The notes under the pieces are model-generated. The model did not search any database, had not been told where the DNA came from, and saw only the letters and a list, made by a program, of their open reading frames with translations. DNA of 64,000 nucleotides from Pochonia chlamydosporia 170 (Eukaryota; Ascomycota; Sordariomycetes; Hypocreales; Clavicipitaceae). Below, one piece after another: positions 1 to 64,000 of the stretch (position 1 is its first letter; each line of letters opens with the position of its first letter). The stretch is from assembly GCF_001653235.2 (NCBI RefSeq), contig NC_035795.1, positions 3,107,001-3,171,000 of the forward strand. The letters are read 5' to 3'. Both the position numbers and the translations under genes were made by a program.

Positions 1-3000
1 GCCCACTTATTAGAAACATGGCGCGCTTCGGTCCCTGGCGGATTCTGCCGAAATCGAGCAACAATTGGTAGGCAGCGGTCCATATCCATTCTTGAAACGT
101 CAACCAAAAACAGCTGTAACCTCGCTCGCTCTGGTTCAAGCTCGCTGACTGCCAGCCCGATATTCCGATATTATGCCGCGTCCCTTTGCTTACCATACGT
201 TCTACCACAGTTTTCATGATTCGCACTGTACATCAATAACCGCACGGGTCGGTGTTTGGTTACCTGCCTGCGTTGAAAGTGCTTTGTGGAACACAACTGT
301 GGACAGCTGGTAAGGTCTCATATCAGGATGGACTGTACGGCTATGACTTGGACCTCAGATCGAGATGTTTAACGAGACGGTCAACACACGAACTTGTGGC
401 GCTGCTTCAAAGTTTCGATCAACGGCCTTCGATCTGCCACAAATTGTTTCCAAACATTATGTTGAAGACGCCTTCTAACCAGTGTCGAGTCAACTTGGTC
501 TCATTCCTAATGGTCAATGGGCAGGGGCAGGGCAACTGGCATGGTAGCGATGCTTCTCACTCATGTCGCTAACGTCAGCCGGTACTCTTCCAGTCTGCAA
601 AATTCCACCTGTCCGGATGCTTTGTTGATTGACGTTCATCCGTGACGCCGATCAAACCAAAAGATAACGGAGCTTGATAGAGGTGAATCACGGACCAGCT
701 ACCAACTCTGGATTAAATGCATGCATATATCGTGTCCGCTTAAGCCCCCACATCAAGGGTGCAAAGGCTGCCCCATGCTTGAAACCATCGGCTGGAGGTG
801 GCCTTTGTTTATTAGTCGCAGTATTTTGATGAAGCACCGAATCCGCCTTACGCCTCTGGCCTGTGCATCAAGGGACATGGGTAAGATATCCCGGTGCTCA
901 TTTCTTCCATCCAATGTTGTGGGCTTGTGTCTGTGCAACTCATTTATTACCCCACAGGCGGCTCCTTGAATGATATGACATTTCCTCTTTTGAATTAAAA
1001 GCTTTCTCAGCTTTCAAATAGGAAGGTGATTCTTTGTCCCCATGGAGGAAGTTTAACACAGGGGATGGACAGGAGTGGCTATGACACTCGTTATGGAGAT
1101 CATTTCGTATTGGAGGATCACCATGGCACATCTGTGACAACCCGTTGCCGTATTCTACGACTATCTTGTCGTTGGGTCCGAGATAATCAATGCACATCGC
1201 CAAAGGTCCATTCGCAGGAGGGTGCACGAACGAGAGTTGTTGCGTTATAGGAGTCTTGTGTTGGCAAATGCTGCTCCCCTGTCCAATAACGTGTCCGGTC
1301 TAACTACGGCACCGCCAAGGATTGAATCGTCGAGTCGCCGAGTTCAAGGACTATGAGGTCTGATGGAGTCCAATCAAACCCGAAGCCAATGCGGCCTCAA
1401 CGGAGAAGGCGCAAATATGCTAAATTGAGATTTCACAGCTTTATTTAGCTACCAGGACCTGCGACGTTGCCTATCTCGCTATGTCGCTGGTGAAGTATTG
1501 ACTCTGGAATTGCGACACCATGGGCCGGAGATCTTCTCATGACTGATACATTCAGCGTGCAGCATCTCCTCGAATCATCATGCCCGTAACAGTGTGCGGG
1601 GAGTTTGCAATCATGTCAATTCTTGCGGACCTTTGAAGATGGTACGTTTTGCTTCACCAGAGACTCGTCTTCCATTCCTCACAAGTAGGCACAATGTCAA
1701 TAGCAGATCAGACATGATGGATTTGAGCGTGAAACTCGTCAGTGGGATATGGACATATGACCGGCGAGAAGCCACCTGTTTGTACCAAATTCTATACGTT
1801 TTACCTACGATACTCCACTGACGAAGAAAGTTCAAGAGATCTCTACGTATTCAGCTTCTGCTCACCACAATCCAGCCAGCGTTTCTAGAGGAGTAGCACA
1901 GGCCAACGAGAAACACCACATCTTAGACTGTGAGTAATCAGAACGATGAACTCCGTCAAGGTGACGGTTGAACCATCTCATCTTGTCGTGGTGGCGCGCA
2001 CAAGTTATATTACAGAGTGACATAGCTCCAGTACTGGCGATATGCAATCCTCCTGTACAGGATACAGCCGAGTCTCAGCGCGACCTTGTAGTAGTGCATT
2101 ACGGCTTTGGGCCATCGGAACACACTGTTGTCAACTAAGCTATTGCTTCCTCTCTGCGCCACTTGTAGTGGTTGGAAGCTATCACCAACATCAGAAAAGT
2201 AGGACCTGGACATGAATATTGGCGTGGTAGTGTCGAGATGCATTGATATCGAGGAGTTCCAGCTCTAGCAACAGCTCAGACTGGGTGTTAATGCATTCCC
2301 GGCGCTGCTACGACACCATAGAGGGGTTATGATTCCCATCCTTGACGATTCGTAGCCGTAGGAACTGCCAGGTACTGAAGTAGATAGTACTTTGCTGTGC
2401 AAGTATTCAGCCGACTGTCGCGAAAGACGGCGAAGTTCTATCATTTATTTTTGTCTTCTCAATGTGCAAAAAACTACATGCTACAAGGACAGGCCCGCCA
2501 TTATGAGTCAACCCATCCTATCAGCCTCGAGATGTAAAGGTGACACCGTTCACAAACACTGGGGGCTAATGGTGTTCAAACAGACAAATGGGTTACCTTC
2601 AGAGTACGCAGCATAAGCATCGGGCCTGGTTCCTCTCACCAACCGAACCACTCAAATCCATAATTAATCACGTCAAAAGACCCGTAGCGTTCCCATCCTT
2701 GTCTACACCCACGAATAATTCACGTCCGTCGTCAATCGTCATCGTCAATCGGGTGTCGTGTATCGGCATCCCGACCTCCCGGGTAGTTCTGGACCAATGA
2801 GGCGCCACAGAAGTGTGATCCATAGCCGGTACCGGTGCCGCCCGGATCCGAGCAAGTTCCACCGGAAGCGAAGAGGTGAGCTTCATCAGCAGTCCTCACC
2901 TTGCAACTTTACATGACGCATGAATCAAAAAAACAACAGAAGAAGCAACAAAAGAGACGACAAACGAAATCAAGACACTTGCTTTTAACAGATTCGTCAC

Positions 3001-3024
3001 ATAATACACCCGCCTGGAGCAACC
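1..3024. other. Gene-free or undetected stretch
   Basis: I see only short overlapping open frames here, with no recognisable domain, and no tRNA or clear repeat. The last 100 bases before the next gene are A-rich, as expected for a 5' leader. A single-exon gene is unlikely; a heavily interrupted gene cannot be excluded. Confidence 0.5.
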
Positions 3025-3642
3025 ATGACGCCGACTAAATGGCCCCGCCAGCCCGACAGAGCGGCCCGTCTACGAACAAGTCAACGCAAACACAAAGAAA
3101 AAGTAAAGCACCGCATCATCGATCTGGAATCTAGGCTGTTTACTACAGAATGCAAGTTGGAACGAGCATTAGCCGCTATTGCGACGTTATCAGATGACCT
3201 TTTTGCTGTTCTGCAGCCAAATACCCTTCGCACAGGGCACAGGCCCTTGAGTACAGCAAGGGTGAATTCAGAACCAACTCACGGGGTTGTTCAGAAATGC
3301 ACACTACCGTGGGAGAATGACGCGAAGCCAGAGGACTTCTCTTGGAGTTCTGCGCTTTTACAAGGCGGGAAGACGACACAATCATCTCTACAGGCATCTG
3401 AAGGTGGAACACCAGATCGATCTTCCTCGAATGACACATGTGACAGCTCGACGTCACGGCAGTCAGATACACCGGCTTCGACAAGTTTTTCAGAAGACCT
3501 TGCGCATGAGTCGTATGATGCGCTGGATCTTACTGCCATGAGGGATTGGATCGAACCGAGGTTTAAGAAGCCGTTTGGGAAGGATGCTGATCGAATACAG
3601 CCGTCATCTTTGTTTGCGCTGATGGATTTTATTAGTAGTTAG
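3025..3642 (+). CDS. bZIP-like transcription factor, short (205 aa)
   Basis: Probable nuclear DNA-binding protein. Residues about 13-50 match the fungal bZIP-like layout: a basic stretch (RLRTSQRKHKEKVKHR) followed directly by IIDLESRL and a heptad-like Leu/Ile/Ala helix running to about residue 60. The rest is Ser/Thr-rich and low complexity, then a C-terminal patch with DLTAMRDW and aromatic residues. The canonical Asn of the bZIP basic region is replaced (RTSQR instead of RxNQR), so DNA binding may be altered. The ATG follows an A-rich leader and no intron is needed. The Pezizomycotina proteins of this type that I know are similarly small and poorly characterised. No target can be inferred from the neighbours. 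Confidence 0.6.
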   Translation: MTPTKWPRQPDRAARLRTSQRKHKEKVKHRIIDLESRLFTTECKLERALAAIATLSDDLFAVLQPNTLRTGHRPLSTARVNSEPTHGVVQKCTLPWENDAKPEDFSWSSALLQGGKTTQSSLQASEGGTPDRSSSNDTCDSSTSRQSDTPASTSFSEDLAHESYDALDLTAMRDWIEPRFKKPFGKDADRIQPSSLFALMDFISS

Positions 3643-4132
3643 GACGACTTCGTGCGAGGAGATCGATTGTTGTTAGTGGCGTTTGGTGTATATTAGCGGA
3701 ATAATTTGTTTCATGGCGAAGTGGTTTATGGTGATTTTCCTGGTGTAACTTCGCTGAACGGGCCTGTGTGCTGTATTGCCCAAGATGATTCATCCGCTGT
3801 GACATGGGCTGTGCTGCAGTATTCGCTAAAGGACGTTGCAATTGATTGCAGCTTCACCTTCAATGTTGCCGCCAGACACTCAAATAGCGGACCAGACTCC
3901 ACAGCGCTCATAACCTGCCAAAAATTAGCGCCAACGTCTGCCACAGAATCAACCTCCACCACCCGAAACACTTAGCTGGCTGGATGTAACTACCGAGTCC
4001 TTCGAGACGGTCGGTTGCAAAGACCATCATTTACTTCACACAAAGCCAAGACCATTGACGCGCATTCAAAACTCGGCCTCCGCAGGTGTCCAACTGCTGC
4101 CACACAAAACGACCTCACACCAGACTTGAATC
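3643..4132. other. Intergenic, no gene seen
   Basis: Spacer between two plus-strand genes. Open frames on both strands are short and overlap one another, with no domain. It presumably holds the 3' UTR of the bZIP-like gene and the promoter of the NTPase gene. Confidence 0.5.
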
Positions 4133-4717
4133 ATGGCGGCAGCGGCAGTCTCGGCAAAGGTGGTGGTAGTCGCCTCCAAGAACCCCGTCAAAATCGGGGC
4201 GGCGCGTGATGGTTTTGCACGAATGTTTCCCACACTGACGTTTGATGTGCGAGCCACCAGCGTCCCATCTGGGGTGCCCGACCAACCATTCACAGACGAA
4301 GAAACGCTCCAAGGCGCCCTGAACCGGGCTCGGAATGCTCGCGATGTCGAGCCCAACGCCGACTACTGGATTGGGCTTGAGGGAGGAGTTGACGGTGGCG
4401 AAGCGGACGACGGGCCGATCCAGTCGTTTGCGTGGATCGTGGTGGTTGGCAAGGGAAAGGACGGGGATGGCAATGGTGAGCGTGTGGGTAAAGCGCGAAC
4501 ATCGACGTATTATCTACCCGAGGAAACGGCCAAGCTATTGCGTGACGGCATGGAGCTGGGCCACGCTGATGATTTGGTGCATGGGCGAACAAATTCGAAA
4601 CATAAGAGCGGCTCCGTGGGCATCTTGACGGATGACGTGGTCAACCGACAGAGTTATTACTCGGAAGCCGTAGTGTTGGCGCTGATACCGTTCAAAAACG
4701 TCCGATTGACGTTTTGA
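4133..4717 (+). CDS. Inosine/xanthosine triphosphatase (YjjX/DUF84 family)
   Basis: Single-exon 194-aa protein of the non-canonical purine NTP phosphatase family. Family members hydrolyse ITP and XTP to the monophosphates and so keep deaminated purines out of nucleic acids. The N-terminal signature VVVASKNPVKIGAARDGF (residues about 10-27) is the phosphate-binding start of the fold. SGVPDQPFTDEET (about 46-58) and YWIGLEGGV (about 78-86) carry the acidic metal-binding residues. A C-terminal GSVGILTDDVVNRQSYYSEA block is also diagnostic. Length and motif order match bacterial YjjX and its fungal homologues, except for a short charged Gly/Lys loop near residues 105-115. Expected to be soluble. 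Function is assigned by family only. Confidence 0.85.
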   Translation: MAAAAVSAKVVVVASKNPVKIGAARDGFARMFPTLTFDVRATSVPSGVPDQPFTDEETLQGALNRARNARDVEPNADYWIGLEGGVDGGEADDGPIQSFAWIVVVGKGKDGDGNGERVGKARTSTYYLPEETAKLLRDGMELGHADDLVHGRTNSKHKSGSVGILTDDVVNRQSYYSEAVVLALIPFKNVRLTF

Positions 4718-7639
4718 TTGAGGCCTTGAAACGATATCTCGTCTGTACTGCTACAAAGGTGTTATTGCGATCAAGACTGCCACTGTCTGAGATCCACATC
4801 TGTTATCTTCGTTCGGGTGGCATGCAGTACTCTCTGATTAGCACTCTATACAAGAATGTTTTGTGGCATCTCACGTCCACAACGTGGAGGTATTTGCTGG
4901 CGTGAGTATGTGAGTGTGTCCGAGTGTGTGGGTGCCACGTTTGTCCTCTCGCCTCCCTCTTAATTTCACTCGCCCAATATGACCTATTTTGACTCATGTA
5001 CTCGGTCCAATTAGCCAGTCACGAATGTTTCTCACCTGGGAGACGGTGCAATGCGGCTGGCCCATTGTTCCGGGAGGAAGGTCTCAGACAAGCAGGCCCG
5101 ATAAAGCTGGGTCCTTGACTCAAAGATTGTGTATGCCACCGTACTGGCGCCGTGATGAACTACGCGGTTCTGTCGTTGGCTTTGTGCGCTGTCCGCCGTG
5201 CTTTCGTCTACGTCGATGGTTTGTCGGTATCCGTTCGGTAGACATCCATCCATCGATGCCTTTGGCTGATTTGACTGCCGACGCGGGCTGAGTGCCGAGA
5301 ATCGAGTGGATACAGCAGTGACTTGTCAAAATACAAAGGAATTGGGCAGAAGTGTGCCAAGAGCATGATTTAGATTATCCAAAGTGCCAACTTCAAGTGA
5401 GCCATGCCGGAAATGATGATAGCTGCTACACCTTTGTTTTTGTAATTAATTGGAAATTGGGCAAAGGGAGAGAAATTCGGACTCAATGCATCATTTCAGA
5501 CGAGCAGGGGCCGGCAGGTAATGTCGATGGTTCCTTCCTTCCTTGCCTGGCTCCAGGGTGGTCTGTTGCCCCCCTGCGACAAGATGAAATGATTTGCATC
5601 CCGAATCCGGAGAGGTCGTAGGGTGAAATGTTTTATTCGATAATCTCGCGCCGATGATGTCTCTGTCTCGCGTTGTTGCCGTTTGAAGATTCTGTCTTTA
5701 TTCGTATCTCTCTACTCCGTACTGAGGGCTGACTGACAGATTGAGTTGACCGATGTGCTGTGTTTGAGTGGCCTAGGTGGATACGAGAGCGATGAGATGC
5801 CCGATTCATCATCGTCGGCGGTGTGGAAATGCCAACAAACGGTTGCTTGAATCTCCGACGATACTGTAGATGCCGCCCAGATTCTCGCAGCAAACATGCG
5901 AATCGGGCAAGACACAGTCGCCGTCGCGGTGGCACTGTTCGAGGCGCAGCGGGGTGATGCCTACGTGGCTTAGGATTCTGTTCAATATTGAACTCTCGCC
6001 ATGGCCAGCTATCATGGGATGCGGTCAGGCAGCAGGCGAGGGCGAGAATGTACCTGGCGTGTTATGCATGCAGGCAGCGGCCAATGCAACAGATGGAAAG
6101 GGAAGGGCCCTGGGAGAGTGAGGCATGAACAGGTTTGCCGGGTGCTGGGTTGGCTGTCAGGCTGTGAGAGTCGACATGGACGGATGTAGATCGTCAGAGT
6201 CAAGGTCGATGTTTAGATTGAATTTGTCGTCGCTTCTCCACAACCACTTGAATGGAGATGGATGAGTCCACTACATCTATTGTAAATGACCATTGAGCAG
6301 TTACTGTATTTGAAGGGAGCTAGGCCAGTTCATAAAGAAGCTGAAAACATTGACCTTTTAATCCGTCACTTTTTTTCGACCAAGCCATCACGCACTGACA
6401 CCATTTAACTGACGCAAGCCGGACGAGCCATTTCGTCGTCACTCATCACTCGTCACTCGTCACATCCATCACAAGTCCTCTCGGAGCTGCCGGATTGCCC
6501 CGAGAACCTGGACAGCACCCTTCGTGCTTTGGCGAGGGCTGCATCACCATAGCATTGACTTGTAGGCAGACATCGAGTCAGTAGGGTCGAGTATTTCTTT
6601 TTCCTCCAAGGGATACTGTATTGGCATTGTTCCCTGGTTGCAGGTGTACATGCATGTGGGCACTTCATATCGGAACTGTGTCCAGGGTTCACATGAAGGG
6701 TCGAGCGAGTCTGGTTTAGCCCAGCAGCATTTATAACACCATCTCCACACTCCTGATCATTGACCAACTCGACTCGATTTGATTTGATCCAATTCGACTA
6801 GGTTAGTTGCTTGGTACGGAGTGCATGCAAGATCCGACCATCGAGTCTGTCAAGAATTGTCAAACCTCGCCTTAGACTGACTCTGCTCTCGTCGTGTGTG
6901 GCATTTCGGTCACCGCTTTGGCAGTAGCCCAACGTCAGGTGAAAGAAAGTGCAAAGAGCCAGGCTTCAATTATTTCCAAGCTGGCGGAGCGTCATCTCTG
7001 GTTTCAATCGGCAGAGAAGAGTCAGTCTGGTGGTGACACTCCCACCCAAAATTGCTGCTGCGCACCATCATCTCGTTCGCAATCTCAGTCTTTATTACCT
7101 TGACCCTCCCTTTCTTTGCCTAATCATTGCCTGCTCACTGCCAGCTCACTGCCTGCTCCAGTCCCGGCCTGACTCTCGGCCGACACCAGCACTTTCTCGG
7201 TGCCTTCATTCTTTCCATTAATTTGCACTGGAAAACACAACTCGACACCAGACACTTTTGTCTCCCTCTCTTCAATTTCCCCAAATTTGTTCATCTTTTC
7301 TCTCTTCTTTCTTCCCCCTTCTACTTTCTTTGACCACTACTTCCGCTTGGCAGCCCCTCCTAGACGATCTAACCTTGACGCCCGCCCCTCTCTTCCCTTC
7401 CCTGCCGCAATCAATCCACCTCAACGCACCCGACCAGACCAGACCACGCCTCAAACTGAGTTTTGACTCTCTGTTTCGACTGCGCCCCCGACCACTCTCT
7501 AAAATTTGCATCGTGCACTCGGATCAAAAAGCACAAAACAAAGACCAAAAGACGAACAAGACCCCAAAAAGCAACTCAACCGCCGCTGAGGATGCGCCCC
7601 GTTTCGATCGAGCCAGCCGTTCCGCAAACCTTACAATAG
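4718..7639. other. Long intergenic stretch with pyrimidine-rich 5' leader
   Basis: No convincing gene in about 2.9 kb. Open frames are short and overlap on both strands. From about 7100 to 7500 the plus strand becomes C/T-rich, a common property of fungal promoters and 5' UTRs, and leads into the F-box gene starting at 7640. A GT-rich patch occurs near 4900-4935. Confidence 0.5.
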
Positions 7640-9547
7640 ATGCTACAAGCCGGAATGGGGCAACCCGCCGAGGCTGAAGACAATGGTGACGCCCATGTTG
7701 CGTTGGCCGTTAGAGGCGGCTTAACCAGAGATGCATTCAGAAACGACGACGATGACGACCAACAAGTGCACATACACGAGTCTGCAGATGAAGATTTTAA
7801 TTCATTAATGGCTTCGTCCATGGTGGCTACGCTCCTCAACTCCGCCTCTAGTCCCGTCTCTCCGGGTCAATCCAGTCCTCCCCTTGACCAGACCAAGAAT
7901 TCGACCTTTGTTCCACCGGCGAGACCAAGTAGCACGCCGTTCCCTCTTCCCGATAACCGCAGCACTCGTGTGTGCTGTCTCGACGAGTCTGACTATGGCA
8001 CCGACGTTGAAATGTTCAACGAGTCATCATCGTCCGCGAGCGAAGATGCCATGACCGATGCCTCTCGCGCAACGCCCTTTGACGAACTGCCCACTGAGGT
8101 CCACGAAGCCATTTTAGACCACCTCTTTGGCTACTGCATATCGCCAACGTCCAGCAGCGCCATGAGAATATCTAGCTTGACTAAATGCTGGAGTAGCGCT
8201 CTGAGACACTGCCGCAGGCGGGAGCTAGCTGATTTGGCGCTGGTGAATTCCGTCTGGAGAATCCTAGTGCAGCAACGACTCTACCGCCACATCAAGTTAA
8301 AAGCTACTGTCGAATCCATCGATAATGCCATCGTGCACCTCGCCGACAAACCGCACTTGTCTTGCCACATCAAGCACGTTGAAGTGTGGTTCCCCGTGTT
8401 TCAGCCAACTTTTGGCCCCCTTGCTCTATCAAATACGCTGGCGCTTCCGACCGTGACGACTGACGGGCTCACCAATGCAACTTACACCCTGCCGGCGAAT
8501 AACTGCACGTTGGATGAAGTCTTTCGATTTGTATCGCTGGCATTGCCCTGCGTGCAGGTTTTGTCGTTGGAAGGCGGCGAACGGAGAAAGGCACCCAAGG
8601 TGGTGTACTTTCGCCGAAAGGAAGATGTTCTCTCTGGGCGCGCATTAGAGCCTGTTCCCACCGTTCGAACTCTTGTAACCCGCGGCCAGTGGAATTTGAT
8701 CAGAGACAGCGGCGATTTCCACACGATTCTTAGCGCTCTCCCGAATCTAAAAGAGTGGCAAGCTTCATACAGCAAACCCAAGTCTAAAAGCTACATTACC
8801 GTCTCCGAATTTGTACCATCACTCCCCATTCGCGTCACGAATTTGAGTCTCTGTCTCGAAAACGACTATCGACGAGAGGGCGTCATGCCTGCATTTTACG
8901 CCAAGGTAGCGATGAAGACGCACATCTGCTCCCGGATGGCTGAAGTCACGTCTCGGCTGGAGCATTTTTCGTACACTGGCCGCATATGTCATCGATTCTT
9001 TGACATGGCCAGCCGACTTGCGAATCCCATGACGACAAGGTTGAGGTCGATTGACTTGACTGTTAAGAATTGCTGCCGCCATTCCAGTAGTTACCACGAA
9101 TCCGGGTCTGGGATCCAGGAGTTGGGCTTCATAGAAGCCTTTGAACGGTTGGTGATGTCCGCGGTGAGGTCATTGGAAAAGTTTAAGGAGGTTCAGTACC
9201 TCCGGATTCGCTTCGTTGATCTAGGTATGTATTTCGCTTCGTCATGGCCGTCGTGGTCGAGTGACGACGTCAACTGACTGAGTGTAGATTCCATCTTGCC
9301 GCCACTGAACCCGTACTTCCTTATGGTAAAAGGGGAGTGTTCGGGCGTCTGGAGCGACGTCATCGTGGCGGAGATGGCACGGGTCAGACCGCGAGTCAAT
9401 TTCACAGAGCTTTGCGAAAACTTTGGCAACATTTCGTACAGCAAAGACGGCAGAATGGTGATAATGCCCGAGTATCCTCGAACGCGAATATCGTCGTTGA
9501 AGCTTTCCAATTACCGATCACTCGCCACACGAATAACCATTCAATGA
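7640..9547 (+). CDS. F-box domain protein (614 aa, one intron)
   Basis: F-box proteins usually bind Skp1 in SCF ubiquitin ligases and bring in the substrate. The F-box begins near residue 147 (PFDELPTEVHEAILDHLFGY) and is interrupted by a Ser/Arg insert before the second helix (LADLALVNSVWRILVQQRLY). Residues 1-140 are acidic and Ser-rich, probably disordered. The part after the F-box resembles the long, weakly conserved C-terminus of fungal F-box proteins and has no clear repeat. I infer an intron at 9225-9287 (GTATGT...GTGTAG, 63 bp, phase 1). Splicing it joins RFVDLD to SILPPLNPYF and extends the frame to 9547; unspliced, the protein would stop at 9277. Its 3' end converges with GPI14. Confidence 0.75.
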
Positions 9548-10039
9548 ACACCTACGGAGAATGTGAGGAAGAGTTAGCTGCAAAACGTACCGCAGACTGA
9601 AGGGTCCAGAATTACACTTGTCGTCGTACGACGAAGGCGGTACACATGTTTTATACCGCGGCGTATTTGCAATTTGGAGGTGACATGTACTCATCTCAAC
9701 CGCAATGGTAGTATGGTTTCCAACACGAGAACCATTGCCATATTGCACCAACAAACTGACATTGGCACGCGGAGTACGGTGCCAGGAAGCTACAAGCATG
9801 GAGTTTGGGAACCGCATATTGACAATCTTGGCGAATAACACAATTAGGGCTTGCGATAAGGCCGAGACCAATTTGGCTGGGAATCTGCTCGCTTACGGAT
9901 GGATTATAAAAACACATTCACACCTCGGACATTTTGATGGTTTGGACTTGGAGGGCAATGCATTTGCGAGATAGATACCCATAATGAGACTTACTTTGAT
10001 TCATGAGCACCAATTATTAACGTGCTATTATGTGTGCCG
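9548..10039. other. Convergent intergenic region
   Basis: Shared 3' region between the F-box gene (plus) and GPI14 (minus). Open frames here are short and unsupported, and I see no further gene. Confidence 0.5.
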
Positions 10040-11370
10040 CTATTCAATATGTGCTTTCGGTGCATTCACACCCACCCCATCGCTGATAATGATGCCCAAA
10101 ATCCAACAATTCACCAAGAAGAAGCCTATGGACGCGAGCCACAGGCCAGGGAAGAAGGTGCTACGACCCAAAAACTCAAGCTGGTATCCCTGTTGCAGCC
10201 ACGCTCCCTGCGAAGCCACCCACAGTATCAACGCTGTTACGCCTAGGCTCGGTTTCTGCAGCAGCCTCGACGTGGGCAGATATAAAGGCAAAAAGATCAT
10301 GTACCACAGGAAATACTACCTCTGTAAGCATACATCAGGAACGTCAAGTCTGTCAACATGGGAAACATACCTGCGAAGTACAAACTTTGTTAAACGTCAC
10401 AAATGCAAACGTCTGCGCCATCATCGTCGTAGCGAGGTCCTTCTTCGCCAACACGAACGGGATGAAGACACACGACAGCGACAGCTGCGGCAGAAAGGCG
10501 AGTGATTCGGCGTGCAGCGAGGATGCGCCGTCAGAGGAGGTGAGGTACAGGAGGATATTGTAGGGCGAGAAGTTGTGCCGGTGGTCGATGCGGGTGAGGT
10601 GGTGGAAGAAGGTGTGTACCAGGAACGGGTGGCCGTAGCTGTGGGTGTTAGTATTGTAGGGGGAAAACTAGCCGCGTGACATACATTGTGTACATGAGGA
10701 GGTTGAGGCCCATGAAGGTTGATAAGCTTACGACCGCAAGCTGTATCCTCTCTTTGGAGAAGAAAGCTATAATACGAGTAAACGGATCTTGGTTTGGACT
10801 TCTCGGTCTGCCCATGTGCTCGTCGTCCATCCACCATATAATAGCGGGCGCCCACACACATGGATATATCTTGAAATGAACACCCAAACCAAGCACCACA
10901 GCCGCAACATTGACTCTTCTCGTCTCCACGGCCCACAGCAACCCCATCGTCAAGACGCCCAGCAGACCCTCCGAGCTGCCTCTGGTGCTAATCGTCGCGA
11001 CCATCGGATTCCACAGCCAGAGAGCGGCGAACGCGCCCGCCTTTTCTGCGGACATGCCCCTCCGGCGGAGGATGCGCACGATGAGCCATCCCGCCAGCAG
11101 GTCGGCGAGCGCAAAGACGATTTTGCCGAACGAGAAGAAGGATGTCGTGGGGAGGAGGAGCCACGCGAGGAGAGGGGTGTAGCGGTATGTGTCGCGCGCG
11201 TAGGGGGACTGTGAGTGCGAGACGTAGCGGGATGCGTCGGTGAAGACGAGGTAGTCTATGTCGGTGTATTTGATGGCGGAGTGGGTGTCTTGGAAGGTGC
11301 CGTAGAGGAGGAGCGTGATGCGGAGGAGGAGGGCGATGAGAAAGAGTGGCGTTGGGCGCAGTAATATCAT
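10040..11370 (-). CDS. GPI14: GPI mannosyltransferase 1 (PIG-M/GPI14), three exons
   Basis: ER-membrane enzyme that adds the first alpha-1,4-mannose from dolichol-phosphate-mannose to the GPI anchor precursor. The N-terminus has a hydrophobic helix and the luminal DXD-type motif KYTDIDYLVFTDA (about residues 34-46), followed by SPYARDTYRYTPLLA and a conserved FKIYP (about 187-191). Joining exons 11370-10685, 10638-10371 and 10315-10040 (introns of 46 and 55 bp, phases 2 and 0, both GT-AG) gives 409 aa. The joins restore the family blocks YGHPFLVHTFFHHLTRIDHR, HNFSPYN and FNKVCTSQ-YFLWY. Many further hydrophobic segments follow, and the length is normal. It is divergent from TRAX over 237 bp and convergent with the F-box gene. 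Confidence 0.9.
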
Positions 11371-11607
11371 GGCGGTGGGATTTATGAGTGAGGTGCTGTT
11401 GGATTCATGGTGCTGTGATGAGCGAGGTGAGGTTGTGAAGTGAGGTTGAGCTCATCCCTGATGAGTGAAGACACATGCACCTTGAAATTGGGACGTGGGG
11501 CCAACATTCACTGGATGGTTGTGTATCCACTTTCAAACCTCACCTCACTGCAACTCGCATCTGCACATTAGAGAAGTTTCATCACATACAAATCCAATTG
11601 ATGCACA

Positions 11608-12440
11608 ATGACAGGAATCAAACGAGATCGAGACGGCAATGCGCGCAAACCAGGAGATGCACGCGGCAGATTCCACGACATGTTTGAATCCTTTCGCGAC
11701 GAGCTAGACGAGCACTACGACAGAAAAGAGCGAATCGTCAAAGCATCAAGAGACGTGACTGCGCAAAGCAAAAAGATGTAAGTTTCCGTCATTTCCATCT
11801 CACACTAAATACTAACCACCACAGCATATTCGCCCTCCAACGGTAAGACCACCCCGACACACAGCAACGTAAAACTCACACACGCAGCGTCAAACACATC
11901 AACCAGGACCTTCCGGCCTCCACAGAAAAAGACATCGCGTCACGCATGTCCGACATCAGCAAACTCCTGCGCTCCATCGCCCCGGACCTCCAGTCCCTGA
12001 ACCGCCACAGATACGCCTGGCAGCTGCGTTGTCTAGAAGAACTCGTGGAGGCACTCTCCTTTGCGCACTACCTCCGCCACCAGACGCTGATTACGGTGGA
12101 GGAAGCGCAGGAATCTACGCCGGTGTCGCTCACGCACGGGGACTACATGTACGGTGTGTTTGATCTTTTTGGCGAGATGATGCGCTTTGCGACGGTGACG
12201 TCTGCGCAGAATGGGGAGATGTTGGGTGGGAAGGACGAGAGGAATATACTGGGCGATATTCAGGAGCTGGGGTGTGCGTTTGAGATGCTGGAGGAGGTGC
12301 CGGGGAAGGAGTATAGGAGCAAGATGGACGCGATGAGGCAGAGTGTGAGGAAGGTGGAGAGGTTGGGGTATGGGCTTGTGGTGAGGGGGAGTGAGAGGCC
12401 GAGGGGGTGGGTTCCTGAGGATGATGGCGTTGAGGCGTGA
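11608..12440 (+). CDS. TSNAX: Translin-associated protein X (TRAX), three exons
   Basis: All-helical translin-family protein. With translin it forms the C3PO endoribonuclease, in which TRAX provides the catalytic acidic residues. Exons 11608-11777, 11825-11842 and 11888-12440 (introns 47 and 45 bp) give 246 aa. The middle exon is only 18 nt, but joining it restores the family sequence ERIVKASRDVTAQSKKII-FALQRVKHI. The active-site helix reads CLEELVEALSF, with Glu113, Glu114 and Glu117 in the EExxE-type arrangement of known TRAX catalytic sites. VFDLFGEMMRFAT and the C-terminal KMDAMRQSVRKVERL helix are also typical. The ATG at 11608 is chosen because an ATG 7 bases upstream is out of frame. 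No translin gene lies in this window. Confidence 0.85.
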
Positions 12441-12818
12441 AGGAAGGATGAGGTGTGGTGGTTGAGTAGATGAAGGTATGGTGGGTGTGTTGATATCCAT
12501 GCTGTCTTGATGTGGGGGGTTACTGAATGTAGCATTGCTTCTGGAAGGCTCAACTTTGTTTCGTGGTGGAAGGTGGGTAAATGCTGGTTTTGATGAACTG
12601 ACGGATCGGTGTTGTTAAAGTGAGGTGGGTTAAAGATACATCTACGAAAGTTTGTCTATGTGCTGGTGTTGCCGGTCTTGTGTTGTGACATGTCAGGGGG
12701 TTGAGCTCGTATGTGCATGACCTTCTGTGCAATGAAGATTCGTTCGATTCAAATCAGCGCTGTTGGTATCTTCGTTTGGCACAGTTGTGTGTGCTGCGTC
12801 GTCGCTGTTTGGCAAGAT

Positions 12819-14760
12819 TAAGCTCTGCCTCCTAGCAACTTAACTGGAGCCAGGGAGGCACCTAAGTTGTATTCGCTTAACTGAGGTAGCTTGGAATTGT
12901 AATATCTGCCTATGTTTGTCAACCGTCCATGCCGCTTCTGTTACTACGTACACGTTTTGTCACTAGATCAACTGAGCCAAAGGAGGAAATTGATAGCGCT
13001 GTCAGGAATTAAACCTCATCCCATTGTCACTAAAGGGCCAGTTGTAGTTGGCACGTAGAATTAAACTTATTTGAGTAACCTTTACTGTATCCACCTAGCA
13101 CTAAGTTGCATTTCCTGAACTGAGTTGACTTGGGACTGTAGCTATCTGCCGACGATTTGGTTACCGTCCACACCACCCGTGTCATACGTAGATGAAGCTA
13201 GTGGAGGTCATCACCAAGCTACTGCAGATGATTCTAAACAGAATGGTCTTGTTAAATGGGGAATAGTCGGAGGCGACGCCCTAGGTGGCCTGGGTGATAG
13301 ACGGCAAGTAGGTCCGGAACTGGGGATTCTCCCAAAGGGGCTCCTGTACGGGTTTGACCACGCCAGTTTGGTCCTAACAAATACCTTCACACTGAGCCGA
13401 TCAGGAAGACAGTTGCTCTCTGGGAAGAGAAATGGTGTAGCCCTAGGATTGGGAATTGCGGATGAATTTGGTCATCTGCTGCGTTGCGCCCCCCTCACAG
13501 CGCCACTGGCAGGTCAGGGAGGACCGTAACGTCTGGTTGTACTGGCTGAGGCATGTTAGGCCAAACGTGATATGAGACAGACTTAATCATTTGCTCCTAG
13601 CGTGGTCACCAAACAAACGCCTGGACTAGAGGCAGTCAAGAAGTGGCTGCATTGTCGAATCTGAGCTAAAGCGTAGAAGCTGATAGAACTGTTAGGAATC
13701 GAGCCCAACCTCCAGTATAACCCAGAGACTAACTATGGTTGGTACATGGGTTTAAACTTACTTGAGTAACTTTTACTATATCCACCTAGCACGTAGTTGC
13801 ATTTTAAATTAAATTGGCTCTTAGAACTCTAGCTATCTACCTACTGTTTGGTACCTGTTCCCGCCTGGTATGTTCTTATACATGGATGATTGATCACTAA
13901 CTTAACTGGGCCAAACGAAGAAACTAACAGTGCTGTTAGGGATCCAACCTAACGCTTATTATGATCTAGAAGCCTAGCTGTGGTGAGTACATGTAAGGTT
14001 AAACTTGCTTGAATGATGTTTACTGTGTCCACGAAGCGTCTAATTGCATTTAATACATTGAATTGACTCTTCGAACGTGTACCTACGACTTGGTAACCTT
14101 CCAAGTCTGACATGTTCTTTACGTACATACTTTTCACCACCATCGATTGTCATAGGATTAAACCTAGCCTGAACAACTTTAACTGGAGCCACTTGAGCAC
14201 GTACTTGCATTTGCTAAAGTGAGTTAACGCTTAGAACTGTAACTACCTACCCGCCTAGGTACGTTGTTCAACCGTCTACACCTCACATGTTCCGTTACCC
14301 TGTCCAGCCTTGACTTCCCAATAACGTTGTGACATGCATGCGACCAAGCAAATGACCAGGTCTGCTCGGGTCTCTTAATTCAGTTTTCAAGCGAGGTTCC
14401 CATCTTAGAGGGTGACCATCTCTCTCACAGGTTTAATTGTCAAAGCATTGGATAGGATTAGGCTCAATCGATCAAGTCCATTGACGGCCTCCCTGGGGCA
14501 AAAGCCTAAATTGAGGATATATCTGTCGTTTATGATCCGCGCTACCTGGCTACTGCTTGGCACCACACTCCCTTCAGTGACTATCCTGTTTAGTATCATC
14601 CGTAAGATCTATTGGTAACCTTAAATCTACCCAGTGTTCTCGTGCGTACATACTTTGACCAGCCATTAGCATAGGATTAAACTTAAGCTTAAACAACTTT
14701 GGCTGAACCCACCCCGCAGTCCATTGCACCTCCCAATTGACCTACCCCCAGAGTCGTAAC
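12819..14760 (+). repeat. Diverged interspersed repeat, six direct copies
   Basis: A block with consensus near TTAAACTTACTTGAGTAAC, then TTTACTGTATCCACCTAGCA and GTTGCATTT, recurs on the plus strand starting near 12819, 13061, 13752, 13999, 14158 and 14677. Flanks are also shared: a downstream ACTGTAGCTATCTGCC-like stretch, then a TTGGTTACCGTCCA-like stretch and an upstream GCTGTTAGGAAT-like stretch. Spacing is irregular (about 155-690 bp), so this is an old, partly deleted tandem family rather than a fresh satellite. Copies differ by both transitions and indels. Confidence 0.65.
13300..14600. repeat. Diverged inverted repeat pair with related reading frames
   Basis: The plus strand near 13310-13435 and the minus strand near 14530-14410 can be aligned at DNA level over about 110 bp. 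Their translations also correspond: LGILPKGLLYGFDHASLVL on plus against LGFCPREAVNGLDRLSLIL on minus, then a similar Asn/Thr/Arg pattern. Neither frame matches a family I recognise. The pair sits inside the six-copy repeat region and may be part of the same old element. Confidence 0.4.
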
Positions 14761-15571
14761 GATCTATCTCCATGGCCGTTCAACGTCCACGTTCGTTGCG
14801 ATGTAACGCACAACGTACTCAACAGCTATAGTTGCCAACCGTGCCAACAGCTCAAGATTGGCGCCCCGAGTTCAAACGATTGCGTGGAATTTGCGCCGAA
14901 GCATAATGGGAATGTGATGCGAGTGTGTTATGAAGACACATTAGACGGCGTCGCATAGAAGAAGGATCCAGAGGAGGATGAAGAACCTTATCCCCCAAAC
15001 AAGACTCGGTGGATGGAGGAGACAAGATCGGTAGAACCTTAAGAAACTCCCATTCATCATCTCGACCCGAAAGAGAAAACTTGTCCAGGTATACTGCCTC
15101 CTCGTGTACCGAAGTAGATCATCGTCAAGTCCCCGCGCAAACTCAGTACTCAGCGTTAAGTACCTCCGGAGAACGATTTAGGCCCGCGTATACTCACACA
15201 CCTCTGTAAGGAATACATCGTGATCAGTTTTAAAGTTGAAAAGCTCCAAAAACAAGTCACCGGACGCTTCAAAAGTTTCAAGTCTGGTAAACAGAAACTT
15301 AATGTCCTCTCCCATTCTGTATATAACAACCCTTCCCATGCCGTTCTTCAGGTCTCCCCACGAACAGCTTCCTCCCAGTGTCATCAGCTTCATTTACCTC
15401 TTTCACATTATCTGAACATCATCTGTACACGCTTTGTACGTGATCAGCTTTGTTTGCATCAAGCCTTGGGACATTGTTCGTACGCTCTCTTTGTGGCACC
15501 ACCATCAGGATTGAACAGCCCTTTTTTTTTATTATTTACATTACTTATTTCACTGGCACCTCTTTATCATC

Positions 15572-16345
15572 ATGTATTTCGAGTACGTAGATTACATGAC
15601 TGACGAGCGAGGCACCTTTTTTGAGCAGGTCAGGCAAGGGGAGTATCTTGCTGACTGCATCCTGGGACGAGAGCCAAGGGCAGACGAACCACCAACAGAG
15701 GTGGCTCAAGAGCCAACCAAGGGGAAGTTGGTTGGTTTGAACCTTGGGGTGCTGGAGCTCCCTGAGACTGTGAACGCTGGCCCTGCCGGCATGGACAGCG
15801 AGGTCTGGCCTCCTGTCCGTGGCCGCACTAACCAGGGCCCTGAAGAGCAAGGCTGTGTTGACCTGAGGCTTCTTAGCCTCAGCTATGTTAACCAGCCCAT
15901 GAACCAAGGGCAGCGGCACCACCACCAGCAACAGCAGCAGCAGCAGCGGCAGCAACAGCGACAGCGACAGCAACAGCAACAGCACCACCACCAGCACCAC
16001 CAGCACCACCAGCACCACCAGCACCACCATCACCACCATCATCACCATCAACAGCAGCATCAGCAGCAGCAGGCAGAGCAACAGCTTCTGGACCAAGCGG
16101 CTGAGAACCACAGGCTCATGAACAAGGAGCTCATAGAACAAGGGTACACCAACCAGCCTCTCATGACCCAACAGCTGCAGCAGCAAGGGATCGTCGGCCA
16201 AGGCCCAATCGATGAGTCTATGCAGCAACGCTTCATGACTCAGAGGGCCATGTATCAGCAGCTTCTGAACCAAGAGCTGCTGAACGAGGGGCATATCAAC
16301 CCGGATCATTTGATGAGGGGTGTGACGAATGGGTTCCGGGGATAG
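15572..16345 (+). CDS. Hypothetical protein with long Gln/His tracts (257 aa)
   Basis: Not recognised. Residues 1-110 are ordinary and acidic (begins MYFEYVDYMTDERG). Residues about 114-168 are almost entirely Gln and His with a few Arg. The C-terminal third is Gln/Met/Leu-rich with repeated LLNQELLN / LMNKELIEQ / LMTQQLQQQ phrases that look like a diverged heptapeptide-type repeat, probably helical. There is no signal peptide. Support is the long uninterrupted frame, the ordinary composition outside the tracts and the ATG closely preceding the conserved-looking start. A long antisense frame also exists but encodes Leu/Val runs that simply mirror the CAG/CAC repeats. Could be a regulatory or scaffold protein; function unknown. 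Confidence 0.5.
   Translation: MYFEYVDYMTDERGTFFEQVRQGEYLADCILGREPRADEPPTEVAQEPTKGKLVGLNLGVLELPETVNAGPAGMDSEVWPPVRGRTNQGPEEQGCVDLRLLSLSYVNQPMNQGQRHHHQQQQQQQRQQQRQRQQQQQHHHQHHQHHQHHQHHHHHHHHHQQQHQQQQAEQQLLDQAAENHRLMNKELIEQGYTNQPLMTQQLQQQGIVGQGPIDESMQQRFMTQRAMYQQLLNQELLNEGHINPDHLMRGVTNGFRG
15914..16077 (+). repeat. CAG/CAC trinucleotide repeat tract
   Basis: Imperfect (CAR)n and (CAY)n triplets encode the Gln and His runs of the surrounding frame. The CACCAG hexamer is repeated several times near 15994-16025. Such tracts are length-unstable and likely polymorphic between isolates. Confidence 0.85.
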
Positions 16346-17889
16346 CTGGAGGAAGGGGGAATTTACCCCGGGGGGGCGGGGCCATGTGTTGGGAGGGCAG
16401 GGCATTTCATAGCAGTTGGAGTTATAGTGAATTCAGGTTTTCTTTTGTCTTTCTCATATTTGACTGAATTTCTCCATATTCGCGTGTGTTTGAACGTATT
16501 TGCATGTGCTGTATATATCCGCCTGTATTTGTTGCATTAGTCTGTATTTGTGTATATTTGTGCATACTTACGTACCGCCGCCATCCGCACCACCTTTCCG
16601 TAACGCCGTCGACACGTCTGTGGAGTCTATTTTGCTCAATCAATCTTCCTTGCTTCTATTTCGGCCATTCTTCAAGTGACCCCCTAGAGCCGTCTTTCCT
16701 CCTCGCTCCCCATCCATCTTCGCTCTGTCATCAGACCTCACAAGGCCTCAACACGGAGAGAAAGTATCCAAAGCAACAACGTGGACGGCTAGACGAACGG
16801 ACAGAACGCTTGCGGGTGATGGTGGCGCCGGGGACGGAGGGCCAGAGGGGGAGGCGGTGGATGAACAGCCATAGGAGGAGACATGTTGTTGCTGCTGTTG
16901 TTATTTTTCTCGAGATTGCTTGTGCTTCTGGGTGTGCTGTCGGGGCGGGATCAATAGCAAGCAAAGCACAGACATGGCGACAAAGAGTCGAGACAACTAC
17001 CTCCGCGTCTGCAAATGTACTTCTGCTTCCATGTCATCCATTGTCATCCCGTGCCAGCGTCGCAACGGTCCGCTGTGGCCAGTGAAGATGCTCTTATCCC
17101 GTGACAGGCGCTTCAATCCCGGGAGCGTCAGTCAAAGTGGTCAATTGACCCGTCCAGGAGCATCGACAAAAGTTCGGGGAGTAGGTGTGGCTCCAAACAG
17201 AACTTAAATGACGTCCAACTGCTCGCAATGCTCACTGTCAGCGTTTTCGTCCCTCGTCTGCCTAATTTCATCCCTAACACTATCGTTGAAGCTTGGGATT
17301 CCAGTCGTCGTTGTGTCAGGGATGAGTCGCAACTTATACAGCACCTGCTTGCCTCCATCCTCTCAGTCTCGAAAACCTGCAAATCCGCAGGCAAACCTTC
17401 AAGTCTGTGTGGGAAAATGCTAGAATCAGGCCCAAATAACGAAGAAATCTCAAGCCATTCATCATGGACTTGAGTACAGGGAAGTCAGTTTTGAGGATTT
17501 CTACGCCCAGACCTACCTTTCGTAGTACTCCGCTTCTTGACCACTGAAGAAGTTGTGGGTAGGGAGTGTTGCTCAGTTTGGAATAAGTTCAGGCGCGGGT
17601 CTGGAGTGTTTAGGAAGCGAAGAATGGGATGGGATGTGTCGACGGAATATAACTTCTGCCATGTCTCTGCATCTGCGGAGGGTTCCCTTTTGCCGGATTA
17701 AATGACCCCTAGGTCATTTTCTTTGATGGGATGTTTGCGTGAAGTTGCTCCTGAAGTCATGATTTGTCGTTGCTCCAGATATCGTAATTGGTCACATTGC
17801 GAGCAACGCCCCACATTATCCATCTACGTATATGAACAACCTCACGCCATTCACCACATTACTCAGACATCACCACCATCAACACCACA
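16346..17889. other. Intergenic, no supported gene
   Basis: About 1.5 kb. 16440-16570 is rich in TGTATTTG-like words. A plus-strand frame near 17228-17473 begins with LPNFIPNTIVEAW and vaguely resembles the start of an F-box protein, but it is too short to support. Confidence 0.45.
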
Positions 17890-18579
17890 ATGATGTCCCT
17901 AAAACAACCCATCATGCATCCAACGCCCAAACTAACACTCTTCGACGACGACGACTCCCGCTGGCAAGCTGTACAGACCCGTGACGCCGTAGCAGACGGC
18001 TTCTTCGTATACGCCGTGAAAACCACCAAAGTGTACTGCCGCCCCATCTGCAAGGCCCGATTGGCCCGTCGCTCAAACGTTACCTTTTACTCTACTGGAG
18101 CTGAAGCACAGAACGCCGGATTCAGAGCATGTAAGAGATGCAAGCCCGAGATGGAGGGATTCATGCCTGAGGAGCGGGCGGTGCAGCAGATTCGCAAGTT
18201 TGTCCTGGAGGAGGCTGTGACGGGTGAGGGGAAGAGACTGAGCTTGAGCCAGATGGCGAAGAAGTCTGGGCTGTCGAAGTGGCATTTCCACAGGGTGTTT
18301 AAGCGGACGGTTGGCGTCACGCCGTTTGAGTATCTGAAGAACGAGAGGGTGGCGTGGGGAGACGCGGCGGGAGTTGGGGGGTTGTGGGATGGGCAGTTGG
18401 ATGGAGCTTTTGGGCTGGGATTTTGGAATATGGGTTTGGAGACGGATGGCTCGACGGAGAGTGTGAGCGTGAGTTCGGGGTTGGTGTCGGTTGGAGCGAG
18501 TGGTGGGAGTGGGAGCCCGTTGGTGGATTTGGGGTTGGAGATGGACGATTTGCTGGTTTGGCCGGATGAGATGGGTTGA
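17890..18579 (+). CDS. Ada-type methylphosphotriester-DNA methyltransferase/AraC-like regulator
   Basis: N-terminal Ada domain (about residues 23-87). It should accept a methyl group from Sp-methylphosphotriesters in DNA onto a zinc-bound Cys and so sense alkylation damage. Cys50, Cys54, Cys81 and Cys84 have spacing C-x3-C-x26-C-x2-C, exactly that of E. coli Ada Cys38/42/69/72. The motifs YCRPIC and GFRACKRCKP are diagnostic. Residues about 95-152 form an AraC-type helix-turn-helix (LSLSQMAKKSGLSKWHFHRV, FKRTVGVTPFEYLK). The O6-methylguanine methyltransferase domain of full-length Ada is absent. The last 70 residues are Gly/Ser-rich with no known domain. The ATG at 17890 or the adjacent one at 17893 could start. 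No intron required. Confidence 0.85.
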   Translation: MMSLKQPIMHPTPKLTLFDDDDSRWQAVQTRDAVADGFFVYAVKTTKVYCRPICKARLARRSNVTFYSTGAEAQNAGFRACKRCKPEMEGFMPEERAVQQIRKFVLEEAVTGEGKRLSLSQMAKKSGLSKWHFHRVFKRTVGVTPFEYLKNERVAWGDAAGVGGLWDGQLDGAFGLGFWNMGLETDGSTESVSVSSGLVSVGASGGSGSPLVDLGLEMDDLLVWPDEMG

Positions 18580-19347
18580 CGCAATCAGCATGGTCATGTT
18601 TGACGGAATTTACAACTGGTTGAGCTGGGAAATTTCTTTTGACGGATTCGCAGCGGGTTGTTACTACGACAGCTGCTTCTTCATACACGGAGACCGGCGG
18701 CCACCAAGCTGATGACAGACGCATCAACACAACGGTGTGTGACTGGCACTAACTGTAAGGGTTCAAGGGTTCTGTGCCATTGAAGACTTACAGTCAAAGT
18801 CGCCCGAAAACAAAGCAGCTCAATACCCCGAACTCCGCCTTCAACCGAGTCAATTCGCCGTTCCAACGGCAACCACAACGGCCAAAGTCAACCAGGCACA
18901 CCGTTGCAACCAACTCGATCTCCGAGCCGGGATCCAATTTTACCCACTCCCAGCACGGTCAGATCGATGCGAGAGGCTTACGCGAAGTGTGCCTGTCGGT
19001 GCATTACCATAGGGGCGTTACCTGACGCTGACTAAAACAACGCTTCTGATTGGCCGATCTGACGCCACCCTTGCTCGTTCCCTCGCAGCAACTTGACTTA
19101 CACAGCGGTTTTGGCTGCATTGGTTCGTCATCTCTTCCCAAAAGAGTGCAAAAATGGAAAGGATGTTGTTCATTATTGAATTGCGAGCTTTGGGATTGGT
19201 GGACAGTGTTTAGGGTGAAGACATAAATGGTCGGGGCCTTGTCTTTCACCTCAAGTTCAACAAAGTCAATATATCTTCCATCACACCATTCACCTTTCTG
19301 TGCTCACCACCAAATTACTACACATCAAGTACTACACACAAGCCAAA
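18580..19347. other. Intergenic promoter region
   Basis: Spacer between the Ada-like gene and the metal transporter. Short frames only. The last 100 bases before 19348 are C/A-rich and look like a 5' leader (CACCACCAAATTACTACAC). Confidence 0.5.
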
Positions 19348-20130
19348 ATGTCGCCAACAGAATCATCCCCCCTCATAGAACCTCCCACAGAAAACCCCTT
19401 CCCAGCCTACGACTCCAAATCCATAGAACCCCCTCTGTCCCACACCCGCTACGACTATGGCCCCATCCTGCGCGACATCATCATCGGCTTCTCAGACGGT
19501 CTCACCGTCCCCTTCGCCCTCACAGCCGGCCTCTCCAGCCTCGGCAGCACCAAACTCGTCATCATAGGCGGCCTCGCCGAACTCTTCTCCGGCATGATAT
19601 CCATGGGCCTGGGCGCGTACCTCGCCGCCGCCACCGAGCGCGACACCTACACATCCCAAGAGGAAAAAGCCCACAAACCAAGCTGTCTAGCGGAACAGCG
19701 CTCCGAAATCTACAACATCCTCGAAAAGTACCACGTGTCACGGGCGGCAGCCACCCCCTTGGTAGATGAGCTGTGCGCAAACCAATCCCAGTGGGTGCGC
19801 TTCAAGATGGATTTCGGGCTGAAGATGGAGGCCCCGGATGTGCATCGGGCGTGGATTTCGGGGCTAACCATGGGAGTGAGCTACTTTGTCGGCGGGCTGA
19901 TTCCCATGGTGCCGTATTTTGTGATGGCGAGTGTGAGGGAGGCGCTGATGGTGAGTGTTGCGGTGACGGTGGTGGTTTTGCTGGTGTTTGGGTATGGCAA
20001 GAATTGGGTGGCGATGGGGGAGCATAGGGCGGGTGTTTGGGGCGCGGTGCAGACGCTTGTTATTGGGGTTTTGGCGGCGGGGACGAGTTATTTGATTGTG
20101 AAGGGGTTGGATGGGGGTGTTGATGTGTGA
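19348..20130 (+). CDS. VIT1/CCC1-family Fe2+/Mn2+ transporter
   Basis: 260-aa membrane protein of the vacuolar iron transporter family, which moves Fe2+ or Mn2+ into the vacuole in exchange for protons. After a Pro-rich cytosolic start, the first helix carries the family signature ILRDIIIGFSDGLTVPFALT. The second helix has GGLAELFSGMISMGLGAYLA with the conserved Gly/Met pattern. A hydrophilic Glu-rich domain (about residues 95-160) corresponds to the metal-binding region of VIT1. Three C-terminal helices follow (SGLTMGVSYFVGGLIPMVPY and two more). The start at 19348 is the first in-frame ATG after the A/C-rich leader and gives a normal length. Convergent with the S66 peptidase gene. Confidence 0.85.
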   Translation: MSPTESSPLIEPPTENPFPAYDSKSIEPPLSHTRYDYGPILRDIIIGFSDGLTVPFALTAGLSSLGSTKLVIIGGLAELFSGMISMGLGAYLAAATERDTYTSQEEKAHKPSCLAEQRSEIYNILEKYHVSRAAATPLVDELCANQSQWVRFKMDFGLKMEAPDVHRAWISGLTMGVSYFVGGLIPMVPYFVMASVREALMVSVAVTVVVLLVFGYGKNWVAMGEHRAGVWGAVQTLVIGVLAAGTSYLIVKGLDGGVDV

Positions 20131-20382
20131 TTTTGGTGTTTGGCAAACGGGATGCATTGCGTGGCGTTGGGGATACATAGCGTTATGACTGAGATGTTTA
20201 TTGAGCGGTGACTATCACAGATGAGAGGCGATCAGACTTGACTCACGCTATACTGTAATGCCATCGGCTTTGAATTCAGTCAAAAATCACTCATCTAATC
20301 GGTGTACCTAAGTATTGCATGTAAACATGTGCCAAATTTGCCCCAGACCACGCATCTATTATGCGATATTGGAAGCAAGGAT

Positions 20383-21528
20383 TCATGCTACTCCAGCCTC
20401 TAAAATGGCGAACCGATTATTTTCCGAATCAAGCTCGGCCATTGCGTAATATGGCAGCGTTACCATTGGTGTGGTATGACCAAAATCCACGTTGCAAAGA
20501 ACGGGGAAGTCCTGGCTCGGAATGAGGCATAGGCCCTCCCAGAAAACGTTTTCGAACTCCTTCCTTCGTTCATCGGAGTCATATCCAAAGGGACGCCCAA
20601 GCACCAGTCCTGCAGGCTTCTCAAAGACGCCCTGGGCAATTAAGTCAGCAAACGCGGTCCGCACAACGTCCAGGTCTCTGCTTTCTTCGCCCATAGAAGT
20701 CTCGAGGAATATGATGCGGTCTTCCCAATCTGGTCTTATGTCACTCATTCCATTCAACCGTACTACAACCGTCAGACACCCGCCGAAAAGACGACCCTGT
20801 GCTTTTCCATTGCGTAGCCATCGCCATCCAGGTGTTGAAACAACGGCTTGCTCTTTGACGGAGTTAGGATCAGCAAAATAGGCGGGAGCCTCGGGAGCAT
20901 AGAAGAGCGAGCGCGGCATATCACCGAGCGGTTTCGGCGTTGCAATTGCTTCGAGCAGATATTGAACGCAAAACGCAAGAGGGGAAGTCTTCTTAGCGAT
21001 GTCACCATTTGCTCCAAGCTCCGGGATGGCGCTGGGCCCATAAAACGTTTGTAGTTTGGCATGCGCGTTCAAGAACCAGTGCAGTCCAGTCATATCAGAG
21101 GACCCGACCACAATCTTGGGGTGCTTCCGAATGTGGGCACATAGTTCTTTATCGCTACATAAGGATGGTAGAAGCTCGGTGAAAGTTCCCCCGCCTATAG
21201 TGCAAATAACGGCGGAAACCTCAGCGTCAAAAAAGGCGTCACGAATCTCTGCGAGCCTATTGGTTACGGAGGAGCTCAGGTCCGAATCCTCCTTGAAAAA
21301 GACACGGGTTTTATACCCTCGTGCGAGTAGAACCGATCTCGCGCGAGATATGGCAGCAGGTAGCCTCGTATTGAGGCGGGCGGACGGCGAGATGAATGCG
21401 ATGGTTCCCCCGGGCTTCAGAGCTGGAGGAATTGATCCTGGCCTCGAAGAATCTTGCATTCCGAAGTTAAAGGTTCTGATTGCGTGCGTCAATATCGAAC
21501 AAGACCGTAAATGATCTGGCAGGTGCAT
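20383..21528 (-). CDS. Peptidase S66, LD-carboxypeptidase/MccF-like
   Basis: Serine peptidase family that in bacteria cleaves L,D bonds of murein tripeptides or inactivates microcin C-type peptidyl nucleotides. The N-terminal block ALKPGGTIAFISPSARL and the nucleophile motif VGSSDMTGLHWFLNA (Ser144) are clear. The middle block carries GRLFGGCLTVVVRLNG and the catalytic Glu region IIFLETSMGEES. The catalytic His is in NVDFGHTTPMVTLP. All three members of the triad are therefore present, and the length (381 aa, single exon) is close to bacterial members. A start at 21459 (MQDSSRPG) fits bacterial homologues better than 21528. Fungal copies are generally thought to come from bacteria by transfer; that is family knowledge, not shown here. 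Confidence 0.85.
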   Translation of the reverse strand: MHLPDHLRSCSILTHAIRTFNFGMQDSSRPGSIPPALKPGGTIAFISPSARLNTRLPAAISRARSVLLARGYKTRVFFKEDSDLSSSVTNRLAEIRDAFFDAEVSAVICTIGGGTFTELLPSLCSDKELCAHIRKHPKIVVGSSDMTGLHWFLNAHAKLQTFYGPSAIPELGANGDIAKKTSPLAFCVQYLLEAIATPKPLGDMPRSLFYAPEAPAYFADPNSVKEQAVVSTPGWRWLRNGKAQGRLFGGCLTVVVRLNGMSDIRPDWEDRIIFLETSMGEESRDLDVVRTAFADLIAQGVFEKPAGLVLGRPFGYDSDERRKEFENVFWEGLCLIPSQDFPVLCNVDFGHTTPMVTLPYYAMAELDSENNRFAILEAGVA

Positions 21529-23635
21529 GTATAGGGCGATGGAAGAGTTCAGTTACTGTACAGCGTTGCGTCGTGAAGCAATAACACCAGTAGCTATTGT
21601 CGGCAGCGAGGGAAGACTTCGTCGGATTGTGTGAAGCAGGACCAGCAGGCGATGCAAAGTCCAACCTCGCCAACGCATTGGAAAATGAGGAGACAAAAAA
21701 AGATATCACCCGCTAGATACACTACTGTACGTACGTACCCCCATGAAGAATTGGCTGCAAGGAAACCTCAATGGGCAGCATCATGAGCCGCAGGAACTTT
21801 TGACCAACAACGCAGTTTACAACTAACAGGGAAGGTTCTCTCGGCTCGTGGGTCGGGACGGCTCAATACACACAATTAAAACCAAGACCAGGCAGCGAAG
21901 GGAACTTTGTGCGACGCAACGGATTCGCGTTTTTGGAACGGAAATGTGAGGAGAATCCTACTGTACAGCAAATTTGCTAAACATGCCAAATACAGTCGGT
22001 ACTGCGTGTCATGTTCGGGTATTTACTGAAACAATCTCGCGTGTGTCCGGCGAAAAGAAGGAGACCCAGTTATGCTCCTTGAGAATTGGCCCTCGCTCTT
22101 GCTTTTTGATAGCTGAATTGTCTATAATCTTTCTGGCGCAGGAATTAGCTGAAAGGTCTGCAAAGCCTCTGGCACCAGAAAGCCGCTATGAACAACTATG
22201 AAGCGAAACACCCCTTAAGGTCTCCGAGGAGCTCCTAGGTTCTAGAGGATAAAGCCACAGCCATGCTGCCTGCAATCTCTGTATCCGCGCCACAGAATAG
22301 GATAAGAGCCAGCAAGCAGCAGTTAATTCTGTATGCCCTTATCGTGCTGGAATCTGTGTGCCTTTTGGTGGCTGCCGGCATTATCTATAACACTAAGATT
22401 CCTATTCCAGAAATATAGTGTAGGTTTAATGTTTAATAGGAGCTCTCACAAAAGTGTATTAGCTAACTAAAGAAATAGCTCTAGCTAGGAATACTATGGC
22501 ATACAATATGGTAACAAGCACGCTGTATTTTGACAATAGAAGCCTATACCTTGGGACTAACACGACGCGAGTTGACTCCTTATGGGAAAATCTCTACGAC
22601 GGTAGGTGAAGTAAACGCCTTCCAAGTCTGCATTAAAGCTTAGGAAATATGATATCCATCATTTGTGAATATTCTTTGCTAACTAGTAACCACGATTTAT
22701 AGCTGGCATGGTCAGCGTTATCTCCCAAGACGAGGCTTCAAAGCTCTTAAATAAGACCCAGGCTGCCCCCAAGACTCCGCGCCTCTACTTAGTGCAGCTT
22801 TAGGTATTCTATGACTTGCACTGCCTAAATCTCATTAAAAGTGGGTATATATGGATGTGTATCCTAACCAGGCCGAATAGACAAACGGAAAGTTAAATTA
22901 TAACACAGTGAACGCACTACACGTTGGTATACATTTGTACTCCCTCTAGGGGTTAAATAATCTGGGACTAATATTAAACAGATTACTGCATTAATGCTCT
23001 AAGACAATTAATTATGTGCCCTAGCGACATCACGCCACAAAAGTTTGCTTCTCATGCGAATAAGAGGCAGTATTATGCGTATCCTGCTATCTATGTTACA
23101 CAGATGTGCAGGGATTATAAGGCGATATAAGAATGGGCTGCGGAGAGACGAGTTCTTAAGCGGATGCTAAGTTTTGACGAAGAATGGGAACGCACGAGGT
23201 TTAATACGAGCATGCCGTAGGTTAGGCAACCATTATGTTAATCTGGGGGACTGCGGAACGCTTAGTGACAACAGCAAAAGTAATAATGTGGTAGATTACA
23301 GTACTGTGCTGTACCTGCTCTCTACGATTATGTAGTTGAAATCAAGATTCTCGTCCAAAGGCCGGCACTCGGTAAAGGTTAAGGAAATGCCCTGTTTCTT
23401 GTTATCTGTTTATTTTATAGGAGCTTATATTATATATTTATGAGATTCACACGTCAAAAAACCGGGACCAATAAGTATAATAGACAATAGGCCAGGGGCT
23501 GTCCGCTTATGTAAAGAGCATATCTTGCAACACTTAAGCATGAGTATTCCTCTATGGTTTGTATTTTGGTGCAGCACAGGGTGGTCTCACGACCAGGCAG
23601 ATATCATTATTCATGGTCGGAATCTCTGACTGGCA
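21529..23635. other. Gene-free, partly TA-rich stretch
   Basis: Between about 22200 and 23550 the sequence is TA-rich and stop-rich on all frames, like RIP-mutated repeats. It includes a reverse-transcriptase relic listed separately. 21529-22200 has ordinary composition and no supported gene. Confidence 0.5.
22860..23120 (+). mobile_element. Decayed Ty3/gypsy-like reverse transcriptase relic
   Basis: Frame containing position 22931 reads TTRWYTFVLPLGVK, stop, SGTNIKQITALM. This resembles the gypsy reverse-transcriptase block TAFxTxxGxYEFxVMPFGLxNAxATFQRxM. In-frame stops and TA-rich composition indicate an inactive, RIP-mutated copy. Ends, LTRs and integrase are not identified. Only this short block supports the call. 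Confidence 0.4.
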
Positions 23636-24172
23636 ATGAAGGGCGCTTGTCGCCTTGGTTTTACAATCATTAGTGCGTATTTCCCGATCGCAGGACACGC
23701 CAGAGGGGCATATAGGCTTGATACGACGTATGACGCCTCCAATTTCTTCTCCGACTTCGACTTTTTCACGGAGCCGGACCCGACTCATGGATATGTACGA
23801 TACGTCGACCGTGAAACCGCTTTCCGGGATGGCATTGCTTCCGACTCAGGAGGCGCGGTGTTCCTTGGCGTAGACCACCACACGTACAATCCCCTTGGCG
23901 GCCGAAAATCTGTGCGGCTGACATCTCAAAAGAGCTTTACCCATGGCTTAGTCGTTGCCGACATTAATCACATGCCTGGTGCGATTTGCGGAGTATGGCC
24001 AGCGTTCTGGATGTTTGGACCTAGCTGGCCAAGCTCCGGTGAGATCGACATCATAGAGGGTGTGAACGACCAAGGTTCCAATACAATGTTGGAATTTGTG
24101 AGGGCAATGTGTATGTGGCTACATCGAGGGTCGGTAGCGTGGATGGTATTACAGTATGAGATTCACACTTAA
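23636..24172 (+). pseudogene. GH16 beta-glucanase, 3'-truncated
   Basis: Begins with a possible signal peptide (hydrophobic residues 5-20), then the GH16 start YRLDTTYDASNFFSDFDFF, the middle block GGRKSVRLTSQKSFTHGLVV, and WPAFWMFGPSWPSSGEIDII. The active-site ExDxxE signature is intact at Glu136, Asp138 and Glu141. Members of this family (endo-1,3(4)-beta-glucanase type) usually continue 150 or more residues with an NxMTLHT-type block. Here similarity stops right after SNTM, around position 24090, and the frame ends 27 residues later in unrelated sequence. The second half of the jelly roll is missing in every frame I checked up to the next gene, so a functional enzyme is unlikely. An unseen intron leading to a distant exon is the alternative. 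Confidence 0.65.
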
Positions 24173-24326
24173 AGTACAGTACGTTGTAGTGAATGTGCGA
24201 CATGAATCGAACAATAGGCACAGACCATTTATTGTACCACGTAGGCTGACCATTATTCTCATCCAAATCCACATCACCACTTCAACTTTATCTTCATCTT
24301 CAACTTCATCGTCAACTCAACTTAAA

Positions 24327-24800
24327 ATGTTCTGGTCATCCACCCCACCCCCCGACACAATCCTCCAGTCCCTCCAAGCAATCACCCTCTCAACAACAAC
24401 CCTCAACACCACCCTAACCACCTGGAACGGCTCCATCCTAACCGCCCTCCCAATCCTCTCATCAACGACCTCCCTCCTGATGGACCTAAAATCTCGCACC
24501 CAAACCGCCCGCTCATCTCCCCCCCTCTCCCTGCAGGAAGGCCGTGACTGCGCCGACGCAGCAAGACCCCTCATAGAGAGTATCTCCGCCGTGATAAACA
24601 CTTGTGTGGAGTCTAAGGAGAAGACGAGCGCTGTTCTTGTGCCGATTGTGTTGGGGCTGTTGAAGAGTTTGAGGGTTGCGGCGGCGGAGTTTGCGGGCGT
24701 GATTGGGAGTAAGGCGCCTGAGGAGTTGGAGAGTTTGACGAGGGAGTTGGTGGAAGGGGTTGATGAGCCGTTTCGGGTTGGGATAGAGGCGTATTCTTAA
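24327..24800 (+). CDS. HsbA-like/cell wall galactomannoprotein-type helical protein, no signal peptide
   Basis: 157-aa, all-helical, Thr/Ser/Ala/Leu-rich protein. The pattern ILQSLQAITLSTTTLNTTL, then TWNGSILTALPI, then LIESISAVINTCVESKEKTS and VLGLLKSLRVAAAEFAGVIG matches the hydrophobic-surface-binding protein A / galactomannoprotein family (PF12296). Members are usually secreted and bind hydrophobic surfaces or the cell wall. The expected secretion signal is absent: the first ATG at 24327 gives MFWSSTPPPDT. The upstream in-frame extension shows no signal either. Either the protein is cytosolic or a 5' exon is missed. The gene is preceded by a CT-rich promoter (TTCATCTTCAACTTCATCG). Family call is from pattern only. 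Confidence 0.5.
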   Translation: MFWSSTPPPDTILQSLQAITLSTTTLNTTLTTWNGSILTALPILSSTTSLLMDLKSRTQTARSSPPLSLQEGRDCADAARPLIESISAVINTCVESKEKTSAVLVPIVLGLLKSLRVAAAEFAGVIGSKAPEELESLTRELVEGVDEPFRVGIEAYS

Positions 24801-25677
24801 ACAGTGGGATACATTGTGTTTGTATGGGGAGAACTGTAGACTGGCTGGGTGTGTGACTTGTTTTGGGTTGGAGGTCCAGCTGGTGGCTGTGGTCGAAGGG
24901 ATTGTATGTTGATGAAATAAGACAATATGTATGCTTACGCTTACCAGGCTTGTTAAATCTATAAGAGAGCTAGTGGAGAGGCTTTCTGGGAGGAATAGAG
25001 AGTGGGAATGCGATAATGCTTAGATACAGCAGAACTAGCTGTAAGAAGCAATAACAAGAAGATTAGGATTTCTTATTTAACAGATGCGTCTTTGTTTCTC
25101 ATACTTTTCATGAATTCTTGTCGTAGTGACAACCCTTGTCTAAGCCTATGTCCTATCATAAACAGCAGTAGTACCTATGGTACCTTCGGATAGATGCGCC
25201 TCAAGATGGCGGGTAGAATAAAAGCGTAACAAGGTTGCATGAAAAGCGGGATAAGGCGCGAGCTTTCTGACATATTTTTGAAGATCTAGTTGATGAGAGC
25301 CTTGTGTCAATGCAGTGTCGACCCATTTGATGCATAGTACAAGGAACCAACGTAGGCACTTGGAAATAGCATAGCGCTAGAGAACTGCTAACATACTGTA
25401 GCATTAGTCGCTTAGCCGTAACCATATCAATTCTATTTCCGCCGTAATAACGTATCACAAGCTACTCTGCTTCATGACAAGTGGAGTGGTCCTTGAATAC
25501 TTGGATTGAAAGCTATCTACAGAGCACCAGTTAGGCTGTCAATTGGAACCTTTATAGTTTAATCCGCGTTGCCCGCAGCTGCCAGTCTCAAACTCGCAAC
25601 ACTACTAAACAGGTAGCTATTTGATAGCTGCAGCTATTGTAGTCAATTGCTATCCTTCGTGTCCGGTCGACTCGACA
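24801..25677. other. Convergent intergenic region
   Basis: No supported gene. 3' regions of the HsbA-like gene and of the small secreted protein gene meet here. Confidence 0.5.
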
Positions 25678-26091
25678 CTATGGGCCGCATCCAGGCTTAC
25701 AAATTTCACAACCGTTGGCATCCTCTATAACGCACCCCGGAAATGTCGTGCATGTGTCCTTATATTCATAATGCAGGTTAGTATATATTAACATTGTTAT
25801 GCGCACTACCACTATTGCACTTACAAAAAGTACAGGACAACCAGGTTTGTTCCCTTTGGGGACGGGTATAGCTGCGGCGTCTTTGCCACCGTTTCCGAAT
25901 GACGCAAGAACATCACCCTTTGGCGAAAGAATATCGCCATTCGTCGCAATACAAACTTTCTGCCCATCGGGCGCAGTGCTTGGGATTCCTTGGGCACATC
26001 CGTTGCCGTTGTCCTTGGGAAATTGGATTCCTTGGGGCGCGGCGGATGCGAGGCCTACAAGGAGAGAGACGAGGGCTGCCTTGACCTTCAT
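25678..26091 (-). CDS. Small secreted cysteine-rich protein (115 aa, one intron)
   Basis: No homologue recognised. A clear signal peptide (MKVKAALVSLLVGLASAAPQ) is followed by a mature part of about 97 residues with eight cysteines, four of them in the last 26 residues (CTTFPGC, GCEIC, PGCGP). I infer a 66-bp intron at 25759-25824 (GTAAGT, branch TACTAAC, ATAAG acceptor). Because 66 is a multiple of three, the unspliced frame also stays open and would encode 137 aa with a non-conserved hydrophobic insert; the perfect TACTAAC strongly favours splicing. Even cysteine number, small size and secretion make it an effector-like or antimicrobial-like candidate, but no function can be assigned. Flanked by gene-poor accessory DNA. 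Confidence 0.65.
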   Translation of the reverse strand: MKVKAALVSLLVGLASAAPQGIQFPKDNGNGCAQGIPSTAPDGQKVCIATNGDILSPKGDVLASFGNGGKDAAAIPVPKGNKPGCPVLFVSAIVVVRITMLIYTNLHYEYKDTCTTFPGCVIEDANGCEICKPGCGP

Positions 26092-27473
26092 TTTTGGAAG
26101 TGAGTGGTTAGAATATAAGTTGGTTTGAAAAGGTAGGAAAGTAGGTTGATTATAAAAGGTAAGAATGTGCGTTGATTGTAAATGATTGCAAACGGTTCCG
26201 AGTTATGATGACTTTTTATCTGTGCGTGTTAACAAACCTCTTGGCTTGGGACAATGGAAGGTTTATATACATACTTGTTTGCGAAGGACATCTGTCGCGG
26301 AAATGGCCTTTATGTTATTTTGGCCTCCATCTCACGGGCCAAAGGTTGATTGAAACATGTCGCATGGCGATTCGTTATTCCCTGGCCAAGGCACTGCATG
26401 GAATCTGATCCTATCTGAATCATGCCTCTCTCCATCTACCCATCTTTAGGGAAGCTACGTTGTTACAGATGTGGTAAATAATAGGTCTGTTTCGAAATAA
26501 TCTCATGCGATTGATTGACTCGTCGCCAAGAATGCATTTCACCTATTTATATGTAGCATTAGGATAGCAGCTTTAGCTCGGTTGCGGCGGGGCATTGTTG
26601 GTGGGTCGAAAGCGGACTTTGGAGGAACATGGCACAGGCTGGTGGAATCGCCCCACCAATAGAAGTACATACTTATGTAGCCGCGAGGCCTTAAAGCAGC
26701 GCTAGGACTGTGACTGGAGGGAATAGACGAGCTCACGGGGGTCCAGATGTCACGGGGGTCACACGAGAGGGTGGCCAGGTATAAGCAAGAAGTCTGGTGT
26801 ATGATGATGAAAAGTCTATCTGTGACTTAGGAACGACACTTTTTATCTTTGCTTTCTTGTAGTTACTTCCAACAATTTGTGCAACCCTACCTGTGAACTA
26901 AGTGAGGGATCGTGATTTTAATACTGCATTACGTACTAGGTATAAGTATAACGAACAGAACTAGCCTGGTAGACATTTCCTCCTACTATTCGAGATATCT
27001 CACTTGGACCCCATGCTATTGCTCGTACACTCGTTACTAAATGGCAATTATGCAAATTTTATTAGTTGTACTGTTGCGTCCTATACCCTTACGGCCTTAC
27101 GAAAGAGAACGACACGTAGAACAAGTCAGCTATGTCCCACTTCTTCATCATGCTTGCTTGCCTGAAAGATCTGGTACTAGGATGTGTCATGTTAGCATAT
27201 TTATCGTTATCCACATTTTCGTAGGATGTGACAGTGCGCATGAATGAGGCCTTCGCCAGGTGAAATATCGCGTGTGCCCTTTTGTGCCCTTTTTCGAGGA
27301 TGCGTGCGTTTGTACGAAAGAAAATGATGTATATAGCAGCCGTCAGTTGCATACACTAGGACTACAACATCTTCCCGGATCGTAGGAATCTTGGGATTCA
27401 AGTCCTTCGTTTGTTGAATGCCCGCATTCTGCCCCTCATTTCACACACTTGTTTTTGACCTTCTTTTGTGAAA
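26092..27473. other. Gene-free spacer
   Basis: About 1.4 kb with short unsupported frames only. It presumably includes the divergent promoters of the secreted-protein gene (minus) and the PAD gene (plus). Confidence 0.5.
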
Positions 27474-29836
27474 ATGCGTCTTGATTTTCTTGTAGCCGCT
27501 TTGCCCCTGACTCGTGCAGTAGCTCGAGGTCTGCCGGTCAAGAGTGTCAAGACTTCTGATCCTAAATCGGACGGGCCACCTTACGCCCTGCAAGATGATG
27601 GGCCGTCTTATAATCCTGAGGGTGATGGCCCACGCCGGATACCCAGGGGTATGAAGGCTGTGCTAGGCAGGACAACCAACACCGAGTCCCTGGCTGCTCC
27701 AAAACAGACGGCCGCCTCTACCCCCCCCCAGCCACCAACAGCTTCAAAGTAACTATTCTGGCAGATTCCAATCGTGATGGCAAGGTAGACATAACGGGCG
27801 ACACCGACCTCGCAGGCAAAGAAAAGTGGACAGAAGAGTCCGGCGCACTCTTTCTGGCCAATATTGTCGATACAGACCGTCGATGCTCATCCCAGATTAC
27901 TGGTCCATGCGCGGATAAGCTAGCCGACATTTTCTTCCTTGGAACGACATTACCAGAGAAGCCAGTCCTAGACCCAAGAATCGAACAGAGTATGTCACTG
28001 TTGGATACCAAGGGCTGGTTCGATAAACTAAGCGAAAGTGATAAGGCTACATACTACTGAGTGGGAGAAGAAGCTGACGGAATATACCAAGGCCTATGGG
28101 GAGCTGCGCGGTGTAGACAAGCGAATATCTTTCTGCCATGATGCCTCTGATGATATTCTACGCAACTCAAACTATCTTGCGCCTCTTCGAACCGTGTCAA
28201 ATCCCGAGCTTAGCGATTCGGCTACAGGTTCAATTATCGTGGCTAACGAGGCCGCCGCCTCGAACGTCCGCCTCTTTCATAAGACTGGCGGGCAATGGAC
28301 TTTTGTCGGGCGAAACTATACGTTCAAAGCCCAGGATCTCAAGGCTGGTCTGGAACTTGGCATTGACGGGCGTGATGTTCGTCGTCCGGGAGGATGGGAT
28401 GGTAGAGCGACAGTCGAGGTCAGGGTAAAGGACGGGGCGAGGGAGGCTAAAGACTCGGTAGTCCTTCGCGTTGCTCCCGTCTTGACACAACATCATGGTC
28501 AGCCCGCCAAGCAACTACTAACAGCAACCGGTTACGGAGGTGGTGGCCAGCAGCGTTTTATGGAGGAGCTCAGAGGCATTTCTAGCAAAGCGGGATTGAA
28601 CACGTCCCTCCATATATTCGAGACTTCTAACTGCAATCAGCCGGATGAGATTTGGGCCCAAGATTTTTTTGAGCCCGGCTACATGAGCATCCCCGGATCT
28701 GATGGTCCTATCAGCATACACATTTATGATACGGTCGGCGCAAGACTACCGTAGTGCCGGGCGCAAGGTTTTCCAAGACCTGAGATCTGATACAGTAGGG
28801 GCTGTCCAGCATCTAGCTGCTGGTAATACTACTGACTCGACGGGAAATTTGGAGACGGTGCCCCCTTATACACAAAACGGCAAATCGTATGCTGCGGGGC
28901 GGGCTGTGATGGGTTCATCGGGTGCGAAGCCTCACATGATGGCCTTCTTGGAGGCCCAGGAAACGCAAGCTCCGATTGAGCTCGACACCTCGTGGCTTGC
29001 CGTCCAGCATACGGACGAGTTTCATGCAGTTTCTCCCCGTTGAAAGCGAGCACGGCTGGGTCATGATGGTGGATGACCCGCGTGCGGGCCTCGAGATGCT
29101 CCGAAAGGCTCAGCAGGCCGGCCATGGCCAGGAAATGGCTGTCTCCCGTCCCAAGTCGCCGACTGATGGACCGGAATGGCGTGTGACTAATACCATAGAC
29201 GACCTGCTAAACATCACCAACTTCGCCGGCTTCCAAGAATCCTGCGCAAAAGGTACTGAGGAAAATGTCAACATTATGAAACGAGAAACAGGTATTACCG
29301 ATGCAGAAATTATTCGCATTCCTTCTCTTTATGAAGATTACCCTGAAAATTCTTGGAAATATGCGAACGATAAGCCTGTCGCCCAGGGAAAGCGCGAAGA
29401 GCCCGTTACTTAGATTCGGACTTCCGGCGACGAGAACCAACGCCGCCAGATCTACGATCAGGCCCGCGCCCAGAAACCCAAGGGGCTCAATGCTCTCGAA
29501 GCCGGCACACCTCCCCGGGACTTGAAGCACCAGCCAGAAGATGCAGCAGCAAGGAGTTTGGAGGGCCGCCAGGAAGCAGACAGAGGTGCTGTCACCCTCT
29601 ACCCTGGCGCTATCAACAGCGTTGTTCTGGGCAACAAGCAGATCGTTGCCCCTAACCCATGGGGACCGATAATCGAGGGTCAAGATGTGCTTGCCACCGC
29701 GGTAAATGCGGCCTACGCCAAGGCTGGTTATACCGTTGTCTATGTGGATGACTGGTTTACGCACCATGCAACGCTCGGCGAAGTCCATTGCGGGTCGAAT
29801 GTCATTCGTGAACTTACGGATGTCAAGTGGTGGTAA
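27474..29836 (+). pseudogene. Peptidylarginine deiminase (PAD), full-length but disrupted
   Basis: PADs convert protein arginine to citrulline in a calcium-dependent reaction. The N-terminus looks secreted (MRLDFLVAALPLTRAVARG). The middle domain shows TILADSNRDGKVDITGDTD, then WTEESGALFLANI. The catalytic domain has the active-site Asp in PDEIWAQDFFEPGYM, the His/Asp pair in LAVQHTDEF and the Cys in GEVHCGSNV, ending KWW as in vertebrate PADs. Blocks are in order, but the frame changes at a C9 run (about 27721-27729), near 28716-28730 (ATTTATG, one extra T) and near 29020-29030 (GAGTTTCATG, one extra T). A fourth change around 27990-28060 may be a 43-bp intron (27990-28032) or another frameshift. 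An in-frame TAG lies at 29411-29413 (CAG to TAG). Probably a recent pseudogene; homopolymer sequencing errors could explain the indels but hardly the stop. Confidence 0.8.
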
Positions 29837-30119
29837 ATGTGCAGCGGGCGGAATGGATCATCCATTTATGACGATGATAACGTGGAACTGCTGTTGACGG
29901 CTTTCTGGCTGAGCGTCTGATCGCCTTTATAAATGGTTTGCCTGTTAAGATGTTAGCATGGTCTAAAGTGAGGGTCTCAGACTTGGGACTATTTTCACTT
30001 GGCAGAATTTAATCTCCATCTAAATCTAGCTTTTAGTACGCACCAGCGCACAACCACTCGTTATTGTTTGCTTAAAATGGGCTAATTCAGCCGAAGGCTG
30101 TGTATACATTAATCCTTGA

Positions 30120-30395
30120 GTTGCATTTCCAGGTTTCCTTAACATTCTTCCCGCTCGGTTTGGCTCAGGTGATAGATATAACAACGAGGGACTGCCGCTG
30201 GACGAGGACGAAGAACAACAATGGGAGGACAGGAAACACTACGTGGACATAATTAGAGAGTACGAAGGCACCGACAATGTGCTTTCTACATGTCTCAGCA
30301 ATGAGGCAGGCTTCGTGTTGAGCTATCTCATATCGTCGTATGAGAATGGGAAGCTAGGGTTCTATGATGAGGTCATGAAAGAACATTTTGGTTAA
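30120..30395 (+). pseudogene. Orphan coding-like 3' exon or gene remnant
   Basis: Open frame of 92 codons without a start codon. It ends at TAA 30393-30395 and reads ARFGSGDRYNNEGLPLDEDE, then a Trp/Tyr/Glu-rich amphipathic stretch, ending SSYENGKLGFYDEVMKEHFG. Composition is protein-like, unlike neighbouring spacer. The upstream TTTCCAG at 30126-30132 could be a splice acceptor, but no matching donor exon is visible. It lies between the PAD remnant and the dehydrogenase. No family recognised. It could be the last exon of a lost gene. Confidence 0.35.
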
Positions 30396-30501
30396 CAACA
30401 GCACCCAAAGAACTTGTACCAGCAACACTTGAGATTTCTGTCGAGTGTTTCGAGTGCTGAATATGCCATCTTCCAGATAGCAAATTTCTCCCTAGCCTTG
30501 T

Positions 30502-31563
30502 CTACACATGCATTGCTTCATTGGGACCTGCAATCAATATCTTGACAGCCTCGCCCGACTTTGCCATTTTGAAGGCCTCCTCAGCTCGTTTGAAAGATAC
30601 CACGCCCGTGACCAGCTTCTGTACATCTACACTACCATTCGACACCAGCCCAACAGCTAGCTCAAAGTCTCCAGGCCCGTAACGAAAACTTCCTCGTGCT
30701 GAGATCTCTTTCTGACACATGCTCATAATCGGAAATGTGATGTCTGCTCTGCCCATACCGCCCTGTATAAAGGTTCCGCCCACTTTAACAACGTGTAAGC
30801 TAGCTTGTATTGAACTTTCCGCACCACTTGCTTCAACAACCACATCGGCGCCATTCTCGAGGTTGCACTGCTCTCGCAGCGCCTTTGCATTCTCTTCGGC
30901 TGATATTCCACTAGAGAGGTACGTGTGCGTAGCTCCCATCGCCTTGGCAAGGTCAAGCTTCGATGGAGTAATATCAACGCTGACAACCGTGAAAGCGCCA
31001 AAGCACCTTGCAACTGCGGCGCAAAGGAGGCCAACTGGACCAGCACCCATGACTACAACACTAGCACCCGGTGAGATATTGGCTTGCTTTACAATGTGCA
31101 CAGCAACCGCGAGGGGCTCAATTAAAGCACCCTGCTGAAGCGAGACATGGTCGGGCAGCTTGTAGCAGAAATCGTCCGGGGCAACCCAGAACCCAGCAAG
31201 CGTACCGTCGTTGGGCGGCGTTGCCGCAAAGATGATGTCCGGACAGAGATTATACCGGCCGGCTAGACAATCACCACAGCGCCGGCAAGGATAGCCTGGC
31301 TCAATCGCGACCTTGTCTCCGGCCGCAAGCGACTTCACGGCACTTCCAACGCGAACAACTGTGCCTGCAGACTCGTGACCCAGGACCATTGGGTCCTTAA
31401 CGGCAAAATGGCCTATTGCACCATGCTCCCAGTAGTGCACATCGGATCCGCAGATGCCGGTATAGTTGACGGCTATGAGGACGTCGTGTGGCGTGGAAAT
31501 TTTGGGTATCTGCCGTTCGGAGAATTCGGTGTCCTGGGGTTGCTTTAGGATAAAGCAGAGGTT
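30502..31563 (-). CDS. Zinc-dependent polyol dehydrogenase (xylitol/sorbitol dehydrogenase-like), 5' exon not located
   Basis: MDR-family NAD-dependent enzyme, probably oxidising xylitol, sorbitol or a related polyol to a ketose. The catalytic zinc ligands are in NYTGICGSDVHYW and VLGHESAGTV. The structural zinc loop has four Cys (CRRCGDCLAGRYNLC). The Rossmann motif is GAGPVGLLCA, and an acidic residue ends the second strand (VVSVDIT), which favours NAD+ over NADP+. The supported frame starts at 31563, directly after a TGTAG acceptor, with NLCFILKQPQDTEFSERQIP; the codon before is a stop, so a short 5' exon with the initiator Met must lie upstream and I could not place it. 353 residues are covered, near full length. 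Divergent from the Zn2Cys6 regulator. Confidence 0.8.
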   Translation of the reverse strand, partial: NLCFILKQPQDTEFSERQIPKISTPHDVLIAVNYTGICGSDVHYWEHGAIGHFAVKDPMVLGHESAGTVVRVGSAVKSLAAGDKVAIEPGYPCRRCGDCLAGRYNLCPDIIFAATPPNDGTLAGFWVAPDDFCYKLPDHVSLQQGALIEPLAVAVHIVKQANISPGASVVVMGAGPVGLLCAAVARCFGAFTVVSVDITPSKLDLAKAMGATHTYLSSGISAEENAKALREQCNLENGADVVVEASGAESSIQASLHVVKVGGTFIQGGMGRADITFPIMSMCQKEISARGSFRYGPGDFELAVGLVSNGSVDVQKLVTGVVSFKRAEEAFKMAKSGEAVKILIAGPNEAMHV

Positions 31564-32375
31564 CTACATGATTTAGGATTCAATGTTAGCTTTATCCGAA
31601 ACCTGCTGTTCTCAACTTGTTGGACGGCTAACACTTTTCCCTGAGACTAAAGACCGTCCCGTGGTGGCTGTTGTTATGAGATCTGCTTGGCTTCGTTTCT
31701 GGTCGTGAGTAGTTGTGGTTAGGATTTGAGTGGGATGTTTGACCAAGTCAACTTCGAATCTTGGTTGATCATGGCTTGGATTTGGTCTTGGTTGAGTTAA
31801 TGTCATATTTCGTAACGTTTAACGAACCGACTGGCGAGAAAATGATGATATCAAGTGGGAAGATCTACTCAGAAAATTTGAAGGGCCAAGGCAAAGGGTT
31901 TAGCACATTAAATTTGTCAAGTACTTATTGCAATACCTCACATTCAAGTCGGAATTATCATCGATGAAGAGACTTGTAGCACTATTAAAGCCATCTTGTT
32001 CAACTCAAGCCTACGTGAAATGCTCGGTGGATCGACCGCAGGCTGGGCTGATGTTCCCTCAACGCCACCGTCACATCTGTCTAGTCCGCCATGTATATGC
32101 ATGTACATCCGCCGGATGAAGATCCTCTCATTCAAGTGGGGGCTTTCAGGCTACCCCCATCGCTAAACCCTGGTCTTGACTCTTGAGTCAAGAAGCTTGT
32201 CAAGTTCCATACTCTGAACGGCTGTATCATGTGACCATTCTCCTCGGGCATAATGCCAAGGTTGCGGCTATAGTACTGCACTACATTTCTGAACCTCTGA
32301 ATTAAACCGGACCAGGCTTTACGGGACCGGTTTCGCGCAGTTGTATCGATATCAACGCCGGGTCCGGGTGGGGAG
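31564..32375. promoter_or_regulatory. Divergent promoter region between dehydrogenase and regulator
   Basis: 811 bp separating the minus-strand dehydrogenase from the plus-strand Zn2Cys6 gene. It should contain the missing first exon of the dehydrogenase (probably within 31570-31810) and both promoters. Direct repeats of CAAG/TTGG-rich words occur near 31745-31795. No well-defined binding site is claimed. Confidence 0.4.
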
Positions 32376-35130
32376 ATGTCCATGTCCCCTTCAGTTTCGG
32401 CTTCGGCTTCGGCCTCGACCCGGCGGCTTCCCACAAGGGTGAGCAATGCCTGTCGCAGGTGTCGCCGCAACAAGTCTCGCGTAAGCAAACCAGACTTAAC
32501 CCAAGCTCGGCGATGAAAGCTAACTGGCTGAACATAGTGCGATTCTTTTCGGCCGTGCTCACTGTGTTTGCGCGCCGATGTGGATTGCGAACCGGTACAA
32601 GTTGGTGAATCCTTACATGTAACCGGCGCTCGGGATACTGCCAGTCGCAAGGCGCGACATAGAGTGACACGCCGAATGTAAAGTCATTCATCCATCTTTC
32701 TCGATATTGAACCTAACTAGACGTTGACGTCTTTGCCGCAGACAACCTCCGTTAAGAGGTACTAGAAGTAACCCCAAGACGACATCGTCAACATCTCTCT
32801 TTGGCACGCGCCGTCATGCATCAGAACATGATACGGACCATGATGAAACGCAACCAGACCGGTGCGAAGCGCTGTCGAAATCGTCGGAACCTGAAACCCC
32901 AGAAGTACCTGGGACGGACTCTGCAATGGGTATTGCGAGAAAGGTACGTGGGCAGCATTTTTGTCCAAACCCCCCCTTCCCTTCTTCTGTCTTGCACAAT
33001 ATACTCAATCGCCTGCAGATAAGCAGACTTGGAAGCCAAGGCATTGGTAGTTGTTCAACGTTTGCCATTCCTGACGGAGACTACCCCTCCCAGAGCCCTC
33101 GCTCAGGTGCCGGTGATGCGCGCATTCCCATATCAACGATTCTGGGACGGCCATTCCCTAACCGACAGCTCATCCATACACTTATGGAAGACTACTTTGA
33201 TGCAGTTCACTGGTTCTCTTTGGTAATATACGAGCCAAAGTTTCGAAGACAACTCGCCTCCGTCGAGGGTGGATATGCGTATCAATCTGACGCTTCGTTT
33301 CTTACGTTGCTGTCCATGGTCCTGTGCATGGGTGCGTGGTACAGGTCGAACCGGGTAGCTCACGAGGGAGATGAAGATTGGCGCCGCTGGAGTGATGACT
33401 TGCTGGGAATTGTTGAATCCAGGCTAATCTGCCTAATGGATGAGACATCAATTACTGCTGTGCAGACGTGCATCCTGCTGGGGTCGCATCACGTCTATCA
33501 CGGTCGACCAAATCTATCCTTTGCACTGCTAGGGGCGACGATTAAAATATCCCACGCCTTGGGCATACATCGACATGTCTCTGCACATAAAAGTTCCAGC
33601 GAAATTGAAGAGCGCAAAAGAGTATGGTGGACAATCTACACGTGGGATAGGTAAGCTGGCCGGTCATGGTCATGTTCTGTAGACACATTATATTTTCTGA
33701 CATGGGCCAGGTTCGCTTCCATCTCCTATGGGCGACCCATGAGCATCAATGACGAAGATTTCAACATCGAGATGCCCGAAGAGTATCCCGAATCGCCGTA
33801 CTTTTCTTGCATACCCAATGGCCAACAAGCATCTGGCCTTGTATACTCACGATACCAGACCGAATTAAGCAGTCTCTACCGCATTGCATCCCCGGCGTTG
33901 AAGGTCGTTTTTGGCTGCATTTCAACTCACAACCCCAGGCAACGATACGAGTCCGAGTACGCTTCCCTAGTCAGCGAGGTCACTGAGAAGCTACACACCT
34001 GGAGAACCAGCCTACCTCCACACCTAAACCTAGACCTCGATCACGACTATTCCAGCGGGAACAATGACTGGAAGACTCGGGCGCATACTTTACAGTCTTT
34101 GTCGCTGCAGTTGACTTTTGACAACTTACTCATAGTGCTCTATCGGCCATTTCTAGCCAAACAGGTCGACCACTTGTCGGTTACGCCCTCGAATGCATGC
34201 ACACTGGCATCTCGGGCTGGCTCCCCCGTCCCTAAGCAACATGGCGTTTCGTTCACTGGAAACCTAGGAAGCTCCACGGCCGCGGATGCCATTGCCGACA
34301 CTACCAACAACTCGGAGTACTGGCTAAGTGCGGCTGTAAGAACGGCGCGAATTTCTGAGCTTTCCGAGCTGGCCCAGCTTGCAAGGGAAAGCCATCTTGT
34401 CGCCTTTATGGCCATAAACTTGTTCCACGCCGCGATCGTGCTTATACTTCTGGCCCTCTCGGACCCTCTTTCTGACAGAGCCCAGAAGCTGAAGAGGACG
34501 ATAACCCGGGTGCTTCGCCTGCAGAAATTGCTGGGCAAGCAGTCAGCTCTGTCGAAGCAAAGCAGCTTCGTTCTCCAAAACCTTATATCTTTGCTGCTCA
34601 GGAGGGAGGAAGAGGCCATGTTGGGCAGGCCGTCCGCCGCTCCCAGCCGGGACGTCGGCACGGAGGAGACGCGACGATCTCAAGGTCTGACTCACAGTCC
34701 CTTTCCGACAGCTGGTGATGTCGTCCCCAGCCACCAGTCATCACCATTGGAGGGGCCAAGCATCATCCCTCAACACGGTACGGACACGGGGTTGTGGCCG
34801 AATTTGACAGTAGCGCAGCAGCTGAACGAGAGCCTTGTATCTGTACAAAAAGGTTGGTACATTCACTGTTCAGGATTTTGATATCCATGGTACTGACACT
34901 GGTCTGTTCAAGTATTTCCTGCGTCGAACGAGCAGTTGGTGCAAGGCGCCAATGTATCAGACACGCCGTTTGATCAGCGTCAAATGTGGAACCATTCATA
35001 TAACGAGACGGGTGGAAGTGACATCGGTCAAGCCGTAGCACCAGGCGCACCGGGACTGGATAATGGGACTAATGGCTTGTTCTGGCTTTGGGACTTTAAT
35101 TGGGATAGTGCTCATATGCAATCATATTAG
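32376..35130 (+). CDS. Zn2Cys6 transcription factor with fungal_trans domain (812 aa, six exons)
   Basis: Nuclear activator candidate for the adjacent dehydrogenase and transporter. Exons inferred: 32376-32480, 32538-32677, 32742-32943, 33019-33650, 33711-34852, 34913-35130; introns 57, 64, 75, 60 and 60 bp, all GT-AG, phases consistent. The binuclear zinc cluster spans the first intron: Cys26, 29, 36, 42, 45 and 52 in ACRRCRRNKSR joined to CDSFRPCSLCLRADVDC, a perfect C-x2-C-x6-C-x5-C-x2-C-x6-C. The fungal_trans region (about residues 180-400) begins FPNRQLIHTLMEDYFDAVHW and has ALLGATIKISHALGIHR and ERKRVWWTIYTWDR-FASISYGRP. The acidic/aromatic C-terminus (NGLFWLWDFNWDS) resembles an activation domain. 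The last donor (GTTGGT) is weak, so the final exon is the least certain. Confidence 0.8.
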
Positions 35131-36108
35131 AGTTAAGTGCTGGTAATTCGTTTGTTTCTGGGGTCAACGAATACTTTGAGCTTTGGCCCAACGTCCTTAT
35201 CTGCATCTAGCTCGGACTTTGCGCCGCTGAAAATACCAGACGTATTTGCAAAGGGGAAGAGAAACATTAAAGCTACTACCCGTAGGAGGCGGCTTCTGGG
35301 TGACGGTCTGTGCTTGAAGCGATGCGGTACAAATCAGAATATGAGTACGGCTACAAGGGTCCAGGAAGCACGCCCAAGCACGCTCAGCAAGTACGAAACC
35401 CGGCATCTCCACTTAACTTGGCATAACGAACTCAAAGATCTAAGCCAGGGCGGCAAATAGCTCGCCCGGTATGAAGGTGCCGGGAGCTCTCAGGATTCGG
35501 CATCGTCCATGTGGAGCCTCACTTGACGTCAATGTTCAGCCCCCCAGGATAGATTAGGTGGGTAGCTAACGCCAGTACACACCAGACACTATATGTATGT
35601 GGGACCTAGTGTGCCATATCGGTTCCGGCGGGTGAGTGAAGCTGGGCGAGGGGGCATACATATATATCCCGCCGGAACCGATTTGACATCAAGTTCAATC
35701 CGGATTTGCTACGGAATATTGTAGCCTAGAAGCCAATGCGCCGACCGTTCAAGCTTCCGCGAGTCATTCTTCATGTTCATCATGTACTTTTCTAAACTTC
35801 CATACCCCTGAGAGGCATTCACATCGCCCAAAATGGTACGAGTCACGCACACAAGTTGCTCTCCATGGCATTGACCTCAGGAACCGGCGGGAGACTTCAA
35901 TGTTTATCCTTGCCCTGACGAGTTTTACCCCAGACTACCCCAAAGAAACACCAGGAGCCTATTTACTGGACAGTCTTATACTTGATTCCTCCACGGGGAT
36001 TTAATTATAATATGCTTAATATCCCCCACTCGGTTAGAGTTGTCTCCTCAGCTTGAACCTCTTCAACCAGACAGAGTCTAGCACAATTCGCACATTCAAA
36101 TTCATGCA
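35131..36108. other. Intergenic region upstream of the sugar transporter
   Basis: 978 bp with no supported gene. A 107-codon frame near 35137-35460 lacks any domain and overlaps the expected 3' UTR of the regulator. It contains the perfect 15-bp inverted repeat listed next. Confidence 0.5.
35618..35682. promoter_or_regulatory. Perfect 15-bp inverted repeat, candidate Zn2Cys6 operator
   Basis: Left arm ATCGGTTCCGGCGGG (35618-35632) is exactly the reverse complement of the right arm CCCGCCGGAACCGAT (35668-35682), separated by 35 bp. Each arm also contains CGGTTCCG, an everted/inverted CGG pair of the kind bound by Zn2Cys6 dimers. It lies 427 bp upstream of the transporter ATG, next to a Zn2Cys6 gene. 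Binding is inference. Confidence 0.5.
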
Positions 36109-37868
36109 ATGGACGTAACCAGCACTCATCATGAGCAACAGAACTCCTCAGCAAAGTTCGTACAGGATGTTCCTGTGCTTCAGTCAGACGAAACTGGCGA
36201 GGAACCAGCTCAGAGTTGGTTAGAGAGAAAGTTGAAGCCTTCCAGAATCTCCGCGCGGTATCCAATCAAGGGGAAACCGCTGCTTTTTGCGACATGTGCA
36301 TTTGGCAGTCTCGGCGATGCTTTGTTCGGATACAACTCTGGAATCATGTCTGGGCTTCTTGTCAACCCAGTCTTTGTAGCCAGATTCTACAAGGACTACG
36401 GCGGCGCAGACGGAACAACTAATAAAGTCAACCCTTCCATCACGGGAATTTCCGTTTCATGCCTGCAGCTCTCTGCAGCTCTGGGGGCGCTCATAGCCGG
36501 ACCACTGGGCGACATGATTGGCAGGAAGAAATGCGTCCGCCTGGGAGCGTTCTTCTACTTCTTCAGTGCCTTTATTCAGATATTCGCCCCTGGATTCGAC
36601 ACGTTTATTGCCGGGCGCACGATCCAGGGTTTTGGCGTTGGGTTCCTTTCGATGACGGTGCCCATCATTCAGACGGAGATTGCAGCACCACATCGTCGTG
36701 GTCTCATGGTTGGAATCGAATACACATTTCTTATTGCCGGATACATGCTCTCGTGCTGGGTGGACTATGGCTTCAACTTTCTTCTCCCAAGCTCATTGTC
36801 GTGGCAAGGGCCGTTCATTGTTCAGATTGGGCTGTCCTTCATTCTTCTGTCAATGTCTTTTTTCCTTCCAGAAACCCCGCGTTGGCTGGCGAAACAAGGG
36901 TTCATGAAAGAAAGTCTACAGACAGTGGCAGACTTGCACAGCAAGGGAGACGTTGACGCCCCTCACGTCAAGAGTGTGTTCCTCGAAATCCAAGAGGCCG
37001 TCCGTTATGAGAGAACACTAGGATCCTCAAGCTGGAAGGTAAGCTCCATATAAATAGGACGATCAGTCCATTTCTGACTTTGCGTGGCTCAGGAAATGTT
37101 CACCCGCTATCGCAAGCGTACAATTGTCGGCATCACCGTTCAAATGTTTGCGCAACTCAACGGCATCAACATCATCTCATTCTATCTGCCAAGTACTCTC
37201 TCCGCCGCCGGCTTTGACGACCGAAAGTCTTTGCTCTACACTGCTGCCAATGCCATACCATATACCGCTGCAACCATCACGACATGGTATCTAGCTGATA
37301 AATGGGGTAGGCGACCACTCTTGATCCTGGGTGGGTTTGCCATGGCGGCATTTCTCGGTGTAGTGTGCGGCTTTACGCAGGCCGACATGCCAATCGACAT
37401 TAAAGCCAAGGGACAGTACGCATTTGTCATGCTATACAATATTGTTTATGGGTTTACCTGGGGTCCAATGCCATGGTAAGGTGATCTGCTGTGTTGTAAT
37501 TGTGAGGCCTTTCTGTGTGACTAATTTCTTTTCTCCACAGGCTTTTGCCAGCTGAGATCTTTCCGCTCCGAGGACGCAGCAAAGGCATGGCGCTGGCGAC
37601 GACTAGCAACTGGATTTTCAACTTCATCATAGGCATGGCGTCCCCCGACGCCTTTGCAGGGATACAAGGCTACTTTTACTTGGTCATTGCGGGCTTTTGT
37701 CTCTTCTCCGCCTTCCTTGCCTGGAGCTACTATGTTGAGACGGCCGGGCATACGCTGGAGGAAATTGCCATGGCATTTGGCGACAAGGCTTTTATTGACG
37801 CTGACGAGGACGTTGTAAGGAGTACGAATTTTGCCACCCAGACAAACCAAGAGAAGACCAAAGTTTAG
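36109..37868 (+). CDS. MFS sugar transporter (546 aa, three exons)
   Basis: Plasma-membrane proton/sugar symporter type (major facilitator, sugar porter family). Exons 36109-37038, 37093-37475 and 37541-37868; introns 54 and 65 bp. Helix 1 contains GSLGDALFGYNSGIMSG. The loop 2-3 motif is DMIGRKKCVRLGA, and its second-half counterpart is LADKWGRRPLLILGG. PETPRWLAKQG closes helix 6. Helix 7 reads TVQMFAQLNGINIISFYLP, which includes the QxxGxNxxxxY-type sugar-binding pattern, and LPAEIFPLRGRSKGMAL precedes helix 11. A soluble tail ends the protein. Length and motif order are normal. Substrate is unknown; the neighbouring polyol dehydrogenase suggests a pentose, hexose or polyol. Confidence 0.88.
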
Positions 37869-38159
37869 TGGAGGGACTAGGAGGAGGGCAAAACGACCCA
37901 GCAGGCGAAAGCACTTTTGAAACTGCCTGGCGCTTTGTTATCTAGTGGTTACTGTTGAATCTTGGAGCTGATGTGCTGCCGCCCAACTTGTTAGCAAAAC
38001 AGACGTCAGGTAGATCCACTGAAGACTTTATTCCCAGAATCCTACTTCCACCTCAACAAGGCTGGAGGAACTAAACCGAACACCTAAACCACCAACTTAC
38101 TCATATAAGCAGAAACGAGACCTTTAGAGTTAATTTCTCTCCTAACATATGCTATCGCC

Positions 38160-40586
38160 ATGGCCCAGACAGTATCAAGGCGTGTTGTAAACCGCGCAGA
38201 ACCGTGCGCCACTTGTTGCTCACTGCGTTTTGACGATGAAGGAAATAATGGCTTCGCGGAGCGGTCCCCTGAAGGCAATTTCCAATTATTTTTCCATCCA
38301 CCCGAGGCTGGAAGGATATTTCCAGTCACAGACTGGAAAGACAAACTTCCCAATTTACCGGTTCTCGAAGGATCTGCTTGCAGAGGGTGTCAGTTCTGTG
38401 GCTTTTTGAGAGAGATTATCATCGATAAAGGACTTCACCTGCAATTAGGTGCCTCTGAAACAACTGACGTCTTCATCTGTCTATTCTACGTATAGGGTGT
38501 TCGGAGCCCGATTCCGGAGACTGAGCCGTTCACTATTTCACCCCTTTCCATCAATAGCCGCCGTAATGGTCTGGTGTGTTTGCACATGACGCTGGGGATT
38601 TTGGACGGCGCCTTCGAGTCGATAGTCTTCTCTATACACTCTAGGGATGGTATGTAACCGCTGACTAAAGACATTTGCCTTTGAGATTCTTTAGCGCTCA
38701 TCTTCTTGCACAGAAGTTGTCATATCTTGGCTCGGAATAAAGTCAGCTCATGGCGAGCCGTTGTCGGATGGAAATATCGCCTGGGTCGACAGGCATGTGC
38801 AATACTGTCTAGACAACCATGCGGTACACCGAGCTGGCTCTTTTCTCCCCACGCGGCTCATTGATCGAAAGTCGACGCAGCTCATCCGAGGCTCATCGTC
38901 ACACTCGAAGAGATTAGAAATAAAAACATCGTCCCAGAAACAGTCCGGTACGAAGCACTAAGTTACTGCTGGGGCCCGCCGGCCGACGCAGCTAGGCAGC
39001 TCAGGACTGAACGTCGCACACTGAGTAACAGGCTGCAGGGAATTCAGGAGGCAGAGATGTCCACAGTTATTCGAGATGCCATGGCTGTCTGCAAGGCCTT
39101 GGATATTAGGTTTCTCTGGATCGATTCGGTCTGCATTGTGCAAGATGACAAGTCGGACTGGGAAGTGCAGAGCCAACAGATGGGTTCAGTATATCGCTAC
39201 TCCTTTTTGACCATATGCGCTCCGACGTCTCACTCCTGCGACCAGGGATTCCTAGGTTCGAATAATCACGCAATCGACGTCCCATTCAGGTCGCGTATCA
39301 ACCCTGGCATTGTGGGAAGCTACACCATCGAGGACCAAGGGCAGGAATCAGGGATGCGCTTCCTACACCCTAACAACCGGACTCCCTATAATATCGATAC
39401 CGGGGTCTCCTCCTGGGCGACTCGTGGATGGGTGTTTCAGGAACGGAAACTTTCTCCTCGAAAACTCGTATTTGGGAGGTCTATGTTTCACTTTGTTTGT
39501 GCCCATCACAGCATCTCTCAGAACGGCCTTGTACTCCCCTCGCCAATGATGGAAACGCTGTTGCCAGTCTTCCGAGCACTACAGCTCGGGTTGTTTAATG
39601 AAGGAGACGTCCATATGGCATGGACAGAAATTGCTTCCGAATACGCGGATCTAACCTTGCAGCAACAACACGACAGGCTGCCGGCTATATCTGGTTTAGC
39701 GCAGCTCTTTGCAGATTCTGCGAGACTCTCGGAAGACTCGTACGTCGCTGGACACTGGAAGGCTCATCTCCTGAAAGGCTATGGGCTGCTGTGGCAGCGG
39801 GAGTCGATTCACACACGACAGAGCCTCCTTGATCAGTTCAGGGCAGCTCAGCGCCTCAAGACGCCAACTTGGAGCTGGGCTAACCAAGCAAGAAGCTTCA
39901 AGCCCGGCTATCTACACTACCATCCTCACGGATCCCCTGCGCGCCCACATTCATGTGTTGAGTTCCAGAAAATGGACGTAGAGACATCCCACGCGGGTTT
40001 AAACGCTTTCGGCAGCGTTACCAGCGGCATGATCAGGATGACGGGAAGACTGAAGGCCTACGCGTCACTACGCGTCTCCAGGCAATATCCGTCAACATAT
40101 GCACGACGATTGTTTGAAGGAGATTGCCACATTGCCGATTGCGTTCTTGATTGGGTTGTGCACCATGATGGCGAAGAACAGGATGGACTTATACTGCTGC
40201 CTCTCCTGAGTGCCTGCCCCGGCGAGTCTCCAGGCTTGCTCATATACGACGAGCTAAGGGGCTACGATATACCATCCCAGCGAGCGAAAGGGAGATGTGT
40301 AGTTCCGTCCAGCAATGCATACACGTTTTCGGCAACTATGAACGCCACAATTCTGAAAAGAATGACGAGTCCTGAAAATCAAGAAGACGCCGAGCCCAAG
40401 TGCCAGTGTTTTAAGACTTGTGCCCATGCAGAGAAAGTGAATCGGGATGTCTTCGGGATCGTTCTGTGTCGATCTGATGTGCCTGAGCAATATTGGCGAG
40501 TAGGAGTCTTTTTCTCAGAGGCATCAGAGACAGCTGGGCTGGCTCTGTTCCGTGACGTGGCGTATCAGGAAATCATCACCACGTAG
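38160..40586 (+). pseudogene. HET-domain (heterokaryon incompatibility) gene, disrupted
   Basis: HET proteins trigger cell death after fusion of incompatible hyphae. The N-terminal Cys-rich part (PCATCCSLRF, GCQFCGFLREII), the pre-domain motif SFLPTRLID, and the HET core YEALSYCWGPPADAARQL, FLWIDSVCIVQDDKSDW and WATRGWVFQERKLSPR are all present. Two lesions occur. A TAG at 38493-38495 stands where a conserved Trp is expected (FYV-stop-GV), a TGG to TAG change of RIP type. A one-base frameshift around 38866-38875 separates PTRLID from VDAAHPRLIVTLEE. A normal 64-bp intron is visible at 38650-38713. The downstream frame from 39057 (509 aa) is uninterrupted and could be mistaken for an intact gene. 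Possibly an inactivated allele. Confidence 0.75.
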
Positions 40587-42049
40587 CACACTGCCGCATC
40601 AAGCTGCTTGGTAGCAGGAGACTGGAAGCTAGACTAAAATCTCATATTTCCACGCCAATAGAAGGTCTGGTGCCACCTAAGTTAACCCAGTGGAGGGAAA
40701 AGGGCCTCCCAGACTCCCAGACAGCTGCAGTAATCGCGCCTGGGTCTTGTAGGAGGTGCAACATTCCTGTACCCAATTTATTACTCTCTGGTACGTACGT
40801 ATAGATGCAATCAAGCCCAGGCAAGGTGTGAACCAAAAACACACAAGTAGTCTCATTGGAAAGCGTAGAGCTCCCCCAAATGGAACAGTAAAGAAAGAGA
40901 AAGGGTAATCATCCTTGGGAGGAAAGGAGAAAGACATCCCTGGGATTTAGATTCACATCTACATAAATTTACATCGTTTTGCCGCTCATCATTACACTAC
41001 AGCACACGTAATGCCCCCAACTGTCAAGTAATTCCTCCAACTTCCCACTCTAATCTGTGTACCGCGCTTCTAACCTGTTTGCAACCCTTTAGAATGCCTT
41101 CATTCTACAGTTAGTGCACATGTAGCCTGACACTCAAATGTAACTGGATCCATTTCCATCATCCCAATCGCGATCCATCGCTACAATAGCAACGTAAACG
41201 CATCTTCCCAATTTTAGCGGACTGTTAGTATTAAATTCCATCTTGAAAGACTTACTGAGTACTTGAAAGCTTAAACCCAACATTAAGGTTAAGCTCGACG
41301 TTTAAAGCTGTTGAGTTTCCACACACATCCTGCATCCCAATACTGTCCTGCTCAGGGGTCAGGTGGCAGTAATTAGCAATGCATTAACCCTCCAGTTCTC
41401 TCCAGTGATAGTTACATGACGATTCTGGTCGTACCAAGCAGTTAACGGGGACGCCGTTGCTGCATTAATCACATTATAGGCGCTAGTTTGGAAAGTTTAC
41501 AAGATAGTTTACGAAACTTTCTGAGTGCTTAGGCTTAAACCCAATATTACAGATCAGCGTTAAGCTCAACGTTAAGCTCAACATACAAGCTAGATTGCGT
41601 TCGTATCCACTGGAATTTACCAAGTCCTGTCCCCAATTAGGTGTTAAGCGTCCGAAATTTGCCACGCTTCGCTCCTGTTCTCCCCGTGCCGTGATATTTA
41701 CGTCATGTTGAGTCGTAAGAGGTTATTCGGATTCCGTCGCATTAATAATTTTACGCGCCAATAAGATGTTCCTGCCCTGACCCTGTGTAAACAACCATGG
41801 TATCGTACCAGTGCATCCCCATCACATAACTGCCATGCAGACAGAGCACAACCTAACAACGCTTTGCGCAAAACACATTCATACGCATTATAATGTGCGC
41901 AATAGCAACAATCAAAAAGGATATTGCGAATCAGTCTTGCACATAACGTCTGTTGAGGGCAGTTGTCGCAGCCACCCGGATGTGACGAACCCACCAGAGA
42001 AATCCTCGCATGTAGCCAACACATACGCACATCAACAAAAAAGAATGAT
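40587..42049. other. Gene-free region with old repeats
   Basis: No supported coding sequence. 41255-41590 holds two related copies of a short repeat (listed). The rest has short frames only. Confidence 0.5.
41255..41590 (+). repeat. Two-copy diverged direct repeat, 266-bp spacing
   Basis: CTGAGTACTTGAAAGCTTAA near 41255 and CTGAGTGCTTAGGCTTAA at 41521 begin related blocks. Both continue with ACCCAAYATTA and GTTAAGCTCRACGTT and then a CCAATACTGTCCTG / CCAAGTCCTGTCC-like stretch. The second copy carries an extra internal GTTAAGCTCAAC duplication. No coding content. Confidence 0.5.
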
Positions 42050-42147
42050 GACCGGGACAGGAATTGAACCTGCTACCTTCTGACCACTGAGAATACTATA
42101 ATGATGCTTGTGTGTAGTCAGACGCTCTACCACTGAGCTACCCAGCC
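42050..42147 (-). tRNA. tRNA-like gene with intron, copy 1 (anticodon loop CT-ACA)
   Basis: On the minus strand the 5' end GGCTGGG pairs with CCCGGTC at the 3' end, including two G-U pairs. The D-arm/A-box is GTAGCTCAGTGGTAGAGC, the anticodon stem TCTGA/TCAGA pairs perfectly, and the T-arm/B-box is GCAGGTTCAATTCCTGT. About 25 nt of extra sequence sits after position 37, where tRNA introns occur. The anticodon reads ACA (Cys with A34), which is highly unusual and suggests a mutated copy of a GCA tRNA. The 5' flank has TTATAAAG about 40 bp upstream, shared with the other copies. Confidence 0.6.
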
Positions 42148-42234
42148 TTTGTTTGTTGGGGTACATAGTACTAAACCACTTTATAACCCTTTATCCCACC
42201 ACCCTCACATGCAAACTGGCAAAACAAGAATAAT
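42148..42234. other. Conserved 5' flank of tRNA-like copy 1
   Basis: In tRNA orientation it contains TTATAAAGTGGTTTAGTACT followed by ATGTACC and CAACAAACAAA. Close relatives lie upstream of copies 2, 3 and 4, so the transcription unit extends beyond the tRNA body. Confidence 0.5.
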
Positions 42235-42332
42235 GGCCAAGACAGGAATCGAACCTGCTACCTTCTGACTACTAAGAATACTGTAAAGATGCTTGTTTGT
42301 AGTCAGACGCTCTACCGCTGAGCTACCCGGCC
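42235..42332 (-). tRNA. tRNA-like gene with intron, copy 2 (anticodon loop CT-ACA)
   Basis: The minus strand begins GGCCGGG and ends CTTGGCC, a seven-pair acceptor stem with two G-U pairs. The A-box is TAGCTCAGCGGTAGAGC, the anticodon stem TCTGA/TCAGA, the T-arm GCAGGTTCGATTCCTGT. The intron-like insert is about 25 nt and similar to copy 1. Copy 2 lies 185 bp from copy 1 in the same orientation, a local duplication. Anticodon by position is ACA. Confidence 0.6.
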
Positions 42333-43198
42333 TTTGTTTGTTGTGGTATATAGGACTAAACTACCTTATATGCCTTCATCCAAAGAAGCAGCAAGTCAGT
42401 AAATCCACCTAGTTGATCACCCAAGACGCGGCTTCAATTCGACACACGAATACTGGCCTGTCCTTTCTGCATTTACCACAAGGGCCTTGCAACTTGTCAC
42501 GCTGGGTATGTAAAAATTGCATGATACAGGCAAGTTGATTCCTGAGCTCTACGGTGGACCATGGATGAGTGCTTTGAGGATTGTCCAAAGGCTTCCATGA
42601 TTATCCAAAGAATTACGTGGCTGCCCAAACCTTCTATGGTTATCTGAAAGTTTCCGTGGCCATCTAAAAGTTTCCATGACTATCCAAAGAATTCCGCTCC
42701 AGCCGGCAGTCCCCTTTTCTTGCTTATAGTGGTTTTGTTTTCGTAATTAGAAACTCAGCCGACACAGACAAAACTTGCAGACGCCCGGGCACACAGCACA
42801 CGGCGGGAGCCAAGACGATCCCACCATCATTCCCAGCACGCAGCCAAGCAAGTTTAAAAGTCGCAATGAGATGGCCACACGTTTCGTATGCTGTAGATAC
42901 CAGGTTTTACTTCCTAAACGCAACAAAGCTTCTCGAACCGCCCAGCTTGGCGACTGCTCTGCTCCGTCATGAAACAGATTCACACAGAAAGCTTGCTCCC
43001 GGCCCCTATTCTTTGGCTGTCGGTCTCAGAAGCAGCAACGCGACATTCCCAGGCGATAAAGGCGTTAAAAAGACAGCATTGGCCTGGGGGACTAGGTTTC
43101 AGTGCTGGCATCGTATACCAGTTGGATGGGTGGTGGCGACGTTGAGAATTCGCCTCAAAACTGGACCACGGTAAAAAGACAATGCATCGACAAAAAGG
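42333..43198. other. Spacer between tRNA-like copies
   Basis: Holds the 20-bp tandem array (42581-42700). Otherwise only short unsupported frames. Confidence 0.45.
42581..42700 (+). repeat. 20-bp tandem repeat, six units
   Basis: Six consecutive units in exact 20-bp register (42581, 42601, 42621, 42641, 42661, 42681) share a core TATCCAAAGAATTCCATGGC-like pattern, for example TTATCCAAAGAATTACGTGG. Units differ by several bases but never in length. Since 20 is not a multiple of three, it is not a protein repeat. Confidence 0.75.
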
Positions 43199-43294
43199 TA
43201 ACCGGGACAGGGATCGAACTTGCATCTCCTGACTGCTAAAGATACTATAGTAATACTTGCAGCCAGACGCTCTACCAGTTGAACTACCCAGTTA
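43199..43294 (-). tRNA. tRNA-Cys(GCA)-like gene with intron, copy 3
   Basis: The minus strand starts TAACTGG and ends CCGGTTA (seven pairs, one wobble). The D-arm is GTTCAACTGGTAGAGC, the anticodon stem TCTGG/TCAGG, the T-arm GCAAGTTCGATCCCTGT. C32-T33-G34-C35-A36-A37 gives anticodon GCA (Cys), followed by an insert of about 25 nt. This copy keeps the expected Cys anticodon where the others read ACA. Upstream TTTATAAGGCCGTTTAGTAC matches the flanks of the other copies. Confidence 0.6.
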
Positions 43295-43559
43295 TTAGGT
43301 ATGGTACTAAACGGCCTTATAAACCTCCACCCCATCACCAACACCCTCACCCTCACCATCACAACAAGCTGCGCCGCGGGTATTTTGTCTTACTATGCTC
43401 GCTTGTCAAATAAAAAAAGTAACAGGCTTTCTTTGTCTGATTTACTTGTGCTTGGTAATAGTTTAGATCTCTGAGAGCTTGCACTACCAAATACCTGGGG
43501 CAGAGGAACACAACACATGCAAAGATAACAGACCAGTATAAAATCGGAATCACGACGGA

Positions 43560-45650
43560 CCCAGTTTCCTTTCTTAAAAGAGTTCCTAAGTTGTGGCTGA
43601 TTTAACCTAAGCAGTTCCTAAGCCTTAGTAAGTTACTCTAAGTAGCCTCTAAGCTGCTAGAGCTACCCTAAGTATCTCCTAGAGTTTTCTTAAGCTACTT
43701 GCTATTAATAATATTATTATACTCTCTTTAACGTGAGTGCATAACGAGTGGGCTAACATAACGAGTAGGCTACTTAATACTACCTTCTCGCAAAGATTCT
43801 ACAAAAAAATAACTATAACATAGAAAACCAATTAATCTTTACTATAATCCTCTTTATTAGATATTTCTATATTAATCTAATAAGTATAACGTGAGTGCAT
43901 AGTGAGTGCCACAGCATAGCAAGTGCCACACTCGCACTCTCACCTAAAATACTAGTTTTATATCCCTGTAAAAAATTCGCTCTAATGTCTAGTGTCGGTC
44001 TGTAGATGTTACCGGGCTGTTAGAGTCGCTCTGAATCTAATAAAACAAGCTGGGCAGCCGGTTTAAGCTTGCAAGTAAATACGGTAGTTATTTAGTAGGC
44101 GGCATTTAGAATAGTAGTGCACCTAATACGAGATTCTTTATTTAATCTAGGGACAAAAAGCGGTTGCTTGTCTTTAATTAGCCACCTATAAAGCATTTCT
44201 TGTGACTTTTAATACTTATAGAGTGGCTTACATATTACTCTAAAGGCTTTTTTGTCCTTTTATACTTCAAACTCAGTTAACAGTAGGGCTATAGGCCTGT
44301 ATTCCGCACTTATGCCCTTATTAGGAAAGCAGGGTTTATATCCGCCTACTGCTAAAGACACCTGTTACCTTTTTGGGTATATATTGCCTGCAATTTGCAG
44401 TTCTGGCGAACTGCTATCTCCTAATATAAGCATACCTGTTAATGTTTGTATAATATTACCTATAACGCTTTATAGTATACTATAACCTATACTCTTTGTT
44501 GTTTTACAGTTATAAGCTTATGTGGGACACAGCGGCTAGGAATAAATCTTATTGCCTATGCACTAGTTGGTATTAAGGAGCTTAATTGTACCTGTCTTAA
44601 ATAATGTATAGACTGTCTACCCAAACGTAGCGGATGCTAAGCCTAACGGCAAGCCTTATAAGGTCTCTAATTGTCTCTAGGAGCAATATGTTTATATTAT
44701 TGTACCAAAAACTTCCTAGCTTTATTAGCTTGTTAAGATTAAAGAGAGTGGTTTTATCGTCTTAACCTAGCCCCACACATAGCTTAGAGCTATGTATATA
44801 TCTTCCAGGGAGCTATACGCAAGATACTACTTCTTAACGTGAACTAGGATAAAATCGCAAGGAAATGTACTTAACTCCCTAGCCGCCTTAAAGACGTAAC
44901 TTGAGCAACTGGACATGTCTTATATTCCATTTAAATATCTGTGACATAGTGTTCTTAGATACTTTGGTATGCTGTGTGAAGTTATTTCTATTAAAACGAC
45001 TTTCAAGATCATCTAATATGGCGCTATTAATTAGTTTATTAAAATTGTTAAATATTTTAAGGCTATATGACTGTTAAGACATTAGGATCTCTGATTTAGC
45101 TGGGGTAATACTATTTAACTCACGCAAGTACACCTTATTCGTCACTTGCCCCGCGGAATGTCCCGCATGCATGTATCCCCGCTTTAGGCGGCTGCATGAG
45201 CTCTTAAGCTTTGGATTGTATGAAACCGGCTTGTCAGAGGGCACGTCCTTGATCAAGTACACATCTGGTTTGTAAGAAATTGGCTACGCCCACCCGGATA
45301 CTCAGTCACAGCAAGTGAGGCGCTTAGTTCTTATAAGCGTGTTATCATATCCCACTTTATCCTCTGGAAAAAATGTGTCAAGACCAAGGATAATATAATG
45401 TATTCCCCCTACTAAAGTGTTGATATAAAACTACTTGGTGAATATCTTCCGGCTACAATTCCATGACCTAGCCTTGGGTTCTTGCCAACGAGAGTCAGAA
45501 GCCCTAGAAAATGCAAGTGTCGTAAAAAGCAACAGCTTCGAGGCAACTCTATATAACCAGTTGACGAAATTCCCCTATAGATAGCTTCAATCAAGGAACA
45601 AGTCCGCAGCACAATCGATTCATATGGTGTCAACCCTCACAGATGTACTG
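43560..45650. mobile_element. TA-rich decayed repeat/transposon island
   Basis: About 2 kb of TA-rich, stop-rich sequence with no usable frame. Features: a CCTAAG-rich stretch at 43575-43690; the adjacent direct repeat CATAACGAGTGGGCTAA / CATAACGAGTAGGCTAC near 43741-43775; and AACGTGAGTGCAT recurring at about 43729 and 43888. Composition fits a RIP-mutated element. I cannot name its class or ends. Confidence 0.4.
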
Positions 45651-45816
45651 TGAAGACCACCGCTGAACCAAGCTTTGGCTTTAACCACGGGATGTAGCGC
45701 TGTCATGATCCCACTGAATGAGCGTCTTGTCCTAATTTTCTCTATCAGCTTTATTGCATTGTATGGGTAACATTGTGCTCTCCGGCTCATCGTCCTTTTA
45801 TTCCTGCAATACTCAC

Positions 45817-47562
45817 TTAGTGATAGAGATCTCCATGATCTCGCTTAATCGCATCAGCGCCCTTCTCGGCAACCATGTAAACCGAATTCTGAATTCTGCA
45901 GTCCGGAATGACAGGAATAACAGACGCATCAATAACCCGAAGATTCTTCACACCATGAACCTTGAGGTTCGGATCCACTACACCCTGCTGGATACTCTTA
46001 GACAAACGAGCAGTACCACAGGGATGGAAAGACGTTTGGCAACGATCTAGAACAGTCCTCTTCATAGCCTCGTCATCATGAAGTGGCATCTCCCAAGGAT
46101 ATTCGTCCTCAACAATATCCTTAAATCCCTCGCCATTTTTAAGAACGTCATAGGAGAACCTAATGCCTTCTCGTACAGCAATAATATCCAAGTCGTTATT
46201 AAAATAGTTCAGATTGATATTAGCCTGCTGCAGAGGATCAGCGCTGTTCAGTGTCACCTCGCCCCCCTCAGAGACCGGCCGAACAAGATCCACCATAACA
46301 GTCATATAGCTACCCTTTCCAGGATGTGGAAAGTGCCACTGGAACGCACTGCCAAAGAGGGGGATAAAGTCGAGTTCGAAATGAGGTTGACCATAAGGGC
46401 AAAATGGGTCTTTGCCCCCATTTGCATTCTTTGCCTTGCGATATTCGGGTGACTTCTCCAAGTATTTATCGATGCGAGGAAACCCGATCATCTCGAGGAA
46501 AGGGGACCCCATTGGTCCAGCGTGACGACCTTTAGAATAAGCGGACAAGACTTGGTCCTGCAAAGGACCTTTCCGCAAGACGTGATTGTCCATGGAGAAA
46601 CTATCCTTGATTCGGAGGCAAAACGGAACACCTGGATGGTCCAATAGATGTTGGCCGACATGACGAGAATCAACCAATAGAGGGATGTTATGCTTGGCTA
46701 GCTCGGGTGCAGGTCCTATACCACTAAGCATTAAGAGCTTGGGGGTTTCGAAAACACCTTCCGAGACAATGACCTCGCGCGTAGCATAGAAGCTGAGTTC
46801 TTGTCCAGATGCGCTAATCACAGTTACACCCTTGGCAGTGCGGTCGGCGTCATCAATGATGAGAGTCTTGGAGTGAACGTGAGGCAAGATTGTAATGTTG
46901 GTCTTGTTTGCGACGGCGAGGAAGCTACCAGATCGACGACCCTTGTATATGGTATTGACGCTGTGGACCAGACCACGCATCTCCCCATCGAAGATGTTTT
47001 CCGAGACTGGTTCCCCTGTAGATTTCCATGCTTTAACGAGAAGATCCCGGAAAGGTGCCATTTCAGGCATTAGCTCCGCATGTGCAATTGGAATAGGGCC
47101 ACCGAGGCCAATCTTCTTCAACTCCTTAGGGTACAGGCCAGCATCGTCATGATAGGTAGCACTCTTTCGAAGGTAGGGAACAAGAGGGCCCCAAGTCCAT
47201 TCCTTACCACCATATTCCTCCCACATGTCAAAGGTGCCTTTGGATCCTGGAACCCATGAAAAATAGTTCAATGAAGAGCTACCGCCGAGAGCTTTTCCGC
47301 GAGTGTTGGGCTTCTCAATACGTTCATAGTCGTCCCGCTTGACCATGGTTGTCTTGTACGCCCAGTCGTACTCGCTGCCTCGGATTTCCATTGCCAACCC
47401 GGGGGTGCGAATTTCTTCATTTTCAATGGAGTTGCCTATGCCAGCTTCGACTACTAGGATTCTTGCATTCGGATTTTCGGCCAGACGAGCAGCAACAATG
47501 TTACCGGCCGTCCCACCGCCAACGACGATGAAGTCAAAACGTGAACCGTCTTTGACAGACAT
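45817..47562 (-). CDS. GMC oxidoreductase (FAD-dependent alcohol oxidase/dehydrogenase)
   Basis: 581-aa single-exon flavoenzyme of the glucose-methanol-choline family, oxidising an unknown alcohol. The ADP-binding motif DFIVVGGGTAGNIVAARL is at residues 10-27. GMC signature 1 is RGKALGGSSSLNYFSWVPG, signature 2 is GVFETPKLLMLSGIGP. The catalytic His is in TSFHPCGTARL, and the second active-site position is occupied by Asn in CRIQNSVYMVAEKGAD. There is no signal peptide, so an intracellular enzyme is expected, unlike secreted aryl-alcohol oxidases. It is the only intact gene between 38 and 49 kb; flanks are repeat-rich. Substrate cannot be inferred. Start at 47562 gives the standard N-terminus. 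Confidence 0.85.
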   Translation of the reverse strand: MSVKDGSRFDFIVVGGGTAGNIVAARLAENPNARILVVEAGIGNSIENEEIRTPGLAMEIRGSEYDWAYKTTMVKRDDYERIEKPNTRGKALGGSSSLNYFSWVPGSKGTFDMWEEYGGKEWTWGPLVPYLRKSATYHDDAGLYPKELKKIGLGGPIPIAHAELMPEMAPFRDLLVKAWKSTGEPVSENIFDGEMRGLVHSVNTIYKGRRSGSFLAVANKTNITILPHVHSKTLIIDDADRTAKGVTVISASGQELSFYATREVIVSEGVFETPKLLMLSGIGPAPELAKHNIPLLVDSRHVGQHLLDHPGVPFCLRIKDSFSMDNHVLRKGPLQDQVLSAYSKGRHAGPMGSPFLEMIGFPRIDKYLEKSPEYRKAKNANGGKDPFCPYGQPHFELDFIPLFGSAFQWHFPHPGKGSYMTVMVDLVRPVSEGGEVTLNSADPLQQANINLNYFNNDLDIIAVREGIRFSYDVLKNGEGFKDIVEDEYPWEMPLHDDEAMKRTVLDRCQTSFHPCGTARLSKSIQQGVVDPNLKVHGVKNLRVIDASVIPVIPDCRIQNSVYMVAEKGADAIKRDHGDLYH

Positions 47563-49244
47563 GGGGACGAAGTAGTGAATAAAGGTGTAGGTTTATGAAA
47601 GAGATGTACGTGTCAGGTATTCTCGTGTTGAAAATGTGAAAACCGTGAGAGTCGGGCCAGGGCTTATATAGGCGAAATATGAGAGCGGTGGTTGCTTGAA
47701 ACCTGGAATGCAGATATGGAACCGTAATGCCACCAAAGGATGATTGTCACTTCGGCAAATACAATACTCAAGCATGATATTGGGTTAACTGGAGCAAACT
47801 GGCTCAATTAGAGTTTCAATCTGGATAGGTTATAGCATGTTTCGCGCAGAAATTATTGGCCCTCTAGATGTACCTATAAGGGTAACACCAATTGACCCCC
47901 GGGAAAGCCTGGTATCCTACGAGCACGTTCATGTAATTCACGTCCTTTCCTCCATGAAGACAGCTGTGCCGTGGTGATAAAGCGATTGGTTGCTGCTGTG
48001 GCATTGGCACTCGATGCAGGGATCGGCGCGTAACCAGATTTGGCGCTATGGGATTCTCCGTGAAGTTGCAAGTGCCGAGTAACCCGGACACGGTGTGAGA
48101 AAAGTTCAGCCCGAACTTACATGCAGATGATATTCCACCAGCGAGGGCTAATGTGGGCCACGGGAGAGCACTAGACGCAAGGGCTCGAGAGGACATCTGG
48201 AAGTTTAAAAGCTCTAACCCTGGTTCACGCTGTAGTTGGCGGACTATCTCTTGGGCTGCCACAAGGCCAGTGGAGCGGCCTTCCCGTATAGGAACCCTCC
48301 TGGGGGGGAGAACGGCCCTTCAAATCCTGAATGACCGTCAAGTATAGTCGCACAGTTGTTTATTGTGACATAGGCCAAAGCCACTGTGTATTACTCCTAC
48401 TGCCAATACCTTGCATTTGGTGTCGTGTACTAGCAGCTTTACGTATCTTTATTTCATTTAATGTTGGGTTAGATGCCGGTGGAACTGCCTCTCCACTGGC
48501 CCTAAGGCTGCCCAGAGCATTGAAGCTACCAGACTGCTTCCTGTTGGCAGAGAGTAAATTGTGAGCTGTTAGTTCCATCAGCTGGTCCTGTGGAAATATG
48601 AAGACCTTCAAAGTTGCCGGTTGGTCGACTTGTCCGGCCCCATCTGCCAGCAGGTGGGTCCATGGTAGACGAAACGTCCATTGGCTGTATAGTATTGCCT
48701 AATTAGTGAAGCTCCCAGCCTCTTTAGCGCTATCACATATCACATCACAACATGGAACATTGAAGCTATCAAAGTGGAGATGGGCCGTTATACGCGCTAA
48801 AATCGCAAGATCAGATCGCTAGTTAATGGCCGTTGTGCGAGGGGCAGGGTGTGTGTTGCCGGGTTGTAACCTGTTTAACCGTTCCAGATTTTGAGTTCGT
48901 CGAGGCACGGTGCCAGAATTTGTAACAGTGCTGCCACTACGGAGTATGTCACCATGGGTAACAGGGGAGGCAACTTGGGTTCAATGTTCCATGTCGGAGC
49001 CAGCACCGTGCCGGCGGCGTACCAATGTCCCTGCAGAGCCTACCACTGGGGACAGTTCACGTGCCGTCTGGTCAAGTGTCCTTTCTTCCTTGCTGCGGCT
49101 AGTTCAGATCCCCAAGTAGGCGAGGCTCGCAGATATTTCGCGAATACTTCGGCTTTTGCAAAAAATACAGAAACGCATAAAAGGGAACATAACAGACGCC
49201 AGGATCATAGTGATGTTATAATATAAGAATGCTGCTAAAATCTA
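47563..49244. other. Gene-free spacer
   Basis: A minus-strand frame at 47864-48262 (132 codons) and a few shorter ones exist, but none shows a domain or plausible gene structure. Likely includes the promoter of the GMC gene (47563-48200). Confidence 0.45.
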
Positions 49245-51039
49245 TCAAACGCCATGTATTGTTGACAGCAACGTATCCGGCGTCCATTCGCCTTCGTACG
49301 TCTCCCTCGAATCCGACGACGACCGACTGAGTAGACGCAGCAAAGTTCTCTCCACACCATGTCGAGCTTCGCTGCTCATCGAGCCCAGTACGTTCGCCAT
49401 GTTCAAGGCGTAGTCGATTTTGGACGCCCGGCTCGACTCCACGGCGAAACTATGAAACAACAAGCCAAAAAGGCCTTCGATAGTGTTGCGCCAAACGTCT
49501 CTATTCTCGTAAAGAAGTTTCTCCAACGATGTAATATCGCCGGAATCCACCGTCTCAGCCGTGTTTGACTCGGCACTAGCGTCTAAGCTACCTGCGTAGT
49601 CTTGCATAGACGCTTGCAGAAACACAGATATAAAGAAGAGGCAGGCTAGTCGCTTATACTCCCTTTCCTGACATTCTTCCGGGCGACTCAACTCCGCTGA
49701 CTCGTGCAGCTGCATATCGGTTTCGATCAATGATACAGCCTGTCGGGTTGAGCTGTTATTGGTGAAGTAGTTCAGATTATTTGATGAGCTGCTCATAAAA
49801 TTGCCGATATCCTGGACAAAGGACAAGAGCCACAAGCATCGAATTCGATGGAGGCTTGTCTCGTCGCTTGGGATACGATCCAAGACGGAGACTGACGGAT
49901 TTAGTATGTCTTGTATTTGGTTGGAGCTGTCAAACCACGACGGTTTGGCCATCAGACTTATCCTGTGGAGAAACTTTGGTCAGCATGCGTGACGGCCAAG
50001 GTCGCAGTCTTGAAGTACTACTTACAGTGAAGCGACTAATCCCAGACGCCAGTTACTCTGCAAGGCCGTGATACCCCCTCTGGCGTCAATCATCCGTTGC
50101 AGTCCGTCTCGATGAATCCTCCATTCTGCTTCGGTTCCCCAGTATCGCTGCAATGATGTGTATTAGCTTCCTGTTGTCTCGATTCTTCCACGTAATCGAC
50201 ATGTCGATCAAGTACAGACCTCATATGTTAACAATCGCAACACAGCTGCGAAGATATCATCGCTTAAGGCAAGGCGTTCATCCTTCATCCAAATCGAGAC
50301 AATTCGCATGGCTTCAGCTTTAAACTTCAGCGCCTCGGTAGACGATCGGTACCCCCGCATTCGGGCGAGATGGGCAGCAGAGTGAGCCATGATGGCATTG
50401 AAGGAGGCCGCATTCGAAAGGTCCAATGGTACCCATACGTCTCTCATGGGATTGAAGTTTCTAGCAAGGTCGTCAAACATCATGGTAGCATAAGTGCTTA
50501 GCCCTGACGACCACGAAGCGATGTTTAGGTTTGTACATTTCAGACTAAAATAGGAGTTGTCGCTTACAGTGATGCAATAGCCTATGGTGCTGTGCCGTCA
50601 GTTTGATAGGGAACCTGTCGAATGGATCCAACTGGCCGGAGCCCAGCGCACGATTCATCCCGGATAAGGCTTGAGACCTAACACTGTTGAATGCGATCAA
50701 GTGATGCTTGTTCTTGGGAGATTTACGCTTGTGTTTTGGAAGCTGTGATCTGGAAATATTGGTAGAGGTTGAGGGTGACTGCGATGAGGATACATCCGGA
50801 TCGACTGAGTCCCCATGGCCAGGTGAGGGTGTGGTGCGCGCAAGCCGCGGTCGAATGGGCAAGTATGATGATGCTGCGCCATGGTCTGACTTTTTCTTGC
50901 TTAGTCTTCGTTGCCGTTGTTTCCAATATTCTCGCATAGCATGGCTACGGACGCCGTCTTGGTTTTGGCTCGTGACGAATGCGAATTGCGTGTTCTTTGA
51001 GCCAGTTGTGCCATCAGTTCCCTTGTCCGACCCGGACAT
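49245..51039 (-). CDS. Fungal_trans_2-type transcription regulator (531 aa, four exons)
   Basis: Exons on the minus strand: 51039-50568, 50503-50220, 50147-50026, 49962-49245; introns 64, 72 and 63 bp, GT-AG, phases consistent. The joins give LTAQHHRLLHH-WLSTYATMM, RLLTYE-RYWGTEAEWR and LVASL-ISLMAKPS. The layout is that of Fungal_trans_2 (PF11951) proteins: a short N-terminus with FAFVTSQ...AMREYWKQRQRR, a Ser/Pro-rich linker, LDPFDRFPIKLTAQHH, and a long helical region ending near the C-terminus. No Zn2Cys6 cluster is present, as in many members, so DNA binding is uncertain. The second donor (GTCTGT) is non-standard. I chose ATG 51039 (MSGSDK) over the upstream in-frame ATG at 51117, whose hydrophobic leader does not fit. 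Confidence 0.75.
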
Positions 51040-52363
51040 TTTGAAAGCCAGGCCAGGGTTGATGGCTTCAGCTCTGATGCCTATTCCGATCGTAAACAAC
51101 AATATGAAGATGTTCAACTTCCAAAGGGTAAAGAACCCTGACTGCTAGGCCAAGCGATGATGGCTAAAGGTTATTGCGACTTAAGGGTCGTCATCTCGCG
51201 TTCGCTGTTGAAAGAAGATCTGACCAAGTAGCTTGGCGGGCACTAAGTTAGAAGAAACATTGAACGGATGGGGTAGAGAAACGATCCCGCAGACCCAGAG
51301 CTGCATGTGAGCAATCAGTGTGAGACAGGGCGGAAGAGTGGCCGCCCCGACATGGCCAGATACGGATATGGCTACGGGATTTTCTTTGCCCTGGAGGGAG
51401 ATCCCTAGAGGGCCTCGTCGAGACCCTATTTTCTGTCTGGGTTGTTCGAGTCTGGTCGGTACACTACATCGCAAGACCCACCATGTCACGCAAGGTACAC
51501 TGTACGTACCTAGGTTGTACCTATCAGGCGTCAAGTTCTGTGTTGGGACCGCTCAATGTTGACGCTGCCAAAAGCGGCGGCAGTTCCCGCCAGATTCGGT
51601 AGGGAGAACATCGCCTCACGGATTCTGTCTGTAGATTTGGCCCACTGTTTAGCCAGCGCCTGCACGTCTAGATGTGCGAGGGCACGCTTAAGTCTTAAAT
51701 ACAACGTACCCTACTGCTGCTACCTAGCTTTATCCTTGTTATTACAGTGCTCGTTACAGTAGGCAGCGCATGTGTAACTCTTTAGAGCTCCTAACCCTTC
51801 TGTTAATGTAAAACGTAATGTAAGCATTAAATATGCTTGTAGTTTTAACTTGCCTAGCAAATACCGGAATGCAAAGGAAAGATAGCAGATAGGGCACTAA
51901 ACTACATGGCATGCTACTCTCGGGTCTAAGACAATCCTTTCATTCATGCTGTAGTATAAGCATTTTACGGATCTAATGGTGGCATTGCGCTTTAACCATT
52001 ACGACGCTGTTTAGCTGCGTTGTTCCACCGCTTGTTGAAAATGATGTGGAGATCGAGGCGAAAGACAGGTATGTCACATTTCACGCCCTAGGATGTGATT
52101 GGCAGTGGACTTGGTCCTTGATTGCAGCTATCCAGAGGGGACTGGAAATTGGTCAATGTTTATAGAGATCCTGATAGTTGCCACAGTGGTTGGTGGCGCC
52201 TAGCGTCATAGGTTCTACATTCATCTGTATTCGTCCAAGTTGCTCCCTGATGATGTTGAGTACAAGCTCTAAATTGAGGTGCTGTATTGTGTGACTCGGG
52301 ACAACATATATCGCGCAGCCATTGGTGCCGCTCGGGTGATTTCTTCCAACCACAAGAATACTT
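51040..52363. other. Spacer with an ankyrin-like relic
   Basis: No supported gene. Plus strand 52020-52072 reads PPLVENDVEIEAKDR, the end of an ankyrin repeat (LLVENGADIEAKD type), preceded by a stop-containing NHYDAV-like segment. 51700-52000 is TA-rich. Probably the remains of another ankyrin gene. Confidence 0.4.
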
Positions 52364-53089
52364 CTAGCCTAGTTCTATCACCTCGACATTGTCATTGACA
52401 AATTGCTTGACCTGCTCCGGCCAGAACGTTGGATAGCGGCCTTTGCCTTCGAGTACCACCATTTCTAGCCTCTCTAGCTGCGTGCCACAATCAGCGAGCA
52501 GGTTTTCTATCCAATGTAATTTTGCAAAGAGTTCCCAATCCGCTTCATCTTCGTCGTCCTGGGAACTGGAATCCGCGCTAGATATGATTATATTGGGTTC
52601 GATTGCTCTGTTAGACGCCTCGTTGAATGAAGAGCAGTCAATATGTAAAATCTTTAGCTCTCTCGTCCGCAACATCGCTTTCTTGGTGAACTCTGCGCCA
52701 CTGGTATTGAACCTGTCCTCGTTACGGAGTTGAAGGCGAATCTTCTGGACGCAAGCCCAGTCAAGACGGCCTTTTACTGCGAGCTGGAGCCGGAAATTCC
52801 AAGGCGAGTAGAAGGTTATAGCCACCTCTCGCAACCGCCTCACACATCGCATTTCCGACATTATTTTCTGGCAACTAGCTTCAAATGGTATGCCATCGCC
52901 CTCGTAAGGTTTGTCCTCGTCGAGAAACAGGTGCTCGGGCTGGTTCGTTGAGACGCCATCTACGATGGCATCGATAGCGATGTACTGCTGGTAGACAAGG
53001 TCACGGATCTCCCTTGGGAGGCGAGTAAAAAAGGGAGAGGCGGCTTGGTCTAGGCATTCGGACTGGAATTTCGAATGTTTTGACAACAT
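52364..53089 (-). CDS. F-box/2EXR-like fungal protein (241 aa)
   Basis: The N-terminal motif SPFFTRLPREIRDLVYQQYI (about residues 18-37) is the short F-box-like/2EXR start common in lineage-expanded fungal proteins. It is followed by NQPEHLFLD, a CQKIMSEMR block and alternating strand-like segments, with an acidic SSQDDEDEADWE loop near 185. No other domain. The start at 53089 is the first ATG in frame; upstream codons lack one. Single exon. Such proteins are numerous and mostly uncharacterised, possibly substrate adaptors. Confidence 0.6.
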   Translation of the reverse strand: MLSKHSKFQSECLDQAASPFFTRLPREIRDLVYQQYIAIDAIVDGVSTNQPEHLFLDEDKPYEGDGIPFEASCQKIMSEMRCVRRLREVAITFYSPWNFRLQLAVKGRLDWACVQKIRLQLRNEDRFNTSGAEFTKKAMLRTRELKILHIDCSSFNEASNRAIEPNIIISSADSSSQDDEDEADWELFAKLHWIENLLADCGTQLERLEMVVLEGKGRYPTFWPEQVKQFVNDNVEVIELG

Positions 53090-54520
53090 GTCCGTGGTCA
53101 GGTATATCAAGTTTAAAATGATGCAAGGAGTGTGACAGCAGCATGATGATTGTGTTTCGATGAAGAGGAGGGGAAGTTTGACGAGAGTCCTGACTCCTGA
53201 TGATGTTGGTCAGAGCAGGCATCAAGGTGGGGTTGTCTGCTCAACAATCCACCCGGGCGGCTCCGGTAGCGGGTCCAAAAGTATTGGCGTAGTTCGCGAC
53301 TTCTCGAAAACCTTGCTCGAACTGAGTTATAGATATCGGCAACATCTTTTACCGTACTTGAGATATTCTTGCCAGTTGCAGAATACGACTCAATTCTCTA
53401 GGTCATCAACCACCAAACAAGGTCAAAGACCTGAGACTTGGAGCCAAAGAGAACCAAATAGACCAACGCACGGAGAAGGTAGCGCAGCAGTCTATCCAAG
53501 CTGCCTACCCTAGTGTCTGTCCCGATCTTTATCAAATGAGTTTTCTACTTGCTCGGTGGAGGCGACACACTTTCCTGGTGGAATGGTCTGATGGTACATG
53601 TGCGCCGCAGAGTTTGGCCGGGTAGGAGGTGGGAGTACATGAGAATTGCCTTCAACGCCAAAATGAGGTAGAAGGGGGATTACGTTGCCCGAGCTCTGCC
53701 AGCGACTTGGCTTACAATCTGTACGTTTTATGCAGCGTGTTACCTATTAATAATTCAGAAGCTCTTCTATTGTCCACTCGTTTTACAGTTAATATATGGA
53801 TCCACAATCCGAATAGTTGCTCTTGTTCACGCGGTAGAATTATAAGCGATGCGCATGTCTTCAGTAAGATACGGTTAACACTAAAGATCCTGAGTGCGGC
53901 GATGTTGTGAATACCGACACTTAAGCGCCGTGGCGTATTGCCCTTGACAATTTATTGGACCACAGTACAGTAAAGCCAGTGAGCATCCCGCTGCCATCGA
54001 ATGTGATGGGAAAAGTACATGTAACCACCGAGTTTGGCTGACCTCATATCCCTTTCACCATTCGCTGTGCAAAATGAGGCGAGCACAGGCTGCATGCTAA
54101 CTACTAGGTACCCAGGTACCTTTCAGCTATCCTCCCTCATTGTCGACTTGTTTGGATTTGGTCCTCTTTGCACCTTCCTGCTCTCTCTTACCTACCAGAC
54201 CCACAGCCTGCCGTTACTTTTTTGGACCTCTGATCTACCAGCTTCGTTTACTTTCACGTCTTAACGCCCATACGCTCTCTGCGGCACTTGGGCGCTGTCT
54301 GACAACCAGAGACCTGGGCTATTTCGTGAGTGAGGTTATATCGAACATCCAACTGTACACGACACGGTTCGGACAAATTGGCCACTCTTGCCTGGTGCCC
54401 AGGGACATGCTGGCACTCTGGCAGCGGAAGAAAGGGTCCTATTATTAAGCTCTTCTGCTACCATTTATTGTGATTTGAGGGCACCAGGATAGCTTCCACA
54501 AAGGCCATTAATACTCCAAT
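53090..54520. other. Gene-free spacer
   Basis: About 1.4 kb with short frames on both strands and no domains. 53750-53900 is mildly TA-rich. It ends at the NLR pseudogene. Confidence 0.45.
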
Positions 54521-57500
54521 ATGACAAGATTTCGCCCTGAATACTATACGGTAGGATGGCTTTGTGCTCTCCCGGTCGAGCTTAACGCAGCAACAAAAAT
54601 GCTTAATAAACAGCATCACAGCCTTCCTCAAAAGCCAGATCATCCAAACTTGTACACGCTTGGCCAAATCAATACCCACAATGTTATTATCGCCTGTCTG
54701 CCTGCTAGCCAGACCGGTACCAGTTCGGCCGCAGGGGTTGTGAGCCAGATAAAATGCGTATTTCCATCAATACAGCACATATTCATAGTTAGTATTAGAG
54801 GCGTCGTTCCAGGCGATAATGCAGCTATACAACTTAGGGATGTGGTGGTTAGCCAGCCGCACATGGGACATAGCGGTATAGTCCAATATGACTTCGGGAA
54901 GAGCACGCCCAGCAGATTCATCTGTACTGGATTTATTAACGCACTACCTACCATCCTTTTAAGTGCCGTTAACAAGCTGCAAGCAAATCATCTTAAGCAC
55001 CAAGCTAATATTTTAAAGATCCTCTCCACGCTAATCTGCCTTCGTAACAAAGCTAGTCCCAATATCCTATTTAAGCCAACTTACATGCATGTTAGAGGAG
55101 CTAAATGTGATATATGTGATAAAGATATAGTAATGCATCGGACACCGCGAGACAGCAATAATATTGAAATCCACTATAGCACTATAGCTTCTAGCAATCA
55201 GCTTATACAAAACGGAGCAACTAGAGACTCGCTTAGCTTAGAGTTTGGTAGAGTGCTTTGCTTCAAGATAGAAGCGGCTGGGTTTATAAGCGTATTTCCC
55301 GGCCTTATCATTCAAGGCATCTGCGACTACGCAGACTCGCACAAGAATAAGAAATAGCAACCGTACACGGCAGCAACGGCAGCAGTAGTAGCAAAGGAAA
55401 TCCTCTCAATTCTACCCACGGCACAGCTCGCCGTGACTAAAGAAACGGATTTAGAACTGGACAGCCCGGTCCGATTCTTAGCCCTTTCAAAAAGACCAGA
55501 ATGGCAACTAGCCCAAGAAGGTATCCTCAACGCTATTACCCCAAAGAAAGAGTATTCCGGTTCGGCTGATATGTAGAGATTAGTGCCTTTACCCTGTAAT
55601 ATCTTTGAAAATATTTCCGACTATGAACCCACCTACACCTACCGCAGTTACATGCGCAATAGGTGCCTAGGAACTGCAACGTGGGTGCTACGCGACAAAG
55701 AATTCTTAGCGTGGAAAGAGGAAACCCGCTTATGTCTGTGGCTGTCCGGTAAAAGTATGCGTCCTTGTTTCTGCCAGTCTATTAGTCACATGCTTATCAC
55801 TGTACTCCAGTTGGTTCTGGAAAGACTCTTATGACGTATGTTGTCCCAGTTTGTTGCCCTAAGTTTGTCAAAGTGTTAATATTACCTAGGACTACCGTTA
55901 TAGAGTACATGATAGAGGCGTCTTAAAATGGGGGTGATTTTGTGGCCCACTTCTTCTACAGTCACTCGAATAAATCCCAGCTTAAAGCCGCTTATCTGTT
56001 TAAAAGCTACATTAAATAAATGCTTAGTTTTATTGATCTGATCGGAAAGGCGTGCCCTTGGGTGCTAGTGGAAGCGGTAAAACAATTCTACGGCCCAAAA
56101 ACGTGCCGTCCTAGCTTCAAAGAGATCATAGACAGTATATTTATACCGTTGGGCAAATTCCTAAATTAGCTTGTTCTAAGCGCAATATATATTGTGAATG
56201 GTCTTGATGAGTGTGAGCTAGTCGAGAGACAACTGGTCCTTAGAACTTTTAGAGGGATAATGTAACAGCTTGACCTGCAAAGGGTTTTAATCTCTGGACG
56301 GGATGACCTCCATGTGAGGGACTTCATAACAGATTCCACGACTCTGCGTATGTCGAAAGAGGACAATAAGGAAGACATCCGACGGTTTATTGAGTGGAAG
56401 CTCAAGGAAAAAATGTTGGAAAGACAGCTCACAGAAAATAAGTGCGTCCTTTAGGACATTAAGAGCAAACTCAATGAAAGAGCTGATCTTATGTTAGTTG
56501 CCGCCCTACAGCAAAGCGAGTTTGTTCCTATACTAATATTCCACAAGGCTCTTATGGGTGAGTATGCAAATAGAAACTCTATAGGATGTGTGCTCTACGG
56601 ATAACAACATTTAAAATGCCCTCGATAACCTACTGAAGAGTCTAGACGAGACTTACGCCTGCTGCCTAGCGCGAATAGATAAGCAATAAAGTCGGTTTGC
56701 CCCAGCTATCTTGCGCTAGGTATCTGCAGCAATTAAGCCGTTTTAAGCCAATTAACTTAGGGAGGCACTTGCAATTAACCCTAGCACCGGATGCCTTAAT
56801 AGGGGTCAAATGCCAACAACTTAAGAGATTGTAAAATGCTGCTCTAACCTTATTACTTTAAATATTGGTTAAATCCTCCTCGCGCACTACTCCGTGCGCT
56901 AATTCTTAGAAATACAAGTCCCTGACGGCCAAGTCTTAGCCGCGCCGTTTAAGCTAGACAATGCGCAACTAGAACTCGGCTAGCTCTGCGTGAGCCATCT
57001 AACATCCCCTAACTACAGGCTTGCCTTGCAGTCCAAAAATATAGGTGAATGCTTGCAAATTGCAATGAGTACTACAACCATAAAGACACTGATTGAGGCA
57101 CTATTGCCATCCTAGACTCACCGCTTCCTGAGAAAGCCTAAACCTGCTACTATGGTCCTGCCTAGTAGAGGTTTAAAACCTCCTTCAGCCACGGAGCTAC
57201 CGTCCATCTTCCAGTATGCGAAAAGCCAGTGGGCACCACTTACGCGAAGTATAACTGAGGACTCCCCACACTGGGCCAAGTTCCGCGCGCTCGCACTCGA
57301 ACCAAATTTGTCATGGCGATTGCATCCTTGGACACCTCTAGGGGAGTCTCTTGATTCTCACTACTCTGGGTTATTAGGATGGGCCATAGTACATCGTCAT
57401 GCCCCTCTCCTAGATCTTTTGTTCAGCTTGCATGACCGTAAGCCCAACAATAACATTTTTAACGTACCATTCTATTACTACAATAATCTTCCAGCCCTAC

Positions 57501-58348
57501 ACTTGGCGTCAAGAAACGGTGATATTGAGATTGTAAAACGGCTGCTTCAAGTGTGCAATCTCAAAAAGTTAGATAATAATCATCGAACAGGTCTTCATCA
57601 CGCGGCGGAGACAGGTCATTCAGATATTGTTTTGCTACTGCTCCAAAGAAGAGTGAACTCGAAAGCCCAAGATAACAGAGGGCAAACGGCTCTGCATCTT
57701 ACGGCAGCAAATGGACACGACAGAGCGGTACAAGCACTAATCGCGGTACAAGCACTAATCGATCAAGGCGCGGACGTCGACCAGAAGGATAATATGAGAC
57801 AGACGGCGCTTTTTCTGGCAGCGAGAAACGGGCACGAGGGCGTGGTCAAGCTGCTGCTCGACAGGGGCGCCAATATCGAGGCCAAGGACAACATCGGTCG
57901 GACGCCGCTGTATTGGGCCGCCAGGAACGGGCATGAGGCCGTAGCCAAGCTCCTGCTCGACAACGGCGCCAATATCGAGGCCAAGGACAACATCGGTCGG
58001 ACGCCGCTGTGGTGGGCCGCCCTGAACAGGCACGAAGCCGTTGTCCAGCTGCTGCTTGACAAGGGCGCCGACATTGAGGCCAAGGACAAGAAGGGTCAGA
58101 CGCCTCTGCTCTGTGGTGGGCCACCCGGAATGGGCACGGGGCCGTCGTCAAGATGCTGCGATAATATTTCTGATAATGGCGAGGCGGCGGGTGGGCCGTA
58201 TGAAGCGCGGGTAACGCAGGACAGTTCGCAATCGCAATGGCATTTAAAGGAGACGGAGATGAAACGTCTGGATGACGTAGGGAAGTTCCTAAAGGATCTT
58301 CGAGAAGCAGTAGAGACTGCTGAATCTGGAAAGCAAACCATTCAGTAA
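54521..58348 (+). pseudogene. NOD-like receptor (PNP_UDP-NACHT-ankyrin), RIP-mutated
   Basis: Fungal NLRs take part in non-self recognition and programmed cell death. 54521-55357 encodes a phosphorylase-superfamily sensor domain (YTVGWLCALPVEL, YTLGQINTHNVIIACLP, VVVSQPHMGHSGIVQYDFGK). A TAG replaces the conserved Trp in KKWQPYAAATAA at 55355-55357. The frame then continues through more stops: PTYTYRSYMRNRCLGTATW, LCLWLSGKS at the P-loop, where the GKT is destroyed, then IYIVNGLDEC (Walker B, about 56187-56216), LISGRDDLHVRDF and SLDETYACCLARID. From 57152 a clean 398-codon frame carries six ankyrin repeats (33-residue units such as NGHEAVAKLLLDNGANIEAKD); the seventh is shifted by a 5-bp duplication at 58104-58113. 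The domain order is full length, but the NACHT is dead. Confidence 0.8.
57725..57760 (+). repeat. 18-bp in-frame tandem duplication inside an ankyrin repeat
   Basis: GCGGTACAAGCACTAATC occurs twice in immediate succession (57725-57742, 57743-57760). It duplicates AVQALI in the helix of the third ankyrin repeat and breaks the 33-residue register of that unit. Confidence 0.9.
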
Positions 58349-59088
58349 GCTCAAGGCTCTCCGTGATTTTTGCGGTCACGCAGCTAGCGATTTTGGTGGT
58401 GGTGGTGAATCTGCATTGGCAGCTTTAGCCATTAACTGAGCTTGTGACATTGCCAGACTGACTGCTTACAACTGTGATACTCTCTCCACCACCTATATAT
58501 TAAGGCTTAATGCGACGGATGGCGCTTGTAGTGCCGTTGGTTGATGTGGTTCAACAGCAAAACGCAGACTTGCGTCTATTACTGCGGCGGAGATGGTGCC
58601 CTACGAAGAATAGAAACGAGGCGTGTTCAGGATTAACTGATGTGGAGCGTGGGAAGCTATATTGGAACAGCTCCCGATGGAAGTCAATCATTCGAACTAT
58701 TGAAGGGGGTATGGAAGGGCGCGAGTTTCAAAGTAAACTGTTTGCTTGACAATGTTCCAGAATATTGCAATCTCGCGCAATCACGCCGAGACTTGTGGGC
58801 CTTATTCTCTCTGATCGGCATACATGTTTTAAAAGATTTCCTATTCATTTAAATGACTAGAAAATAGGCTTGGATAAACACTGCAGTTAGGTTTATAAAT
58901 CAATATGTGCTACCTGTATTCGATTGTTCTAGCACCCATTTCCACTGTTTTTGCCGCAAATGTCTAAGCAACTAATCGAACATCTAACACAAAGATATGG
59001 GTTACTAGGACTGCAATAGACTTTGTAGCAGGAAGAGAAACCGTTTAGATAACAGCCGGGCACAAATAACCAGCAGCGCCATAGCTAA
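58349..59088. other. Spacer between NLR and PKS remnants
   Basis: Short frames only; nothing recognised. Confidence 0.45.
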
Positions 59089-60180
59089 CTTTCATCTAGG
59101 CCAGATGAGCGCATTGCTCGTATTCATGGATTTCCTTCCTTTATTTCCCTCATTAGCGGAGATGATACTAAGTCAGGCGATCCTCCCCCTATCGCGGTTC
59201 AACTAGCCATCCTGTGTTTTAAGATGGCCGCAGCTGAACTCTGGTTATCCTGGGGAGTAAAGCCAGGTGTTGTTCTTGGCCACTCCTTACAAGAATATGC
59301 GGCGTTGTATGCTTCTGGTATATTGTCAGCAAGCGATATAATATATCTCGTTGGTGAGCGAGCGCGTCTCGTTTCGGAAAGCTGCACTCCTGACACCCAC
59401 GCCATGTTGGCGGTTCAGGCCCCGGCAGGCTTGGTTATGCCAGTTCTGGAGAAATTTAATGTTGAGATGACCTGTCTGAACAGTCCAAAAGAGGTAGTTC
59501 TTGGTGGTCTCTCCGTTGAGATATCTAGAGCTGCGGAACAACGAAGGGCGGATGGCATCGCCTGCACCAAGCTCCAAGTTCCATTTGCCTTCCACTCCAG
59601 CCAAATAGACCCGATCCTGGATAACCTCGAAAGGGTTGCCCAGTCGATCAATTTTTTCCCGCCAGAGATTCCATTCATATTCTCACTACTAGGAAAACCA
59701 GTTCAAGCCGATGAGGTTGGGCCAACGTATATCCGTCGTCATGCTCGCGAACCGGTGAGGTTTGCCGATGCAACACTCTCGGCACAAAAGATGGCAGAGG
59801 TTGATGACAAGGTGCTCTGGTTAGAAGTCGGACCGCACGCCATCTGTACCAACATGATGAAGGCAACCATTGGCGCTAGCACGATCGCAATTCCAACAGC
59901 TCGCCGTAAGGAGTCAATACGCAGGGTTCTTGGTCATGCTATGAGTGTTTTGCATTGTTGCGGCATAAACTTGGACTGGAACGAGTTTCACCGGGACTTT
60001 TCAAGGTCAACAGCGCTGGTCAACCTCCCCTCGTACTCGTTCGAGCAAAAGAACCACTGGATTCAGTACCAGGGCGATTGGACACTGTCAAGGAAAAAAA
60101 AGCTCGACTGCCACCGCCATAGTGCCCAAGAAGACGCTATCAACTACGGCAGTGCACTCGGGGTTCAAGACGGTGTTTGA
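59089..60180 (+). pseudogene. Orphan acyltransferase (MAT) fragment of a non-reducing polyketide synthase
   Basis: The malonyl-CoA:ACP transacylase domain of NR-PKSs loads extender units. The frame opens at 59089 after a stop and runs RIHGFPSFISLISGDD, PPPIAVQLAILC, then the nucleophile elbow GHSLQEYAALYASG, in which the Ser is kept but the usual Gly (GHSLGEY) is Gln. PFAFHSSQIDPILD supplies the catalytic His. It continues to LPSYSFEQKNHWIQYQGDW, the conserved lead-in to the product-template domain, then ends at 60180. No ketosynthase precedes it, and no PT, ACP or TE follows in any frame. The ATG at 59224 is inside the domain. This is a piece of a lost or translocated PKS gene; expression as a free transacylase is unlikely. 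Confidence 0.75.
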
Positions 60181-60870
60181 GAAGCCAGTTTTCGCACCAT
60201 TCTTCCTTTGCGAGTATTGAAAATTGGCAACCGGTTCGGAATTGGTTACATGAGTATGTAACTGTAGGTCGACCAGATTTGCCAATGGTTGAACGTCTGA
60301 TAATAAACACAAAGCCTCGAGCTGCTGCCCATATATTGATATCTACCAATAGGGCTGCTTGCGATACATACCATCGCTGGAGCGGAAGGCTATTGTGAGG
60401 GCATAAAGCCGGATTAGAATCCATTGCTTTGTGCTGGTGGTTGTGGTGGCGGGGTTACAGGCGGTCATCGCTGAGGTGCTAATAATTACAGCGGAGCTGC
60501 TGACCAAGAATAGGGACCCGTCCCTCTATGAGGCGCCCGATATTGAACCCACATTCCAAGTACTAACCCATTGCCCAACCCCGATCTAACGCCTCGTCTT
60601 CCGGGACGGGCCGTAGTGGTGGGTTAGGTGGGAAAACAGTCGATTTTGGTGAATTGCTCTCGGCGCGAGTAAGCACAAAATTAGGGACATTATGCACAAT
60701 AGGCCTTAATATTAAGCCCTAATATTATTAGGTTTCTCTAGGGCAATACTCTGGTTAAGGCATTAAACTAAACGCAATATGCAAATAAGTAATAGACTAG
60801 ACATTTAAACTATAGCTAGAAATTTCTAAAACTAAAGACCGGGTTTCACCTTACAGCAGATTTTAGTGTA
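60181..60870. other. Spacer, TA-rich at its 3' part
   Basis: Nothing recognised. 60660-60870 becomes TA-rich, like the adjacent ankyrin relic. Confidence 0.45.
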
Positions 60871-61125
60871 GTGGAAGTCTTTATAGAGTTAGTTAGAAAC
60901 GGAATTAAAATAGACAAAAAGGATAGAGGCGGCCGGATGCCCCTTAGCTATGCTGCTGGCAATAGCTATAATGCTATAGCGCAGTATTTTCTTGCCACAA
61001 GCCAGGTTAATGCTAACTCTAAAAATAAATACAGTTAGATGCTGCTTAGCTATACTGCTAAGAATAGTCATAATGCTATAGTATAGCGTCTTCTTGCTAT
61101 AGGTAAGGTGGATGCTAACTTAAAA
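60871..61125 (+). pseudogene. Ankyrin-repeat relic, RIP-mutated
   Basis: The frame from 60871 reads two to three ankyrin units: GRMPLSYAAGNSYNAIAQYF, then LATSQVNANSKNKYS-stop, then MLLSYTAKNSHNAIV-stop, and RLLAIGKVDANLKN. The ancestor was evidently of the TPLSYAAENGHEAIVQLLL / GKVDADSKDKYG type common in fungal NLRs. It differs in type from the ankyrin units at 57.5-58.1 kb, so it is probably a separate gene's remnant. Confidence 0.65.
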
Positions 61126-61144
61126 AATAACTCCAAAAAAATAA

Positions 61145-61242
61145 TAACCGGGACAGGACTTAAACCTGCATCTCCTAACTACCAAGAATGTTATAATAAT
61201 ACTTGTTGTAGCCAGACGCGCTACCATTAAACTACCCGGTTA
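61145..61242 (-). tRNA. tRNA-like gene with intron, copy 4 (degenerate)
   Basis: The minus-strand acceptor TAACCGG pairs perfectly with CCGGTTA. The A-box is TAGTTTAATGGTAGCGC and the T-arm GCAGGTTTAAGTCCTGT. The anticodon stem TCTGG/TTAGG is weak, and the loop reads CT-ACA-A. The insert of about 25 nt is related to those of the other three copies. TATATAAAGTGGTTTAACAC lies upstream. The weak stem and G-to-A/C-to-T type differences suggest a RIP-mutated pseudogene. Confidence 0.5.
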
Positions 61243-61341
61243 ATAGCTATAGTGTTAAACCACTTTATATACCCTTCACCAGACGTTCAATGTAAATCTA
61301 CTTGATATTTATTCTAGCAACGCTGTAATGTACACGCACCT

Positions 61342-63954
61342 CTAAGGAATACAAAAGTCGATCCAGCTACCAAGATAATCTAACCGGTTCCCCAGATCCT
61401 CTTGACTCTTGTAAATCTCCTCAAACTCCTCAAAGCTGAGACGCCCCCAGCCTCCTCGCTTGTGCGCTTCTTCCTCCGCAATAGTGAGGTGCTTCCAGGC
61501 GCGGAGGGTCGCTGCATCTGGCTCCTCTTGAGGTGGTTCGTGGGATACTCGCTGCTGCGCTAGTTTGGCTTCTGCATCGCTGTTTGGACGGAATTGCGGC
61601 AATGTTGGATCTCTGTATGGGGGCTCGTCTGCAATGGACTCTGCCTTGTCCACCAGTTCTTCGTGGATAACCTCAGGACTGTCAAGTTCCACCGCGTTTC
61701 GTGGCTCATCTGGCACGACTGTATACCCCGTATCTGCTAGAAGCTCGTCGAGTGACTTTTCTGAAATGGCCTTGTCGTTGAGATGTGGCGACTCTGACTC
61801 CTTTGCTGGAGCATACACGTCCGGAAGTTCTGTGGCCTCAATCTGTGCCCTGTACGTCTCCCTGTCTTCTGCGGTCTCCGCCGCTTCAACCGCAATGTCT
61901 TCTGCCTTTTTGAAGATTGTGTCGAGAAGCTCGTTGAACGCCTGCTGCGTTACTTGGTACAGGATCTCCTTGCCTGCATCCTTTTCCGCATCAGGGATAT
62001 CCATGCCGCCCCATCGTTCAGGTACGCTGCGTGACGAGGTCGATGGGTTCGATCGGATTTCATAGTCGTCGGTATCCTCGGCAAACCGCACCTTGGAGCT
62101 GGAACGGGACCGCGTCGTCATCGGTGCTGCATCAGACGACTTGGACTCCTCTGCCGCCTGGTTGATCCTCACGAGAATATCCTCATCAGCCTCCCAGTCA
62201 TCCGGCGCTATCCCTCCCTCCTCTTCGTCCAGGTAAAACTGGCGTCTCTTCCACCGATCGTGGAGATGCTTCCGCGCCATGTCTCGGCGCTGCTTCTCCA
62301 GCTTGGGCGCCATCTTACGATTACGTGCAATGGCTCGCGCCCGTGATTCGCTGTATGTACGACCCGACTCGCCATTGTGCATGTCCCCATCATCATCTTC
62401 TTCTTCCTCATCGTCGTCCTCACCATCGGCATCAGCGTCACCATCGTCGTCGGGGTTGTGATTAAAAATGCTCGGAATCTCCTCCAGCGTGGTCGGAGGG
62501 TCAAGCATAGTCGCCCAGTACGATCTATCCAGGTCTCCGCCGCTCACTCGTCGCACAGTCCGCCAGTTTGTGTCGGTGTCATTGCGCGAGATGAAGCGAC
62601 GGGGAGGTCGGACGTCTGTATCGTACGCGAACAAACTGGCCAAGATGTCTTCCCTGGGTGCAACATCGCCTCGGCTTTCAACAAAGGCACCACCATAGCC
62701 GTCGGCGACTTCAATGCTCCCGTCCCTCCGATTGGTTTTGCCCTCGAATCGCAAGCCCGAATCGCCAGGCGGGATTCTTCCTTCCCTGCCGAAAAGACTG
62801 CTGAGCGGCTGTCGACTAGACACCAGCTGTTGCGCCTCAGTACTAGCGAGGAGCTGGTCCTCCAGTCCGTCCAGAATATCCTTGTGCATTTGCTTGTAGA
62901 GCACGTAGTAGGCTCGAAACATGCGCAGAAAATCCCGCCTGTTGACGTACCCATCCCCGTCAATATCGTACCCTTCAAACACCTTTCTCAACTTGTCCTT
63001 GCGTTTCCGATACGACAAGCCGTGGAGAAACTCGGAAAACCCAATCAAATCATCATTGTTGGAGTCGTAGAAGGAAAACATGCGATCGTGGATCAGGTTA
63101 GGTGCGGCGTGTCGGGAACCCCCCGTAGGTACCAGGCAGCGCTCAAAAGTCTTGCGGTCCATGGCAACACAAAGCTCCTCGGGGTCGTCTCTCCATTCCG
63201 TGTTGGCCATGTACGTCCATTGCTCCCAGAACGCCTCCAGCTCGGGTCGTTCGAACCCAGTATCTCTCGAAAGACGCGCAATCAAGCTCCTGGGGATGTT
63301 CCGACGGCAGGTATCAGGGTCCCCGGTGTACCACACAGGTTGCATCTGCCTAGGACCAAACGGCGGCGCAGGGACCTTGATTTTGTAAAATATGTGCGTT
63401 TTGATATGCACACCTTGAGCCTCACATGTCTCGCAAAGATCAAAATCGGCACAGTTGGCGCATCGGTAGCGAACCCCGCGTATAGGCACCATGCCACAAG
63501 AGTTACACTGACAGCCCCTGTGAACACATCCGTTGCGCCGGGCATTGTCCTCAGAGACCCTGAAGAGGAGTGTTACGATGCTATGGCCCGCTCGTTGGGG
63601 AGAGGTCTGAAGATTGCCCGTGGCAGGGTCGTTCCACCACTCGTCCCCAGGATCGACGTCGACTACGGTTTCGGCATCGCCAGGGACTCTCGTGTTGGGT
63701 ACTTCGGCGTTTTCATCTCCAGGAGCTTCGGATGCGGAGTTGGAGCTGTATTCGTTGGTTGCGGACCGCGGTCGCGAGCGTCGTATGGCGTTACTCCGAT
63801 GCAGACCACCACCGGTCGGGGTGCCTCGCAAGGGGGCATTCTGGCGAGATTGATATGCGTAGTACCCTATTGAAGCTGCTGCTACTACAGAGACGACAGC
63901 CACAGCTATGCGTGGCCGTGTGAGGGAGTCGGCCGAAGCAGTTGTTGGCCACAT
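61342..63954 (-). CDS. Membrane-anchored ZZ-finger and EF-hand protein (870 aa)
   Basis: Single-exon protein not tied to a named gene. Residues about 14-32 form one hydrophobic segment (IAVAVVSVVAAASIGYYAY), a likely signal anchor. Residues about 145-190 form a ZZ zinc finger (HRGCQCNSCGMVPIRG, YRCANCADFDLCETC, then paired His). Two EF-hands follow at 297-308 (DSNNDDLIGFSE) and 330-341 (DIDGDGYVNRRD), both with acidic residues at 1, 3, 5 and 12, so calcium binding is likely. A long acidic low-complexity stretch lies near 505-535 (about 62380-62460) and a charged helical tail ends in LSFEEFEEIYKSQEDLG. The combination of anchor, ZZ finger and EF-hands suggests a calcium-responsive membrane adaptor; this is inference. 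Upstream sequence runs off the window. Confidence 0.8.
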   Translation of the reverse strand: MWPTTASADSLTRPRIAVAVVSVVAAASIGYYAYQSRQNAPLRGTPTGGGLHRSNAIRRSRPRSATNEYSSNSASEAPGDENAEVPNTRVPGDAETVVDVDPGDEWWNDPATGNLQTSPQRAGHSIVTLLFRVSEDNARRNGCVHRGCQCNSCGMVPIRGVRYRCANCADFDLCETCEAQGVHIKTHIFYKIKVPAPPFGPRQMQPVWYTGDPDTCRRNIPRSLIARLSRDTGFERPELEAFWEQWTYMANTEWRDDPEELCVAMDRKTFERCLVPTGGSRHAAPNLIHDRMFSFYDSNNDDLIGFSEFLHGLSYRKRKDKLRKVFEGYDIDGDGYVNRRDFLRMFRAYYVLYKQMHKDILDGLEDQLLASTEAQQLVSSRQPLSSLFGREGRIPPGDSGLRFEGKTNRRDGSIEVADGYGGAFVESRGDVAPREDILASLFAYDTDVRPPRRFISRNDTDTNWRTVRRVSGGDLDRSYWATMLDPPTTLEEIPSIFNHNPDDDGDADADGEDDDEEEEDDDGDMHNGESGRTYSESRARAIARNRKMAPKLEKQRRDMARKHLHDRWKRRQFYLDEEEGGIAPDDWEADEDILVRINQAAEESKSSDAAPMTTRSRSSSKVRFAEDTDDYEIRSNPSTSSRSVPERWGGMDIPDAEKDAGKEILYQVTQQAFNELLDTIFKKAEDIAVEAAETAEDRETYRAQIEATELPDVYAPAKESESPHLNDKAISEKSLDELLADTGYTVVPDEPRNAVELDSPEVIHEELVDKAESIADEPPYRDPTLPQFRPNSDAEAKLAQQRVSHEPPQEEPDAATLRAWKHLTIAEEEAHKRGGWGRLSFEEFEEIYKSQEDLGNRLDYLGSWIDFCIP

Positions 63955-64000
63955 GGCTATCTTGCGAGCATGGTTTTGGTGTTGATGGATTGGCCAAATG

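What the first reader, a model, noticed from the sequence alone, without database searches (positions are those of the whole stretch)
27474..29836. Peptidylarginine deiminase in a fungus, full length but broken, with every catalytic residue preserved
Seen: PAD blocks in the correct order across frame changes, with Asp (WAQD), His and Asp (QHTDEF) and Cys (VHCGSN) retained, the KWW terminus and a signal-like N-terminus. Lesions: a C9 run, two single extra T bases, a possible fourth break and a CAG-to-TAG stop. Known: citrullinating PADs are best described in vertebrates, with homologues in cyanobacteria and some fungi. Inference: a secreted fungal citrullinating enzyme lost only recently here, probably still active in sister strains.
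Basis: partly seen in the sequence, partly recalled or inferred. Interest (0 to 1): 0.8.

Follow-up and report, generated by a model that had tools for sequence, protein, structure and literature searches.

The report
Recently broken fungal citrullinating-enzyme gene copy
In a fungus that parasitises nematode eggs, one copy of a protein-citrullinating enzyme gene appears to have been broken very recently, but the same genome keeps three intact copies, so this is ordinary gene-family turnover rather than loss of the enzyme.

Summary
Window 27474-29836 encodes a full-length fungal protein-arginine deiminase (PAD, PF03068) in six pieces, split by four frame changes and one in-frame TAG; the catalytic Asp, His, Asp and Cys and the KWW end are present. 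The genome is Pochonia chlamydosporia 170, a nematode-egg parasite.

(1) The genome has three other PAD genes, each one uninterrupted 615-639 aa frame, plus a short PAD remnant. One copy was lost, not PAD. (2) Public annotation already calls this locus 'peptidylarginine deiminase', a 371-aa spliced model that ends before the His, second Asp and Cys. (3) The break looks very young: 0 of 77 family-invariant columns and 1 of 191 near-clade-invariant columns are changed, no worse than in relatives.

The copy belongs to a long PAD subfamily seen in Metarhizium and Cordycipitaceae (best about 73% identity). Three protein searches listed no near-identical intact copy. Local assembly error is unlikely but not excluded. 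Verdict: a recent pseudogene in a known, expanded family; low interest.

The parts
27474..27728 (+). Piece 1: start codon, signal-like N-terminus, DDGP..YNP-type repeat linker
   Evidence: tblastn to P0097 residues 1-109; translation
27721..27729 (+). Break 1: run of nine C where the frame changes
27725..28054 (+). Piece 2: first part of the N-terminal domain (ILADSNRDGKVD) and the subfamily's extra linker
   Evidence: P0097 residues 108-219, 76% identity; no Pfam hit of its own
28054..28059 (+). Break 2: frame change, no room for an intron between the flanking homology blocks
   Evidence: P0097 residues 219 and 221 flank it
28059..28724 (+). Piece 3: rest of the N-terminal domain and start of the catalytic domain; catalytic Asp (WAQD) at 28662-28664
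   Evidence: P0097 residues 221-443, 73% identity; Pfam PAD 1.8e-15 for the open frame holding it
28724..28726 (+). Break 3: frame change inside the catalytic domain; the public 371-aa model runs into a stop at 28752-28754
28726..29022 (+). Piece 4: catalytic domain with His 29008-29010 and Asp 29014-29016
   Evidence: Pfam PAD 7.6e-26 for the open frame
29020..29024 (+). Break 4: frame change directly after HTDEF
29021..29410 (+). Piece 5: catalytic domain continued
   Evidence: Pfam PAD 1.1e-23 for the open frame
29411..29413 (+). In-frame TAG stop in a variable linker
29414..29836 (+). Piece 6: C-terminal catalytic part with Cys 29789-29791, KWW end and TAA
   Evidence: Pfam PAD 4.8e-31
27649..27764 (+). 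Stretch treated as intron 1 (GTATGA..GGCAG) in the public 371-aa model; it removes conserved coding sequence (ILA)
   Evidence: P0149 mapped by tblastn, exact ends worked out by eye and printed; I25 L26 A27 invariant
27990..28038 (+). Stretch treated as intron 2 (GTATGT..AAAG, 49 nt) in the public model; relatives align to it as coding sequence
   Evidence: ends worked out by eye

Best explanation
A recently disabled paralogue of the fungal protein-arginine deiminase family (PF03068) in Pochonia chlamydosporia 170. The ancestral copy was a roughly 790-residue PAD of the long subfamily found in Metarhizium and Cordycipitaceae, with a signal-like N-terminus, a proline-rich repeat linker and a PAD; when intact it would have converted peptidyl-arginine to citrulline, probably outside the cell (inferred from the family). 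Four frame changes and a stop now prevent a full-length product. The genome keeps three intact PAD genes, so selection on this copy was presumably relaxed by redundancy (inferred). Shown: homology, breaks, conserved residues, intact paralogues, near-zero conserved-site decay. Inferred: secretion, activity of relatives, cause of loss.
For: Collinear full-length homology over the pieces; five disabling lesions; three intact paralogues of 615, 626 and 639 aa and a 3' remnant on C5; 0 of 77 columns invariant in 27 relatives and 1 of 191 columns invariant in 20 near relatives are changed, against 0-11 in 20 leave-one-out controls; branch lengths of pieces 3 and 6 within the range of relatives in single-piece trees; under a simple neutral model about 1.2% substitutions or fewer fit; assembly from ~210x Illumina plus ~32x long reads with Pilon and manual correction (PMC5773674, passages); about 14.0 kb of uninterrupted frames in five window genes and the three paralogues, where the locus's lesion density would predict about 30 lesions; an intact paralogue models as a PAD fold (mean pLDDT 86, best PDB match human PADI4, E 2e-45).
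Against: Four frameshifts with almost no conserved-site change is a high indel-to-substitution ratio, which is also what local assembly error would give. The public annotation keeps the locus as a gene, and transcript evidence was not available. No second strain could be examined. The open frames used as an accuracy control were chosen because they are open.
Confidence: 0.86

Rival explanations
1. The gene is intact in strain 170 and the frame changes are local assembly errors.
For: Conserved residues are as well kept as in relatives, and one break is in a C9 run.
Against: Assembly used ~210x Illumina with Pilon and manual correction (passages); breaks 2-4 are not in long homopolymers; an in-frame TAG is also present; the three paralogues and five other window frames are uninterrupted.
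Confidence: 0.09
2. A live, shortened gene: the public 371-aa spliced model (P0149) is really made, giving a secreted protein without catalytic His, second Asp and Cys, perhaps a decoy or regulator of the intact PADs.
For: The model exists in public annotation; stretch 27990-28038 has a GTATGT start, a CTAA motif and an AG end.
Against: Both 'introns' cover sequence that is coding in relatives, the first removing invariant ILA; the product ends in frame-shifted residues before most of the active site; pieces 4-6 would then have no reason to stay conserved, yet they are, although a very recent change would leave them so too.
Confidence: 0.04
3. An old pseudogene or RIP-mutated duplicate.
For: It is broken and the genome holds paralogues; TpA/ApT at the locus (0.74) is somewhat above that of the intact paralogues (0.52-0.62) and (CpA+TpG)/(ApC+GpT) somewhat below (1.24 against 1.29-1.42).
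Against: Conserved-site decay is essentially zero; both indices lie inside the spread of the window's 32 two-kb bins (0.48-1.25 and 1.05-1.41); tblastn alignments to the C1 paralogue are 40-61% identical, too diverged for a recent duplicate of it.
Confidence: 0.01

Closest known systems
Fungal two-domain PAD/PADI (Pfam PF03068; PMC8826395 describes a second PADI type shared with actinobacteria)
   Same: Catalytic Asp, His, Asp, Cys; N-terminal ILADxNRDGxxD region plus catalytic domain; KWW end
   Different: This copy is split by four frame changes and a stop
Long PAD subfamily: Metarhizium acridum P0097, Akanthomyces muscarius P0121, Cordyceps javanica P0122, Beauveria mimosiformis P0123
   Same: 72.6-73.3% identity over 750-759 aligned columns; repeat linker and, by eye, an extra linker of 60-odd residues
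   Different: Those are annotated as single proteins of 810-948 aa; this one is not continuous
P0149, 371-aa 'peptidylarginine deiminase' of P. chlamydosporia 170
   Same: It is the public gene model of this very locus
   Different: The model joins pieces by two doubtful introns and stops in the catalytic domain
Human PAD1-PAD4
   Same: Homologous catalytic domain and active-site motifs, same fold for the intact paralogue
   Different: Animal PADs have three domains and a calcium-switch Asp that fungal ones lack (PMC8826395 passages; not tested here)

Membership tests
Protein-arginine deiminase (PF03068) | Match to the family profile above its cut-off | tested here: met
   4 of 5 open frames of the locus given to Pfam pass 25 bits on their own; the frame of piece 2 has no hit and piece 1 was not given
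Protein-arginine deiminase (PF03068) | Catalytic Asp, His, Asp, Cys | tested here: met
   All four present, spread over three frames
Protein-arginine deiminase (PF03068) | One continuous reading frame able to make the enzyme | tested here: not met
   Four frame changes and a TAG; it is a pseudogene of the family, not a working member
Protein-arginine deiminase (PF03068) | Calcium-dependent citrullinating activity | not testable with these tools
   Needs protein; activity of fungal homologues is stated in a passage of PMC8826395 citing El-Sayed 2019, which I did not read
Fungal two-domain PAD type | Lacks the separate animal PAD_N domain | tested here: inconclusive
   The C1 paralogue models as a PAD fold that Foldseek aligns along most of PADI4; domains were not counted separately; the two-domain type is taken from PMC8826395
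Long PAD subfamily | Repeat linker plus extra linker, closest identity to Metarhizium/Cordycipitaceae copies | tested here: met
   single-piece trees place it among them with weak support (0.28 for piece 3, 0.61 for piece 6)
RIP-inactivated gene | Raised TpA/ApT and lowered (CpA+TpG)/(ApC+GpT) | tested here: not met
   0.74 and 1.24, slightly shifted from the intact paralogues but inside the spread of the window's bins
Secreted protein | Working signal peptide | tested here: inconclusive
   Hydrophobic N-terminus, but the lowest peak hydropathy of 12 compared (1.82; others 1.98-2.73); no signal-peptide predictor was available

The most novel reading that the evidence does not exclude
The broken copy is still transcribed and spliced through coding sequence turned into introns (27649-27764, 27990-28038), yielding a 371-residue secreted, catalytically dead PAD that competes with or modulates the three intact PADs.
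Probability: 0.04. Interest if true: 0.5.

Novelty: new member of a known kind. Interest (0 to 1): 0.2.

Why it matters
It corrects a public gene model that names a working peptidylarginine deiminase where the locus is broken, and it shows a multi-copy PAD family with turnover in this nematode-egg parasite: three intact genes, one freshly broken copy and one remnant. If strain 123 turned out to hold an intact copy, the pair would be a natural contrast between nematode biotypes.

Tried and rejected
RIP as cause: not supported by dinucleotide indices. Introns explaining the breaks: rejected, since homology to P0097 is contiguous across breaks 1-4 to within one residue and the public model's introns cover coding sequence of relatives. 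Subtelomeric position: not shown; the last 9.3 kb of the contig hold no tandem TTAGGG, and the locus is about 87 kb from that end. Signal-peptide decay: Asp at position 4 also occurs in the relative P0126, and hydropathy is only slightly low, so inconclusive. Tree position: single-piece trees are weakly supported, so orthology to one named copy is not claimed. dN/dS: not possible, no orthologue DNA was available; replaced by conserved-column counts. Sister-strain copy: not listed in three protein searches, but I could not establish that strain 123 proteins are in that database. NCBIfam gave no family for P0001, P0149 or P0097. Literature: deiminase with Pochonia gave 2 papers, arginine deiminase with pseudogene and Hypocreales 0, deiminase with entomopathogenic fungi and citrullin 0, arginine deiminase with Metarhizium 4; the strain-170 and strain-123 genome papers (PMC5773674, PMC8817618) hold the word deiminase 0 times in their main text. 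No title or abstract start listed reports this pseudogene; supplements were not searched.

Full report
What it is. The window lies in a 44.2-Mb, 49-contig genome. The intact C1 paralogue is 100% identical to P0001, named protein-arginine deiminase of Pochonia chlamydosporia 170, on a contig of 8615222 bases like C1; P0149, 99% identical to one piece of this locus, is named peptidylarginine deiminase of the same strain, on a contig of 3224313 bases like the window's contig C6. The published assembly of that strain has 49 scaffolds and 44.2 Mb (PMC5773674, passages seen). So the organism is P. chlamydosporia 170, a nematode-egg parasite.

Observation. The PAD reading is right. Of five open frames given to Pfam, four match PAD above its cut-off; the frame of piece 2 has no hit, as expected because PF03068 covers the catalytic part (in the C1 paralogue it matches residues 187-615), and piece 1 was not given. 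P0097 aligns collinearly from its first to its last residue, with small overlaps at breaks 1 and 4. Breaks lie at the C9 run, 28054-28059, 28724-28726 and 29020-29024, with TAG at 29411-29413. The catalytic Asp sits in piece 3, His and Asp in piece 4 and Cys in piece 6, matched to human PAD1 through the C1 paralogue.

Whole genome. A PF03068 search of the genome finds seven matches: three lie in genes of one uninterrupted frame (C11, 639 aa; C1, 615 aa; C6 at 2834343, 626 aa), three are pieces of this locus, and one is a 58-codon 3' remnant on C5. A search with the 817-aa relative P0097 gives 16 matches at the same five places. The three intact paralogues are 32-38% identical to one another, so they are old duplicates or separate acquisitions. 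The claim that the fungus lost its citrullinating enzyme is therefore not supported; it lost one copy.

Public annotation. P0149 is 371 aa. By tblastn it matches 27474-27647, the piece-2 region and 28035-28751. Working out the joints by eye, it avoids the first two breaks by treating 27649-27764 and 27990-28038 as introns (ends printed). Relatives align to both stretches as coding sequence, and the first removes ILA, invariant in all 29 sequences of alignment A1. The model ends after break 3, without the active-site His, second Asp and Cys. Either way, the locus as assembled does not encode a complete PAD.

How recent. I aligned 24 long-subfamily proteins, chosen by hand from the 148, with the three intact paralogues, and added the six pieces as separate rows. 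Of 77 columns invariant in all 27, the pieces change 0. Of 191 columns invariant in 20 near relatives (four of the 24 left out: P0050, P0088, P0130, P0136), they change 1. When each of the 20 is left out in turn, it changes 0-11 of 191-202 such columns, mean 2.85. The highest, P0126 with 11, also lacks the simple Cys pattern, so it may not be an intact gene; the other 19 change 0-8. In trees of piece 3 alone and piece 6 alone (28 rows each) its terminal branch (0.24, 0.35) and root-to-tip length (1.24, 0.64) lie within the range of the other rows; the rooting of the piece-6 tree is arbitrary. A simple neutral simulation (786 codons, 192 of them at conserved columns) gives 0.166 conserved-column hits per substitution, so 30 substitutions (1.27%) would leave one hit or fewer with probability 0.04 and 20 (0.85%) with 0.16. 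Strains 170 and 123 are more than 96.45% identical over syntenic sequence (PMC5773674, passage), so the loss may be younger than their split; this is suggestive only.

Result against my reading. Four frameshifts with so few conserved-site changes is many indels for few substitutions. Fungal mutation spectra vary (recalled, not looked up), but local assembly error would look similar. Against error: coverage and polishing as published, breaks 2-4 outside long homopolymers, the separate TAG, and about 14.0 kb of uninterrupted frames in five window genes and three paralogues, where the same density would give about 30 lesions. Those frames were chosen because they are open, so this argues against genome-wide error, not against a local fault.

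Relatives. The closest are M. acridum, Akanthomyces muscarius, Cordyceps javanica and Beauveria mimosiformis proteins, at 72.6-73.3% over 750-759 columns. PADs are common in related fungi: 385 proteins matched the C1 paralogue and 372 matched P0097 at E <= 0.001, with 120 listed each time. Of 148 proteins from those lists, 143, 146 and 145 hold simple patterns for the Asp, His-Asp and Cys motifs, and 8 miss at least one. The search with one open piece, limited to short proteins, listed 17, among them other truncated PAD models; why they are short was not examined. Three 'arginine deiminases' were reported among genes unique to one Beauveria bassiana isolate (PMC5134283, passages; whether they are PADs was not checked), which would fit turnover. 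Peptidyl arginine deiminase-like enzymes were reported as down-regulated in mid-infection by P. chlamydosporia on Parascaris eggs (PMC12405259, one passage); the passage does not say which gene. The origin and two-domain type of fungal PADs are described in PMC8826395 (passages).

Function. An intact paralogue, P0001, models with mean pLDDT 86 from 29 sequences and matches human PADI4 best (E 2e-45, TM 0.74). The intact relatives very probably citrullinate protein arginine in a calcium-dependent way; that is inference from the family. The copy in the window probably makes no functional enzyme.

Verdict.

Noticed in passing
window 59089-60180: A polyketide-synthase acyltransferase piece (PF00698, 1.5e-33); by eye no other PKS-like frame stands among the 15 frames of 90 aa or more listed for 54000-61500, so it looks like a PKS remnant.
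   Followed up: partly
window 42001-46000: GC 0.40-0.44 and TpA/ApT 1.23-1.25, the most AT-rich and RIP-like stretch of the window.
   Followed up: no
L009 4464-4640 (contig C5 2065463-2065639): A 3' PAD remnant of about 58 codons, closest to the intact C6 paralogue (25 of 53 identical); apparently an older PAD relic.
   Followed up: partly
window 27540-27650 and relatives P0097, P0121, P0122, P0125: By eye, long-subfamily PADs carry a variable number of DDGPxYNPK-like nine-residue repeats after the signal-like start.
   Followed up: no
proteins P0097, P0121-P0123, P0102: The M. acridum long PAD is closer to Cordycipitaceae copies (71-74%) than to the M. robertsii copy (63%), which hints at paralogy or transfer between families.
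   Followed up: no
window 57116-58348 and 54512-55357: A clear ankyrin-repeat frame (Ank_2, 6e-78) 1.8 kb downstream of a frame that by eye resembles the nucleoside-phosphorylase-like start of a fungal NLR but has no Pfam hit at 1e-4.
   Followed up: no
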